Shown here: piece after piece, positions 1-64,000 of the stretch | Numbering within the stretch: position 1 is the stretch's first letter | Layout: every line of letters begins with the position of its first letter | DNA from: Gigantopelta aegis | Lineage: Eukaryota > Mollusca > Gastropoda > Neomphalida > Peltospiridae | NCBI RefSeq assembly: GCF_016097555.1 | Contig: NC_054701.1 | Span: 3,617,688-3,681,687 of the forward strand | Direction of reading: 5' to 3' | DNA: 64,000 nucleotides | Made by a program: the position numbers and the translations under genes | Notes under the pieces: model-generated | Seen by the model: only the letters and a program-made list of their open reading frames with translations | Told to the model about the DNA's origin: nothing | Database searches by the model: none

Positions 1-177
1 GTAAAAAATAGCAGGTCTACGAGAATTGTAAAAAAATAGCAGTTCTCCGCAGGGGTTTCTCATTGCTAACAATGACTCAGTCTAGGTTTCTCATTACTAA
101 CCATGATTCAGTCTAGGTTTCTCATTGCTAACCATGATTCAGCCTAGGTTTCTCATTGCTAACCATGATTCAGTCTT
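1..177. repeat. Short tandem repeats at left edge (31-bp unit, about 4 copies)
   Basis: Positions 1-50 hold two copies of a short 'aaaaatagcag' motif. From about 53 a 31-bp unit (taggtttctcattgctaacc plus 11 more bases) repeats four times with few changes. The array may continue to the left of the window. Confidence 0.85.
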
Positions 178-491
178 GTATGAAGTTAATGAGCTGAATT
201 TACAAACCTGATACTGTTACATGTAACTAAGTACATTTAGAATGCTTAAACACCTGTGTTTAAAGCTAAAAAAAAATGGGTTTCGTAAATTTGGCCCTAG
301 ATGCATCCACCCAACCTACAAAATACCACTTTAATATGGCCGCCTCCATCCATTCTTTGTGTACTATTCCTCCTCAATTCACCTGACAGCTGCAGGTGTG
401 AGTGTTGTCCAGGTGTCTTCACTCACCTGTGATGTGCTTCTCATGGTTATTGTTTACATAATTCATCAGGTTGTATCTTTAACCAGCTCAC
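178..491. other. No feature recognised
   Basis: AT-rich unique-looking sequence. No exon, RNA gene or repeat structure could be supported on either strand. Confidence 0.5.
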
Positions 492-578
492 CTGTTTGTT
501 ATCTGCTATAGTCAATATGTTGGTATTATCACACCACTGTCTCATGTACTGGCACTCACAGAGACTGGAATTGTGGTC
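492..578 (-). CDS. Candidate internal exon of an unidentified minus-strand gene
   Basis: On the minus strand an 87-bp block has an AG acceptor (actcctttag) and a GTGAGC donor. It is open in only one frame for 29 codons, with phase 0 at both ends. The peptide begins DHNSSLCECQYMRQWCDN and ends ADNKQ. If the donor were not used, the frame would continue 14 codons to a stop. I do not recognise the family. Its acceptor directly abuts the 588-2384 tandem array, as seen at other real acceptors in this window. It lies in or upstream of the HDAC6 region on the opposite strand, which is a reason for caution. It could be a chance open segment. Confidence 0.3.
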
Positions 579-587
579 CTAAAGGAG

Positions 588-2384
588 TAAAGATTAGTGG
601 TTGGTAAGAGAGACATTGATTGCTGTAGTTGGGACGAGATAGCAGGGGTTAAAGATTAGTGGTTGGAAAGAGAAACGTTGTTGTAGTTGGGGCGAGACAG
701 CAGGGATTAGAGGTTGGTAAGAGAGACGTTGCTGTAGTTGGGGCGAGACAGCAGGGGTTACAGATTAGTGGTTGGTAAGAGAGACGTTGGTTGCTGTAGT
801 GGGGGCGAGACAGCAGGGGTTAAAGATTAGTGGTTGGTAAGAGAGACGTTGCTGTAGTTGGGGCGAGACAGCAGGGGTTAAAGATTAGTGGTTGGTAAGA
901 GAGACGTTGCTGTAGTTGGGGCGAGACAGCAGGGTTAAAGATTAGTGGTTGGTAAGAGAGACGTTGATTACTGTAGTTGGGGCGAGACAGCAGGGGTTAA
1001 AGATTAGTGGTTGGTAAGAGAGACGTTGGTTGCTGTAGTTGGGGCGAGACAGCAGGGGTTAAAGATTAGTGGTTGGTAAGAGAGACGTTGGTTGCTGTAG
1101 TTGGGGCGAGACAGCAGGGTTTAAAGATTAGTGGTTGGTAAGAGAGACATTGCTGTAGTTGGGGCAAGACAGCAGGGGTTAAAGATTAGTGGTTGGTAAA
1201 AGAGACGTTGCTGTAGTTGGGGCGAGACAGCAGGGGTTAAAGATTAGTGGTTGGTAAGAGAGACGTTGGTGTATTTGGGGTGAGATCTATCTCGTTGGGT
1301 AGAGTTAGTGGTTGGTAAGAGACGTTGCTGTATTTGAGGTGAGATCTATCTCGATGGGTAGAGTTAGTGGTTGGTAAGAGACGTTGCTGTATTTGGGGTG
1401 AGATCTATCTCGGTGGGTAGAGTTAGTGGTTGGTAAGAGAGACGTATTTGGGGTGAGATCTATCTCGGTGAGTAGAATTAGTGGTTTGGTAAGAAAGACG
1501 TTGCTGTATTTGGGGTGAGATCTATCTCGGTGGGTAGAGTTAGTGGCTGGTAAGAGAGACGTTGCTGTATTTGGGGTGAGATCTATCTCGGTGGGTAGAG
1601 TTAGTGGTTGGTAAGAGAGGCATTGCTGTAGTTAGGGTGAGATCTATCTCGGTGGGTGGAGTTAGTGGTTGGTAAGAGAGACGTTGCTGTATTTGGGGTG
1701 AGATCTATCTCGGTGGGTAGAGTTAGTGGCTGGTAAGAGAGACTTTGCTGTATTTGGGGTGAGATCTATCTCAGTGAGTAGAGTTAGTGGTTGGTAAGAG
1801 ACGTTGTATTTGGGGTGAGATCTATCTCAGTGGGTAGAGTTAGTGGTTGGTAAGAGACGTTGTTGTAGTTGGGGTGAGATCTATCTTGGTGGGTGGAGTT
1901 AGTGGTTGGTAAGAGAGACGTTGTTGTATTTGGGGTGAGATCTATTTCGGTGGGTAGAGTTAGTGGTTGGTAAGAGAGACGTTGTTGTATTTGGGGTGAG
2001 ATCTATCTCGGTGGGTAGAGTTAGTGGTTGGTAAGAGAGGCGTTGCTGTATTTGGGGTGAGATCTATCTCGGTGGGTAGAGTTAGTGGTTGGTAAGAGAG
2101 ACGTTGCTGTAGTTGGGGTGAGATCTATCTCAGTGGGTAGAGTTAGTGGTTGGTAAGAGAGGCGTTGCTGTATTTAGGGTGAGATCTATCTCGGTGGGTA
2201 GAGTTAGTGGTTGGTAAGAGAGGCGTTGCTGTATTTAGGGTGAGATCTATCTCGGTGGGTAGAGTTAGTGGCTGGTAAGAGAGGCGTTGCTGTAGTTGGG
2301 GTGAGATCTATCTCGGTGGGTAGAGTTAGTGGTTGGTAAGAGAGACGTTGTATTTGGGGTGAGATCTATCTCAGTGGGTAGAGC
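588..2384. repeat. Minisatellite with two related unit types (58 and 61 bp, about 30 copies)
   Basis: From 588 to about 1260 the unit is about 58 bp, with core ttagtggttggtaagagaga followed by cgttgctgtagttggggcga. From about 1260 to 2384 the unit is about 61 bp and replaces 'gcgagacagcagggg' with 'gagatctatctcggtgggta'. The second type resembles the A-box head of a tRNA-derived SINE, and the array ends directly in SINE sequence. Every unit on + carries a consensus-like splice donor (ttg|gtaagag). Confidence 0.9.
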
Positions 2385-2545
2385 ACCAGTAGCCAATGAA
2401 TAATAAATATACGTGCTCTAGTGGTGGTGCTAAACAAAACAAAACTTTTAACTATACTTAGATGTTTGATCTCACTCTGGGTTGGAGCGGGTACTGGGAA
2501 ACAAACCCAGTCTGAAATCTGTTGGCATCCACAGTAAAATTCACT
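2384..2545. mobile_element. Two SINE fragments, facing orientations
   Basis: Positions 2384-2452 are a plus-oriented SINE 3' tail (gtgctctagtggtggtgcta then aaacaaaac). Positions about 2460-2545 read on minus as a tRNA-like SINE head (gactgggtttgtttcccagt) similar to the element at 58618. Neither is complete. Confidence 0.6.
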
Positions 2546-2874
2546 GGATGTGTTTTTTTTATAATCTTCATACATATGCATCACAAATAGGACTTCTTCT
2601 TTAATGTCACCTAGCACATATATTGGTCAGACATTATTAGAATAATGTTAACTGTGATACTTGTGTAATAACATCCCAGCACATTAAATAAGTCTGTCAG
2701 TTACCATAAGACACACACATACTAAGAAAATGCATTTTTAATTTTCATTATTATTCATACTTACCTAGTGCTAGCACAACAACAATGCTATGCAATCCTG
2801 AATCATAACCTCCACTGTAGAATTCTCTCCTCTTGCCAGATGTATGCAGTACACCGTGTATGGGCAGACCATCA

Positions 2875-2875
<1 letters not shown>

Positions 2876-2917
<42 letters not shown>
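2876..2917. repeat. (AC)n microsatellite
   Basis: About 20 uninterrupted CA dinucleotides, 90 bp before the HDAC6 exon at 3007. Low-complexity frames across it are artefacts. Confidence 0.95.
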
Positions 2918-2918
<1 letters not shown>

Positions 2919-3006
2919 CGCATATATACACACAAGCACATACAAAAAACACATTAGCTTGAGTTTTGTGCCAACCTGTGACCTGTGTGTGTTGAATTGT
3001 TTGCAG

Positions 3007-3135
3007 GTGTTTTGCAGTCGGTTTGTGAAGGAGCACATGTTGTTCCACGGACTGGAGAGTGAGCACCGAGTGGTGCTCAGCTACGCCGATCTGTCCGTGT
3101 GGTGCTACGGCTGTGACAACTACGTCAACAACAAG
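3007..3135 (+). CDS. HDAC6: HDAC6-type histone deacetylase 6, penultimate exon (ZnF-UBP finger)
   Basis: A 129-bp phase-0 exon lies between acceptor ttgtttgcag and donor AAG|gtactc. It encodes 43 residues of a zinc-finger ubiquitin-binding (UBP) domain. Visible hallmarks are the VFCSR start, the HML..HG motif, VLSYADLSVWCYGC with two zinc-ligand cysteines, and YVNNK. In HDAC6 this finger binds the free C-terminal Gly-Gly of ubiquitin and links the cytoplasmic deacetylase to aggresome transport. The assignment to HDAC6 rather than a USP rests on the Leu-Ser-Tyr/Leu-Ser-x-Trp-Cys-Tyr pattern and on the gene ending one exon later. The exon carrying the first half of the finger was not found in 1-3006 and probably lies left of the window. 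Confidence 0.85.
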
Positions 3136-3159
3136 GTACTCCCTTCAGCTAGGATGGGG

Positions 3160-3474
3160 GGGGGGGGGATGTAACTCAGTGGTAAAGTGCTCGCCTGATG
3201 CTTGCTCAGTCTAGGATCCCAGTCAGTAGGCCCATTGAGCTATTTCTCCTTCCAGCCAGTGCACCATGACTGGTATATCAAACGCTGTGGTATGTGCTAT
3301 CTTGTCTGTGGGATGGTGCATATAAAAGATCCCTTGCAACTGATGGGGAAATGTAGCAGGTTTCCTCTCTAAGACTGTCAGAATTACCAAATGTTTGACA
3401 TCCAATAGCTGATGATTAATAAATCTATGTGCTCTAGTGGTGTCACTAAACAAAACAGACTTCTTCTTTTTTCC
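3160..3474 (+). mobile_element. tRNA-derived SINE in the last HDAC6 intron
   Basis: It starts with a tRNA-like head (A-box-like tgtaactcagtgg, B-box-like region near ctaggatccc). A central domain follows (ccagtgcaccatgactggta .. ggtgcatataaaagatccct) and then a tail with gctctagtggtgtcactaaa. The central domain also occurs at 58618-59122 (+) and 45985-46240 (-). Confidence 0.8.
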
Positions 3475-3722
3475 ATCAAGGAACTGTGTTTGAGATAATC
3501 TCATAAAACCAGTCAAGTGCATTTTTTATATTACAATATTCTGAACTGATTAAACAAAATATTTGAATGTTTCATTTGAAAAAAACAAATTATAATGACT
3601 CACTTACAAAAATGTGAATTGTAAATAAACAAGGTTTTGCAAATAAATACATGCACAAATTCATCAGTTTATACATAAACCAATAACAAACATACATTTG
3701 TTAGACACTAGTCTGTGGACAT

Positions 3723-4120
3723 GCAAAAAAAATCTAGTAGCCCGGCAGACTACCGGGTTTAGACATCTGGTAGCCCAAGCAAGAAATGTAGTAGCCCGGC
3801 AGACTACTGGGTTTAGACACCTGGTAGCCCAAGCAAGAAATCTAGTAGCCCGGCAGACTACCGGGTTTAGACATCTGGTAGCCCAAGCAAGAAATCTAGT
3901 AGTCCGGCAGACTACCGGGTTTAGACATCTGGTAGCCCAAGCAAGAAATCTAGTAGTCCGGCAGACTACCGGGTTTAGACATCTGGTAGCCCAAGCAAGA
4001 AATCTAGTAGTCCGGCAGACTACCGGGTTTAGACATCTGGTAGCCCAAGCAAGAAATCTAGTAGCCCGGCAGACTACCGTGTTTAGACATCTGGTAGCCC
4101 AAGCAAGAAATGTAGCAAAA
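3723..4120. repeat. 54-bp tandem repeat, about 7 copies, with internal dyad
   Basis: The unit includes tagtagcccggcagactacc followed by gggtttagacatctggtagc, so cccgg and ccggg form a short inverted repeat around 'cagacta'. The unit length is a multiple of three, which keeps an apparent 146-codon frame open. It lies in the last intron of HDAC6, ending about 80 bp before the terminal exon. Confidence 0.9.
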
Positions 4121-4198
4121 GCATCCTCGGCTAGTTAGACTCCACTTGAATCCGACATTCATTCGAAATGAGTTACATCAAACTTTTGTCTCTTGCAG

Positions 4199-4261
4199 AT
4201 TATTTTTCCAATGAAGCAAGAAGCACACAGGAAAAAGTTTGGAGGAGAAATACCAGAATAA
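4199..4261 (+). CDS. HDAC6: HDAC6-type histone deacetylase 6, terminal exon
   Basis: Acceptor tttgtctcttgcag is followed by 20 codons and TAA. The peptide is IIFPMKQEAHRKKFGGEIPE, matching the end of the ZnF-UBP domain where a conserved AH..KFG.. motif closes the fold. The exon continues in phase 0 from 3135. The gene stops here with no extra tail, as in animal HDAC6, where this finger is the C-terminus. Confidence 0.85.
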   Translation: MIFPMKQEAHRKKFGGEIPE

Positions 4262-5142
4262 CTCGATATTTTATCATATATAAGCATTTACTACCGCAAA
4301 ATATTTTCCCATTTTAAGTGAACAGACTTTAACTGACTGTTGAAAACATTACGGTTTAATCATTTCTTGATAAACTTGCAGGGTTTGATTTAAGCAGATC
4401 AGCTTTTATTATGCTGTGACTGGGGGTGGTAAAGTAGTGTCAAACTTGACGTGAGGTGCTGTTTCCAAAACCATTCAAGTGGTCGTCAAGACAAATTCTC
4501 CAGGAGAGTTTTGTATGTAATTTGATCAGTGTCTGTTTTTATGTCAATACGAGAGTTGTGTTTTTACAGATTTGACAATAATTTATGCATTTAAGACAGT
4601 ATTCCAGTATATGTATTTGTTGTGTTTTTAATTGATTAGTATTATAATGTGCAATTGCAAAAACTTTACTATGTCACAATCCATATGTTATTTTTATATA
4701 TATAAAAGCGCAAATACATTGCCTTGTATTAGGATGGCAGAGTTTCTACCAAAGGGTATGAAGGGTAAAATTATGTACCCTAAAATGTTGGAAATTTTTC
4801 TAATTTTTTATAGAGATATGGTAAGTGAACTGCTGTTTAAAATGTGTCAAAACATTTCACACATATAACCACCTGGTAGGGACACTTATTGTCTCTTTGG
4901 GTTTTATTATGTACCCTCCAGTTATTTTCTGGCAGAAAGCCAGGAAGGGCAACATCAAAGTTGAAGAGTGTTTTTACAGAACTTGTCAAGTCCCTAATTG
5001 AGTAAATGCAGATAACCACACAAATTGCTTGTTTGATATTCTGTGCAAAGTTACATACACAGTCGTTACACGAAAATGGGTTAAATCTCCTTGTATGGTT
5101 GATATAAACCAGTGCTATATTTATGTAGTTTTAACTGTTTGT
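4262..5142 (+). other. HDAC6 3' UTR and downstream AT-rich DNA
   Basis: No coding exon seen. The HDAC6 3' UTR should start at 4262. No AATAAA is close to the stop. The first good one found reading on is at 5736 (gcaataaaaaat), which would give a UTR of about 1.5 kb if used. Confidence 0.4.
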
Positions 5143-5563
5143 CAAATACATATCTCATGCACATAAAAACAGTTCAATTGTGAGTCAGTATTTTCAGACT
5201 AGTAGAAGAGAAAACGGATTCTCTCCACTAATGTTATTGTGTGGATATCCAACACTTGTTCCACTTTGTTCATCATTGTTTTAATACATATCTCATGCAT
5301 ATAAAAACAGTTCAGTTGTGAGTCAGTATTTTCAGACTAGTAGAAGAGAAAACTGATTCTCTCCACTAATGTTATTGTGTGGATATCCAACACTTGTTCC
5401 ACTTTGTTCATCATTGTTTTAATACATATCTCATGCATGTAAAAACAGTTCAGTTGTGAGTCAGTATTTTCAGACTAGTAGAAGAGAAAACGGATTCTCT
5501 CCACAAATGTTATTGTGGGAGTATCCAACTCTTGTTCCACTTTGTTCATCATTATTTTAATAC
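5143..5563. repeat. 139-bp direct repeat, three copies
   Basis: Three head-to-tail copies start near 5143, 5283 and 5421 with atacatatctcatgca. They contain actagtagaagagaaaac and end with ccactttgttcatcat. Copies differ by a few bases. Confidence 0.9.
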
Positions 5564-8500
5564 CTCGGGTCATTGTTGATTTGTCTGTATTTTAGTTATT
5601 TTGAAATCAGAACCACTTGTCTTGAGCTTATCTTCTATATGCATTGCTTCTTTAAGAGGCTTATTTACAAATTATTAGTATTAGATTTTTCCAAATATTT
5701 TTACTACATCCAGATTTAGTGAAGTATTTTACTGCAATAAAAAATCTGCATGCATGCACATATATCTGAAGCTGTGTGTAGGTGTGGTCTCAAAGTTGAG
5801 AAGTGACATTTTGCTGTTCTTACTTATGTTGTGATAAATAACTAGAAATTAGCCAGTTTTATGCATAATCTCAAAAGTATTTAAAATTGTAATGTGCTGG
5901 TACTTGGCTTAAATGGTCATTTCCTCAATCTTTGGTAAAAAAATACAAAGTACATATAACATATTCCAGGCTTGTGTGCAGGAATTTTATGTGGGCATGT
6001 ATCAATCTCAGTCTCAGTTCGAGAATCGGTCCCAGACATGGGGGGAAAAGGGTTTTAGTATTATCATTTGATGAGAAAAATTAATAAATAGTTTTGGTCA
6101 TTATGCAGCTTTGGGACACACACACACACACACACACTCTTTTAGATATGTTTTCCAAAATATATACAGTATGTATACAAGACTTAATTTATCACAGTTG
6201 GATTTTATTTGTTAAAATGTGCTATACTTTGGTGCAAATTTATTATGATCATATGTGATTTTACTACCAGTACCATAAATAAATCAGTTTCAATCAGAAA
6301 AAAAGCATGTTAATGTTATCGATTTTGTTCAGCTCTGGAGTACGTAATAGTTTAATGGTGGAGTCAGTATTATCCTTTTAAAAAAGTATTATAAAACATT
6401 CTTCTTTTTTTAAACGAGAGAATTTACAGTTTATAATTCTAGAGTTATTTCCCTTTCAATGATTTAATTTCAACAATGTCCGCTATTGTTTCATTCTTCA
6501 GTATTTTAATATGCTTTGATATTTTTATATGAAGTTATATCTACATTTTTCTTTCATTTCTCTTCAAAGCTGCAATCTCCGAGTATATATTTTTAATATG
6601 TAAGAATTTATCATAGTTCATAAACTATCATTTCCTTCTTGTGACATACCATACTTTAATGTTCATAGATCTAGTTTTATAATCTAGATCACACTGAAAT
6701 ACAGTTTGAGTAAAACTGACACCTGTGGCTTGTAGGAAAGTTCAAAAATATTTATGAGGCTTAATATAGATTGTTGATGTGTAAATCAATCGCAAGCTAT
6801 TCTCATTATTAGCAGGGTTTATATTTTACATAGATTATTAATAAATGTTGGTTGATTTTAACAATCTTGTGCTGTGCTATTTTTGGAGAAGATTGGGCAG
6901 TATTGTTAAGAAATGAAATCATTTAATTCAATGCAGAGATGTATATCCTTATTTACGACTGTACGACTGAACAATAAGTGTTCTTTGTTGGAAAGATGCC
7001 TATCCAAAGTTCCTGTATCAATGTACCAATTGAAAAATAGAAAACCAGCATTACCAGAATCGATAAAAAGATATTGGTTATTTCTACTTTATGATGATGG
7101 CCATCTTTATGAAAGGAATGGTTTCCCATAACCGGATGTGACGTGACGGCCAGAATATATTATCATTAGAGTTTGACGTCATTTCCATTAAAAAAGACAC
7201 TGCACCATATATTGTTACGTCATTTGAATATCTAGTAATGGCGGACTGGAATTAAAGTTGCATGTACAGTTTACAAAAACGTTGTATTAAACTTGAGATA
7301 AAGAGATTAATACCCACGTGTGTTTTGGTATCATCAATATCATATATTATTTTTTAAGATTGCATCCAAAATTTGATTCAACTGCCATCAGTTAAATCAA
7401 TTTAAAAAAAAAAAAAGTCTTACAGGTAGGGTCAACTCCAACAAGAGCCTTATGTGTTGGAAAGATGCATACCCGGACGACCAACACATACTGACACTTT
7501 AACCAATGAAAAACGCGTAATTTTAGAGTTAATAAAAAACCAAGATTATTCCTGCTAACTGGGGGCAGCCATTTTGTTTCATTTTTGTGACACCCGGTGG
7601 TATAGCTTGGGGAGAAGTGACGTCAGCTCCGTCCATCTCCTGTATGCAGTGTAAACAAACGCTCTAATTTATGACAAGGCGCTTCGCTTTCATCAACCTG
7701 ACTTGTAAAACAACATAAATGACTTGATAGTATAATAAACTATTTAACTAAATATATTTCAATTTGCATCAATAGAACGAAATGGAGTTATAGTATTTTT
7801 CTTTTTTTTAAAACCCAAAGAAAAAATGCATATTATTAGGCCTATTGGTAGGGTACGTTCTGGCAAAAACAACCACTCACGATACCTAAGTGATAATTTT
7901 ATTTTCTTTGGGACGACATAATTGGTCAGTTTTGTGATTTTAGATGGGAAAGTCTACTTAATCAAGGGTTTTACAGAATTACTTACAGTAATAAAGTGAT
8001 AATGTCCATTACGATTTGAGGGGCGTCCGCACGGCTATCAGACAATACCTTGTGATCTTAATAAAAGAGACACGTCTTTTTAGTGTGTCTAGACACAGTG
8101 TCTGGGGACTGTCTAAATATACACCTGCCAATCAGGAATCACAGGTACAGGCCACGGAAAGAAAAGACTAATTAACCAAGAACACACTCCGATTATTATT
8201 TCAGTACGTGGGTTAATCTATATACAAAACATAATAGTTATTTCAACACTTTGACAATGGTGGCTTATTTTGTATTGAAAAATTATATATACTTGTTGCC
8301 GGCTTACTGGGATGGATATTATTACAAAACATTGCGATGCATCTGCAAAAATCAGGTATGTTTTGTTTTTTCAGTTTGAAGACTAATTCCTGACGTGACA
8401 CACCAGAGGGCGTATTCACTGGGATGGTACAAAATGGCTGCACCTGTTATATATAATAGCCGTCACATTTAACTGTTTTATTAATTAACTATATGATTAT

Positions 8501-8610
8501 ACTTGTTAATATTAAGCAATAATGTGTATTATATATCGTTGAATATGCATACCAGGCCAAATGCCTTAATTGTTCCCTCCTTTAACAATAGCATGGAAAA
8601 TTCTGATTGA
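5564..8610. other. Gene-poor AT-rich region; diverged dispersed repeat pair
   Basis: No exon could be supported. Positions 6118-6140 hold a short (CA)n. Segments near 6930-7150 and 7430-7640 share 'gtgttggaaagatgc' and flanking blocks, suggesting two diverged copies of one repeat family. 7560-8460 has several CpG-containing motifs but no convincing first exon. Confidence 0.4.
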
Positions 8611-8804
8611 AATGCCATGAATTAAATTGGTCCGATTCATTTGCCATGAATTAAATTGGTCCGATTCATTTGCCATCAATTAAATTGGTCCGATTCATTT
8701 GCCATCAATTAAATTGGTCCGATTCATTTGCCATCAATTAAATTGGTCCGATTCATTTGCCATCAATTAAATTGGTCCGATTCATTTGCCATCAATTAAA
8801 TTGG
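8611..8804. repeat. 29-bp tandem repeat, about 7 copies
   Basis: The unit is ttgccatcaattaaattggt plus ccgattcat. The first copies carry 'catgaatt' instead of 'catcaatt'. Confidence 0.9.
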
Positions 8805-8844
8805 TATAAAATGTTTTCTTCCTTAAGATGGCATTGAATTTTCT

Positions 8845-8928
8845 AATTCAGTTACCTTCAGTTAAATTCAGTTACCATCAGTTAAATTCAGTTACCATCA
8901 GTTAAATTCAGTTACCATCAGTTAAATT
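8845..8928. repeat. 20-bp tandem repeat, about 4 copies
   Basis: The unit is attcagttaccatcagttaa. The 'ccatcagttaaatt' part resembles the preceding 29-bp family, so the two may be related. Confidence 0.85.
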
Positions 8929-9207
8929 GCTCACGCCATTTTTAAAAAAGTTACTTATTTACAACTCCCACTGGCAAAGAATTACTGAAGTTATTGTTCA
9001 GTTTTGAGATTATTTTGACAAGATGTTTCTCAGACTTGAAATATGCTCATGTGCAGACATTTCTCATCTGCATAAGGATCCGTCTACTTGTCAAAAACTC
9101 TACGCCAAACGCTTGTTTTCAAGTTGATAACACATGACACATGAAATATATAAACAGGTTCCCGCTATTTAATTTTCAATTTTGTCAGTAGTAGATAATT
9201 CATTAAT

Positions 9208-10280
9208 TTGTACAGACCACCTTAGAATATCCAAACCAGTGTATAGACCACCTTAGAAAACCAAACCAGCGTACAGACCACCTTAGAATACCAAACCAGC
9301 ATACAGACCACCTTAGAATACCAAACCAGCATACAGACCACCTTAGAATACCCAACCAGTGTACAGACCACCTTAGAATACCAAACCAGCATACAGACCA
9401 CCTTAGAATACCCAACCAGTGTACAGACCACCTTAGAATACCAAACCAGTGTAGACCACCTTAGAATACCCAACCAGTGTACAGACCACCTTAGAATACC
9501 CAACCAGTGTACAGACCACCTTAGAATACCAAACCAGTGTACAGACCACCTTAGAATACCAAACCCAGTGTACAGACCACCTTAGAATACCAAACCAGTG
9601 TAGACCACCTTAGAATACCAAACCAGTGTAGACCACCTTAGAATACCCAACCAGTGTACAGACCACCTTAGAATACCCAACCAGTGTACAGACCACCTTA
9701 GAATACCAAACCAGTGTACAGACCACCTTAGAATACCCAACCAGTGTACAGACCACCTTAGAATACCAAACCAGTGTAGACCACCTTAGAATACCCAACC
9801 AGTGTACAGACCACCTTAGAATACCAAACCAGTGTACAGACCACCTTAGAATACCAAACCAGTGTAGACCACCTTAGAATACCAAACCCAGTGTACAGAC
9901 CACCTTAGAATACCAAACCAGTGTAGACCACCTTAGAATACCAAACCAGTGTACAGACCACCTTAGAATACCAAACCAGTGTACAGACCACTTCAGAATA
10001 CTAAAACAGTGTACAGACCACCTTAGAATACTAAACCAGTGTACAGACCACCTTAGAATACTAAACCAGTGTACAGACCACCTCAGAATACTAAAACAGT
10101 GTACAGACCACCTTAGAATACCCAAACCAGCATACAGACCACCTTAGAATACCCAAACCAGCATACAGACCACCTTAGAATACCAAACCAGTGTACAAAC
10201 CCCCTCAGAATACCAAAAGTGTACAGACCACCTTAGAATACCAAAACAGTGTACAGACCACCTTAGAATACCGAAACCAG
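9208..10280. repeat. 30-bp minisatellite, about 36 copies
   Basis: The unit is gtgtacagaccaccttagaa plus taccaaacca, with 27-31 bp variants (cccaacca, gtagacc). Minus-strand frames (WYSKVVCTLVW-like) are repeat artefacts. Confidence 0.95.
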
Positions 10281-11483
10281 TCCAATCAAAACTCTATAAG
10301 ATAGAATTCAAAGCACAACTTGACAGAGAGACGGATACAAGACAAATCAATATTAAAAAAGCTCCATTGACAAATGTCATAGCGGACATTAAATTTCTAT
10401 TTAAATATTTTGTTTCTCTAGGAGAAAACAGATTGAAAATGTTCAATGTTAATTTTTTTTTTTTTTTTTAATATAATTTAATAAAACATAAAAATTCCAA
10501 ATTATCTCTGTATTAGTTTGTAATGACTGCTCCAGAGTATCATAGTACCAAGTTTAAGAATAATTTGATCAAACCTCTAGAAGATACTTTTAAAATTGTA
10601 AATGTTAAATTTCTATTTAAATTGTTTTTACTGCTCCTGGGAATACTTTTATTAAGTTTTAGAACTATCCAATCAAAAATCTAGAAGATACTTTTAAATT
10701 TTCAATGTTAAATTTCTATTTAAAATGTTTAATTTTAATTAACGTAAATTTGTTTTTACAAATTCAGCCTTTCCAAAATATTTCTCCATTAATTTGTGAA
10801 GTCTGCCCCAGAGAATCATGGTACCAAGTTTTATATTTATTTGATCAAAGCTGTAGAAGATAGACTAAAATTTTCAAGTTAAATTTTAAAACTATTCAAT
10901 CAAATCTCTAGGAAAAGAGATTTTTAAATGTTCATTGTTAAATTTCTATTTAAAATTTAATACATATTTACAAATTCAATATATCTCTCTATTACTTTGT
11001 GAAGGATCATTGTACCAACTTTCAAAATAACTGTTGGAGAAGATAGACTTCAAATTCAATATATCTCTCTATTACTTTGTGAAGGATCATTGTACCAACT
11101 TTCAAAACAACTGTTGGAGAAGATAGACTTCAAAGGAAAAGTTGACAGACACCAAACAAATCGATAATAGAAAAGCTCCGCTGATGCTGATGTACGTCAT
11201 AGTGGAGCCAACAATTATTGCACTTTATATTAAACAACAGAACAATAAAGATAGTGTAATGTTTTAATAATAATGCACACTACATAATACAATATAGTAG
11301 TTTATGAAATTGTTTGAACTGTATGGTCTTAAAAGATATATCAAACAAACAAAATACATGTGTATACATACATATTCCATATAGATAATTAAAACAAAAT
11401 ATCAACTGATATGTTTTGAAAAAAACAAAAAACACACTGGCATTCTGAGCCTGTGCTTATGAAACTAGAGAGTTTAGACTCAA
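10281..11483. other. AT-rich region with an 80-bp tandem duplication
   Basis: No genes seen. The phrase 'aaatttctatttaaa' recurs about four times between 10380 and 10950. Positions 10971-11135 hold two nearly identical 80-bp copies containing ctattactttgtgaaggatc. Confidence 0.6.
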
Positions 11484-12568
11484 ATCTCTAATGACCTCAC
11501 ACACATACACTATGTATGGTGTTTCAAACTCTAATGACCTCATACACATACACTATGTATGGTGTTTCAAACTCTAATGACCTCATACACATACACTATG
11601 TATGGTGTTTCAAACTAATGACCTCACACACATACACTATGTATGGTGTTTCACTCTCTAATGACCTCATACACATACACTATGTATGGTGTTTCAAACT
11701 AATGACCTCATACACATACACTATGTATGGTGTTTCAAACTAATGACCTCACACACATACACTACGTATGGTGTTTCAAACTAATGATCTCATACACATA
11801 CACTATGTATGGTGTTTCAAACTAATGATCTCACACACATACACTATGTATGGTGTTTCAAACTCTAATGATCTCACACACATACACTATGTATGGTGTT
11901 TCAAACTCTAATGACCTCATACACATACACTATGTATGGTGTTTCAAACTCTAATGACCTCATACACATACACTATGTATGGTGTTTCAAACTCTAATGA
12001 TCTCACACACATACACTATGTATGGTGTTTCAAACTCTAATGACCTCATACACATACACTATGTATGGTGTTTCAAACTTAATGACAAACAAACTATGTA
12101 TGGTGTTTCAAACTCTAATGATCTCACACACATACACTATGTATGGTGTTTCAAACTCTAATGACCTCATACACATACACTATGTATGGTGTTTCAAACT
12201 CTAATGACCTCATACACAAACTATGTATGGTGTTTCAAACTCTAATGATCTCACACACAAACTATGTATGGTGTTTCAAACTCTAATGACCTCATACACA
12301 AACTATGTATGGTGTTTCAAACTCTAATGACCTCATACACAAACTATGTATGGTGTTTCAAACTCTAATGATCTCACACACATACACTATGTATGGTGTT
12401 TCAAACTCTAATGACCTCATACACATACACTATGTATGGTGTTTCAAACTCTAATGACCTCATACACATACACTATGTATGGTGTTTCAAACTCTAATGA
12501 CCTCATACACAAACTATGTATGGTGTTTCAAACTAATGATCTCACACACATACACTATGTATGGTGTT
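11484..12568. repeat. 44-bp minisatellite with hairpin core, about 24 copies
   Basis: The unit is ctctaatgacctcatacaca followed by tacactatgtatggtgtttc and aaa. Each unit contains the perfect dyad cataca-cta-tgtatg. Length variants lack 'ctc' or 'cata'. Confidence 0.95.
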
Positions 12569-12574
12569 GTCTCG

Positions 12575-12810
12575 TTTGATAGAGCCCCACATATCAAGTA
12601 ATTTGATAGAGCCCGATATATTGAGTTCTTTGATACAGCCCCACATATTGAGTTCTTTGATAGAGCCCGATATATCAAGTTCTTTGATAGAGCCCCACAT
12701 ATCGAGTTCTGTGATGGAGCCCCACATATCAAGTTCTTTGATGGAGCCCCACATATCAAGTTCTTTGATGGAGCCCCACATACAGAGTTCTTTGATAGAG
12801 CCCCACATAT
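12575..12810. repeat. 27-bp tandem repeat, about 9 copies
   Basis: The unit is tttgatagagccccacatat plus caagttc. It follows the preceding 44-bp array almost directly, so two unrelated arrays are back to back. Confidence 0.9.
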
Positions 12811-14020
12811 TGCATTATAAACTCAGGGTTAGTTCCCACCAACTCAGGGTCACTTAAGGGGGCCAATCAGTGCAAAGTAAATAAAATCCCACAATTGTTT
12901 GGATTCTGCCTTCAAGTTGTCTGTCTTTACTGTCAAGACTACAGCTATGATTTCCAATGTTTGTGACATTTTGTCACTTGTTGATTATGTTGCATAAAAT
13001 ACTGACACAATTAGAAAAAACAACAAGGCAGAAGCTAGCTGGGGAGAGCAGTTCAAAGCAAGTTATCCATTTTTAATCACTGGTTAGACAGTTATCTGCA
13101 GGTCAAAGCTGCTTTAACTTTAACCCAGGGTTAGGCTATATTTAACTCATGGTTAGCAATAACCAACATTCAAACAACACATTTATTACTCAGTGATTAA
13201 ATCTAGCACAACCAGGGATAGGGCACTTAAATGAGGGTCAGTACTAACCTAGGTTTTCAACAACCAGGTCCAGATTAATATTACAGCAGGCTTTTTTCCC
13301 TGTGAATATGCAAATTTCGCAAATGACTGACATCACCGTAAGCACTTTAACAAAGAAAATAATGCACGTGTATAAATTAAAAAAAATAGTAACCTTTTTT
13401 TTTTTTAAATTGTATTAAGATTGGGTGCAAACAACACTGAATTTATATGTATACATTTTGTTTGCCATAGATTACAGTAATGTTGTTTTTGTAGCATTTT
13501 TAAAGATGATACCAAAATATTAATTTCCAAATCTATTACAAGTTACAAATTATCAATGTGGAAGATGTGGCAAAAAATATATAGTAATCTATTGTTACTG
13601 AACACAAAAAAAAACTTTCTATGAAAGCTTGTAACTTAATCCATTTCTTACAATATCAGTGTACTTAAGATAATATCAGTTTACTTCAGACCATATCAAC
13701 TTCCTTGAGACCATATCGGCTTACTTCAGATAATATGTTTACTTCTGATGATACTGGCTACATTAAAGAGAACATACATTGTTATGTTCTTATGCATGAA
13801 GAGGTAATTTTATTGTCTTGTCATTTTCTTTTTCTTGTGTTACCTTAGTAATCTACTTATAATGAACATCACAGATTAAAAAATAAAAATTGAAAGCTTT
13901 TAGCTTAAATGAAACATGGATTATCTTTTCTTTCTTTTTTTTTGGGGTGGGGAGGGAGGTGAGGCTAAACAAAAGGAGGGTTTTCAAAAAAGTCATCTTA
14001 TAACACCATTGTATCATACT
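12811..14020. other. Intergenic, no gene recognised
   Basis: AT-rich. Positions 13655-13760 contain four or five diverged about 25-bp repeats around 'ccatatc..cttacttcaga'. No exon was supported on either strand. Confidence 0.4.
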
Positions 14021-14344
14021 CAGGGTCTGAAATTGAAGCTTGCGAAAAGAGGTCCATTTTTTAGACCTAGCAGATGAAACAGAAATTCACCATCAAAATA
14101 TCGCAGCAGGTAATTTTTTCAAGAAATAGTTGTATGATTATCTCCTCTGCTATACAACTGTTAATTCTGTTATATTTTAATTCCATAATTCCTCAAATCC
14201 ATCTCAGACGTCATCCTGTTTCGCACACTATACCAAATTCTCCCCTCACTGTGTGCTATTTTTTTTTATCCAGCAGGCCATTTTTTTTTTTTAGCAGGGC
14301 ATATTTGTTTTGGTCTGCAATTTGACTTCCTATTTCGAGCCCTG
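14021..14344. mobile_element. MITE-like element with CAGGG termini
   Basis: The 5' end cagggtctgaaattgaag and the reverse complement of the 3' end (cagggctcgaaataggaag) form imperfect terminal inverted repeats. 'atact' occurs directly on both sides (14016-14020 and 14345-14349), consistent with a 5-bp target-site duplication. The interior is non-coding. The superfamily is not assigned. Confidence 0.65.
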
Positions 14345-14349
14345 ATACT

Positions 14350-15980
14350 AGAACTGTTTCTGCCAATGTTGACAGCATGCAGCTGAAACTGGCTGTGAAT
14401 ATAAACAATTAACTCTGTGGGTGTTTCACTCAATTACAGGTTACAAGCATTAATGGACTTTTTGAGGTCGATTTGGCTATCGGTGCAAGGTAATTATTGT
14501 TCCAGTGTTATGTTTAAACATCTGATTACACAAAAATTCATATCACATGGGAAAAGTCGAAGGTATTTTTGTTATACCCTCAACCCCCCCCCCCCATTTT
14601 TTTAAAAATTTAGTATGCCTAGAGATAATTGTTCCTCTAATACAACACTCTTACAATAATAATGACATTGCCTCCCACCTCCTCCTTGTGATTAATTCTG
14701 GAAGAGCTCCAAGCATGTGGAATCCGTGTTTATTCCAAATACTGCCAGTGCATGTACAATCCTAACCGTATCAATTATTTAAAGTATAGCGGTGTGCAGA
14801 TCTATTTTTTCCCATTCTCAGTGTGTTCCTCGTTTCATTCTCGCAGTTCTCAGAAACCTAACTGCATTTAATACAACAAACACTAGATACCGGTAATACT
14901 AAACAGTAAACAACAGTACAAGATATGTGTAATGTTTTAAACACTGCACATTCACAACCAGGTATCATTTATGATATGAATCAGCATCAAGTTCATATGC
15001 AAGCTTTGCTGTGTGTAGCATATTGGCGAAGTTTTAAAGAATTTTACTGTTTTACACAAAAAATGCAGCTGTCTATATTCTAAACCACAAAACAATACTG
15101 AAGACTAAACTTGAGTCCACCTCACTTTATATAACATAATGCGAATACTAGAAAGCATCAATATTATTTTTAAAGCCTTCTTTCAGAAAGCACAAATTTA
15201 CGTAAATAGGTAAAATGTCTATCAGATCTATATATTTGTAAATAGGCTTCATGCATATGTTTTCTACAATTGTACATTATTCATAATATATATTGTTGAT
15301 ATAAAACTACATACATTTCTAATAAAAATATAAATAGTGAACAGACAAAAATATTCATCACTCCAGCATATATCACAGACAAACTGACCAATACAAAACA
15401 ACCATTGTAACATTGTTGAGCTGGTGCATGTAAACAACCTGCAGCCACCATCTGTACTAGCTGATTATGATCGACATGAAACATTTTTATAAAACTGCAA
15501 TAGAAAAAAAACATTTCTAAAATTCAGAGCAATGAAACATTACAACAGGGTTCAAATTTCACCACGGCACAGATGGCAATTGCCCTCCTTACTTGCCATT
15601 ATGCCTCTAAAATCTTACTGTGTCGACGGTAAGAAAAATATCGCTCTGCCTTTCCTAATTTGCCACCATGCCCTTCGGAATTTTTTTTTTAAACCCAGCA
15701 TTTTATTATCTAGAAATGATACAAAATGTAACATGAAAAATCACATCTAGCGAAGTCGGGCTGCTTGTTGACACACGAAGTGACAGGTCACTTATACCAG
15801 GATGCAAAACAAATGTGGTAAAATGCCCATACAAATAATGTTATTTACAGCAGTTTACGTTGACGACATTTATAAATATATTCTTTATGACTTACACATT
15901 AATGGTTTTAAATATCATATTAACCAATATATATGTTCGACTTGGCAAGATGATTAGGATGTTGCGGTCACGAACAAGCT
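14350..15980. other. Intergenic, no gene recognised
   Basis: AT-rich DNA without supported exons. 15540-15690 reads like a decayed element fragment (repeated 'gccctcc..cttgccatt', 'gcctttcctaatttgccac') but no termini were found. Confidence 0.4.
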
Positions 15981-16017
15981 TCATTCTGGCAATCCAGTCC
16001 TAAGAGTGGCAGTCATC
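15981..16017 (-). CDS. Tentative terminal exon of the ADP-ribosylglycohydrolase gene
   Basis: On minus, a pyrimidine-rich acceptor (cttcctgcaccgcctgtag) precedes one base that completes an Arg codon left by the 17975 donor. Eleven codons (MTATLRTGLPE) and TGA follow. The phase fits exactly. The peptide is too short to recognise, and other phase-compatible candidates exist (for example an acceptor near 17510 followed by 12 codons and TAG). Confidence 0.25.
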
Positions 16018-16544
16018 CTACAGGCGGTGCAGGAAGGATGAAATAGTCTTATGCTGTGACACATTCATTTATTTTAGCCCTAGTACTCAAAATAAATACC
16101 AAAAATTATCATATTCATTCAACTTACAATTATTAGTGTACATTGGCTGATTTTTTAATTTTCATAAATTTGTATATACTTTTAATAATGTATATTGGGC
16201 ATTTAAGGAAAATGTAGCATATATGATACATGTTATTAACTTTGTAAAATACATTGTTATGGCATATATATGTGTGTCAAAAATAAAGTCCAAGACCATA
16301 AGATAAAATAATTTTTATCTCAGACACTTGATAGAAAGTAAGTAGACTGCGCGCCCCTCTTTTGAAGGAAAAGTTTGCCTTCGTGCCCCTCCAACTTGTT
16401 TTGGTGCCCAAATGTTTTATATTAAAAAAAAGGCAACACTTGTCGTGCCTACCCCCCCCCCCCCCCCCCCCCGTGAAATTCGACCTGTTACAATACTATT
16501 GTGAGTATGTTAGCTTTATCACCGTGTGTACGAAGAAGCTACAA
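16018..16544. other. No gene seen; poly-C tract
   Basis: Contains a run of about 22 C at 16451-16472. Otherwise AT-rich, and possibly part of the last ARH intron. Confidence 0.4.
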
Positions 16545-17000
16545 ACAATATAGTCCATGCATGACATTATCATTTGAACATGCTCGTTGGTTTTGTATCA
16601 AACAATATAGTCCATGCATGACATTATCATTTGAACATGCTCGTTGGTTTTGTATCAAACAGTATAGTCCATGCATGACATTATCATTTGAACAAGCTCG
16701 TTGGTTTTGTATCAAACAGTATAGTCCATGCATGACATTATCATTTGAACATGCTCGTTGCTTTTGTATCAAACAGTATAGTCCATGCATGACATTATCA
16801 TTTGAACATGCTCGTTGGTTTTGTATCAAACAGTATAGTCCATGCATGACATTATCATTTGAACATGCTCGTTGGTTTTGTATCAAACAGTATAGTCCAT
16901 GCATGACATTATCATTTGAACATGCTCGTTGCTTTTGTATCAAACAGTATAGTCCATGCATGACATAATCATTTGAACAAGCTCGTTGGTTTTGTATCTA
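16545..17000. repeat. 57-bp tandem repeat, 8 copies
   Basis: The unit is acaatatagtccatgcatga then cattatcatttgaacatgct then cgttggttttgtatcaa. 57 is a multiple of three, so both strands show long open frames that are artefacts. Confidence 0.95.
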
Positions 17001-17614
17001 ACAGTTGTTCATACCACAGTTTCACACTTTGGCTTGAATGCACCTCTCTCCATTAAATTTAAATAACTGAAAAAGAAAACACATAAACTTGTATAATTAT
17101 AAATATTATTTGTTTAAAGTAACTGCGACTTTTTAACAGAATTATGCATTTAACATAGCAAGGTTAACAAACAAGATAAGTCAAAACAGGAACTTATTAG
17201 ATTATCAGTTACCATGTTGCTGATGTTAAGTAAACTGACACAGCTGGTTACACCCATTTATTTTAAACAAAACTCCAGATAGTTGCTGTAAACAAGTCTA
17301 ATTAGCAAACTAAGAGAAAGAAAATGTATGTCCATCGAAGAGCAACTTCACACTAATTCACTCTTCAACTGTCTTAGGAATCCATTCAATTAGAAATACT
17401 CAAGTATATGCAATCCTCATTAACTGTAGAATAACTAGTAGCATGAAACACGCTAACTTTACCGTTTGTTCCTAGCGTTTCAGTGACATGAAAGGGAAGC
17501 AAGGAATTTCTCTAACATTTGGTTATTGCGACATTTGGCGTAGATCAAGAAAAAGGTAAAAAAGCTGACACTTCATAAGCCACTCTTGCCAAACATCAAC
17601 TTTTCATTGTACTT
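17001..17614. other. No feature recognised
   Basis: No exon could be supported firmly. A weak phase-compatible terminal exon for the minus-strand gene near 17470-17512 was considered. Confidence 0.35.
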
Positions 17615-17930
17615 TCTCATAGGACAGTCCATACCATGACCTTTGATATTACTTGATGTATTTTCTCAGCCCATACCAAGGACTTTGATATTAGTTAATT
17701 TTCTATGTATTTTGTCACACAAGAAGTTTATACACCAGACTTTAATATTAGTTAATTTCCTATCCATTTTTTTCACAGACAGGACAGTGCATACCAAGGA
17801 CTTAGAAATTAGTTAATTTTCTATGCTTTTTCTCACAGGACAGTTCATACCAAAGATATTAGTTGATTTTCTATTAGTTTTCTCAGACAAGACTGCCCAC
17901 ACCAAGGACTGTGATGTTACTTGATATTAA
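17615..17930 (-). repeat. Degenerate about 58-bp repeat derived from a SINE central domain, about 5 copies
   Basis: Units run 'tctcacaggacagtccatac' then 'caaggactttgatattagtt'. The first part is the reverse complement of the SINE central domain seen at 3160-3474, so an antisense SINE fragment seems to have been tandemly amplified. Confidence 0.6.
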
Positions 17931-17974
17931 TGGAGAACACCTGAGGCAAAGCCAGTGAAAGGTGAAACACGTAC

Positions 17975-18105
17975 CTGTCTATGATGTCGTCCAGCCACAG
18001 TCTGTGCATGAGGCTCTCCACCCAGCTGGCCGGAATGGCCTGCAGTCCGAGTTTACAGCCCAACATGGCGCCAGCCAGACTCGCATTGGCGTCCGCGTCA
18101 CCTCC
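17975..18105 (-). CDS. ARH-like gene exon 8
   Basis: 131 bp; acceptor gttctccacag, donor GACAG|gtacgt, leaving a two-base overhang. Encodes GGDADANASLAGAMLGCKLG followed by an AIPASWVESL segment. This is the C-terminal metal-binding loop and following helix of ARH proteins. The base composition is clearly GC-richer than the surrounding introns. Confidence 0.9.
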
Positions 18106-21100
18106 CTGTGGAGAACCAAAAAAAACTAGAGAAACTGAGACCATGTGGCCAGAATAAAAAGAACAGAAAAGAAAGACAAACAAACACTTAACCTCATCTC
18201 TCACCTTGATTGTATTTCACCAAGTACCTATTTGGTGTTGAGCTTTTTTTTAAAATAATTTATACGTCTGAAACTATAAATTTCGGATTCGGATCTATCC
18301 AATAGTTTGTCATCTCATGTAAGCATATGACAACTATTGATACCATTTCTTGTAATAATTTATTTTTCATTTATAGCAATACAAAGAACACAATGAATAT
18401 TTAATAGGATCGTTAAACAAGAATTCCTTCTGATTTCCAGTATCAGGTCATCTTTAATAAATATATAATGTATTAAATGCTTAACTATGGATCTTGTGTA
18501 CATAAAAAACCCACAATATCTTTAATAAATGATGTATCAAATGCCCTTCTAGGTATCAAAAAAATAAATATCTTGGCTTTGTGGTAATAGTGGGAATCAA
18601 TGGAAGAAGAAAACTAGAATGAAAGACAAATAAAGTCCGAGTGATCTGTAAGAATCCACTGGGTCACAGCCAATAACTGATTTAAGGATGGCCTTAACTG
18701 AACAGCCCTACTAAGAATATTACAAGAACATTTAATGCATTCAAAAAAAATGTTAATCAACTTTGTGAGTGTGTTTACAGCCCCACCTCCATAATGATCT
18801 CCTGTATTGCACTTCGGAAGTCCTTCTGTTTGAGCGCCCAAAACCCAGCACCTAACGTCTTGTACGTGTCGTTCATCTTCCCCGGTTCGTCCAGATTCAA
18901 GTCTTTCAGTGATGTCGTGTGCAGGACGTTCTTTAACTTCTTAACCTGAAACACAAACCACACGGTCAATATCAACCTGAAACACAAACCACACGGTCAA
19001 TATCAACCTGAAACACAAACCACATGGTCAATATCAACCTGAAACACAAACCACACGGTCAATATCAACCTGAAACACAAACCACACGGTCAATATCAAC
19101 CTGAAACACAAACAACACGGTCAATATCAACCTGAAACACAAATAACATGGTCAATATCAACCTGAAACACAAACATCACGGTCAATATCAACCTGAAAC
19201 ACAAACCACACGGTCAATATCAACCTGAAACACAAACAACACGGTCAATATCAATGCGAAAAATGTGAGTAGTTGTTATTCGCATTAATAATATTATAAT
19301 AAATTTATAAAATAACTGGAGCATAATTCATTGTAGGCAAGACAAGCTAATTGTCTAATAGTCCAGCAAAAACCAACACGATTCATTGCACGTAAATGGG
19401 TTTTAGCACGCTAATTCTGAAGTCGACCATTTCTTTGTTTTTACTGTTTAATTTTGCTGCAATTTTGTTGGCATATCTTAGGAAGATATAGTTGTAATGG
19501 TACATGTATCCCAATGTTTAGCCAGATTTAGGTAATTATACACTTTAGGTAAATCATTGCTGCAAAGATAGAGACTAAACAGGCTAATTGATGGGCACAT
19601 TGACATGTTAGTGAGTTCATCTCACTGAAGTCACCTTAACTTAGATTTAACCAAAAGGTACACAGACATGTGTTATTAGGAAAACAATATTTCATAGGGA
19701 GGCCACTTGCATTAATTTCATGTCACATTTTAGTCTGCCCACAGTCACTCGCATAATTTAGGGTCGCGTTAATTTCAGGATCTACAGTATTCATTTCATA
19801 TGGAATATTTTTATCACCTTTAAAAAAAAAAAGCTGGCTTTACCCAACTCCTACTATATGGTTTGTACACTAACAAGTTAAATTTAAAATGTCAAATGAC
19901 TGATATTAAAAATTAGGGGGGGTGGAGGTTGTTGTTTTTTAAAAATACCAATACCAACTATGGAAAATAAGTTCTGTATTTGTTTAAAAAAAGGAATAAT
20001 AAAGCACAGTCTAATTAATACTCAGCAGGTTATGTGATTTCGTTTGGATGTATCACAATTTAATAATTTCTTGTTCTATCTGTAAGTCATTCAACAAAGA
20101 TGAAAAGTGAAACAAAGCCAACCAACTACCTCTTGATATGGTAATCCCAGCAGACATCTCATGCTGTACGAGTACGACTCCTCTATGATGGACTCTATGT
20201 CATACTGGCCAGTCTTCTTCAGGTGTTTCGGGTCTTTCTGTAACATGGCCGAGACTGCCACAGACACCGCCACACATGAGGCGTGGCATCTGGTAACACA
20301 AAATACAAGGATGTTCATATTTATAGACAGTAAGAACTACATTTAAAATATTCATATTAAAAACATTTATGACATGTATATGGTAAAAATACTCTAAAAA
20401 CATAACCTGTGTGTTGTAGGCATTTTAAGTCACTATAAACATTCAGCATAAATATACAAGTAGATTTTGAAAAAATCCTACTTAAAAATAAGTGCATTAG
20501 GAATGTCTGCATTTTAACTGTGTAATGTATTTTAAGACGTTTAAAGGTATATATTCCTAACACAACACTGTACAGTATTTCTGTTTGACACTGTTTGTTG
20601 CTTGTAATGTTCACTTCTCTACATCAGGTATCTTTTTGGTGATCCTAACGTCTACAGATTCACAATCTCAATGATACAAGATTTTGCAGATATTAAAATA
20701 TCTTAAGTAACATAATTTTTGCCAAGGTAACCAACTGTTTGACAGTCATGTTTTAGAAGTAATAGTAAAGACACACGAAGAGCGTCACTAGAACAAGATC
20801 TACCTCGGGTCAGCGTCCGTGACAGAGCAAACGTCCAGCGAGTTCTTGATGACCTTTCCCAGGATGTTGTAGTAGTGAACGCCCATCAGCGGCGCCCGTG
20901 ACAGGGCGCAGTTTGTCGAGTGTTCACACCGCGAGTTTCTCCACACAATTTCAGCAGCCTGTAAATAATGTACACTGTGTCAGGTGGCTCACCACATTCT
21001 ATACATGCATCACACGAAGAGGAAAGTGAGTCAGGTGGCTCACCACATTCTATACATGCATCACACAAAGAGGAAAGTGTGTCAGGTGGCTCACCACATT

Positions 21101-24100
21101 CTATACATGCATCACACGAAGAGGAAAGTGTGTCAGGTGGCTCACCACATTCTATACATGCATCACACGAAGAGGAAAGTGAGTCAGGTGGCTCACCACA
21201 TTCTATACATGCATCACACGAAGAGGAAAGTGAGTCAGGTGGCTCACCACATTCTATACATGCATCACACGAAGAGGAAAGTGTGTCAGGTGGCTCACCA
21301 CATTCTATACATGCATCACACGAAAAGTGTGTCAGGTGGCTCACCACATTCTATACATGTATCAGACAAAGAGGAAACTGTGTCAGGTGACTCACCACAT
21401 TCTATACATGCATCACACGAAAAGTGTGTCAGGTGGCTCACCACATTCTATACATGCATCACACGAAAAGTGTGTCAGGTGGCTCACCACATTCTATACA
21501 TGCATCACACGAAAAGTGTGTCAGGTGGCTCACCACATTCTATACATGCATCACACGAAAAGTGTGTCAGGTGGCTCACCACATTCTATACATGCATCAC
21601 ACGAAAAGTGTGTCAGGTGGCTCACCACATTCTATACATGCATCACACGAAAAGTGTGTCAGGTGGCTCACCACATTCTATACATGCATCACACGAAAAG
21701 TGTGTCAGGTGGCTCACCACATTCTATACATGCATCACACGAAAAGTGTGTCAGGTGGCTCACCACATTCTATACATGCATCACACGAAAAGTGTGTCAG
21801 GTGGCTCACCACATTCTATACATGCATCACACGAAAAGTGTGTCAGGTGGCTCACCACATTCTATACATGTATCAGACAAAGAGGAAAGTGTCCGGTGGC
21901 TCACCACATTCCATACATGCATCACACGAAAAGTGTGTCAGGTGGCTCACCACATTCTATACATGTATCAGACAGAGGAAAGTGTCAGGTGGCTCACCAC
22001 ATTCTATACATGCATCACACAAAAAGTGTGTCAGGTGGCTCACCACATTCTATACATGTATCAGACAAAGAGGAAAGTGTGTCAGGTGGCTCACCACATT
22101 CTATACATGCATCACACGAAGAGGAAAGTGTGTCAGGTGGCTCACCACATTCTATACATGCATCACACGAAGAGAAAAGTGCGTCAGGTGGCTCACCACA
22201 TTCTATATATATGCATCACACAAAAGGTGTGTCAGATGACTCACCACTTTCTATACATGCATCAGACGAAGAGGAAAGTGTGTCAGGTGGTTCACCACAT
22301 TCTATACATGCATCACACGAAGAGGAAAGTGTGTCAGGTGGCTCACCACATTCTATACATGCATCACACGAAGAGGTAAGTGTGTCAGGTGGCTCACCAC
22401 ATTCTACATATGCATCAGACGAAGACGAAAGTGTGTCAGGTTACTCACCACATTCTATAGAAGCATCACACGAAGAGGAAAGTGTGTCAGGTGGCTCACC
22501 ACATTCTAGACATGTATCAGACGAAGAGGAAAGTGTGTCAGGTGACTCACCACATTCTATACATGCATCACACGAAGAGGAAAGTGTGTCAGGTGACTCA
22601 CCACATTCTATACATGCATCACACGAAGAGGAAAGTGTGTCAGGTGACTCACCACATTCTATACATGCATCACACGAAGAGGAAAGTGTGTCAGGTGGCT
22701 CACCACATTCTATACATGCATCACACGAAGAGGAAAGTGTGTCAGGTGGCTCACCACATTCTATACATGCATCACACGAAGAGGAAAGTGTGTCAGGTGG
22801 CTCACCACATTCTATACATGCATCACACGAAGAGGAAAGTGTGTCAGGTGGCTCACCACATTCTATACATGCATCACACGAAGAGGAAAGTGTGTCAGGT
22901 GGCTCACCACATTCTATACATGCATCACACGAAGAGGAAAGTGTGTCAGGTGACTCACCACATTCTATACATGCATCACACGAAGAGGAAAGTGTGTCAG
23001 GTGACTCACCACATTCTATACATGCATCACACGAAGAGGAAAGTGTGTCAGGTGACTCACCACATTCTATACATGCATCACACGAAGAGGAAAGTGTGTC
23101 AGGTGACTCACCACATTCTATACATGCATCACACGAAGAGGAAAGTGTGTCAGGTGACTCACCACATTCTATACATGCATCACACGAAGAGGAAAGTGTG
23201 TCAGGTGGCTCACCACATTCTATACATGCATCACACGAAGAGGAAAGTGTGTCAGGTGGCTCATCACATTCTATAGAAGCATCACACGAAGAGGAAAGTG
23301 TGTCAGGTGACTCACCACATTCTATACATGCATCACACGAAGAGGAAAGTGTGTCAGGTGACTCACCACATTCTATACATGCATCACACGAAGAGGAAAG
23401 TGTGTCAGGTGACTCACCACATTCTATACATGCATCACACGAAGAGGAAAGTGTGTCAGGTGACTCACCACATTCTATACATGCATCACACGAAGAGGAA
23501 AGTGTGTCAGGTGGCTCACCACATTCTATACATGCATCACACGAAGAGGAAAGTGTGTCAGGTGGCTCACCACATTCTATAGAAGCATCACACGAAGAGG
23601 AAAGTGTGTCAGGTGGCTCACCACATTCTATACATGCATCACACGAAGAGGAAAGTGTGTCAGGTGGCTCACCACATTCTATACATGCATCACACGAAGA
23701 GGAAAGTGTGTCAGGTGGCTCACCACATTCTATACATGCATCACACGAAGAGGAAAGTGTGTCAGGTGGCTCACCACATTCTATACATGCATCACACGAA
23801 GAGGAAAGTGTGTCAGGTGGCTCACCACATTCTATACATGCATCACACGAAGAGGAAAGTGTGTCAGGTGGCTCACCACATTCTATACATGCATCACACG
23901 AAGAGGAAAGTGTGTCAGGTGGCTCACCACATTCTATACATGCATCACACGAAGAGGAAAGTGTGTCAGGTGGCTCACCACATTCTATAGAAGCATCACA
24001 CGAAGAGGAAAGTGTGTCAGGTGACTCACCACATTCTATACATGCATCACACGAAGAGGAAAGTGTGTCAGGTGGCTCACCACATTCTATACATGCATCA

Positions 24101-27100
24101 CACGAAGAGGAAAGTGTGTCAGGTGACTCACCACATTCTATACATGCATCACACGAAGAGGAAAGTGTGTCAGGTGGCTCACCACATTCTATACATGCAT
24201 CACACGAAGAGGAAAGTGTGTCAGGTGGCTCACCACATTCTATACATGCATCACACGAAGAGGAAAGTGTGTCAGGTGGCTCACCACATTCTATACATGC
24301 ATCACACGAAGAGGAAAGTGTGTCAGGTGGCTCACCACATTCTATACATGCATCACACGAAGAGGAAAGTGTGTCAGGTGACTCACCACATTCTATACAT
24401 GCATCACACGAAGAGGAAAGTGTGTCAGGTGACTCACCACATTCTATACATGCATCACACGAAGAGGAAAGTGTGTCAGGTGGCTCACCACATTCTATAC
24501 ATGCATCACACGAAGAGGAAAGTGTGTCAGGTGGCTCACCACATTCTATACATGCATCACACGAAGAGGAAAGTGTGTCAGGTGGCTCACCACATTCTAT
24601 ACATGCATCACACGAAGAGGAAAGTGTGTCAGGTGGCTCACCACATTCTATACATGCATCACACGAAGAGGAAAGTGTGTCAGGTGACTCACCACATTCT
24701 ATACATGCATCACACGAAGAGGAAAGTGTGTCAGGTGACTCACCACATTCTATACATGCATCACACGAAGAGGAAAGTGTGTCAGGTGACTCACCACATT
24801 CTATACATGCATCACACGAAGAGGAAAGTGTGTCAGGTGACTCACCACATTCTATACATGCATCACACGAAGAGGAAAGTGTGTCAGGTGGCTCACCACA
24901 TTCTATACATGCATCACACGAAGAGGAAAGTATGTCAGGTGGCTCACCACATTCTATAGAAGCATCACACGAAGAGGAAAGTGTGTCAGGTGACTCACCA
25001 CATTCTATACATGCATCACACGAAGAGGAAAGTGTGTCAGGTGGCTCACCACATTCTATACATGCATCACACGAAGAGGAAAGTGTGTCAGGTGGCTCAC
25101 CACATTCTATACATGCATCACACGAAGAGGAAAGTGTGTCAGGTGGCTCACCACATTCTATACATGCATCACACGAAGAGGAAAGTGTGTCAGGTGGCTC
25201 ACCACATTCTATACATGCATCACACGAAGAGGAAAGTGTGTCAGGTGGCTCACCACATTCTATACATGCATCACACGAAGAGGAAAGTGTGTCAGGTGGC
25301 TCACCACATTCTATACATGCATCACACGAAGAGGAAAGTGTGTCAGGTGGCTCACCACATTCTATACATGCATCACACGAAGAGGTAAGTGTGTCAGGTG
25401 GCTCACCACATTCTACATATGCATCAGACGAAGACGAAAGTGTGTCAGGTTACTCACCACATTCTATAGAAGCATCACACGAAGAGGAAAGTGTGTCAGG
25501 TGGCTCACCACATTCTAGACATGTATCAGACGAAGAGGAAAGTGTGTCAGGTGACTCACCACATTCTATACATGCATCACACGAAGAGGAAAGTGTGTCA
25601 GGTGACTCACCACATTCTATACATGCATCACACGAAGAGGAAAGTGTGTCAGGTGACTCACCACATTCTATACATGCATCACACGAAGAGGAAAGTGTGT
25701 CAGGTGACTCACCACATTCTATACATGCATCACACGAAGAGGAAAGTGTGTCAGGTGGCTCACCACATTCTATACATGCATCACACGAAGAGGAAAGTGT
25801 GTCAGGTGGCTGTTAAAACATTTTCTAAAAGTTGTTCTACAATAAATTTAAACGTAATTTGGTTTTTTTTAGTACCCACTGCCTACAAAATAAAATATTA
25901 CTTGAACCACAAAAGGAAAGAAGCAGTGGACCTAGTGAGAATAAACTAATAATTACGCTGTCACCCGCCCACCTCAATATACGGATCAATTGTGGACCAT
26001 TGTGGACAATAGTTTCCTCCCATGTATATCTACAGCCTCAGACATATACATTTTTTTAATTACTTATAAATTGAACATTAGACGAAATGCAAATCAGGGT
26101 TATGATTAGTTTGTTTTTACTTGATTATAAATGCTCACTTGTGTGAAATGATAAACAGTATATGAACCTACACTTCTTTCAGAAAAGACAAATATATAAT
26201 GTTACAGCTGGAAATGATATTTGTGTTTCTCTTGGTGTATAGTATATCATGTGGATGTTACCTTTTGTGGTTTTTCAGAGAATTGTGGGTGAGCAAGAAC
26301 ACTCTTAGTAAAACTGCACAAGCCAACACCAGACGTATCTGCAAGTTCAGGGAAACCATGTTCAGACCATTCCATCAAACGTTTCGCTAAATCTTCAGGC
26401 ACAACCTACAACGAAAAACATCAAAACCGTATTATTTTTACTCCAGAACACCAATAAAACGAGAAAGGATAAAACTCTGTGATGAAACAGACATGAATAA
26501 TCTGACCACAAACTTTATAAAACAGAGGTACAAAAGACTGAAAGTATGAAAGTTAAGTTCAAAAAGAAAGAAAAAAAATAAATTTGATAATAGTTGAAAG
26601 ATAGGAGTTGCCAGATCGGCAAGAAAAAAAAGATAAAATTCGAAGTTGAGAAAAGAAAGGGGGCAGTTAGTTAAAAAAAAACGTCAATATTGTTTTTGGT
26701 ACCAGGTATGACCATTTTAAAACAAACTGTTATGTGTTTAGTAGTAAGAGATAAATCAGTGTACTATCCTTCAATCTGCCCAGTAAACTGAAACTAGACA
26801 AGAGTTGGAGCCAATATGTAGTGCTTACAAGTTCACCACCTACACGGCTATACATCTCACAAATTGGGGCATAACACGGCTGTGTTATGTTCTTAGCACA
26901 CTAGGGTTGTTTTTTAGTGCAGTAAGATTAATGGCTGATAAAAAAGGTTTTAGATATTCGCAAATGCATTTCAGGTTATTTTAATATAATTAAAACCTAA
27001 CATGTCAGTGGTTTTGAGATGAAATATTTTGAGGTCAGCATGCTTGTACTTAATTTGTGCTAGCTTATTCTTGGCATACTTATTTTGGACACAACATTCA

Positions 27101-30100
27101 ACTTTGATGCACTCTAAAGCCCTGCCATTAATGGCATAACCAGTAGACTTGTGAGTAAAGAGTGAAAACAGGAATTGTGATGACAAACCTTTCCCCGGTT
27201 AGTGATGAGAGACTGAGCGGTCAGCACCATGAGGTCAGTCTCTTCCGTCCAGTCGTACACCGCCCACTTCCGCCGGTGAGCATCTTGCAGCAACTTCTTG
27301 TGGACCAGTTCCAGTTTATTACACACTTTCCCATAGATCTGTCAACAACAAATAGATTTATTACACACTTTCTTATAGATCTGTCAACAACTAATATATA
27401 TTTATTACACACTTTCTTATAGATCTGGCAACAACTAATATATATTTATTACACACTTTTTTATAGATCTGGCAACAACTAATATATATTTATTACACAC
27501 TTTCTTATAGATCTGGCAACAACTAATATATATTTATTACACACTTTCTTATAGATCTGGCAACAACTAATATATATTTATTACACACTTTCTTATAGAT
27601 CTGGCAATAACTAATATATATTTATTACATACTTTCTTATAGATCTGGCAATAACAAATATATATTTATTACACTGTCTTATAGATCTGTCAACAACAAA
27701 TATATATTTATTACACACTTTCTTATAGATCTGTCTACAACTAATATATATTTATTACACTTTCTTATAGATCTGGCAACAACTAATATATATTTATTAC
27801 ACACTTTCTTATAGATCTGGCAACAACTAATATATATTTATTACACTTTCTTATAGATCTGGCAACAACAAATATATATTTATTACACACTTTCTTATAG
27901 ATCTGTCAACAACAAATATATATTTATTACACACTTTCTTATAGATCTGGCAACAACTAATATATATTTATTACACTTTCTTATAGATCTGGCAACTAAT
28001 ATATATTTATTACACACTTTCTTATAGATCTGTCAACAACAAATATATATTTATTACACACTTTCTTATAGATCTGGCAACAACTAATATATATTTATTA
28101 CACAATTTCTTATAGATCTGGCAATAACAAATATATATTTATTACACTGTCTTATAGATCTGGCAACAACTAATATATATTTATTACACACTTTCCAATA
28201 GATCTGGCAACAACTAATATATATTTATTACACTTTCTTATATATCTGGCAACAACTAATATATATTTATTACACTTTCTTATAGATCTGGCAACAACTA
28301 ATATATATTTATTACACACTTTCTTATAGATCTGGCAACAACTAATATATATTTATTACACTTTCTTATAAATCTGGCAACAACTAATATATATTTATTA
28401 CACACTTTCTTATAGATCTGGCAACAACTAATATATATTTATTACACTTTCTTATAAATCTGGCAACAACTAATATATATTTATTACACACTTTCTTATA
28501 GATCTGGCAACAACTAATATATATTTATTACACACTTTCTTATAGATCTGGCAACAACTAATATATATTTATTACACTTTCTTATAGATCTGGCAACAAC
28601 TAATATATATTTATTACACACTTTCTTATAGATCTGTCTACAACTAATATATATTTATTACACACTTTCTTATAGATCTGGCAACAACTAATATATATTT
28701 ATTACACATTTTCTTATAGATCTGGCAACAACTAATATATATTTATTACACACTTTCTTATAGATCTGGCAACAACTAATATATATTTATTACACACTTT
28801 CTTATAGATCTGGCAACAACTAATATATATTTATTACACACTTTCTTATAGATCTGTCTACAACTAATATATATTTATTACACTTTCTTATAGATCTGGC
28901 AACAACTAATATATATTTATTACACACTTTCTTATAGATCTGCCAACAACTAATATATATTTATTACACACTTTCTTATAGATCTGTCTACAACTAATAT
29001 ATATTTATTACACTTTCTTATAGATCTGGCAACAACTAATATATATTTATTACACACTTTCTTATAGATCTGGCAACAACTAATATATATTTATTACACA
29101 CTTTCTTATAGATCTGGCAACAACTAATATATATTTATTACACTTTCTTATAGATCTGGCAACAACTAATATATATTTATTACACACTTTCTTATAAATC
29201 TGTCTACAACTAATATATATTTATTACACTTTCTTATAGATCTGGCAACAACTAATATATATTTATTACACTTTCTTATAGATCTGGCAACAACTAATAT
29301 ATATTTATTACACACTTTCTTATAGATCTGGCAACAATTAATATATATTTATTACACACTTTCTTATAGATCTGGCAACAACTAATATATATTTATTACA
29401 CACTTTCTTATAGATTTGGCAACAACTAATATATATTTATTACACTTTCTTATAGATCTGGCAACAACTAATATATATTTATTACACACTTTCTTATAGA
29501 TCTGGCAACAACTAATATATATTTATTACACACTTTCTTATAGATCTGGCAACAACTAATATATATTTATTACACTTTCTTATAGATCTGGCAACAACTA
29601 ATATATATTTATTACACACTTTCTTATAAATCTGGCAACAACTAATATATATTTATTACACTTTCTTATAGATCTGGCAACAACTAATATATATTTATTA
29701 CACTTTCTTATAGATCTGGCAACAACTAATATATATTTATTACACTTTCTTATAGATCTGGCAACAACTAATATATATTTATTACACACTTTCTTATAGA
29801 TCTGGCAACAACTAATATATATTTATTACACACTTTCTTATAGATCTGGCAACAACTAATATATATTTATTACACACTTTCTTATAGATCTGGCAACAAC
29901 TAATATATATTTATTACACTTTCTTATAGATCTGGCAACAACTAATATATATTTATTACACACTTTCTTATAGATCTGGCAACAACTAATATATATTTAT
30001 TACACACTTTCTTATAGATCTGGCAACAACTAATATATATTTATTACACACTTTCTTATAGATCTGGCAACAACTAATATATATTTATTACACTGTCTTA

Positions 30101-33100
30101 TAGATCTGTCAACAACAAATATATATTTATTACACACTGTCTTATAGATCTGGCAACAACTAATATATATTTATTACACACTTTCTTATAGATCTGGCAA
30201 CAACTAATATATATTTATTACACACTGTCTTATAGATCTGGCAACAACTAATATATATTTATTACACACTTTCTTATAGATCTGGCAACAACTAATATAT
30301 ATTTATTACACACTTTCTTATAGATCTGTCAACAACTAATATATATTTATTACACTTTCCCATAGATCTAAAACATTTGTTTATGTATACCTTTTTCGCT
30401 TCCTCTTTTGATAATGACTCGGTGAGTAGACCCAATGCATCACCAATGCATCCACCATATAAAATTGCATAGATTCTGTCGTAAACTTGACCAGCCCTCT
30501 TCACAGCAACCTAAAGCAAAAACCACAGCATACAATAATGATCAACATCATGGAAATGGGGAAAATATCCACCCGGTACTCCTACTCTTATCAGTATAAA
30601 GAGATAACCGCACCATAACCATCGACTTCGGTGAAACCTGCTAAGACAAAAAGGGTGTAGGCTGCCATTTTACTTGTTTATGGAATACTCTCTAAGAGGG
30701 GTTCACGAAAGGATGTGATGTAATCTAACAACATCATGACATCATATTAATTACGTCACATACTTCGGAGGTGTTGACCTTTCTTAAAGTGTATTCTATA
30801 AAAAATCAAAATGGCAGACAACGAAACATTACATTCTTTTTGTCCTAGGAGATCTCAGCGAAGTCGATATAAGTGACAGGGTTACATGTTGAATCTTTGC
30901 CAATGGTATGTTTTTTTTACAATTTCTGTCTGGACAAAATGTGGGGGAAATCTAACACTAAAGTCCGAACCAGTGTTAACAACTATGATAAATTACTCCC
31001 GAAATTTAAGATTTCCCCCACATTTTGTCCAGACACAAATCGTGAAAAAAACCCATTACAGTGACACAAATTCCACATATGAGACTGTAACGATGTCATT
31101 AATATCAACTTTGCTGAAATGGCAAAGGCAAAATACATGCAATTTTCTGCTATCTTCCATTTTGCTTGTTTATGGAATACTCTTCAAGTGGTATGGGTCA
31201 ATATGATTTAGCATAGCACGCCCTATTACTGCAGGGCTTATACAAAAATGGGATTCCAAATTATAAAAACATTTGTCTAACCTAACGATTTTTTTGGCTG
31301 TTTTGTTATTCATGCTTTCATGCATATAGTGAAATAATTTTTAGATTAATTTCCAGTAAGAATGTACCAGTTTTGATGGGAGTGACGTACATACACAAAG
31401 GGAAGGAACTCTCAGTTACCGCCGGTGTTATTATTGTTTAGTATGGAGGCCCGTTATGGACAAAATGTTAATAAATGCTACCTTACTAGTGAGCGTGAAC
31501 ATCAAGCAAGTCCTGGCCTGGTGCTCATAAAACTTTTAGAGTCTAGACTCGCGACTTTAATAGGGTCTGAGACAGTCACGTCATGGCAACGCCATACAAG
31601 TTGTATGCATGTGATGTCATTTGAGATGGAGTCTGGACTCTAAATTCTAGTGATCACCTTTATCACATTATACCCACTTGACACATTCTCTGTGTGCTGG
31701 TAGAGAAAACTGTTTACCAATTATACAGCATTTCGTATTCCTCTAAATCAGACCCTTCACTTTCCTCATGTGAAATTGAATTGCTTTCAGTGAGGTGGAT
31801 GTTTTTGTGTTCTTTCCAATTATCACCTTTTCAGTGCTTTGTTTATTTTATTTTTATTTTATTTATTTTTTAAATATTATTATCAGTACCCCTTATTATT
31901 TATATTTGAGTTCAGTTTATAAATTTTAACAATATGTTTAAAGTAACAAATATTTTGATGCTCTCGCTCATTCTCTAAGGGATTCAGTCAACCAACAATG
32001 TATGACGTTACAGATTTGTGTTAATATTATATGGCCTTTATGCGCCTCCATACAAGCCGTAAGACGTCATTACAAAATACTTCGGCTGGTCAGCTGACAA
32101 ACCCAAATAGCAGACAATAGGTCTGGAACATGTAGAAAGTTGGAGAGTGAATTGGAAGGAAATAATAAACACCTTTGCAAGAGGGGGGATCAATTAGGGC
32201 AGTGACCCCAGTATTCGACCAGCACCCAGTATTCCACCAGTGTATTTAATTAATTACCATACTCGTTTAAACTGAATAGTATATAGATTTTCCCAACGTA
32301 TTTTGAACATACGCGACAGGGTGAACATTCTTTCTTCCGAAAACGCAATAGCAGATGATAACCATGTGAATGAACGTAAGTAGATATTCATCAGCTAGAG
32401 TGATAATATGAACGTCGGCCATTTTTATAGCATGCTATTACACCATTCAACATCCCGTGAACATTTGCAATACTTTTAATCCATTTGGAATCTTTGAAAA
32501 TGTCTTTAATTTTTTTTTTTTTATAATCGAATGGTGCTGGCAATGCAATGTGACCTCAATCATTATAATTTTGATCATGTGACCACGTGATCCAATAATG
32601 ACATATGATAGAGACGGCTGCCCCAGTATTCGACCAATAGAAAAGCTTGAGGATACATTTCCAAAATAAACTCCCAAGAACCACAAATTTACTACATTTG
32701 TCTTTTGGTGCTGTTTGTCAGGACGTACACAATTATTTTTTCTTTTATTTTCAGTCTAATATCATTATTTGTAAACTGAGATAGGACCAAAGAGACTGTT
32801 CAAACTTCAAAGTTTAGTTTTATTACTTAATTAGAAAGTGGTCGAATACTGGGTCAGCTGGTCAAATACTGCATACTGTTCCTTGCAGCACTCAAACCTA
32901 CTCTAGTCGGCATATACTGCATGAACAAAACTTGGGTCTATTCAATGAATAGCATTGCCAGTAAGTATTTACGAAGAAAAACAAATATTAGCAAATGTCA
33001 ATAAAATGAACATGTTATAATCCTTTCTTTCTTAAAGGGACACACCCTAGTTACGGCTAGTTGTTAACCATTACGGCGTTGTTTTTTGCTATTAAACCCA

Positions 33101-34404
33101 TTTTTTCACAAATAAAATTACACTTTACTTACCGTTTATTATTTAGAATATACATTTCCATTCACCTGAAGTGTTTTTTGGTAATCCTGGTGTTTGTAAT
33201 ACCACAAAATGCATTTTTCGTATTTCTGAAAAACTCACGCGCGTCTGAGAAAAAAACGTTGAGCAGACAAGGTCTAATCTATTTTTAAAGGGGATATTTC
33301 CATTTCAATGTCACAGACGTTGGTATACCACGTGACCGTTATCATTTTGGTTCGGTTTGTGTTCTCGTGCACGGTTCGTGGAATCAACATCCGATTTGTT
33401 GTTCATTTGTGAGATTTTTCTTCACAGTTCGTGAACATTTTCAGTAACAATAAAGTTCAGACAAGTAAGTATCTCAATACAAAACGTTACAAACCCGTAA
33501 AACCAATAATTTTGCTAAGTCTTACGATATCTGGAGAGGGGATACAACCAGGACAGAACAGTTGGAACATGTCCAGGAGAGGTGAAAAGAACGCACCCCA
33601 AATCTGTGAAATTTGTCGTGACATAGGCATTGTTGTGCTTCAAGCAACATCTACCGGTGACATCAGAATACAAAGTTTCAAAATTATTTCAAGCAATTGG
33701 GACATGGGGATTCCCATGGTATGTATCGATATAAAACCTGCTTTTTCACTCCATTTGATAAAAACGTGATCTAAGTGTGTTACAGGTTTGTAGATTAACC
33801 AAATTATAATTTATTTTCGCTGGATGGAACTAGGGTGTGTGGCTTTAAGTGGTCGAATACTGGGGTCGTTGCCCTACTATTTCAAGGTTTGTGAAAATGG
33901 TGCATGATTTATATGTTTTTAACTTACAAGAGAACAGAATATATCACAATGATTTGTTCGTATTTGTCAAAAACATACTTCCTTCTATTTGCATCTGTCA
34001 ACAAACGCTAGATGACATGCTTCTGATTGTCACATAAGGAGGCTTGATATGGAGGCTTTATCTTATTATTTTTGATAAGTTTGAAAATAAATATTGTTGG
34101 CCCTAACCCTAGTTATATTTAACTCCAACTTTAACCCTAAACTTAACATTAACTTTAAGTGACAGCTTTAACTTAAACTTAAAGTTTAAGAATTACTGAA
34201 TTATCTGCTCTTGGCTTGTGCCGTACTGATCAAATATCCATGCAGCCCACATATTTAATTCACTTAATTTCAAATTAAAGCTCATTAATTACATCTATTT
34301 ATTACAAATACGTGTCATTTAATCACCTGGTACGGTTGAGGATATTTATAACCAATTCTCTTTTTCAATTTCGCGCGATGAACGCGACTTGGAACTGTAG
34401 CCAT
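17975..34404 (-). CDS. ADP-ribosylglycohydrolase (ARH/DraG-like) gene, minus strand
   Basis: Eight exons were rebuilt: 34404-34327, 30510-30391, 27338-27189, 26405-26262, 20958-20804, 20289-20130, 18945-18787 and 18105-17975. All are joined in phase, giving about 365 residues plus a short unplaced C-terminus. Family hallmarks in order are CIGDALGLLTE (about 47-57), DWTEETD (95-101), GFPELAD..GVGLCS in exon 4, the NCALSRAPL stretch in exon 5, TDADPRCHAS across the exon 5/6 junction, KTLGAGFWAL in exon 7 and GGDADANASLAGAMLG (323-338). The fold binds two Mg ions and cleaves ADP-ribose from protein or small-molecule substrates. The substrate cannot be told here. Two metal-site motifs deviate: the usual TDDT is TEET, and the Thr after GGDAD is Ala. 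The protein may therefore be altered or inactive. Introns 3-2, 5-4 and 7-6 are mostly tandem arrays. It is divergent from DNAJC2. Confidence 0.85.
18787..18945 (-). CDS. ARH-like gene exon 7
   Basis: 159 bp, phase 0 both ends. The acceptor is gtgtggtttgtgtttcag and the donor GAG|gtgggg. Encodes 53 residues including KTLGAGFWALKQ, a conserved family segment. Its acceptor is the seed of the adjacent 31-bp array. Confidence 0.88.
18946..19254 (-). repeat. 31-bp array of the exon 7 splice acceptor, about 10 copies
   Basis: On minus each unit is 'gtgtggtttgtgtttcag' plus GTTG and 'atattgacc'. The copy nearest the exon is the functional 3' splice site (gtttcag|GTTAAG). Upstream copies keep the pyrimidine-rich tract, the AG and the first exon bases. 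The donor of exon 6 is about 880 bp further upstream. Confidence 0.95.
19255..20129 (-). other. Rest of ARH intron 6
   Basis: AT-rich intron sequence with nothing recognised. Confidence 0.6.
20130..20289 (-). CDS. ARH-like gene exon 6
   Basis: 160 bp. The acceptor gtgttaccag completes an Arg codon split with exon 5; the donor is GAG|gtagtt. The peptide starts RCHASCVAVSVAVSAMLQ, where the R-C-x-A-S context following TDADP is a family signature. An amphipathic charged stretch (QKDPKHLKKTGQYD) and helix follow. Confidence 0.9.
20290..20803 (-). other. ARH intron 5
   Basis: AT-rich intron without recognisable repeats or exons. Confidence 0.6.
20804..20958 (-). CDS. ARH-like gene exon 5
   Basis: 155 bp. 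Acceptor ttatttacag, donor CCGAG|gtagat with a two-base overhang. Encodes AAEIVWRNSR... followed by NCALSRAPLMGVHYY and TDADP. The NxxxxRxxPL segment corresponds to the family's NG.vMR.aPLG helix. GC-rich compared with its flanks. Confidence 0.9.
20976..25811. repeat. 51-bp minisatellite, about 95 copies, in ARH intron 4
   Basis: The unit is gtgtcaggtggctcaccaca then ttctatacatgcatcacacg then aagaggaaagt (51 bp). A 46-bp variant lacking five bases of 'gaagaggaaa' dominates 21300-22000. All three plus frames of the unit lack stops, and the 46-bp variant merely rotates between them. A 1,610-codon frame therefore runs through nearly the whole array. That frame starts and ends with the repeat and is not supported as a gene. 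The array begins 18 bp from the exon 5 acceptor and makes up 91% of the intron. Variant units recur 3,009 bp apart (59 x 51). Confidence 0.97.
25812..26261 (-). other. Non-repetitive part of ARH intron 4
   Basis: AT-rich; only the donor of exon 4 (AAAAG|gtaaca, at 26261) is recognisable. Confidence 0.6.
26262..26405 (-). CDS. ARH-like gene exon 4
   Basis: 144 bp, phase 0 both ends. Acceptor ttcgttgtag, donor AAAAG|gtaaca. Encodes 48 residues: RLMEWSEHGFPELAD and GVGLCSFTKSVLAHPQF, matching the family pattern of a W..GFPELGD..G.G segment followed by a helix and H-P. Confidence 0.9.
26406..27188 (-). other. ARH intron 3
   Basis: AT-rich, purine-rich around 26520-26690. No exon or element recognised. 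Confidence 0.6.
27189..27338 (-). CDS. ARH-like gene exon 3 (metal-site motif)
   Basis: 150 bp, phase 0. Acceptor ttgttgacag, donor GGAAAG|gtttgt. Encodes IYGKVCNKLELVHKKLLQDA then HRRKWAVYDWTEETDLMVL. The DWT-EE-TD motif sits where ARH enzymes have DWTDDTD, so both acidic metal ligands are Glu instead of Asp. The first 24 coding bases are the part copied throughout the adjacent 43-bp array. Confidence 0.9.
27339..30368 (-). repeat. 43-bp array built from the exon 3 acceptor junction, about 70 copies
   Basis: On minus each unit is about 19 intronic bases ending 'ttagttgttgccag', followed by ATCTATAAGAAAGTGTGTAA and TAAA. The first 24 bases of exon 3 are ATCTATGGGAAAGTGTGTAA plus TAAA. The unit therefore spans the intron/exon boundary. 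Length variants (39-44 bp) mostly lose 'GT' or 'aac'. The copy farthest from the exon (about 30344-30368) keeps the exonic GGG and is preceded by a T-rich 'gttttag'. The intron is 3,052 bp and all but about 22 bp of it is array. Confidence 0.97.
30391..30510 (-). CDS. ARH-like gene exon 2
   Basis: 120 bp, phase 0. Acceptor tttttgctttag, donor AAAAAG|gtatac. Encodes VAVKRAGQVYDRIYAILYGG then CIGDALGLLTESLSKEEAKK. The D-R-I...G..GDALG..TE pattern is the N-terminal ARH signature. No ATG lies in frame, so an upstream coding exon is needed. Confidence 0.9.
30662..30826. repeat. Imperfect inverted repeat (possible small MITE)
   Basis: ctgccattttacttgtttat at 30662 and the reverse complement of 30781-30826 (ctgccattttgattttttat) match, continuing through 'gaatac.ct..aag'. 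A similar block recurs at 31155-31195 (ccattttgcttgtttatgga). Confidence 0.5.
30909..31053. repeat. Inverted repeat with a perfect 27-bp core
   Basis: 30927-30953 (tgtctggacaaaatgtgggg + gaaatct) is the exact reverse complement of 31009-31035. The match continues imperfectly outward for about 18 bp on each side, and the loop is 55 bp. It lies in ARH intron 1. Confidence 0.85.
31536..31643. mobile_element. Small MITE-like element with 15-bp inverted ends
   Basis: Left end ttagagtctagactc (31536-31550) and right end gagtctggactctaa (31629-31643) are inverted repeats with one mismatch, 108 bp overall. No clear target duplication. Confidence 0.5.
32197..33874. mobile_element. TIR element with TA target site, interrupted by a TTAA-type MITE
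   Basis: The left end gggcagtgaccccagtattc (32197) and the reverse complement of the right end (gggcaacgaccccagtattc, ending 33874) are terminal inverted repeats. TA flanks both sides (32195-32196, 33875-33876). Internal subterminal copies of 'ccccagtattcgacca' occur at 32611 and, inverted, near 32839. Removing the nested 809-bp element plus one TTAA leaves about 865 bp. No transposase frame was seen. Confidence 0.7.
33036..33844. mobile_element. TTAA-flanked non-autonomous DNA transposon, copy 1
   Basis: The element begins agggacacaccctagttacg and ends ggaactagggtgtgtggct, giving about 19-bp inverted ends. It is flanked by TTAA at 33032-33035 and 33845-33848, the target site used by piggyBac-type elements. 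A second copy is at 44292. It sits inside the 32197-33874 element. The 112-codon frame at 33431 is not conserved in copy 2 and is not called a gene. Confidence 0.85.
34327..34404 (-). CDS. ARH-like gene exon 1 (start codon)
   Basis: ATG at 34404-34402 on minus opens 26 codons (MATVPSRVHRAKLKKRIGYK then YPQPYQ) ending in CAG|gtgatt, phase 0. This joins exactly to exon 2, which lacks its own ATG. It is basic, with no signal peptide. Support is the ATG, the donor, the matching phase and the CpG-rich local context (tcgcgcgatgaacgcgac). The peptide itself is not a recognised motif, and a different first exon is possible. Confidence 0.6.
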
Positions 34405-34775
34405 TTTCAATTGGTTGTTTAACAAACATCTGGGTCGATCGAGACTTCAGCAGTGTGATACATGTGAACAAACAAAAACATATTGTGATAAAGCTTTTAA
34501 GAGAACCATGAAGTGGGATCATTTAAATTATTTATGCGCGCGTCCATTTCTGAGAAAAAAAAAACAACAACAAAACATTCACAGTATATAAACAGTTCAA
34601 GTAACGTTTTAGGCGTGAACAGTTTTTTTGATGGAATTACACCAAAAATGACCGGTGCTCATCCTAATTTTTCTAAAAGTTTGTTTAGTTTAACAAGTCA
34701 TCATTTAATTCTGACATGTAGTCTTCTGAGAAAACCTGCTATATTTTCCCATAAGTAAACAAAATCTTTTATATG

Positions 34776-34870
34776 CGTTTTCCCATAGACAGCACAGCAC
34801 ATGCCAAAGACTTGGCTATACCTGTCATAATTATACCAGTAATAATGACTGGTTATGATGTCCAGAATAT
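34776..34870 (-). mobile_element. Decayed antisense SINE fragment
   Basis: cccatagacagcacagcaca followed by tgccaaagacttggctatac resembles the reverse complement of the SINE central domain at 3240-3330. Confidence 0.45.
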
Positions 34871-35183
34871 ATTTTATTTTTATCTAAATTTGTAATCTTT
34901 CGCTACTTCTCATTCGAACTATTAGAAGTATTTACTCATGGTTTGGTCTTAATTACAGATCTATGTAATTAGACATCTGAGTAACTTATAAATATATGAA
35001 CTGAAGTGTTTCAAATAGTTTGTTTTATAATAAAGTTTGTTTTGTTGATTGGCACATTAATTGATTAGTCATCAAGTTCAATTATATTAATCATTGCTTT
35101 TGCATGTCAACAATGTTGTAAGTTCTGTGATATGTAGTCTTCAGTTAAAAATCTCACTACGATTTGTCATTGGCAGTGCACTT

Positions 35184-35300
35184 TTCCACAGATAGTGCAG
35201 CATATACCACAACCTTTAATATATTGGTCATGGGCACTGGTAGGGATGGGAAAAAAGCTAACGGGTCCACTGAGAAGGTTCAATCCTATGACCTAGCTAA
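35184..35300 (-). mobile_element. Antisense SINE fragment
   Basis: ttccacagatagtgcagcat then ataccacaacctttaatata and ggtcatgggcactggta follow the reverse complement of the SINE central domain and head. About 300 bp upstream of the DNAJC2 start. Confidence 0.6.
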
Positions 35301-35601
35301 ACTTGTATGTTGGCTTTAAGACGTCTACTGACAGAGCTAAACTTGTATGTTGACATATAGTCTCATTAGTTTATTTTTTTATTACATACATACATACACA
35401 CACAAACACACACACACAAATACACACTCACGCACTAAAATACACTAGATGTTGTTTGCAATATAATATTATGTGTTTGAAGCGCAATAAAGTTAGGAAA
35501 TCGGTAGCTAAACTCACATGGTATTTATGATAAATTCCATTTTATTTCCTAACAGTTAATCCGAGAAGGTATTATTATTGATTCCAAACAGCGATACTGT
35601 A

Positions 35602-35656
35602 ATGTTGCCTCGTGTAACAGATGAAGATGTAACTGTTGTATTTGAAAAAATAACTG
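35602..35656 (+). CDS. DNAJC2: DNAJC2 exon 1
   Basis: ATG opens 18 codons ([18 protein letters not shown]) and one base before donor ACTG|gtaagg. The overhang G plus TG of exon 2 makes Val and leads straight into [12 protein letters not shown]. The strong donor and exact phase support it. The 5' UTR start is unknown. Confidence 0.8.
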
Positions 35657-38600
35657 GTAAGGTTACATCATTTATTCGTATAAGGTAACTATTCCCGGTG
35701 TTGTATTTTCGTCAGTACTCTAATCTCGATATTTGTCAGTTTATCACACTCACAGTTTACGCACACGCATGCATTCAAACACACAACCCCTGAAATTAAG
35801 AAAATTACCACGGCAAAAAATTTGCCTTGGAAAAATAGTGCCCACGACATTTTATACGGCAATTTTTCCGTTAATATGTTTGCAACTCTGGATTGTAAGG
35901 AAATTTTAATGATAAATTTGTTATTTGTGTTGTTTGCCAATAAGCTGGTAAGATTAATTTATACCAGTCACGGTATTTGTTGACGGAAAAATATCCGCCG
36001 GGTCCCCCCTTCCCCTAACCCTAACCCTAACCTTAACTCCCAACCCTAACCCCAACCCTAGCCCCAACCCCAACCATAACCCCAACCCCAACCCCAACCC
36101 TAACCCCAACCCCAACCCCAACCCCAACCCTAACCCTCAACCCTCAAAATAATAATGGAGGGGACCGGGTGGATATTATACCCCTCAACCCTCAACCCTA
36201 ACTAAAAATAATAATGGAGGGGACCGGGCGGATATTATACCGTTTGGTTATCATATTTTTGTGTGTTGGTAGACTTTGAGAAAAGACATACTCCTTATTT
36301 TGTTTTTATTGCTTACATAAAATATAACTTTTATTGTGTCTATCAAACATACAAATGGATACAGATATTGGACAAAATAGAGGCTGTTAAAAATACTGTT
36401 ATATTACGTTATGGTAACTGTCGTAAATGTTTCGTCAATTGCTTTTTCGTACACAATGCGGCTTGTTTTCTTTGATGTCCAGTGTGCAGACTGATCGTTG
36501 TTTTTTTGTGTGGAAAAAAGTGCATTTGGAAATAGCGGAGATAGGTGCTGGAAAATAAAGAGGGGCGCTCAAAAATAAAGGAGTGCGGGGAACATGAAAG
36601 GAGGGCGGCAAAATGGAATAACGGGGTGGGGCGCCCCGCTTAAATGGAGCAGCGAGAACACTGTATATGATGTGCCAGTTCAATCTTTTATCTTTTAAAT
36701 TTAATTATATTACATCAAAGTGTCAGAATATATTTAATTCGATATAGAATTTGGAAAAATATCCGCCCAGTCTCCCCCTCCCCTAACCCTAACCCTAAGC
36801 CTCGCCCTAACCCTAACTAAAAGGAGGGGGGAGATCGGGAGCATATTATACCCTCCTTTGAAATCCAAGTAAGCCACTCGGCACCCAGCGTTAAAAATTA
36901 ACATAAAAATCAGCAGGGCCAGTTGAAGAAAAATCGTACTGGCCCTTCTCAAATTCAACTAGCCCTCCAAGTATCACACTGAAATTCATATAATTCATAT
37001 AAAAACATGTTATTAAGTTTTAAACCCATACCAACTCAAATAAAAGAAAAATTTAAAAAGAAATCAAGTATAAATAAAAAGGCTACTTTACAGAGTACCA
37101 TTAAATTATAAATATTAAATCTAATTTTTATACAGGGTGAAGGCAAAATGCTAGAAATAGAACAGCCAAGGTATGCTGCTTGACTTGCATTGTCTCTTAA
37201 GTAAAAGATAACGCAGTACAAAGATACTAAAGGTAGAACTGCGCGTGCTTTAATAAACTAGTCTGAGAATGTCAGTCCTTGTGGCGATGCAAGAGGGATG
37301 GAATAAACTTTGTGGCGATGCAAGAAGGGTGACATCCCCCAGTAAATGATTTCTTCGAGAGTGGCTTTTCTCTTATAGATAAGGCACTAGATAGAGATCC
37401 ATAGAATCAGCCATTATTTTTCCAAATGCCCATTCGATTCTGCATTGTGTAGAGATATGGCCCTTGTCATGTATTACGCTTTTCTCGTTCAGATTACCTT
37501 GGATGTTCCATCAATTGCCTTAAAACCTGTGTCAGAACAAAAAAGAGTTAACATATATATATGCAGTTTGATGGTAATTTGTAAATAATTTTTGTTTTAA
37601 TTTACACTGAACTTTTACCCCAATAAAATGTTATTTGAGATGGTATGGGTTTAAAATGTAACAAATTAATATATGTTTTATATCAATGTTATCTTTATTC
37701 ATTATTTTGGCACTGTAAAAATATAGAAAATGTTCTGTCTTCTGCTGCCAGATCTGTAATGTTTTGTCACATTCGATTCAGTTTTAACGTGTTTCTTTTT
37801 CAACTGGTACCATACTCGCGAGACCCTAAAATCGGACTTGGGTGGTTCAAATGTATTTAAAAACATAAACTGATTTTCATTTTCATTTTTGATATATGAT
37901 ACTTTTACAGGGCACAATATTTCACAAAAACTGTTGTTCTGTTCGCAATGAAAGTGTAAGTCAGTTTATGTTTTTAAATACATTTGAACCACCAATGTAG
38001 CACAGAACTGTAGTACAAATTTTTTAGGATTAGGTAGGCCTAACACATAGGTTATGAGAACTATATTCACGTGAACTGACTTACGGTTACATATAATTTT
38101 AAAACATTGTCCCCTGCTTTAAATTTTAGAATGTAATTATGTAATTGTTCACCACGTACCCAATTGGCAGTTCTCGTGATTTTAAAGTTGCGTAACCAAC
38201 ACGCGAACTGAACAACGGTTCTCGTGAAAAATTGTGCCCTGTAAAATAAAGCCTCGTTAAAAAAACCCCAGCTGATTGTGGAATTATGCTATAAAAATTT
38301 AAATACGATTCATATTTGGTTTGGTTAGCAACATGTTAAATGGTGTAGAAGGATAAACCTGCGTATTTATTTAATTTCAGTGCCGTTAGCGCTACAAGTT
38401 GAACCTGTTGGACGATGGTTTGAGGCATACAGTCAGCGTCTTCACAGCAAACATTCTGTTTCTCAGCATTCTTTGTCGAGCTCGAGCTCGGATGAAAGTG
38501 ACGATGATCAGTTGTTTGATAACGAAGACACAAGTGAAGCGCTGCTACTAGGACTTGATCCTAAGGAGTGGAAGGTGTTTACAAGTTTACTCAGTATTTT

Positions 38601-40873
38601 CACAAATACATTCAGGGCTAGCTCTGAGTGACAAAAATTTTCGCCAAATTATCTTTAAAAAAAAAATGCTAAGCCTCTGGCTATTTTCCAACAAAATATT
38701 AATTATAACACTTTTTTTTTCCCATCAAATTACAATGAAATTTGCTAAATGTTATTAAAATTTGCAATTGACAAATTTGTCGAGTGGCAGAGCTAGCCTG
38801 GATACATTTATTACAGTAACATGATTTCTCATATATTTTGTCAAATACCTTTATTACAGTAACATGATTTCTCATATATTTTGTCAAATACCTTTATTAC
38901 AGTAACATGATTTCTCATATATTTTGTCAAATACCTTTATTACAGTAACATGATTTCTCATATATTTTGTCAAATACCTTTATTACAGTAACATGATTTC
39001 TCATATATTTTGTCACATACATTTATTACAGTAACATGATTTCTCATATATTTTGTCAAATACATTTATTACAGTAACATGATTTCTCATATATTTTGTC
39101 AAATACATTTATTACAGTAACATGATTTCTCATATATTTTGTCAAATACATTTATTACAGTAACATGATTTCTCATATATTTTGTCAAATACCTTTATTA
39201 CAGTAACATGATTTCTCATATTTTGTCACATACATTTATTACAGTAACATGATTTCTCATATTTTGTCACATACATTTATTACAGTAACATGATTTCTCA
39301 TATATTTTGTCAAATACCTTTATTACAGTAACATGATTTCTCATATTTTGTCACATACATTTATTACAATAACATGATTTCTCATATATTTTGTCAAATA
39401 CCTTTATTACAGTAACATGATTTCTCATATTTTGTCACATACATTTATTACAATAACATGATTTCTCATATTTTGTCAAATACCTTTATTACAGTAACAT
39501 GATTTCTCATATTTTGTCACATACATTTATTACAATAACATGATTTCTCATATATTTTGTCAAATAAATTTATTACAGTAACATGTATATTCTTTATTTG
39601 GCTTCCAAGAACACTATCCAGTTGTGTGATTTAATTAATGGTAAAGTTTGTACATGTTGGTTAGTTATTAGTAAATATTTAGTAAGTTAATTTTCATTGT
39701 TTATGTGGATAGTTGGTGAGTCACCAGAGGACTAGCCGATTGCTAATTGTTAATACTTTTGTAGTTTGGATGTAGAACTTTGCAGAAAATTCGCTTAGCT
39801 TACTGTTACTACTTTTTAAGTTTTAATTTTCTGAATATTGGCTAAAGCATATTCACTGACTTTTTAAACTGATATTTGCTTAATTTCTGTATTTTTTTCT
39901 TTGCATTTGCTGTACATACATATGTGTACATTATTCAGTTTGCCAGTGCCATAACTGTTTTGTGAATTTTGTTTTCAGTATTTCTTAATTTAGACAGACT
40001 TATCTTTTATTTTGTAGCAACAAGATCACTATGCAGTGCTAGGATTGAAAAGGTTGCGCTACAAGGCAACAGAAGATCAAATTAAACGTGCTTGTAAGTC
40101 ATTCTTACTGGTACCCGGAGAAGCTAGGTTATATTTGTAAGGTGAAGTCACTTCTCCCTGTTAAGTTTAAGAGAAAGAACTTTTCAACAGGAGAGAGAGA
40201 TGATTTATCCTTAAAAAGAAACGCCCCTCCCAAAATAGTTAAATATTAAAAAACCCTCAAGTAAAGAACTTATTTTAACCCAATATTATTTTGGAAAATT
40301 TACTATTTTGACATTTATTTGTATGTTTAGCATACAGATTTTTTCAATGTAAGAAAGTCTTCCAAAAACTATCTCTGACAAATAACATGTAAGCCCTGAA
40401 TACACACTGGCATCAGAAGTGGTGTTAGGGGGGCACCAAGTTTGGTAATTATTCTTATTTATTCAATGTGATTATGTTATGCATCTACTTACAGACAAGA
40501 AAAAGGTTTTACGGCACCACCCTGACAAGAGAAAAGCTCGGGGACTCAAAGTGAAAGATGGCGAAGATGACTATTTCACATGCATTACACGAGGTATACT
40601 CACATCAGCTGTTAACAGTGTTCATTGTGTTGTATGCGTATTGTATCACTACAAGGTTTAATCATATCTATTTTCTACTTTGCTTCAAATGTGCATTCTG
40701 TTTGCCATGTTGAACTGTAAAATGCAGTATCATAATGTAAATAATCATGAAACAAATTCCTGGTATATTTTTAAAACTAAATGTGACCACTGCAGTTGCT
40801 CTGTTTTAATTTTTTTGTGAAAGGTGGTTATTTGTGAATCTGTTGTGAACATTTATGTATATGTATATGTATG

Positions 40874-40906
<33 letters not shown>

Positions 40907-43900
40907 ATATACACACACACACACATTTTTTTTTGGCAAAACAAAACGACCACTCAGTAAAGTTATTCATTAATCCAGATATTCAGCTTTCAGAACCGGA
41001 CGGTCCTAATTTTGAACCGAATGTAAAAAGTAAAGGCAAATTGCTTCGTTTGACCATAAAAGTAACCCGCCAATTAACGCTTAAGGAATCGACAGAGATA
41101 AAATGCTGCACAGGGTTTCACACCGCAGTTTATTTAACCATTCACCTGTGTTTATTTAGTGTTAGTCGGATAGAGCACAAGTGTTTTTTTGTTTTTTTTA
41201 AATATAATTTCTTTGATCTATGACCAGACTGGCTGTTTTATTTTATGGAAAAAAAAAAAGAAGACTATTTTATTTTTAAAAGTGGGTAACTCTTGATCAT
41301 ACCCTACGGTACTCCATGACCTCGTTTTGTAACTACCCTCCTAACTTACCTGTATGATTTATTACTGAATACTGTTCATAATTGATTTGGTGTCCAACTC
41401 AAGAGTATTGCCAGTCACCCCAAATAAAGACAAAGGAAAGGTCTTTATATGTTATTGCTATCAAAACACTGGCTTGCGACTCTTTCATAAGTGGAACAAT
41501 GCTCACTCAGTTTGACGCCGTGGAAATGAACTCAACCACGTGGCCTAGATTTACAACATTAACTGGTATGACAAAACACGACTAATAAAATTTAAAACTT
41601 GTTGTCGCTAGTAATCAAACATTTAGTATCAACAATGCAACATGTCTTAAACAGTATTTCATTTTATTTAATCACATTTTCTAACTTTTAAGACAAGCAC
41701 CTGGCAGTACCCTACTCAATCCATTGCATTATGGTATAAGAAATGGGTTCCCATAACTTGTTTTCATGGAACCTAAAAACAGCTTCCGATGGGTTCCCAT
41801 GATCTCAGGGCACGGAACCTAAAAACAGCTTCCGATGGGTTCCCATGATCTCAGGGCACGGAACCTAAAAACAGCTTCCGATGGGTTCCCATGATCTCAG
41901 GGCACCGAAACTAAAAACAGCTTCCGATGGGTTCCCATGATCTCAGGGCACGGAACCCAAAAACAGCTTCCGATGGGTTCCCATGATCTCAGGGCACGGA
42001 ACCCAAAAACAGCTTCCGATGGGTTCCCATGATCTCAGGGCACGGAACCCAAAAACAGCTTCCGATGGGTTCCCATGATCTCAGGGGACGGAACCCAAAA
42101 ACAGCTTCCGATGGGTTCCCATGATCTCAGGGGACGGAACCCAAAAACAGCTTCCGATGGGTTCCCATGATCTCAGGGGACGGAACCCAAAAACAGCTTC
42201 CGATGGGTTCCCATGATCTCAGGGCACGGAACCCAAAAACAGCTTCCGATGGGTTCCCATGATCTCAGGGCACGGAACCCAAAAACAGCTTCCGATGGGT
42301 TCCCATGATCTCAGGGGACGGAACCCAAAAACAGCTTCCGATGGGTTCCCATGATCTCAGGGCACGGAACCCAAAAAGTGTTTCCCATGAAATTTGAAAT
42401 CCTATGACTTGCAATATTCATATGAGTGATTTCTGTGATTGAATGTACAGTTTGTGGTGAAGAAATAAAGCGTTTGCTTTGACTAGAATCTGACGTTGAT
42501 ACCTGCTGGTTCTTTCGTTTCTGTTGTTTCTTTTTCAATAAAACACAACACAAATGTGAGTCAAAGTAATGAATGAACAGGGTTCACCATGGGTCAAAAA
42601 TGTCTTTAGCCAAAACATTTGCCAAATGATATTTTTATCAGCCATAATGAAATTGTTTTAGCCAAAATTGTTTTGCTCAATACTGTATTGAGTTTTCATA
42701 TATGAATAGTTTTATAAAAATGTGTCTTTTTCAGCTAATTATGTATAAACTGGATTAAATTTGAATGACAAAACTGTATACTTGGATATCATTTTTTAAC
42801 TCAACTTTGGCTATATGTGTAAATGTGATTTTGTTACAGCGTATGAAATCCTAGGAAATCCTCAGAAACGAAGATCCTACGACAGCGTAGACCCTGAATT
42901 TGACGACGATGTTCCACCAGTGAATCAGTATTCAAAAGACCATTACTTTGAGGTCTTTCGTCCAGTGTTTGAGAGAAATGCAAGGTAATCTCAGACTCTT
43001 TGAAATAATTAATACTTAACTTCTACCATTTGGCACTTTTACAGAATTTCATACATTTTAGCATATTGTGAATGTTTTAAAAGTTGTTATTATTTATTTT
43101 GTTTTTGACTACAGGTGGTCTAACAGTAAAAAGAGAGTGCCTCCCGTTGGTGATGAGAATTCATCATTTGAGGATCTTAATGACTTCTTTGCATTTTGGT
43201 GAGTGTAACACACACATGATACTTCTTTAAAAATGTCACTTTTTACATATATAGAGGATACTCCCCAAGTGTCTTGTCATATCACAATTTATTAGCACCA
43301 GTTGATAAAAGTATGAAGTCTGAGGCTTGCCAAAGATTTTTATACTTTATCAACAAGTGCTGATAAATTATGTTATCACAAGACACAAGTGGGGTATTCT
43401 TTTTCTCATCCACTATCATTCTTTTCATTTGTGACATATGTAAACAATGTCAGTAATGTAGGTTGCATGTCACTATATTTGGCAGCGTTAGATTCGTTAA
43501 CTAGCAGAACAACAGTGGCGTGATGTCACTAATGATAGGTTTAGCACTGAAACATACACAGTGACATAAAAAAGAGAATATCACAGGAGATATTGCCAAT
43601 TATAGTGCCAGCGATATCTCCTTTAAAGGATGATAAATAGATTTTTAAGAAATACGACCAGTGATTAATTCTACTAACAATTTGACAACAGTGATAGTCT
43701 GTTGTACACATGGTGACTTAGTATATAGATAATAGCTAGTTAATATCACACAATATTAGCTGTGAACAGGATAAAGCCAACATCCATCAAACATTAAGTG
43801 TGGAAAACTATTGTTTCTGTTATTTTACCTACATTGTACGATGACTTAGAAAGAATGAATGAATGTTTAACGACACTTTAACATAACAATATATCGGCTT

Positions 43901-46900
43901 TTGGGTGTCACACAATGGTAAATAACTTAGAAATCAAATGAACGATTTTGTAATGTATCATTATGACGTCACATCACGTCTAAAGTCATAATCTGCTAGT
44001 ATATGTTTATGCTTTAATCGATCATCATTATCGGCTGATAAGACACAGTGGTTGCAGGATGAAAAAAGGATTAGCATCTTAATCATTATATTGATTTATT
44101 GAATAATTATAAACAGTTAAATCTTTAACTTTGGCTTGTTAATTTTTTAAAACTATTTGCAGGTATGACTTTGATTCATGGCGAGAGTATTCTTATTTAG
44201 ATGAGGAAGAAAAAGAGAAGGGAGAAAAGTAAGTAAATTGATCAGTTACTAATTAACATTCTTGTTGTAATAATTAGCAGTAAAATATTAAAGGGACACA
44301 CCCTAGTTACGGCTAGTTGTTAACCATTACGGCATTGTTTTTCGCTATTAAACCCATTTTTTCACAAATAAAATTGCACTTTACTTACCGTTTATTAATT
44401 ATTTAGAATATACATTTCCATTCACCTGAAGTGTTTTTTGGTAATACTGGTAATCCTGGTTTTTGTAATACCACAAAATGCATTTTTCTTATTTCTTAAA
44501 AACGCACGCATGTTTGAGAAAAAAACGTTTAGCAGACAAGGTCTAATCTATTTTTAGACGGGATATTTCCATTTCAATGTCACAGACGTTGGTATACCAC
44601 GTGACCGTTATCATTTTGGTTCGGTTTGTTTTCTCGTGCACGGTTCGCGCAATCAACATCCGATTTGTTGTTGTTCATTTGTGAGATTTTTCTTCACAGT
44701 TCGTGAAAATTTTCAGTAACAATAAAGTTCAGACAAGTAAGTGTCTCAATACAAAACGTTACAAACCCTTAAAACCAATAATTTTGCTACGTCTTACAAT
44801 ATCTGGAGAGGGGATACAACCAGGACAGAATAGTTAGAACATGTCCAGGAGAGGTGAAAAGAACGCACCCCAAGTCTGTGCGCACTCTGTGAAATTTGTC
44901 GTGACGTAAGCATTGTTGTGCTTCGAGTGACATCTACCGGTGACATCAGAATACTAACTTTCAAAATTATTTCAAGCAATTGGGACATGGGGATTCCCAT
45001 GGTATTTATCGATATAAAACCTGCTTTTTCACTCCATTTGATAAAAACGTGATCTAAGTGTGTTACAGGTTTGTAGATTAACCAAATTATAATTTATTTT
45101 CGCTGGATGGAACTAGGGTGTGTGGCTTTAATAATGCTCTGCACTAAAACATGTATTTTGTTTGTGTGACTGTTTATGTGTGTGTAATGGATAATTGAAT
45201 GTATTGTGGTACCTCAGTGAAAATCATTAGTACAAATGAGAAATTGATATATTTGTCAATAAATTGTTAGCTATGTACAGTCGGCATTGTTACATTTAAC
45301 CATCAATCTGACAGAAATTTTACAAAAACTAACTATAATCTCATGCATAATAAAGGAATTCACCGTCTGACACTGACGTGCTAATTAAGAACAACGTTTT
45401 TCATATGATGTTTGATGATGTGTTATTTATTTAGATATGTTACAGTAATACAGTCAGTGTGGTTGTCACTTGATTAACACAGGGGCTATGACTTGTTACA
45501 GAATCGTTAAAACAGCAAACACAATGACCACGACAACAACAGAATGACCATGGGATAATTTATTTGATTAACACAGGGGTATGACTTGTGACAGAATCGT
45601 TAAAACACAAACACAAACACAATGACCACGACAACACCAGAATGACCATGGGATAAATTATTTGATTAACACAGGGGCTATGACTTGTGACAGAATTGTT
45701 AAAACAGCAAACACAATGACCATAACAGCAACAGAATGACCATTGGATAATTTATTTGATTAATACAGGGGCTATGACTTGTGACAGAATCGTTAAAACA
45801 CAAACACAAACACTATGACCACGACAACAACAGAATGACCATGGGATAAATTATTTGATTAACACAGGAACTATGACTTGTGACAGAATTGTTAAGACAG
45901 CAAACACAATGACCATGACAGCAACAGAATGACCATGGGATAATTTATCTTTTGGTGCTATCAGTTTCTGCTTTGTTGTAATGCATGACAAATAAATATA
46001 GTTTCAAGGAAGAAAGGAAGGAATCGGTACATTTTATTTACAGTTATATGGCATGTGACATGGTTATGGACCACACAGATATTGAGAGGAGAAACTGGCT
46101 GCCACCATGCAGTGAGCTACTTTTTCAAATAAGTAGCAAAGGATCTTTTATGTGCAGCATCCCACATACAGGATAGTACATACCACAGTGTTTGTTACAC
46201 CAGTTGTGGAGCACTGGGTGGAATGAGAATATGGTTTTGTACAATTTACTTAGTCGTAAAACGATCGATTTATTATTTCAGTCGTGATGAACGCAGATGG
46301 ATTGAGAAACAAAATAGAGCTGAACGTCAGAAAAGAAAGAAGTCGGAAGTTTCCAGAATACGGCAGTTAGTCGGTAATGACCCATACAGCTTGTAATGAT
46401 CTTGAGAAACCCTTCAAACTCAGACCCGCAGTAAACCTGAATTCCCTCAAATCTGGACATTCTTAGACAAGCCCTTTTTAAATGTCAGTAGAGACTCTAA
46501 ACTGGACAGCCCTTGAAAGCCAACTTTTTATTCGTGTCTGGTTTAGAGAGGTTTTACTGTATTTGAAGATTGTTACACAACTATCTGGTCGATCTGCTGC
46601 AGTGGGTGCTTTTTTTTTGTTTTTAGTATACTTGATCAGCCCCTGCAATGCTGTGGCGATTAACGCAGAGGTTTTCGTTTTCTGTGGAATTGTTTTTTGC
46701 CATGGAATATTTTTGATTTTTTTTAAAGATAAAATACATTTTGTGAACTGTAAACGGATAAAATAAATAAATATGAAAACAGTAACTGCACCATTATTAC
46801 TAGGTATTTGAATCTCAGTGTCATTGGGCATGATCAAAAATACATATAAATTACCAGCATTAACTCTGTTGACTGTTCATAGCACATGTATTGCAGGGAC

Positions 46901-49553
46901 CACTGGATTGCAGGGGGATGATAGCTTATACGTAGTTGAACCGTGGCTATGGTGCATTATGGGTGTTTTATTTTCATTAACATATTCATCACACACACCT
47001 ACAAGTCACTTGAAGTGTTATGGTCAGCCTGATGATGAGATGTCTGTAGATATACGTATATAGAGAGAGAATGTTCCAATAGTTTAATCAAAATTATATA
47101 AATATATTAATACTATTATAAATTAAATGCTAGATTTTTCATTCATTTCCTATTTCCCCCACCCCCCCAATTTTTATTTTTTTTCATTCTATATTTTCAG
47201 GACATTGGAAATCAGGCACATAAACAAAACACTTTTTTTGGCAAATAAAAAATCCAAGGGTGGTCCTTCATTCTCGGTGTGGCCAGGGATGTAAATCTAA
47301 AATTAATTTGTTTAATGATCTAATGTAGTTTGTTCATCCATTTGACATAATTTGACAGATAATGCATATGCATGTGACCCGAGAATACAGCGGTTTAAGG
47401 ACGAGGAGAAGGCGAAGAAGTTGGCCCAGAAGCAGGCGAAGCAAGATGCAGCGAGGCAGCGTGCCGAGGAGGAAGAAAGGGTTCGTCCTTCATAGGTTCC
47501 ATACAACCAAATCAACTCCTGTTGCCAATAATGTTAACATTTACTAATAAAACTGATGTAAGCAGCGTATCAACACACCTAGGAAGTACAGCAGTAAAAA
47601 GTGTGGCTCTTCACGTCTAATCTAGCTGCAAGAAAATTGGGGATCACATACCATTTAAGAGATTTAATTAATGTTTTTATCGGCAACCGTCATTTTTGAT
47701 GAAAATTGTAGTTCCATTTTTGGGGGTATGCTGCATTAGTATCAACCTCTGGTATATATTGCATAACAACTGTATAACAAATAAAAGTGTATTTATTTAT
47801 TGCCAGTGGATAATCAATGTCACATTACGATCAATCACAACTGCATGCACCTCGAACTTTGACACAGATCTTTGTTTGGTACCATGCAACCTATAACACA
47901 CTACTACGGTCAGACCTGTCTTCATTACCTCAGATTACACCTAGAATTGGAAAATAAAAATCAGTATCTCACTGAGAAATTTTCACTCATTGGTCTAACA
48001 TAAAATATTATTTAACAATTTAGTACTAATGATATTATGATTTGGCTAGCATATGAAATAATGTCACATAGCTTAAATTGTTAATTTTTTAGTAAAATTT
48101 GATTCTAATTTGTGCACATCTCAGTGAGGAGTTTTAAGAGCACTCTAGCTGTAGTTTAAAAGGGGCTGAGGTGTTAAACAAACTTCCCTTTCATATTCTG
48201 TTTCAGGTAAAACAGGAGGCGCTTGAAGAAGAAAGGAAGAAGAGAGAAAAGGAAGAGGAAGCAGCCAGGCAGCAGGTGGGGTGGGGTGGGGGGGGGGGTG
48301 AATGGGGGGCAGTATGTCTGATTTGTGTTTGGAATTACATTTCAGTACAATGTCATACTTAAAGTGAGAATAGTAGTGTTATCTTTATTGTTAAAATATT
48401 CATTTTGACTATTTTTTCAATTGACATATATTTTAATAGGATTTGAAAAAAGATACCTTCATTTTAACATTTGTTTTCTTTTGTTTTAGTAGAAATATAT
48501 TTAAAAAAAACATAAAATATGATCTTATCTGCTTATAAACAAATTTGATAGTTGATTTTAAAATGTAAAGCAAGCTGTAACGTTCATTCCTTCCTTGTAT
48601 TGCAGGCAGCGGCTTTGAAGAAAGAAAGAGATGCACAAAAGAAAGCATTTAAAAAGGAAAGAAAAACTCTTCGTGCATGTTTGAAGGTAGCCATGGTTTG
48701 AATACTTTCTACGTGAATATATATCTATCGCAGAATTTGTTCTCATATCAAAGTAGCATGCATGCATAAGTGAATGACAGTATGTAAGTTTTTTTTATCT
48801 GTATCCGTTGGCAGTTAAAAGTGTAAGAGATTGTCCGAAAGATAATGTGTGTGTTTTCTGGTTGACGGTGAATATTTTAAAAATGTATTTTGTATTTCTG
48901 TTTAGTGTGTGTTGTTTGTTTCAGGATTTCGATTACTTCAGCAGCAGTGATTCTGAAAGAGTGAGCAATATGCAAGAAGTTGAGAAATTGTCAGAAATGT
49001 TGTCTTTAACCAGGTAAACTATTGAGTGTCATTCAGTGTAATGTGTTCACACAGTGTTGTAATAAAAACAAATTGTTTGACAGTACAATCTCAAGTGCTT
49101 CAGACAGTTTTTATTGTAAACTTGTTTGATTAAAACAGAAATTAAACATCTCAACTTTGTTTGGCTTATTTATATTGCTAGCAGTTTGAGTAATGTATGT
49201 CCTTTGATATTAAACAAAACAATTGTTTTATTCCAACAGATCATTTGATAAAAAAAACCCAAAACAAACCAAATAATTTGGACAGAGATCTATTGTAATA
49301 ATCTTACGGCGGTTATTTTGTTTGTTTCAGTTTACAAGAGCTGAATGAAGGGCTGACGGGAGGTGATGCTGAAAAAGCAAAAGCAGCATTCCATCAGCAT
49401 GTACGTCATTGGTTTAGGGTTTACTTTGAATCAAATACTGTCTGTCTCTCTCTTCTAACTCTTTCTCTCTAACTCTCTTTCTCTCTCCAACACCCCTTCT
49501 ACCTCCCTCTCTCTCTCTCTCCTCTCTCTCTCTCTACCTCTCTCTCTCTCTCT

Positions 49554-49606
<53 letters not shown>

Positions 49607-49842
49607 CTCTCTCTCTCTCTACCTACCTCTCTCTCTGTCTGTCTGTCTGTCTCTACCTCTCTCTCTCTCTGTGTGTCTCTCTACCTCTCTGTGTGTGTCT
49701 CTCTCTCTCTTACTCTCTCTACCTCTCTTTCTCTCTACCTCTGTATGTCTGTCTGTCTCTCTCACTCTATGTACCTCTTGTCTGTCTCTCTCTCTGTCTC
49801 TTTGTGTGTCTCTCTCACTCCCTGTCTCTGTTTCTCTGTCTC

Positions 49843-49905
<63 letters not shown>

Positions 49906-52900
49906 CTGTCTCTCTGTCTGTGTCTATGTAACTGACTGTCCATCTGCGTATAGTTATTATTTTGTTACGTGATAATTTGGTATCACGTAATGTAATATAT
50001 CATCAGACTTCAAACATCCAGACAACATAGAAATGGGGTCCATTCATACAGCCATTTATTAATTTTTCACTGGCCATTTTCATCACCAGAAATTTTTAGT
50101 TACAGGTTCTTACTGGCTTAATGTATTTTGGTGTTTTGTTTTTCAGTTCTGTTATTTTGAGACCTTTTCAGTTGAAAACAATTATCATAGTTTGTTCTTT
50201 TTGCATCATTTCGGCTGTCACACACTGATTTCACATTTACTGCAGGTTAAAGAACTGAACAGAAAAGTGGAAAAAGAAAAGATGGAGCAGTTGTCAGCTA
50301 TGAAGAGATCAGCAGGAGGGGAAGGGGGGAGGGACAAGAAGAAGTGGAACGAAATGGAAGTGCAGTTTCTTATTAAAGCGGTGAATCTGTTTCCAGCTGG
50401 CACCCAGGACCGGTGAGCTTGCACTGTTATCATGTCGCAATGAATACAAACCAAAATTCATATACATAGGATGGGGTTTGGGCTTTTTTACAAAGAATTT
50501 CATACTGATTAAATTACATGGTATGTGCTGTCAATAGTGTCATGTGTGGCAAAATATGTATAAAACATTCCCAGATGCTAATGTAAAGGCTTTTTTCTTT
50601 AACCATTATGATCTGATGTAAAATTGCAGTAATCTAACAGTATCATACATGATGTTGAACATTTCTTGTCGAGGCATACAGCTGAGTGAACTAGCTGAAG
50701 CGTATGCAACTTTCATGTCCAGAATCCACACACTACCAAAGTCCTCATATTACCAACTTCTTCTTTAACTATATACCATTTGAATGGGAAAGACTTAGAT
50801 TTTAGTAAACTTTCAATGTATAATTTAATTACATACTTTTGGAAGAGTGTGACTGTTTAAAGCGTTGAGTGTAGAATTTTAAAGTTTTATAAGCAGAATG
50901 CCATGACGTCGTGTGATTGTATTAATTTGGTCACAGTTCTTCATTTCTTTATCGCTGTGTTTCAGATGGGATGTCATAGCCAAATTCATTGGACAACACG
51001 TAGAAGGCAGTGACAAAAATGCTAAAGATGTCCTTGCCAAGGCTAAAGAATTACAGAAAAATGGTAAACTAAAGTTTAAAATGTAAAATAGTTAATTGAA
51101 GTTCCATCCTCAAAAAATTCATGGTTCAGTCTTAATTTTTCTGTCTAATATTGTGAACCAAATAAGCCAGTTAAAAATTCTATTAATTCAAATTTTTTCA
51201 ATTCTAAGCATTCAAATAAATTCAGTGTAATTAATATTTCCTTTGATTAGGTAATCTTTGAAATTTTAAACAATAACAAAAGCACATGCAAGTGTTGTTC
51301 AGGGGTTTTATAAATGTGTATTGTAGGACCATGTGTTGAGGGGGTTTGTTCTCATTTCAGATTTTGCACTCAAAGAAGATGCACAAAAACGTGCGTATGA
51401 ACATTTTGTCAAGGAGCATAAAGTGGCTGCATCAAGTGTACAAGACCAGCCAAGTCAAAGAATGGAAAGTGAGTGTGCACTGTCTGTCTTTGTTCATCCA
51501 TCCATCCATCTGGAGGTCCATCTATTTTTGGGTGTGCAAATTACAAACTGTGCTTTGTCACCAATGTTTGTTTGAAGGTCATTTAATTCTGTTCAGACAT
51601 GTATTTTACATTTTTACTTCACAAATGGCATAGGCAGCACAATGTGTGTTATCTTGGGCATTTCACTTGGCCCAAATTACTTTCATGGTTGATACAAGAT
51701 GTCAAGTACCATAGATTCTGTCGGATATGGGGTGGGGTGGGGTGGAAGTAACAGGGAGGAGACTCAGAATGAGGAGGAGGATATAGGAGTTTTGTAAAAA
51801 GTTAGACATGTTTTATCAGTGTTTGAGTTACATATGTGTATATTAGCTATCTGACAGAAGAGTGAGTAATATCAAGCTGTGATTGTCCCCTAGGTGTGGT
51901 TGAAGTTATGTTAGTTATAAGAGTGGGTTATATCAAGCTGTGATTGTCCTCTATGTGTGGTTGAAGTTACGTTGTTATAAGAGTGGGTTATATCAAGCTG
52001 TGATTGTCCTCTAGGTGTGGTTGAAGTTACGTTAGTTATAAGAGTGGTTTATATCAAGCTGTGATTGTCCCCTAGGTGTGGTTGAAGTTACGTTAGTTAT
52101 AAGAGTGGTTTATATCAAGCTGTGATTGTCCCCTAGGTGTGGTTGAAGTTACGTTAGTTATAAGAGTGGTTTATATCAAGCTGTGATTGTCCCCTAGGTG
52201 TGGTTGAAGTTACGTTAGTTATAAGAGTGGTTTATATCAAGCTGTGATTGTCCCCTAGGTGTGGTTGAAATTACGTTAGTTATAAGAGTGGTTTATATCA
52301 AGCTGTGATTGTCCCCTAGGTGTGGTTGAAATTATGTTAGTTATAAGAGTGGTTTATATCAAGCTGTGATTGTCCCCTAGGTGTGGTTGAAATTATGTTA
52401 GTTATAAGAGTTGTTTACCTCAAGCTGTGATTGTATCCTAGGTGTGGTTGAAGTTATGTTAGTTGTAAGAGTGGGTTATATTAAGCTGTGATTGTCCTCT
52501 AGGTGTGATTGAAGTTACGTTAGTTATAAATGAGTAACATCAAGCTGTGATTGTCCCCTAGGTGTGGTTGAAGGTATGTTAGTTATAAGAGTGGTTTATA
52601 TCAAGCTGTGATTGTACCCTAGGTGTGGTTGAAGTTATGTTAGTTATAAGTGAGTAACATCAAGCTGTGATTGTCCCCTAGGTGTGGTTGAAGTTATGTT
52701 AGTTATAAGAGTGGTTTATATCAAGCTGTGATTGTCCCCTAGGTGTGGTTGAAGTTATGTTAGTTATAAGAGTGGGTTATATCAAGCTGTGATTGTCCCC
52801 TAGGTGTGGTTGAAGTCATGTTAGTTGTAAGAGTGGTTTATATCAAGCTGTGATTGTCCTCTAGGTGTGGTTGAAGTTATGTTAGTTATAAGAGTGGTCT

Positions 52901-55900
52901 ATATCAAGCTGTGATTGTCCCCTAGGTGTGGTTGAAGTTATGTTAGTTATGAGAGTGGGTTATATCAAGCTGTGATTGTCCTGTAGGTGTGGTTGAAGTT
53001 ATGTTAGTTATAAGTGAGTAACATCAAGCTGTGATTGTCCCCTAGGTGTGGTTGAAGTTATGTTAGTTATATGAAGCTGTGATTGTCCTCTGTGTGTGGT
53101 TGGTTACGTTAGTTATAAGAGTGGGTTATATCAAGCGGTGATTGTCCCCTAGGTGTGGTTGAAATTATGTTAGTTATAAGAGTGGTTTATATCAAGCTGT
53201 GATTGTCCCCTAGGTGTGGTTGAAATTATGTTAGTTATAAGAGTGGTTTATATCAAGCTGTGATTGTCCCCTAGGTGTGGTTGAAATTATGTTAGTTATA
53301 AGAGTGGTTTATATCAAGCTGTGATTGTACCCTAGGTGTGGTTGAAATTATGTTAGTTATAAGAGTGGGTTATATTAAGCTGTGATTGTCCTCTAGGTGT
53401 GGTTGAAATTATGTTAGTTATAAATGTGGTAACATCAAGCTGTGATTGTCCCCTAGGTGTGGTTGAAGGTATGTTAGTTATAAGAGTTGTTTACCTCAAG
53501 CTGTGATTGTCCTCTAGGTGTGATTGAAGTTACGTTAGTTATAAATGAGTAACATCAAGCTGTGATTGTCCCCTAGGTGTGGTTGAAGGTATGTTAGTTA
53601 TAAGAGTGGTTTATATCAAGCTGTGATTGTACCCTAGGTGTGGTTGAAGTTATGTTAGTTATAAGAGTGGGTTATATCAAGCTGTGATTGTCCCCTAGGT
53701 GTGGTTGAAGTCATGTTAGTTGTAAGAGTGGTTTATATCAAGCTGTGATTGTCCCCTAGGTGTGGTTGAAGTTATGTTAGTTATGAGAGTGGGTTATATC
53801 AAGCTGTGATTGTCCTGTAGGTGTGGTTGAAGTTATGTTAGTTATAAGTGAGTAACATCAAGCTGTGATTGTCCCCTAGGTGTGGTTGAAGTTATGTTAG
53901 TTATATGAAGCTGTGATTGTCCTCTGTGTGTGTTGAAGTTATGTTAGTTATAAGAGTGGGTTATATCAAGCTGTGATTGTCCCCTAGGTGTGGTTGAAAT
54001 TATGTTAGTTATAAGAGTGGTTTATATCAAGCTGTGATTGTCCCCTAGGTGTGGTTGAAATTATGTTAGTTATAAGAGTGGTTTATATCAAGCTGTGATT
54101 GTCCCCTAGGTGTGGTTGAAATTATGTTAGTTATAAGAGTGGTTTATATCAAGCTGTGATTGTCCCTAGGTGTGGTTGAAGTTATGTTAGTTATAAGTGA
54201 GTGGGTTATATCAAGCTGTGATTGTCCCCTAGGTGTGGTTGAAGTTATGTTAGTTATAGTTATAAGAGTGGGTTATATCAAGCTGTGATTGTCCCCTAGG
54301 TGTGGTTGAAGTTATGTTAGTTATAAGAGTATATCAAGCTGTGATTGTAGGTGTGGTTGAAGTTAGTTAGTTATAAGGGTTATATCAAGCTGTGATTGTC
54401 CCCTAGGTGTGGTTGAAATTATGTTAGTTATAAGAGTGGTTTATATCAAGCTGTGATTGTCCCCTAGGTGTGGTTGAAGTTATGTTAGTTATAAGAGTGG
54501 TTTATATCAAGCTGTGATTGTCCCCTAGGTGTGGTTGAAATTATGTTAGTTATAAGAGTGGTTTATATCAAGCTGTGATTGTACCCTAGGTGTGGTTGAA
54601 ATTATGTTAGTTATAAGAGTGGGTTATATCAAGCTGTGATTGTCCTCTAGGTGTGGTTGAAGTTATGTTAGTTATAAGTGAGTAACATCAAGCTGTGATT
54701 GTCCCCTAGGTGTGGTTGAAGTTATGTTAGTTATAAGAGTTGTTTATATCAAGCTGTGATTGTCCCCTAGGTGTGGTTGAAGTTATGTTAGTTATAAGAG
54801 TGGGTTATATCAAGCTGTGATTGTCCTCTAGGTGTGGTTGAAGTTATGTTAGTTATAAAGTGTTATCAAGCTGTGAGTTATGTGGTTGAAGTTATGAGTT
54901 ATAAGAGTGGTTTATATCAAGCTGTGATTGTCCCCTAGGTGTGGTTGAAGGTATGTTAGTTATAAGAGTGGTTTATATCAAGCTGTGATTGTCCCCTAGG
55001 TGTGGTTGAAGTTATGTTAGTTATAAGTGAGTAACATCAAGCTGTGATTGTCCCCTAGGTGTGGTTGAAGTTATGTTAGTTATAAGAGTGGGTTATATCA
55101 AGCTGTGATTGTCCCCTAGGTGTGGTTGAAGTTATGTTAGTTATAAGAGTGGTAACATCAAGCTGTGATTGTCCCCTAGGTGTGGTTGAAGTTATGTTAG
55201 TTATATCAAGCTGTGATTGTCCTCTAGGTGTGGTTGGTTACGTTTATAGTTATAAGCGGTGATTGTCCCCTAGGTGTTTGAAATTATGTTAGTTATAAGA
55301 GTGGTTTATATCAAGCTGTGATTGTCCCCTAGGTGTGGTTGAAATTATGTTAGTTATAAGAGTGGTTTATATCAAGCTGTGATTGTCCCCTAGGTGTGGT
55401 TGAAATTATGTTAGTTATAAGAGTGGTTTATATCAAGCTGTGATTGTACCCTAGGTGTGGTTGAAATTATGTTAGTTATAAGAGTGGGTTATATTAAGCT
55501 GTGATTGTCCTCTAGGTGTGATTGAAGTTACGTTAGTTATAAATGAGTAACATCAAGCTGTGATTGTCCCCTAGGTGTGGTTGAAGTTATGTTAGTTATA
55601 AGAGTTGTTTACCTCAAGCTGTGATTGTCCCCTAGGTGTGGTTGAAGTTATGTTAGTTATAAGAGTGGGTTATATTAAGCTGTGATTGTCCTCTAGGTGT
55701 GATTGAAGTTACGTTAGTTATAAATGAGTAACATCAAGCTGTGATTGTCCCCTAGGTGTGGTTGAAGTTATGTTAGTTATAAGAGTGGTTTATATCAAGC
55801 TGTGATTGTCCCCTAGGTGTGGTTGAAGTTATGTTAGTTATAAGAGTGAGTAACATCAAGCTGTGATTGTCCCCTAGGTGTGGTTGAAGTCATGTTAGTT

Positions 55901-58900
55901 ATAAGAGTGGGTTATATCAAGCTGTGATTGTACCCTAGGTGTGGTTGAAGTTATGTTAGTTATAAGAGTGGTCTATATCAAGCTGTGATTGTCCCCTAGG
56001 TGTGGTTGAAGTTATGTTAGTTATGAGAGTGGGTTATATCAAGCTGTGATTGTCCTGTAGGTGTGGTTGAAGTTATGTTAGTTATAAGTGAGTAACATCA
56101 AGCTGTGATTGTCCCCTAGGTGTGGTTGAAGTTATGTTAGTTATATGAAGCTGTGATTGTCCTCTGTGTGTGGTTGGTTACGTTAGTTATAAGAGTGGGT
56201 TATATCAAGCGGTGATTGTCCCCTAGGTGTGGTTGAAATTATGTTAGTTATAAGAGTGGTTTATATCAAGCTGTGATTGTCCCCTAGGTGTGGTTGAAAT
56301 TATGTTAGTTATAAGAGTGGTTTATATCAAGCTGTGATTGTCCCCTAGGTGTGGTTGAAATTATGTTAGTTATAAGAGTGGTTTATATCAAGCTGTGATT
56401 GTACCCTAGGTGTGGTTGAAATTATGTTAGTTATAAGAGTGGGTTATATTAAGCTGTGATTGTCCTCTAGGTGTGATTGAAGTTACGTTAGTTATAAATG
56501 AGTAACATCAAGCTGTGATTGTCCCCTAGGTGTGGTTGAAGGTATGTTAGTTATAAGAGTTGTTTACCTCAAGCTGTGATTGTACCCTAGGTGTGGTTGA
56601 AGTTATGTTAGTTATAAGAGTGGGTTATATTAAGCTGTGATTGTCCTCTAGGTGTGATTGAAGTTACGTTAGTTATAAATGAGTAACATCAAGCTGTGAT
56701 TGTCCCCTAGGTGTGGTTGAAGGTATGTTAGTTATAAGAGTGGTTTATATCAAGCTGTGATTGTACCCTAGGTGTGGTTGAAGTTATGTTAGTTATAAGT
56801 GAGTAACATCAAGCTGTGATTGTCCCCTAGGTGTGGTTGAAGTCATGTTAGTTATAAGAGTGGGTTATATCAAGCTGTGATTGTCCTGTAGGTGTGGTTG
56901 AAGTTATGTTAGTTATAAGTGAGTAACATCAAGCTGTGATTGTCCCCTAGGTGTGGTTGAAGTTATGTTAGTTATATGAAGCTGTGATTGTCCTCTGTGT
57001 GTGGTTGGTTACGTTAGTTATAAGAGTGGGTTATATCAAGCTGTGATTGTCCTCTAGGTGTGGTTGAAGTTATGTTAGTTATAAGAGTGGTTTATATCAA
57101 GCTGTGATTGTCCCCTAGGTGTGGTTGAAATTATGTTAGTTATAAGAGTGGGTTATATCAAGCTGTGATTGTCCTGTAGGTGTGGTTGAAGTTATGTTAG
57201 TTATAAGTGAGTAACATCAAGCTGTGATTGTCCCCTAGGTGTGGTTGAAATTATGTTGGTTATAAGAGTGGGTTATATCAAGCTGTGATTGTCCTCTAGG
57301 TGTGGTTGAAGTTATGTTACTTATAAGTGAGTAACATCAAGCTGTGATTGTCCCCTAGGTGTGGTTGAAGTTATGTTAGTTATAAGAGTGGTTTATATCA
57401 AGCGCTAATTGTCCCCTAGGTGTGGTTGAAATTATGTTAGTATAAGAGTGGGTTATATTAAGCTGTGATTGTCCCCTAGGTGTGGTTAAAGTTAAGTTAG
57501 TTATAAGAATGGTTTATATCAAGATGTGATTGTCCCCTAGGTGTGGTTGAAGTTATGTTAGTTATAAGAGTGGTTTATATCAAGCTGTGATTGTCCCCTA
57601 GGTGTGGTTGAAGTTATGTTAGTTATAAGAGTGGGTTATATCAAGCTGTGATTGTCCCCTAGGTGTGGTTGAAGTTATGTTAGTTATAAGAGTGGTTTAT
57701 ATCAAGCTGTGATTGTCCCCTAGGTGTGGTTGAAATTATGTTATAAGAGTGGTTTATATCAAGCTGTGATTGTCCCCTAGGTGTGGTTGAAGTTATGTTA
57801 GTTATAAGAGTGGTTTATATCAAGCTGTGATTGTCCCCTAGGTGTGGTTGAAATTATGTTAGTTATAAGAGTGGTTTATATCAAGCTGTGATTGTCCCCT
57901 AGGTGTGGTTGAAGTTATGTTAGTTATAAGAGTGGTTTATATCAAGCTGTGATTGTCCTCTAGGTGTGGTTAAAGTTATGTTAGTTATAAGAGTGGTTTA
58001 TATCAAGCGCTAATTGTCCCCTAGGTGTGGTTGAAATTATGTTAGTATAAGAGTGGGTTATATTAAGCTGTGATTGTCCCCTAGGTGTGGTTAAAGTTAA
58101 GTTAGTTATAAGAGTTGTTTATATCAAGATGTGATTGTCCCCTAGGTGTGGTTGAAGTTATGTTAGTTATAAGAGTGGTTTATATCAAGCTGTGATTGTC
58201 CCCTAGGTGTGGTTGAAGTTATGTTAGTTATAAGAGTGGGTTATATCAAGCTGTGATTGTCCCCTAGGTGTGGTTGAAGTTATGTTAGTTATAAGAGTGG
58301 TTTATATCAAGCTGTGATTGTCCCCTAGGTGTGGTTGAAATTATGTTATAAGAGTGGTTTATATCAAGCTGTGATTGTCCCCTAGGTGTGGTTGAAATTA
58401 TGTTATAAGAGTGGGTTATATCAAGCTGTGATTGTCTGTCGTGTTAGTTAGTTATAAGAGTGGGTTATATCAAGCTGTGATTGTTCTCCAGGTGTAGTTG
58501 AAGTTATGTTGTTACAAGAGTGTGTTATATCAAGCTGTGATTGTCCTCCAGGTGTGGTTGAAGTTACGTTGGTTATGCTGTAATTGTCCTCCAGGTGTGG
58601 TTGAAGTTAGTTGGTTACCGGCCTCGGTGGCGTCGTGGCAGGCCATCGGTCTACAGGCTGGTAGGTACTGGGTTTGGATCCCAGTTGAGGCATGGGATTT
58701 TTAATCCAGATACCGACTCCAAACCCTGAGTGAGTGCTCCGCAAGGCTCAATGGGTAGGTGTAAACCACTTGCACCGACCAGTGATCCATAACTGGTTCA
58801 ACAAAGGCCATGGTTTGTGCTATCCTGCCTGTGGGAAGCGCAAATAAAAGATCACTTGCTGCCTGTCGTAAAAAGAGTAGCCTATGTGGCGACAGCGGGT

Positions 58901-61900
58901 TTCCTCTCAAAATCTGTGTGGTCCTTAACCATATGTCTGACGCCATATAACCGTAAATAAAATATGTTTAGTGCGTCGTTAAATAAAACATTTCTTTCTT
59001 TTTCTGTTATAGTCTAAAAACAGTGTCAGAATGACCATATGTTTGACGTCCAATAGCCGATGATAAGATAAAAAAATCAATGTGCTCTAGTGGCGTCGTT
59101 AAATAAAACAAACTACTTTTTTAGTTAGTTGGTTATGCTGTGATTGTCCTCTAGGTGTGGTGGAAGTTACATTAGTTATAAGAGTGTGTTATATGAGCTG
59201 TGATTGTCCTCTAGGTGTGGTAGACCAGCAGTTGAGGGAAACGGGGATGAACCCCGCCCCGTGGACCACAGATGAGCAGAAGATGTTGGAGCAGGCGTTG
59301 AAGACGTACAATGCAAGCACGCCCGAACGCTGGGAGAAGATCGCAGAGGCCGTGAACACTCGCAGTAAGAAGGACTGCATGAAGAGATACAAGGTAATTG
59401 TATTAACTGTTAGTCATTGTATTAACAATGTTAGTCATCGTCTTAACACTGTTAGTCATTGTATTAACACTGTCAGTACTTGTATTAACACGGTCAGTCA
59501 TTGTATTAACACTGTCATTAACACTGTCAGTCATTGTATTAACACCGTCAGTCATTGTATGAACACTCTTAGTACTTGTATGAACACTGTCAATCATTGT
59601 ATTAACACTGTCAGTACTTGTATTAACACTGTCAGTCATTGTATGAGCACTGTCAATCATTGTATGAACACTGTTAGTACTTGTATTAACACTGTCAGTC
59701 ATTGTATGAACACTGTCAATCATTGTATTAACACCGTCAGTCATTGTATGAACACTGTTAGTACTTGTATTAACACTGTCAGTCATTGTATGAACACTGT
59801 CAGTCATTATATGAACACTGTTAGTACTTGTATTAACACTGTCAGTCATTGTATTAACACCGTCAGTCATTGTATGAACACTGTTAGTACTTGTATTAAC
59901 ACTGTCAGTCATTGTATGAACACTGTCAGTCATTGTATTAACACCGTCAGTCATGTATGAACACTGTTAGTCATTGTCTTAACACTGTCAGTACTTGTAT
60001 TAACAAACACTGTTAGTACTTGTATTAACACTGTCAATCATTGTATGAACACTGTCAGTACTTGTATTAACACTGTCAGTCATTGTATTAACACTGTCAG
60101 TACTTGTATTAACACTGTCAGTACTTGTATTAACACTGTCAGTCATTGTATGAACACTGTTAGTCATTGTCTTAACACTGTCAGTACTTGTATGAACACT
60201 GTCAGTCATTGTATTAACACTGTCAGTACTTGTATGAACACTGTCAGTCATTGTATGAACACTGTCAGTCATTGTATGAACACTGTTAGTCATTGTATTA
60301 ACACTGTCAGTCATTGTATTAACACCGTCAATCATTGTATGAACACTGTTAGTCATTGTCTTAACACTGTCAGTACTTGTATGAACACTGTCAGTACTTG
60401 TATTAACACTGTCAGTACTTGTATTAACACTGTCATTAACACTGTCAGTCATTGTATGAACGCTGTTAGTCATTGTATTAACACTGTCAGTACTTGTATG
60501 AACACTGTCAGTACTTGTATTAACACTGTCATTAACACTGTCAGTCATTGTATGAACACTGTTAGTCATTGTATTAACACTGTCAGTCATTGTATTAACA
60601 CTGTTAGTCATTGTCTTAACACTGTCAGTACTTGTATGAACACTGTCAGTACTTGTATGAACACTCAGTCATTGTATGAACACTGTCAGTCATTGTATTA
60701 ACACTGTCAGTCATTGTATGAACACTGTCAGTACTTGTATTAACACTGTCAGTACTTGTATTAACACTGTCAGTACTTGTATTAACACCGTCAGTCATTG
60801 TATGAACACTGTTAGTCATTGTCTTAACACTGTCAGTACTTGTATTAACACTGTCAGTACTTGTATGAACAAACACTGTTAGTACTTGTATTAACACTGT
60901 CAATCATTGTATGAACACTGTCAGTACTTGTATTAACACTGTCAATCATTGTATGAACACTGTCAGTACTTGTATTAACACTGTCAGTCATTGTATTAAC
61001 ACTGTCAGTACGTGTATTAACACTGTCAGTACTTGTATTAACACCGTCAGTCATTGTATGAACACTGTTAGTCATTGTCTTAACACTGTCAGTACTTGTA
61101 TGAACACTGTCAGTCATTGTATTAATACTGTCAGTACTTGTATGAACACTGTCAGTCATTGTATGAACACTGTCAGTCATTGTATGAACACTGTTAGTCA
61201 TTGTATTAACACTGTCAGTCATTGTATTAACACCGTCAATCATTGTATGAACACTGTTAGTCATTGTATGAACGCTGTTAGTCATTGTATTAACACTGTC
61301 AGTACTTGTATGAACACTGTCAGTACTTGTATTAACACTGTCATTAACACTGTCAGTCATTGTATGAACGCTGTTAGTCATTGTATTAACACTGTCAGTC
61401 ATTGTATGAACACTGTTAGTCATTGTATTAACACTGTCAGTCATTGTATTAACACTGTTTGTCATTGTCTTAACACTGTCAGTACTTGTATGAACACTGT
61501 CAGTCATTGTATTAACACTGTCAGTCATTGTATTAACACCGTCAATCATTGTATGAACACTGTTAGTCATTGTATGAACGCTGTTAGTCATTGTATTAAC
61601 ACTGTCAGTACTTGTATGAACACTGTCAGTACTTGTATTAACACTCATTAACACTGTCAGTCATTGTATGAACGCTGTTAGTCATTGTATTAACACTGTC
61701 AGTCATTGTATGAACACTGTTAGTCATTGTATTAACACTGTCAGTCATTGTATTAACACTGTTTGTCATTGTCTTAACACTGTCAGTACTTGTATGAACA
61801 CTGTCAGTCATTGTATTAACACTGTCAGTCATTGTATTAACACTGTCAGTCATTGTATTAACACTGTCAGTACTTGTATGAACACTGTCAGTACTTGTAT

Positions 61901-63948
61901 TAACACTGTCAGTACTTAGTAATTGTATTAACACTGTCAGTACTTGTATTAACACTGTCAGTACTTGTATTAACACTGTCAGTACTTGTATTAACACCGT
62001 CAGTCATTGTATGAACACTGTTAGTCATTGTCTTAACACTGTCAGTACTTGTATTAACACTGTCAGTACTTGTATGAACACTGTCAGTACTTGTATTAAC
62101 ACTGTCAGTACTTGTATTAACACTGTCATTAACACTGTCAGTCATTGTATGAACGCTGTTAGTCATTGTATTAACACTGTCAGTACTTGTATGAACACTG
62201 TCAGTACTTGTATTAACACTGTCATTAACACTGTCAGTCACTGTATGAACACTGTCAGTCATTGTATTAACACTGTCAGTCATTGTATTAACACTGTCAG
62301 TCATTGTCTTAACACTGTCAGTACTTGTATGAACACTGTCAGTACTTGTATGAACACTGTCAGTCATTGTATGAACACTGTCAGTCATTGTATTAACACT
62401 GTCAGTCATTGTATGAACACTGTCAGTACTTGTATTAACACTGTCAGTACTTGTATTAACACTGTCAGTACTTGTATTAACACCGTCAGTCATTGTATGA
62501 ACACTGTTAGTCATTGTCTTAACACTGTCAGTACTTGTATTAACACTGTCAGTACTTGTATGAACAAACACTGTTAGTACTTGTATTAACACTGTCAATC
62601 ATTGTATGAACACTGTCAGTACTTGTATTAACACTGTCAATCATTGTATGAACACTGTCAGTACTTGTATTAACACTGTCAGTCATTGTATTAACACTGT
62701 CAGTACTTGTATTAACACTGTCAGTACTTGTATTAACACCGTCAGTCATTGTATGAACACTGTTAGTCATTGTCTTAACACTGTCAGTACTTGTATGAAC
62801 ACTGTCAGTCATTGTATTAATAGTGTCAGTACTTGTATGAACACTGTCAGTCATTGTATGAACACTGTCAGTCATTGTATGAACACTGTTAGTCATTGTA
62901 TTAACACTGTCAGTCATTGTATTAACACCGTCAATCATTGTATGAACACTGTTAGTCATTGTCTTAACACTGTCAGTCATTGTATGAACGCTGTTAGTCA
63001 TTGTATTAACACTGTCAGTCATTGTATGAACACTGTTAGTCATTGTATTAACACTGTCAGTCATTGTATTAACACTGTTTGTCATTGTCTTAACACTGTC
63101 AGTACTTGTATGAACACTGTCAGTCATTGTATTAACACTGTCAGTCATTGTATTAACACTGTCAGTACTTGTATGAACACTGTCAGTACTTGTATTAACA
63201 CTGTCAGTACTTAATACAAGTACTGACAGTGTTAATACAAGTACTAACACTGTCAGTACTTGTATTAACACCGTCAGTCATTGTATGAACACTGTTAGTC
63301 ATTGTCTTAACACTGTCAGTACTTGTATGAACAAACAATACAACACTGTCAATCATTGTATTAACACTGTCAATCATTGTATGAACACTGTCAGTACTTG
63401 TATTAACACTGTCAGTACTTGTATTAACACTGTCAATCATTGTATGAACACTGTCAGTACTTGTATTAACACTGTCAATCATTGTATGAACACTGTTAGT
63501 ACTTGTATGAACACTGTCAGTCATTGTATGAACACTTGGTAGCACGCTGACCACTGGGAAAAGATAGCTGAATCTGTGAACACCCACAGTAATGACTGTA
63601 TGACGAGATACACAATAATTGTATTAACACTGTTAAGTGAGAAAAGAAATGGAAATTGCTAAATAAAATTAAAGTGCGGTTTGGGGTGGTGATGTGAATA
63701 AATGTTTAAAAACCCATTAAAATGTTGCAGTTTGATATTTTAAATTAACAGACATTTAAAAGGAGAGAGTTTTTGTTAAGTCTTTTATTGGATTATGTAT
63801 TGCCTTTTTTGTGTGCCTCAGTATATATTGAGCTTGCCTCCAGGTATTGCATTTTACATCATTCATTTTACATCTGTAGGAAATCTGTGAAATGGTTCGA
63901 GCTAAGAAGGCAGCTGTTGAAGCTGCAGCCAAGGAGAAGAAGTCTTGA
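35602..63948 (+). CDS. DNAJC2: DNAJC2 (zuotin / MPP11 / ZRF1) Hsp40 co-chaperone, complete coding region
   Basis: Eighteen exons join in phase into 1,863 bp, or 620 residues, close to the vertebrate protein (about 621). Order: N-terminal [12 protein letters not shown] block (about 24-35); acidic Ser-rich stretch; J domain (about 84-155) with HPD at 117-119 in HHPDKRK; zuotin-homology region with [13 protein letters not shown]; Lys/Glu-rich helix (about 280-360); SANT1 (about 446-500, W448); SANT2 (about 553-605, W555); basic C-terminus. The protein is the J-domain partner of an atypical Hsp70 in the ribosome-associated complex, stimulating its ATPase near the exit tunnel. The SANT-bearing animal form also acts on chromatin at ubiquitinated H2A. 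Introns carry MITEs, SINEs, telomere-like DNA and five minisatellites; introns 16 and 17 are almost wholly array. It is divergent from the ARH-like gene. Confidence 0.95.
35985..36240. mobile_element. Telomere-type (CCCTAA)n tract enclosed by inverted repeats
   Basis: Left arm ggaaaaatatccgccgggtc and right arm ggaccgggcggatattatac are inverted repeats. Between them lie CCCTAA units decaying into CCCCAA and CCCTCA (36012-36150). The right arm with a short CCCTCAA stretch is itself duplicated. It lies in DNAJC2 intron 1. A related structure is at 36749-36852. Confidence 0.7.
36749..36852. mobile_element. Second, shorter copy of the CCCTAA element
   Basis: ggaaaaatatccgcccagtc, then about five CCCTAA-like units (36779-36818), then ggaggggggagatcgggagc and atattatacc. 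The same arm-core-arm order as the 35985 copy, with a shorter core. Confidence 0.65.
37841..37993. repeat. Perfect 33-bp inverted repeat
   Basis: 37841-37873 (ggtggttcaaatgtatttaa + aaacataaactga) is the exact reverse complement of 37961-37993. The loop is 87 bp. The right arm lies inside the 37908-38241 MITE and the left arm outside it. Confidence 0.9.
37908..38241. mobile_element. MITE with about 38-bp CAGGGCACAA inverted ends
   Basis: Left end cagggcacaatatttcacaa and reverse-complemented right end cagggcacaatttttcacga continue to match through 'aac.gttgttc.gttcgc'. TA lies on both sides. 334 bp, no coding potential. DNAJC2 intron 1. Confidence 0.8.
38381..38574 (+). CDS. DNAJC2: DNAJC2 exon 2
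   Basis: 194 bp after acceptor ttaatttcag, ending AAG|gtgttt. Encodes residues 19-83: [20 protein letters not shown], then a Ser/Asp/Glu-rich stretch ([16 protein letters not shown]) and GLDPKEWK, the segment preceding the J domain in zuotins. Confidence 0.93.
38803..39585. repeat. 43-bp minisatellite, about 18 copies, in DNAJC2 intron 2
   Basis: The unit is tttattacagtaacatgatt then tctcatatattttgtcaaat and acc. 41-bp variants lack 'at'. Each unit contains 'tttattacag', an acceptor-like string on the sense strand, but it is not similar to the real exon 3 acceptor. Confidence 0.95.
40018..40093 (+). CDS. DNAJC2: DNAJC2 exon 3 (start of J domain)
   Basis: 76 bp; acceptor ttattttgtag, donor GCTT|gtaagt. 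Encodes [20 protein letters not shown] then QIKRA: J-domain helix I, and helix II start. Confidence 0.95.
40495..40593 (+). CDS. DNAJC2: DNAJC2 exon 4 (HPD motif)
   Basis: 99 bp; acceptor atctacttacag, donor CGAG|gtatac. Encodes [20 protein letters not shown] followed by DYFTCITR. The HPD tripeptide (117-119) needed to stimulate Hsp70 ATPase is intact. Confidence 0.96.
40594..41741 (+). other. DNAJC2 intron 4, left part, with TA/TG microsatellite
   Basis: 40861-40925 is a (TA)n/(TG)n/(AC)n simple repeat. The remainder is AT-rich with no exon; short frames at 40855 and 41382 have no support. Confidence 0.6.
41742..42390. repeat. 46-bp minisatellite, about 13 copies, in DNAJC2 intron 4
   Basis: The unit is gggttcccatgatctcaggg then cacggaacccaaaaacagct and tccgat. 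Each unit has the dyad gggttcc...ggaaccc around 15-17 bases. Copies are very uniform (mostly c/g and t/c changes), suggesting recent expansion. Confidence 0.95.
42840..42984 (+). CDS. DNAJC2: DNAJC2 exon 5
   Basis: 145 bp; acceptor ttttgttacag, donor GCAAG|gtaatc. Encodes [20 protein letters not shown] followed by [12 protein letters not shown]: the end of the J domain and the start of the zuotin-homology region. Confidence 0.96.
43115..43198 (+). CDS. DNAJC2: DNAJC2 exon 6
   Basis: 84 bp; acceptor gactacag, donor TTTTG|gtgagt. Encodes [20 protein letters not shown] then DLNDFFAF. Confidence 0.96.
43255..43403. mobile_element. Foldback (hairpin) repeat in DNAJC2 intron 6
   Basis: gatactccccaagtgtcttg at the left and the reverse complement of the right arm (gaataccccacttgtgtctt) pair over about 60 bp. 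Both arms include 'ttgataaa.tat' and 'atttat.agcac'. A palindromic element with a loop of about 20 bp. Confidence 0.75.
43845..43925 (-). mobile_element. Antisense SINE tail fragment
   Basis: gaatgaatgtttaacgacac followed by atatcggcttttgggtgtca is the reverse complement of a SINE tail (tgacgtccaatagccgatga .. gtcgttaaa) like that at 59075-59110. Confidence 0.6.
44163..44228 (+). CDS. DNAJC2: DNAJC2 exon 7
   Basis: 66 bp; acceptor actatttgcag, donor GAAAA|gtaagt. Encodes [20 protein letters not shown] plus E; the split W and N codons are completed by neighbours. Confidence 0.96.
44292..45127. mobile_element. TTAA-flanked non-autonomous DNA transposon, copy 2
   Basis: 836 bp, the same ends (agggacacaccctagttacg .. 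aactagggtgtgtggct) and the same orientation as 33036-33844. Flanked by TTAA at 44288-44291 and 45128-45131. It differs from copy 1 by small insertions such as an extra 'taat' and 'ctgtgcgcact'. It lies 60 bp after exon 7. Confidence 0.88.
45470..45949. repeat. About 95-bp tandem repeat, 5 copies, in DNAJC2 intron 7
   Basis: The unit starts ttgattaacacaggggctat, passes through cagaatcgttaaaacagcaa and ends cagaatgaccatgggataat. Copies differ by short 'cacaaa' insertions. Confidence 0.9.
45985..46240 (-). mobile_element. Antisense SINE in DNAJC2 intron 7
   Basis: Read on minus, cattccacccagtgctccac and atgtgggatgctgcacataa match the central domain of the 3160 SINE. The tail 'ccatataactgtaaataaaa' matches the 58618 element. 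The tRNA-like head is not preserved. Confidence 0.75.
46282..46373 (+). CDS. DNAJC2: DNAJC2 exon 8
   Basis: 92 bp; acceptor attatttcag, donor GTCG|gtaatg. Encodes [20 protein letters not shown] then [10 protein letters not shown]. Read-through into the intron would add eight codons and stop. Confidence 0.95.
46374..47358 (+). other. DNAJC2 intron 8
   Basis: No repeat array or element was recognised; AT-rich with a short C-run at 47157. Confidence 0.6.
47359..47480 (+). CDS. DNAJC2: DNAJC2 exon 9
   Basis: 122 bp; acceptor taatttgacag. Encodes [20 protein letters not shown] and a charged helix ending AEEEER. The donor AGG|gttcgt is weak (no A at +3), but the frame meets a stop soon after it and the phase fits exon 10. 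Confidence 0.9.
47481..48206 (+). other. DNAJC2 intron 9
   Basis: AT-rich; no further feature recognised. Confidence 0.5.
48207..48275 (+). CDS. DNAJC2: DNAJC2 exon 10
   Basis: 69 bp; acceptor ctgtttcag, donor CAGCAG|gtgggg. Encodes [20 protein letters not shown] plus RQQ, a charged single-helix segment. Confidence 0.93.
48606..48686 (+). CDS. DNAJC2: DNAJC2 exon 11
   Basis: 81 bp; acceptor cttgtattgcag, donor TTGAAG|gtagcc. Encodes [20 protein letters not shown] then TLRACLK. Confidence 0.94.
48925..49013 (+). CDS. DNAJC2: DNAJC2 exon 12
   Basis: 89 bp; acceptor ttgtttcag, donor ACCAG|gtaaac. Encodes [20 protein letters not shown] then KLSEMLSLT. Confidence 0.95.
49331..49400 (+). CDS. 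DNAJC2: DNAJC2 exon 13
   Basis: 70 bp; acceptor tttgtttcag, donor CAT|gtacgt. Encodes [20 protein letters not shown] then FHQH. Confidence 0.94.
49440..49935. repeat. (CT)n-rich low-complexity tract in DNAJC2 intron 13
   Basis: About 500 bp of CT, CTGT and CTAC repeats. All three frames look open as Leu/Ser/Val/Cys-rich protein; these are artefacts. The sense strand is a very long pyrimidine tract. Confidence 0.95.
50246..50412 (+). CDS. DNAJC2: DNAJC2 exon 14 (SANT1, first half)
   Basis: 167 bp; acceptor tttactgcag, donor GACCG|gtgagc. Encodes [20 protein letters not shown], a Gly-rich linker, then [20 protein letters not shown] and AGTQD: helix 1 and the start of helix 2 of the first SANT domain. 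Confidence 0.96.
50413..50965 (+). other. DNAJC2 intron 14
   Basis: Intron sequence without recognised repeats or elements. Confidence 0.6.
50966..51063 (+). CDS. DNAJC2: DNAJC2 exon 15 (SANT1, second half)
   Basis: 98 bp; acceptor gctgtgtttcag, donor AATG|gtaaac. Encodes [20 protein letters not shown] then [13 protein letters not shown]. Confidence 0.96.
51361..51468 (+). CDS. DNAJC2: DNAJC2 exon 16
   Basis: 108 bp; acceptor ctcatttcag, donor GAAA|gtgagt. Encodes [20 protein letters not shown] then [16 protein letters not shown], the linker between the SANT domains. Confidence 0.95.
51469..51861 (+). other. DNAJC2 intron 16, non-repeat start
   Basis: Nothing recognised apart from a G-rich stretch near 51730-51780. 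Confidence 0.6.
51862..58604 (+). repeat. 61-bp array of the exon 17 splice acceptor, about 110 copies
   Basis: The unit is gtgtggttgaagttatgtta then gttataagagtggtttatat then caagctgtgattgtccccta and g. The string 'ctgtgattgtcc.ctag|gtgtggt' is the same as the functional acceptor of exon 17 at 59199-59221. The repeat therefore contains the 3' end of the intron plus about 7 exon bases. Variants include shortened units ('gttatatgaagctgtg') that recur in blocks, showing higher-order duplication (for example 53041-53110, 53881-53935, 56131-56170, 56965-57010). Confidence 0.97.
58618..59122 (+). mobile_element. Composite tRNA-derived SINE inserted in the acceptor array
   Basis: The tRNA-like head starts ccggcctcggtggcgtcgtg, with a B-box-like gggtttggatccc. 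The central domain has gaccagtgatccataactgg and a first tail gtcgttaaataaaacatttc. A second tail region follows, ending gtcgttaaataaaacaaact. The 13-bp string agttagttggtta flanks it on both sides (58605-58617 and 59123-59135): a clear target-site duplication made from array sequence. Confidence 0.9.
59136..59214 (+). repeat. Last array unit(s), containing the functional exon 17 acceptor
   Basis: The array resumes after the SINE with tgctgtgattgtcctctag|gtgtggtgg. One further unit ends 'ctgtgattgtcctctag', which is the acceptor of exon 17. Confidence 0.9.
59215..59393 (+). CDS. DNAJC2: DNAJC2 exon 17 (SANT2)
   Basis: 179 bp. Encodes [20 protein letters not shown] then [20 protein letters not shown] and [20 protein letters not shown], the second SANT domain, ending AAG|gtaatt. 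Its acceptor is one of more than 100 near-identical copies upstream, and its donor starts the next array. Confidence 0.96.
59394..63534. repeat. 21-bp array growing from the exon 17 donor, about 195 copies
   Basis: The unit is actgtcagtcattgtattaac with variants cagtactt, tagtcatt, tatgaac and a 12-bp 'cattaacactgt' insertion. The first bases of intron 17 (gtaattgtattaactgttag) already are the repeat. 21 is a multiple of three, so both strands show long INTVSHC or MTDSVNT frames that are artefacts. A marker 'aacaaacactgttagtactt' recurs near 60001, 60868 and 62562, indicating higher-order blocks. Confidence 0.97.
63185..63245. repeat. 28-bp perfect inverted repeat inside the 21-bp array
   Basis: 63185-63212 and 63218-63245 are exact reverse complements (core aacactgtcagtactt) around the loop aatac. 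It is the only place where the array orientation flips, for about 1.5 units. Confidence 0.92.
63541..63614 (+). pseudogene. Decayed duplicate of the DNAJC2 exon 17 3' end
   Basis: Aligns over 74 bases with 59316-59393 (agcacg..tgggaaaagatagct, gtgaacacccacagtaa, gactgtatgacgagatac). It has a 1-base deletion that shifts the frame, a 3-base deletion, and several substitutions. The donor AAG|gtaatt has become ACA|ataatt, so it cannot splice. The following bases (ttgtattaacactgtta) match the intron start, so the array lies between two copies of the same exon/intron junction. Confidence 0.88.
63615..63879 (+). other. End of DNAJC2 intron 17
   Basis: Ordinary AT-rich intron sequence leading to acceptor tttacatctgtag. 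Confidence 0.7.
63880..63948 (+). CDS. DNAJC2: DNAJC2 exon 18 (terminal)
   Basis: Acceptor ttttacatctgtag, then 22 codons [20 protein letters not shown] plus KS and TGA. It completes SANT2 helix 3 (KRYK-EICEMV) and the basic Ala/Lys-rich C-terminus. The 3' UTR runs out of the window. Confidence 0.95.
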   Translation, partial: EICEMVRAKKAAVEAAAKEKKS

Positions 63949-64000
63949 CGTGACGAGCGATGTAGCCGGTTCAGATCTCACGCAAACTAAAACAAGTGTT

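Follow-up and report, generated by a model that had tools for sequence, protein, structure and literature searches.

A minisatellite in IFI6 (also 6-16 or G1P3) reportedly supplies multiple splice donor sites, as Turri et al. are said to have described in 1995. Known recursive splice sites are isolated and combine a strong tract with a GTRAGT-like donor. In the NAGNAG class, the AGs that compete for one exon lie only a few nucleotides apart. The 1995 paper on the IFI6 minisatellite is cited by PMC2572611, PMC2915984 and PMC4526556. An example of intronic minisatellites are the first-intron repeats of the metallothionein genes of earthworms (PMC12783039).

In the DNAJC2 gene of Gigantopelta aegis, exon 17 is preceded by a 61-bp minisatellite whose units carry copies of the acceptor of this very exon. 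The analysis covered the window, i.e. the whole stretch of 64,000 nucleotides. Two more arrays of this kind are found in the gene next door, so the 61-bp array is no isolated curiosity of DNAJC2. To our knowledge, no acceptor array of such size has been described; this reflects a limited literature search, and absence from print is not claimed. The array is most likely a tolerated repeat expansion.

The DNAJC2 gene model

DNAJC2 was modeled on the plus strand with 17 exons (38381-63948), which give a single open frame to the stop codon once joined. The numbering of the exons presupposes one exon upstream of 38381, and the query of the tblastn search was human DNAJC2. The C-terminal part of the gene product matches PDB entry 2m2e, the DnaJ homolog subfamily C member 2. 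The donor of exon 9 (GTTCGT) is unusual and may be misplaced. Exon 16 (51361-51468, plus strand) ends at the donor GGAAA/GTGAGT and was placed by tblastn and by in-frame joining with the 16 other exons. The last exon (63880-63948, plus strand) was placed by open-frame joining.

Exon 17 (59215-59393, plus strand) contains the start of the second SANT/Myb domain. It was located by reading frame and domain search and is preceded by TCCTCTAG. Judging from the reading frame and the consensus, its boundary would lie at 59215. The sequence-only reading had taken the last copy of the array as the functional acceptor, and the full DNAJC2 reading frame obtained with 59215 agrees with this. The exon is 179 nt long and has the highest GC content of the 17 modeled DNAJC2 exons (0.559; array: 0.377). 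Its donor AAG/GTAATT scores 8.64 with the local donor matrix, from which exon 9 (GTTCGT), exon 17 (as tested exon) and exon X were excluded.

The 61-bp array of intron 16

The array extends from 51858 to 58617 (plus strand; TRF, core-motif count) and contains 107 decoy acceptors of the form AG/GTGT. It shows the head-to-tail units of about 10-100 bp and the many copies that define a minisatellite, with 110.0 copies of 61 bp reported by TRF between 51858 and 58576. By core-motif count, 115 units run from 51879 to 59200, the inferred real site being included as the last one. A length of exactly 61 bp is found in 69 of the 115 units and 59 bp in 20, which places the array outside the NAGNAG/short tandem acceptor class. 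AG/GTGT is retained in 108 of the 114 decoy units (by eye, six of the 115 units lack it) and mostly reads AG/GTGTGG. Across the interval it occurs 110 times: 107 times in 51858-58617, at 59155, at 58759 in a SINE-like insert and at the inferred real site 59215. The earlier claim that more than 100 tandem acceptor copies precede exon 17 is thereby borne out. An array of 110 copies is not a chance event.

In a typical unit, the pyrimidine stretch and the AG recur together with some 7-10 bases of the exon, into which the last unit continues. The sequence-only reading had also held that the copies span the first exon bases along with the acceptor. This is confirmed by CTGTGATTGTCCTCTAG/GTGTGGT (-17 to +7), which occurs 11 times, in the inferred real site and in ten other copies. 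When one C/T position is left free, the same stretch occurs 76 times. Decoy 57964 shares the longest exact match with the real site (19 intron and 7 exon bases). The repeat has two traits of a splice-site minisatellite of the IFI6 type: its units carry the splice site, and it overlaps the exon/intron boundary, the last unit reaching at least +7 of exon 17. That type also involves the use of several units as splice sites in mRNA.

For the unit alignments, two of the 115 units, of odd length, were excluded. Among the remaining 113, there are 61 distinct unit haplotypes. The decoy A is kept in 95.6% and the decoy G in 94.7% of these units, and with a retention of about 95% there is no sign of the decoys being purged. 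The acceptor part of the unit is not significantly more conserved than the rest (19 substitution types in 31 core columns vs 29 in 30 others, P 0.15). The mean pairwise identity is 0.69 for the exon-side units (n=5, the last one entering the exon) vs 0.87 in a set of 90 units. Blocks of as many as 541 bp are repeated exactly within the array; the copies of the longest lie 3074 bp apart. As the exon-side units are the most diverged and the large exact blocks lie upstream, the pattern fits an array that grew at its intron side.

The array also contains six AAG/GTATGT sites (52574, 53469, 53589, 54951, 56542 and 56723), each located 12 nt past a decoy acceptor. Their score of 9.5 is that of a strong donor, and pairing with the respective decoy acceptor could yield micro-exons of 12 nt.

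Between two copies of AGTTAGTTGGTTA (at 58605 and 59123), which form a 13-bp direct repeat, lies an insert (58618-59122, plus strand) that divides the array from its last two units and was absent from the sequence-only reading. We take it to be SINE-like from its appearance, which resembles that of molluscan SINEs. The best AG of intron 16 by the local matrix sits in this insert, before 59013, and is one more site that splicing must pass over. The last two units (59123-59214, plus strand) lead up to exon 17 and contain the decoy acceptor before 59155, which is in frame and open.

Consequences of decoy use and acceptor strength

When exon 16 is joined to each of the 110 AG/GTGT sites, 69 joins read 16 codons and then a stop, and 17 joins read 11 codons. 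A frame that is open across exon 17 results only from the joins at 59155 and 59215; all others stop earlier. It had been proposed that a decoy join reads 16 codons and ends at TGA. This stands for 69 of the 110 joins and fails at the penultimate copy 59155, which is in frame, adds 60 nt (20 codons) and causes no truncation. A leak to this copy would give a 20-residue in-frame insertion.

Acceptor strength was scored with a matrix of 21 other acceptors of the two modeled genes, a small set that makes the scores rough. Exon 17 and the minus-strand exons B and E were excluded from the matrices as tested sites, and the first version was also built without exons X and D. The real site at 59215 is weak. 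Its score of 2.92 falls below 20 of the 21 other local acceptors (leave-one-out 0.1-17.3). The array decoys have a median score of -1.06, and 9 of the 107 reach or exceed the score of the real site (second matrix version). With the first version, the real site scores 3.66 and ranks 44th among 698 AGs, and 8 of the 109 other AG/GTGT sites score at least as high. The real site exceeds the decoy median in both versions, and a weak difference in strength is possible.

The proposal that something marks the last site found no backing in the stretch from -17 to +7, where ten other copies are identical to the inferred true site. The discrimination must therefore come from outside that stretch. No clear mark emerged from the predicted RNA openness either: over -20 to +3 (300-nt windows), 63% of the 107 decoys are at least as open as the real site. 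For the AG alone, the real site is predicted to be more open than 75% of the 107 decoys. The Rfam search of the window gave zero matches at gathering scores.

Acceptor arrays in the neighboring gene

The neighboring ADP-ribosylglycohydrolase-like gene lies on the minus strand and was modeled with eight exons. It is supported by a Pfam match in one exon and by matches to MJ1187 and other PDB chains. Its last exon (17066-17009) was located by motif only. A 57-bp array (16542-17005) lies 3 nt past the stop codon of this last modeled exon (minus strand).

The first modeled intron, between exons A and B, is filled by a 44-bp minisatellite (27339-30369, minus strand; TRF, motif count) that starts 21 nt past the donor and extends to the acceptor. 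The acceptor is part of its units, along with about 24 nt from exon B. The motif AG/ATCTAT is found 65 times with the real one included, which leaves 64 decoys. The real site is equaled or surpassed in score by nine of these 64, and translation across a decoy join would end after 5 to 67 codons. Exon B (27189-27338, minus strand) starts with the 24 nt ATCTATGGGAAAGTGTGTAATAAA (K/IYGKV), of which 22 positions match the array unit (by eye). As the exon start K/IYGKV aligns with KKLYGFV of the archaeal MJ1187, the simplest order is that the exon edge existed first and then seeded the 44-bp array.

A 31-bp minisatellite (18946-19254, minus strand; TRF, motif count) lies directly before exon E (18787-18945, minus strand; exon model) and contains nine decoys of the form TTTCAG/GTT. 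The scores of eight of the nine are no lower than that of the real site, and each decoy join stops after 11 codons. In the 44-bp and 31-bp arrays, too, the unit carries the acceptor of the boundary, as is characteristic of a splice-site minisatellite. In total, three acceptor-tiling arrays are found in two genes within 64 kb. A 51-bp minisatellite (20976-25811, minus strand; TRF) ends 17 nt before exon C (20958-20804). It resembles the acceptor-tiling arrays loosely, by eye, does not clearly carry the acceptor of exon C and was not counted as a fourth case.

Placement of the arrays at exon edges

The placement of arrays was compared with chance for the 8 intronic arrays of the two modeled genes that have a unit of at least 20 bp and at least 5 copies. 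This set leaves out the 57-bp array, a 2.9-copy array at 17672, the TC repeat in intron 13 and the arrays outside both genes. In two tests that were framed post hoc and cover two genes, three of the eight arrays span an acceptor vs 0.82 expected from the unit and remaining intron lengths (P 0.027, mildly above chance), and five of the eight end within 20 nt of an exon vs 1.48 expected at random placement (P ~5e-4). Other cut-offs gave 4/8 at 5 nt (P 1e-4), 4/8 at 10 nt (P 0.0013) and 5/8 at 30 nt (P 0.0023). The SINE-like insert was removed from intron 16 in the acceptor-spanning test and counted with the array in the exon-distance test. The 44-bp array adds little to the exon-distance test because it fills its intron.

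Of the eight arrays, three are not near an exon, and a 21-bp array is found at a donor. This 21-bp minisatellite (59397-63536, plus strand; TRF) begins 3 nt downstream of exon 17. At its other end it runs up to a decayed sequence (63541-63635, plus strand) that duplicates the 3′ portion of exon 17 together with the beginning of the intron; 76 of 99 aligned columns are identical, and the donor GT is lost. The array thus meets an exon edge again, here on the donor side.

Further repeats were observed in the window. A 43-bp array in intron 2 of DNAJC2 (38802-39585), away from exon edges, has the TTTATTACAG motif in its unit, and of the 16 AGs on its plus strand, a single one attains the median score of the local acceptors. 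CCCCAA-like repeats (36013-36143) and CCCTAA repeats (36781-36817) resemble an interstitial telomere-like stretch.

Probable origin of the array and probable use of the last copy

It is probable that the array arose by a tandem duplication spanning the junction of DNAJC2 intron 16 and exon 17, that it then grew on the intron side in a near-neutral expansion, and that the last copy is used via its exon context. The last copy would be chosen by exon definition, as it alone is followed by a real exon with donor, content and GC step. The decoys would mostly be ignored, with some leak, chiefly to 59155, the in-frame copy before the last. The same origin would fit the two acceptor-tiling arrays of the neighboring gene (44 bp and 31 bp). 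Exon context is favored because the sequence downstream differs (179-nt exon, GC 0.559, donor 8.64). Exon definition alone may not silence the array, since most units themselves offer a middling donor: TAG/GTGTGG scores 6.6 in place (20 real donors, leave-one-out 2.0-9.1). Together with the six AAG/GTATGT sites, these donors make 61-nt pseudo-exons conceivable.

The decoys would also be harmless if splicing were recursive and self-correcting, each decoy join being re-spliced to a later copy and in the end to exon 17, so that the mature mRNA would bear no trace of it. As 108 copies read AG/GTGT, a join of exon 16 to a decoy would rebuild the 5′ splice site AAA/GTGTGG, whose score of 4.97 lies within the range of the real local donors but low in it. 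The in-place score of 6.6 and the AG kept in about 95% of the aligned units are also in its favor, and the 31-bp array would rebuild GAG/GTTGAT (5.53). The AG/GT form may thus permit recursive splicing in the 61-bp and 31-bp arrays. However, it is impossible for the 44-bp array with its AG/AT units, and the decoy acceptors of the 61-bp array are weak (median -1.06 vs 2.92 for the real site). Moreover, 8 of the 25 modeled acceptors of both genes read AG/GT (by eye), so the feature may be incidental. On balance, recursive splicing appears unlikely. The broader version, in which arrays arise repeatedly at exon edges here and the AG/GT introns are removed by successive silent re-splicing, making a hundred decoys costless, appears quite unlikely. 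The boundary itself could have been misjudged, with the true exon 17 starting at 59224 (GTGTGGTAG/ACC) or at 59155 and the AG before 59215 being a decoy as well. Both positions are in frame with exon 16 (59224 by direct reading), and the consensus unit has TG at the AG of 59224, which therefore belongs to the last unit only (by eye). However, 59224 scores -1.07 vs 3.66 for 59215, ranks 304th among 698 AGs and lies 9 nt downstream of a better AG. The site at 59155 scores 2.49 and would add an unusual 20-residue segment. Such a shifted start is distinctly doubtful.

Regulated use of the decoys, through which early-stop transcripts would tune the DNAJC2 output or yield a SANT2-less protein, draws on the 108 of 110 joins that stop before exon 17 (exceptions: 59155 and 59215) and on the ten other copies that match the real site from -17 to +7. 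However, early stops upstream of further exons are expected to lead to decay rather than translation. The like arrangement in an unrelated gene also points to a common mutational origin instead of a DNAJC2-specific switch, and we give regulation little credence. An assembly error as the source of the array or of its copy number is scarcely believable in view of the 61 distinct unit haplotypes among the 113 aligned units, the SINE-like insert with its direct repeat within the array, and the other arrays with different units in the window.

Comparison with known systems

Tandem duplication at the exon edge, followed by near-neutral growth, remains the preferred reading. If such exon-edge seeding is general in the genome, it would be a route for intron lengthening and splice-site multiplication. 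Tests of models for 3′ splice site choice (first AG past the branch point, exon definition, exon context) usually involve two or a few competitors. The three introns described here supply about 108, 64 and 9 similar competing acceptors and may be a natural test of splice-site choice.

As in the NAGNAG class, several AGs of the DNAJC2 array compete for one exon, but they are spaced by about 61 bp and number about 108. With recursive splice sites, the array shares the acceptor AG that abuts a GT, so that a donor would be rebuilt. It differs in consisting of about 108 weak tandem copies instead of isolated strong sites. Long tandem arrays within an intron are common to DNAJC2 and the earthworm metallothionein genes, whereas the part of PMC12783039 on these repeats does not describe splice sites in the repeat unit. 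The closest precedent would be the splice-donor minisatellite of IFI6. In both genes, a tandem repeat lies at an exon/intron boundary and its units are splice sites. The units of IFI6 are donors, and downstream ones are reportedly used in the mRNA, whereas those of DNAJC2 are acceptors, more numerous, and known from the sequence alone.
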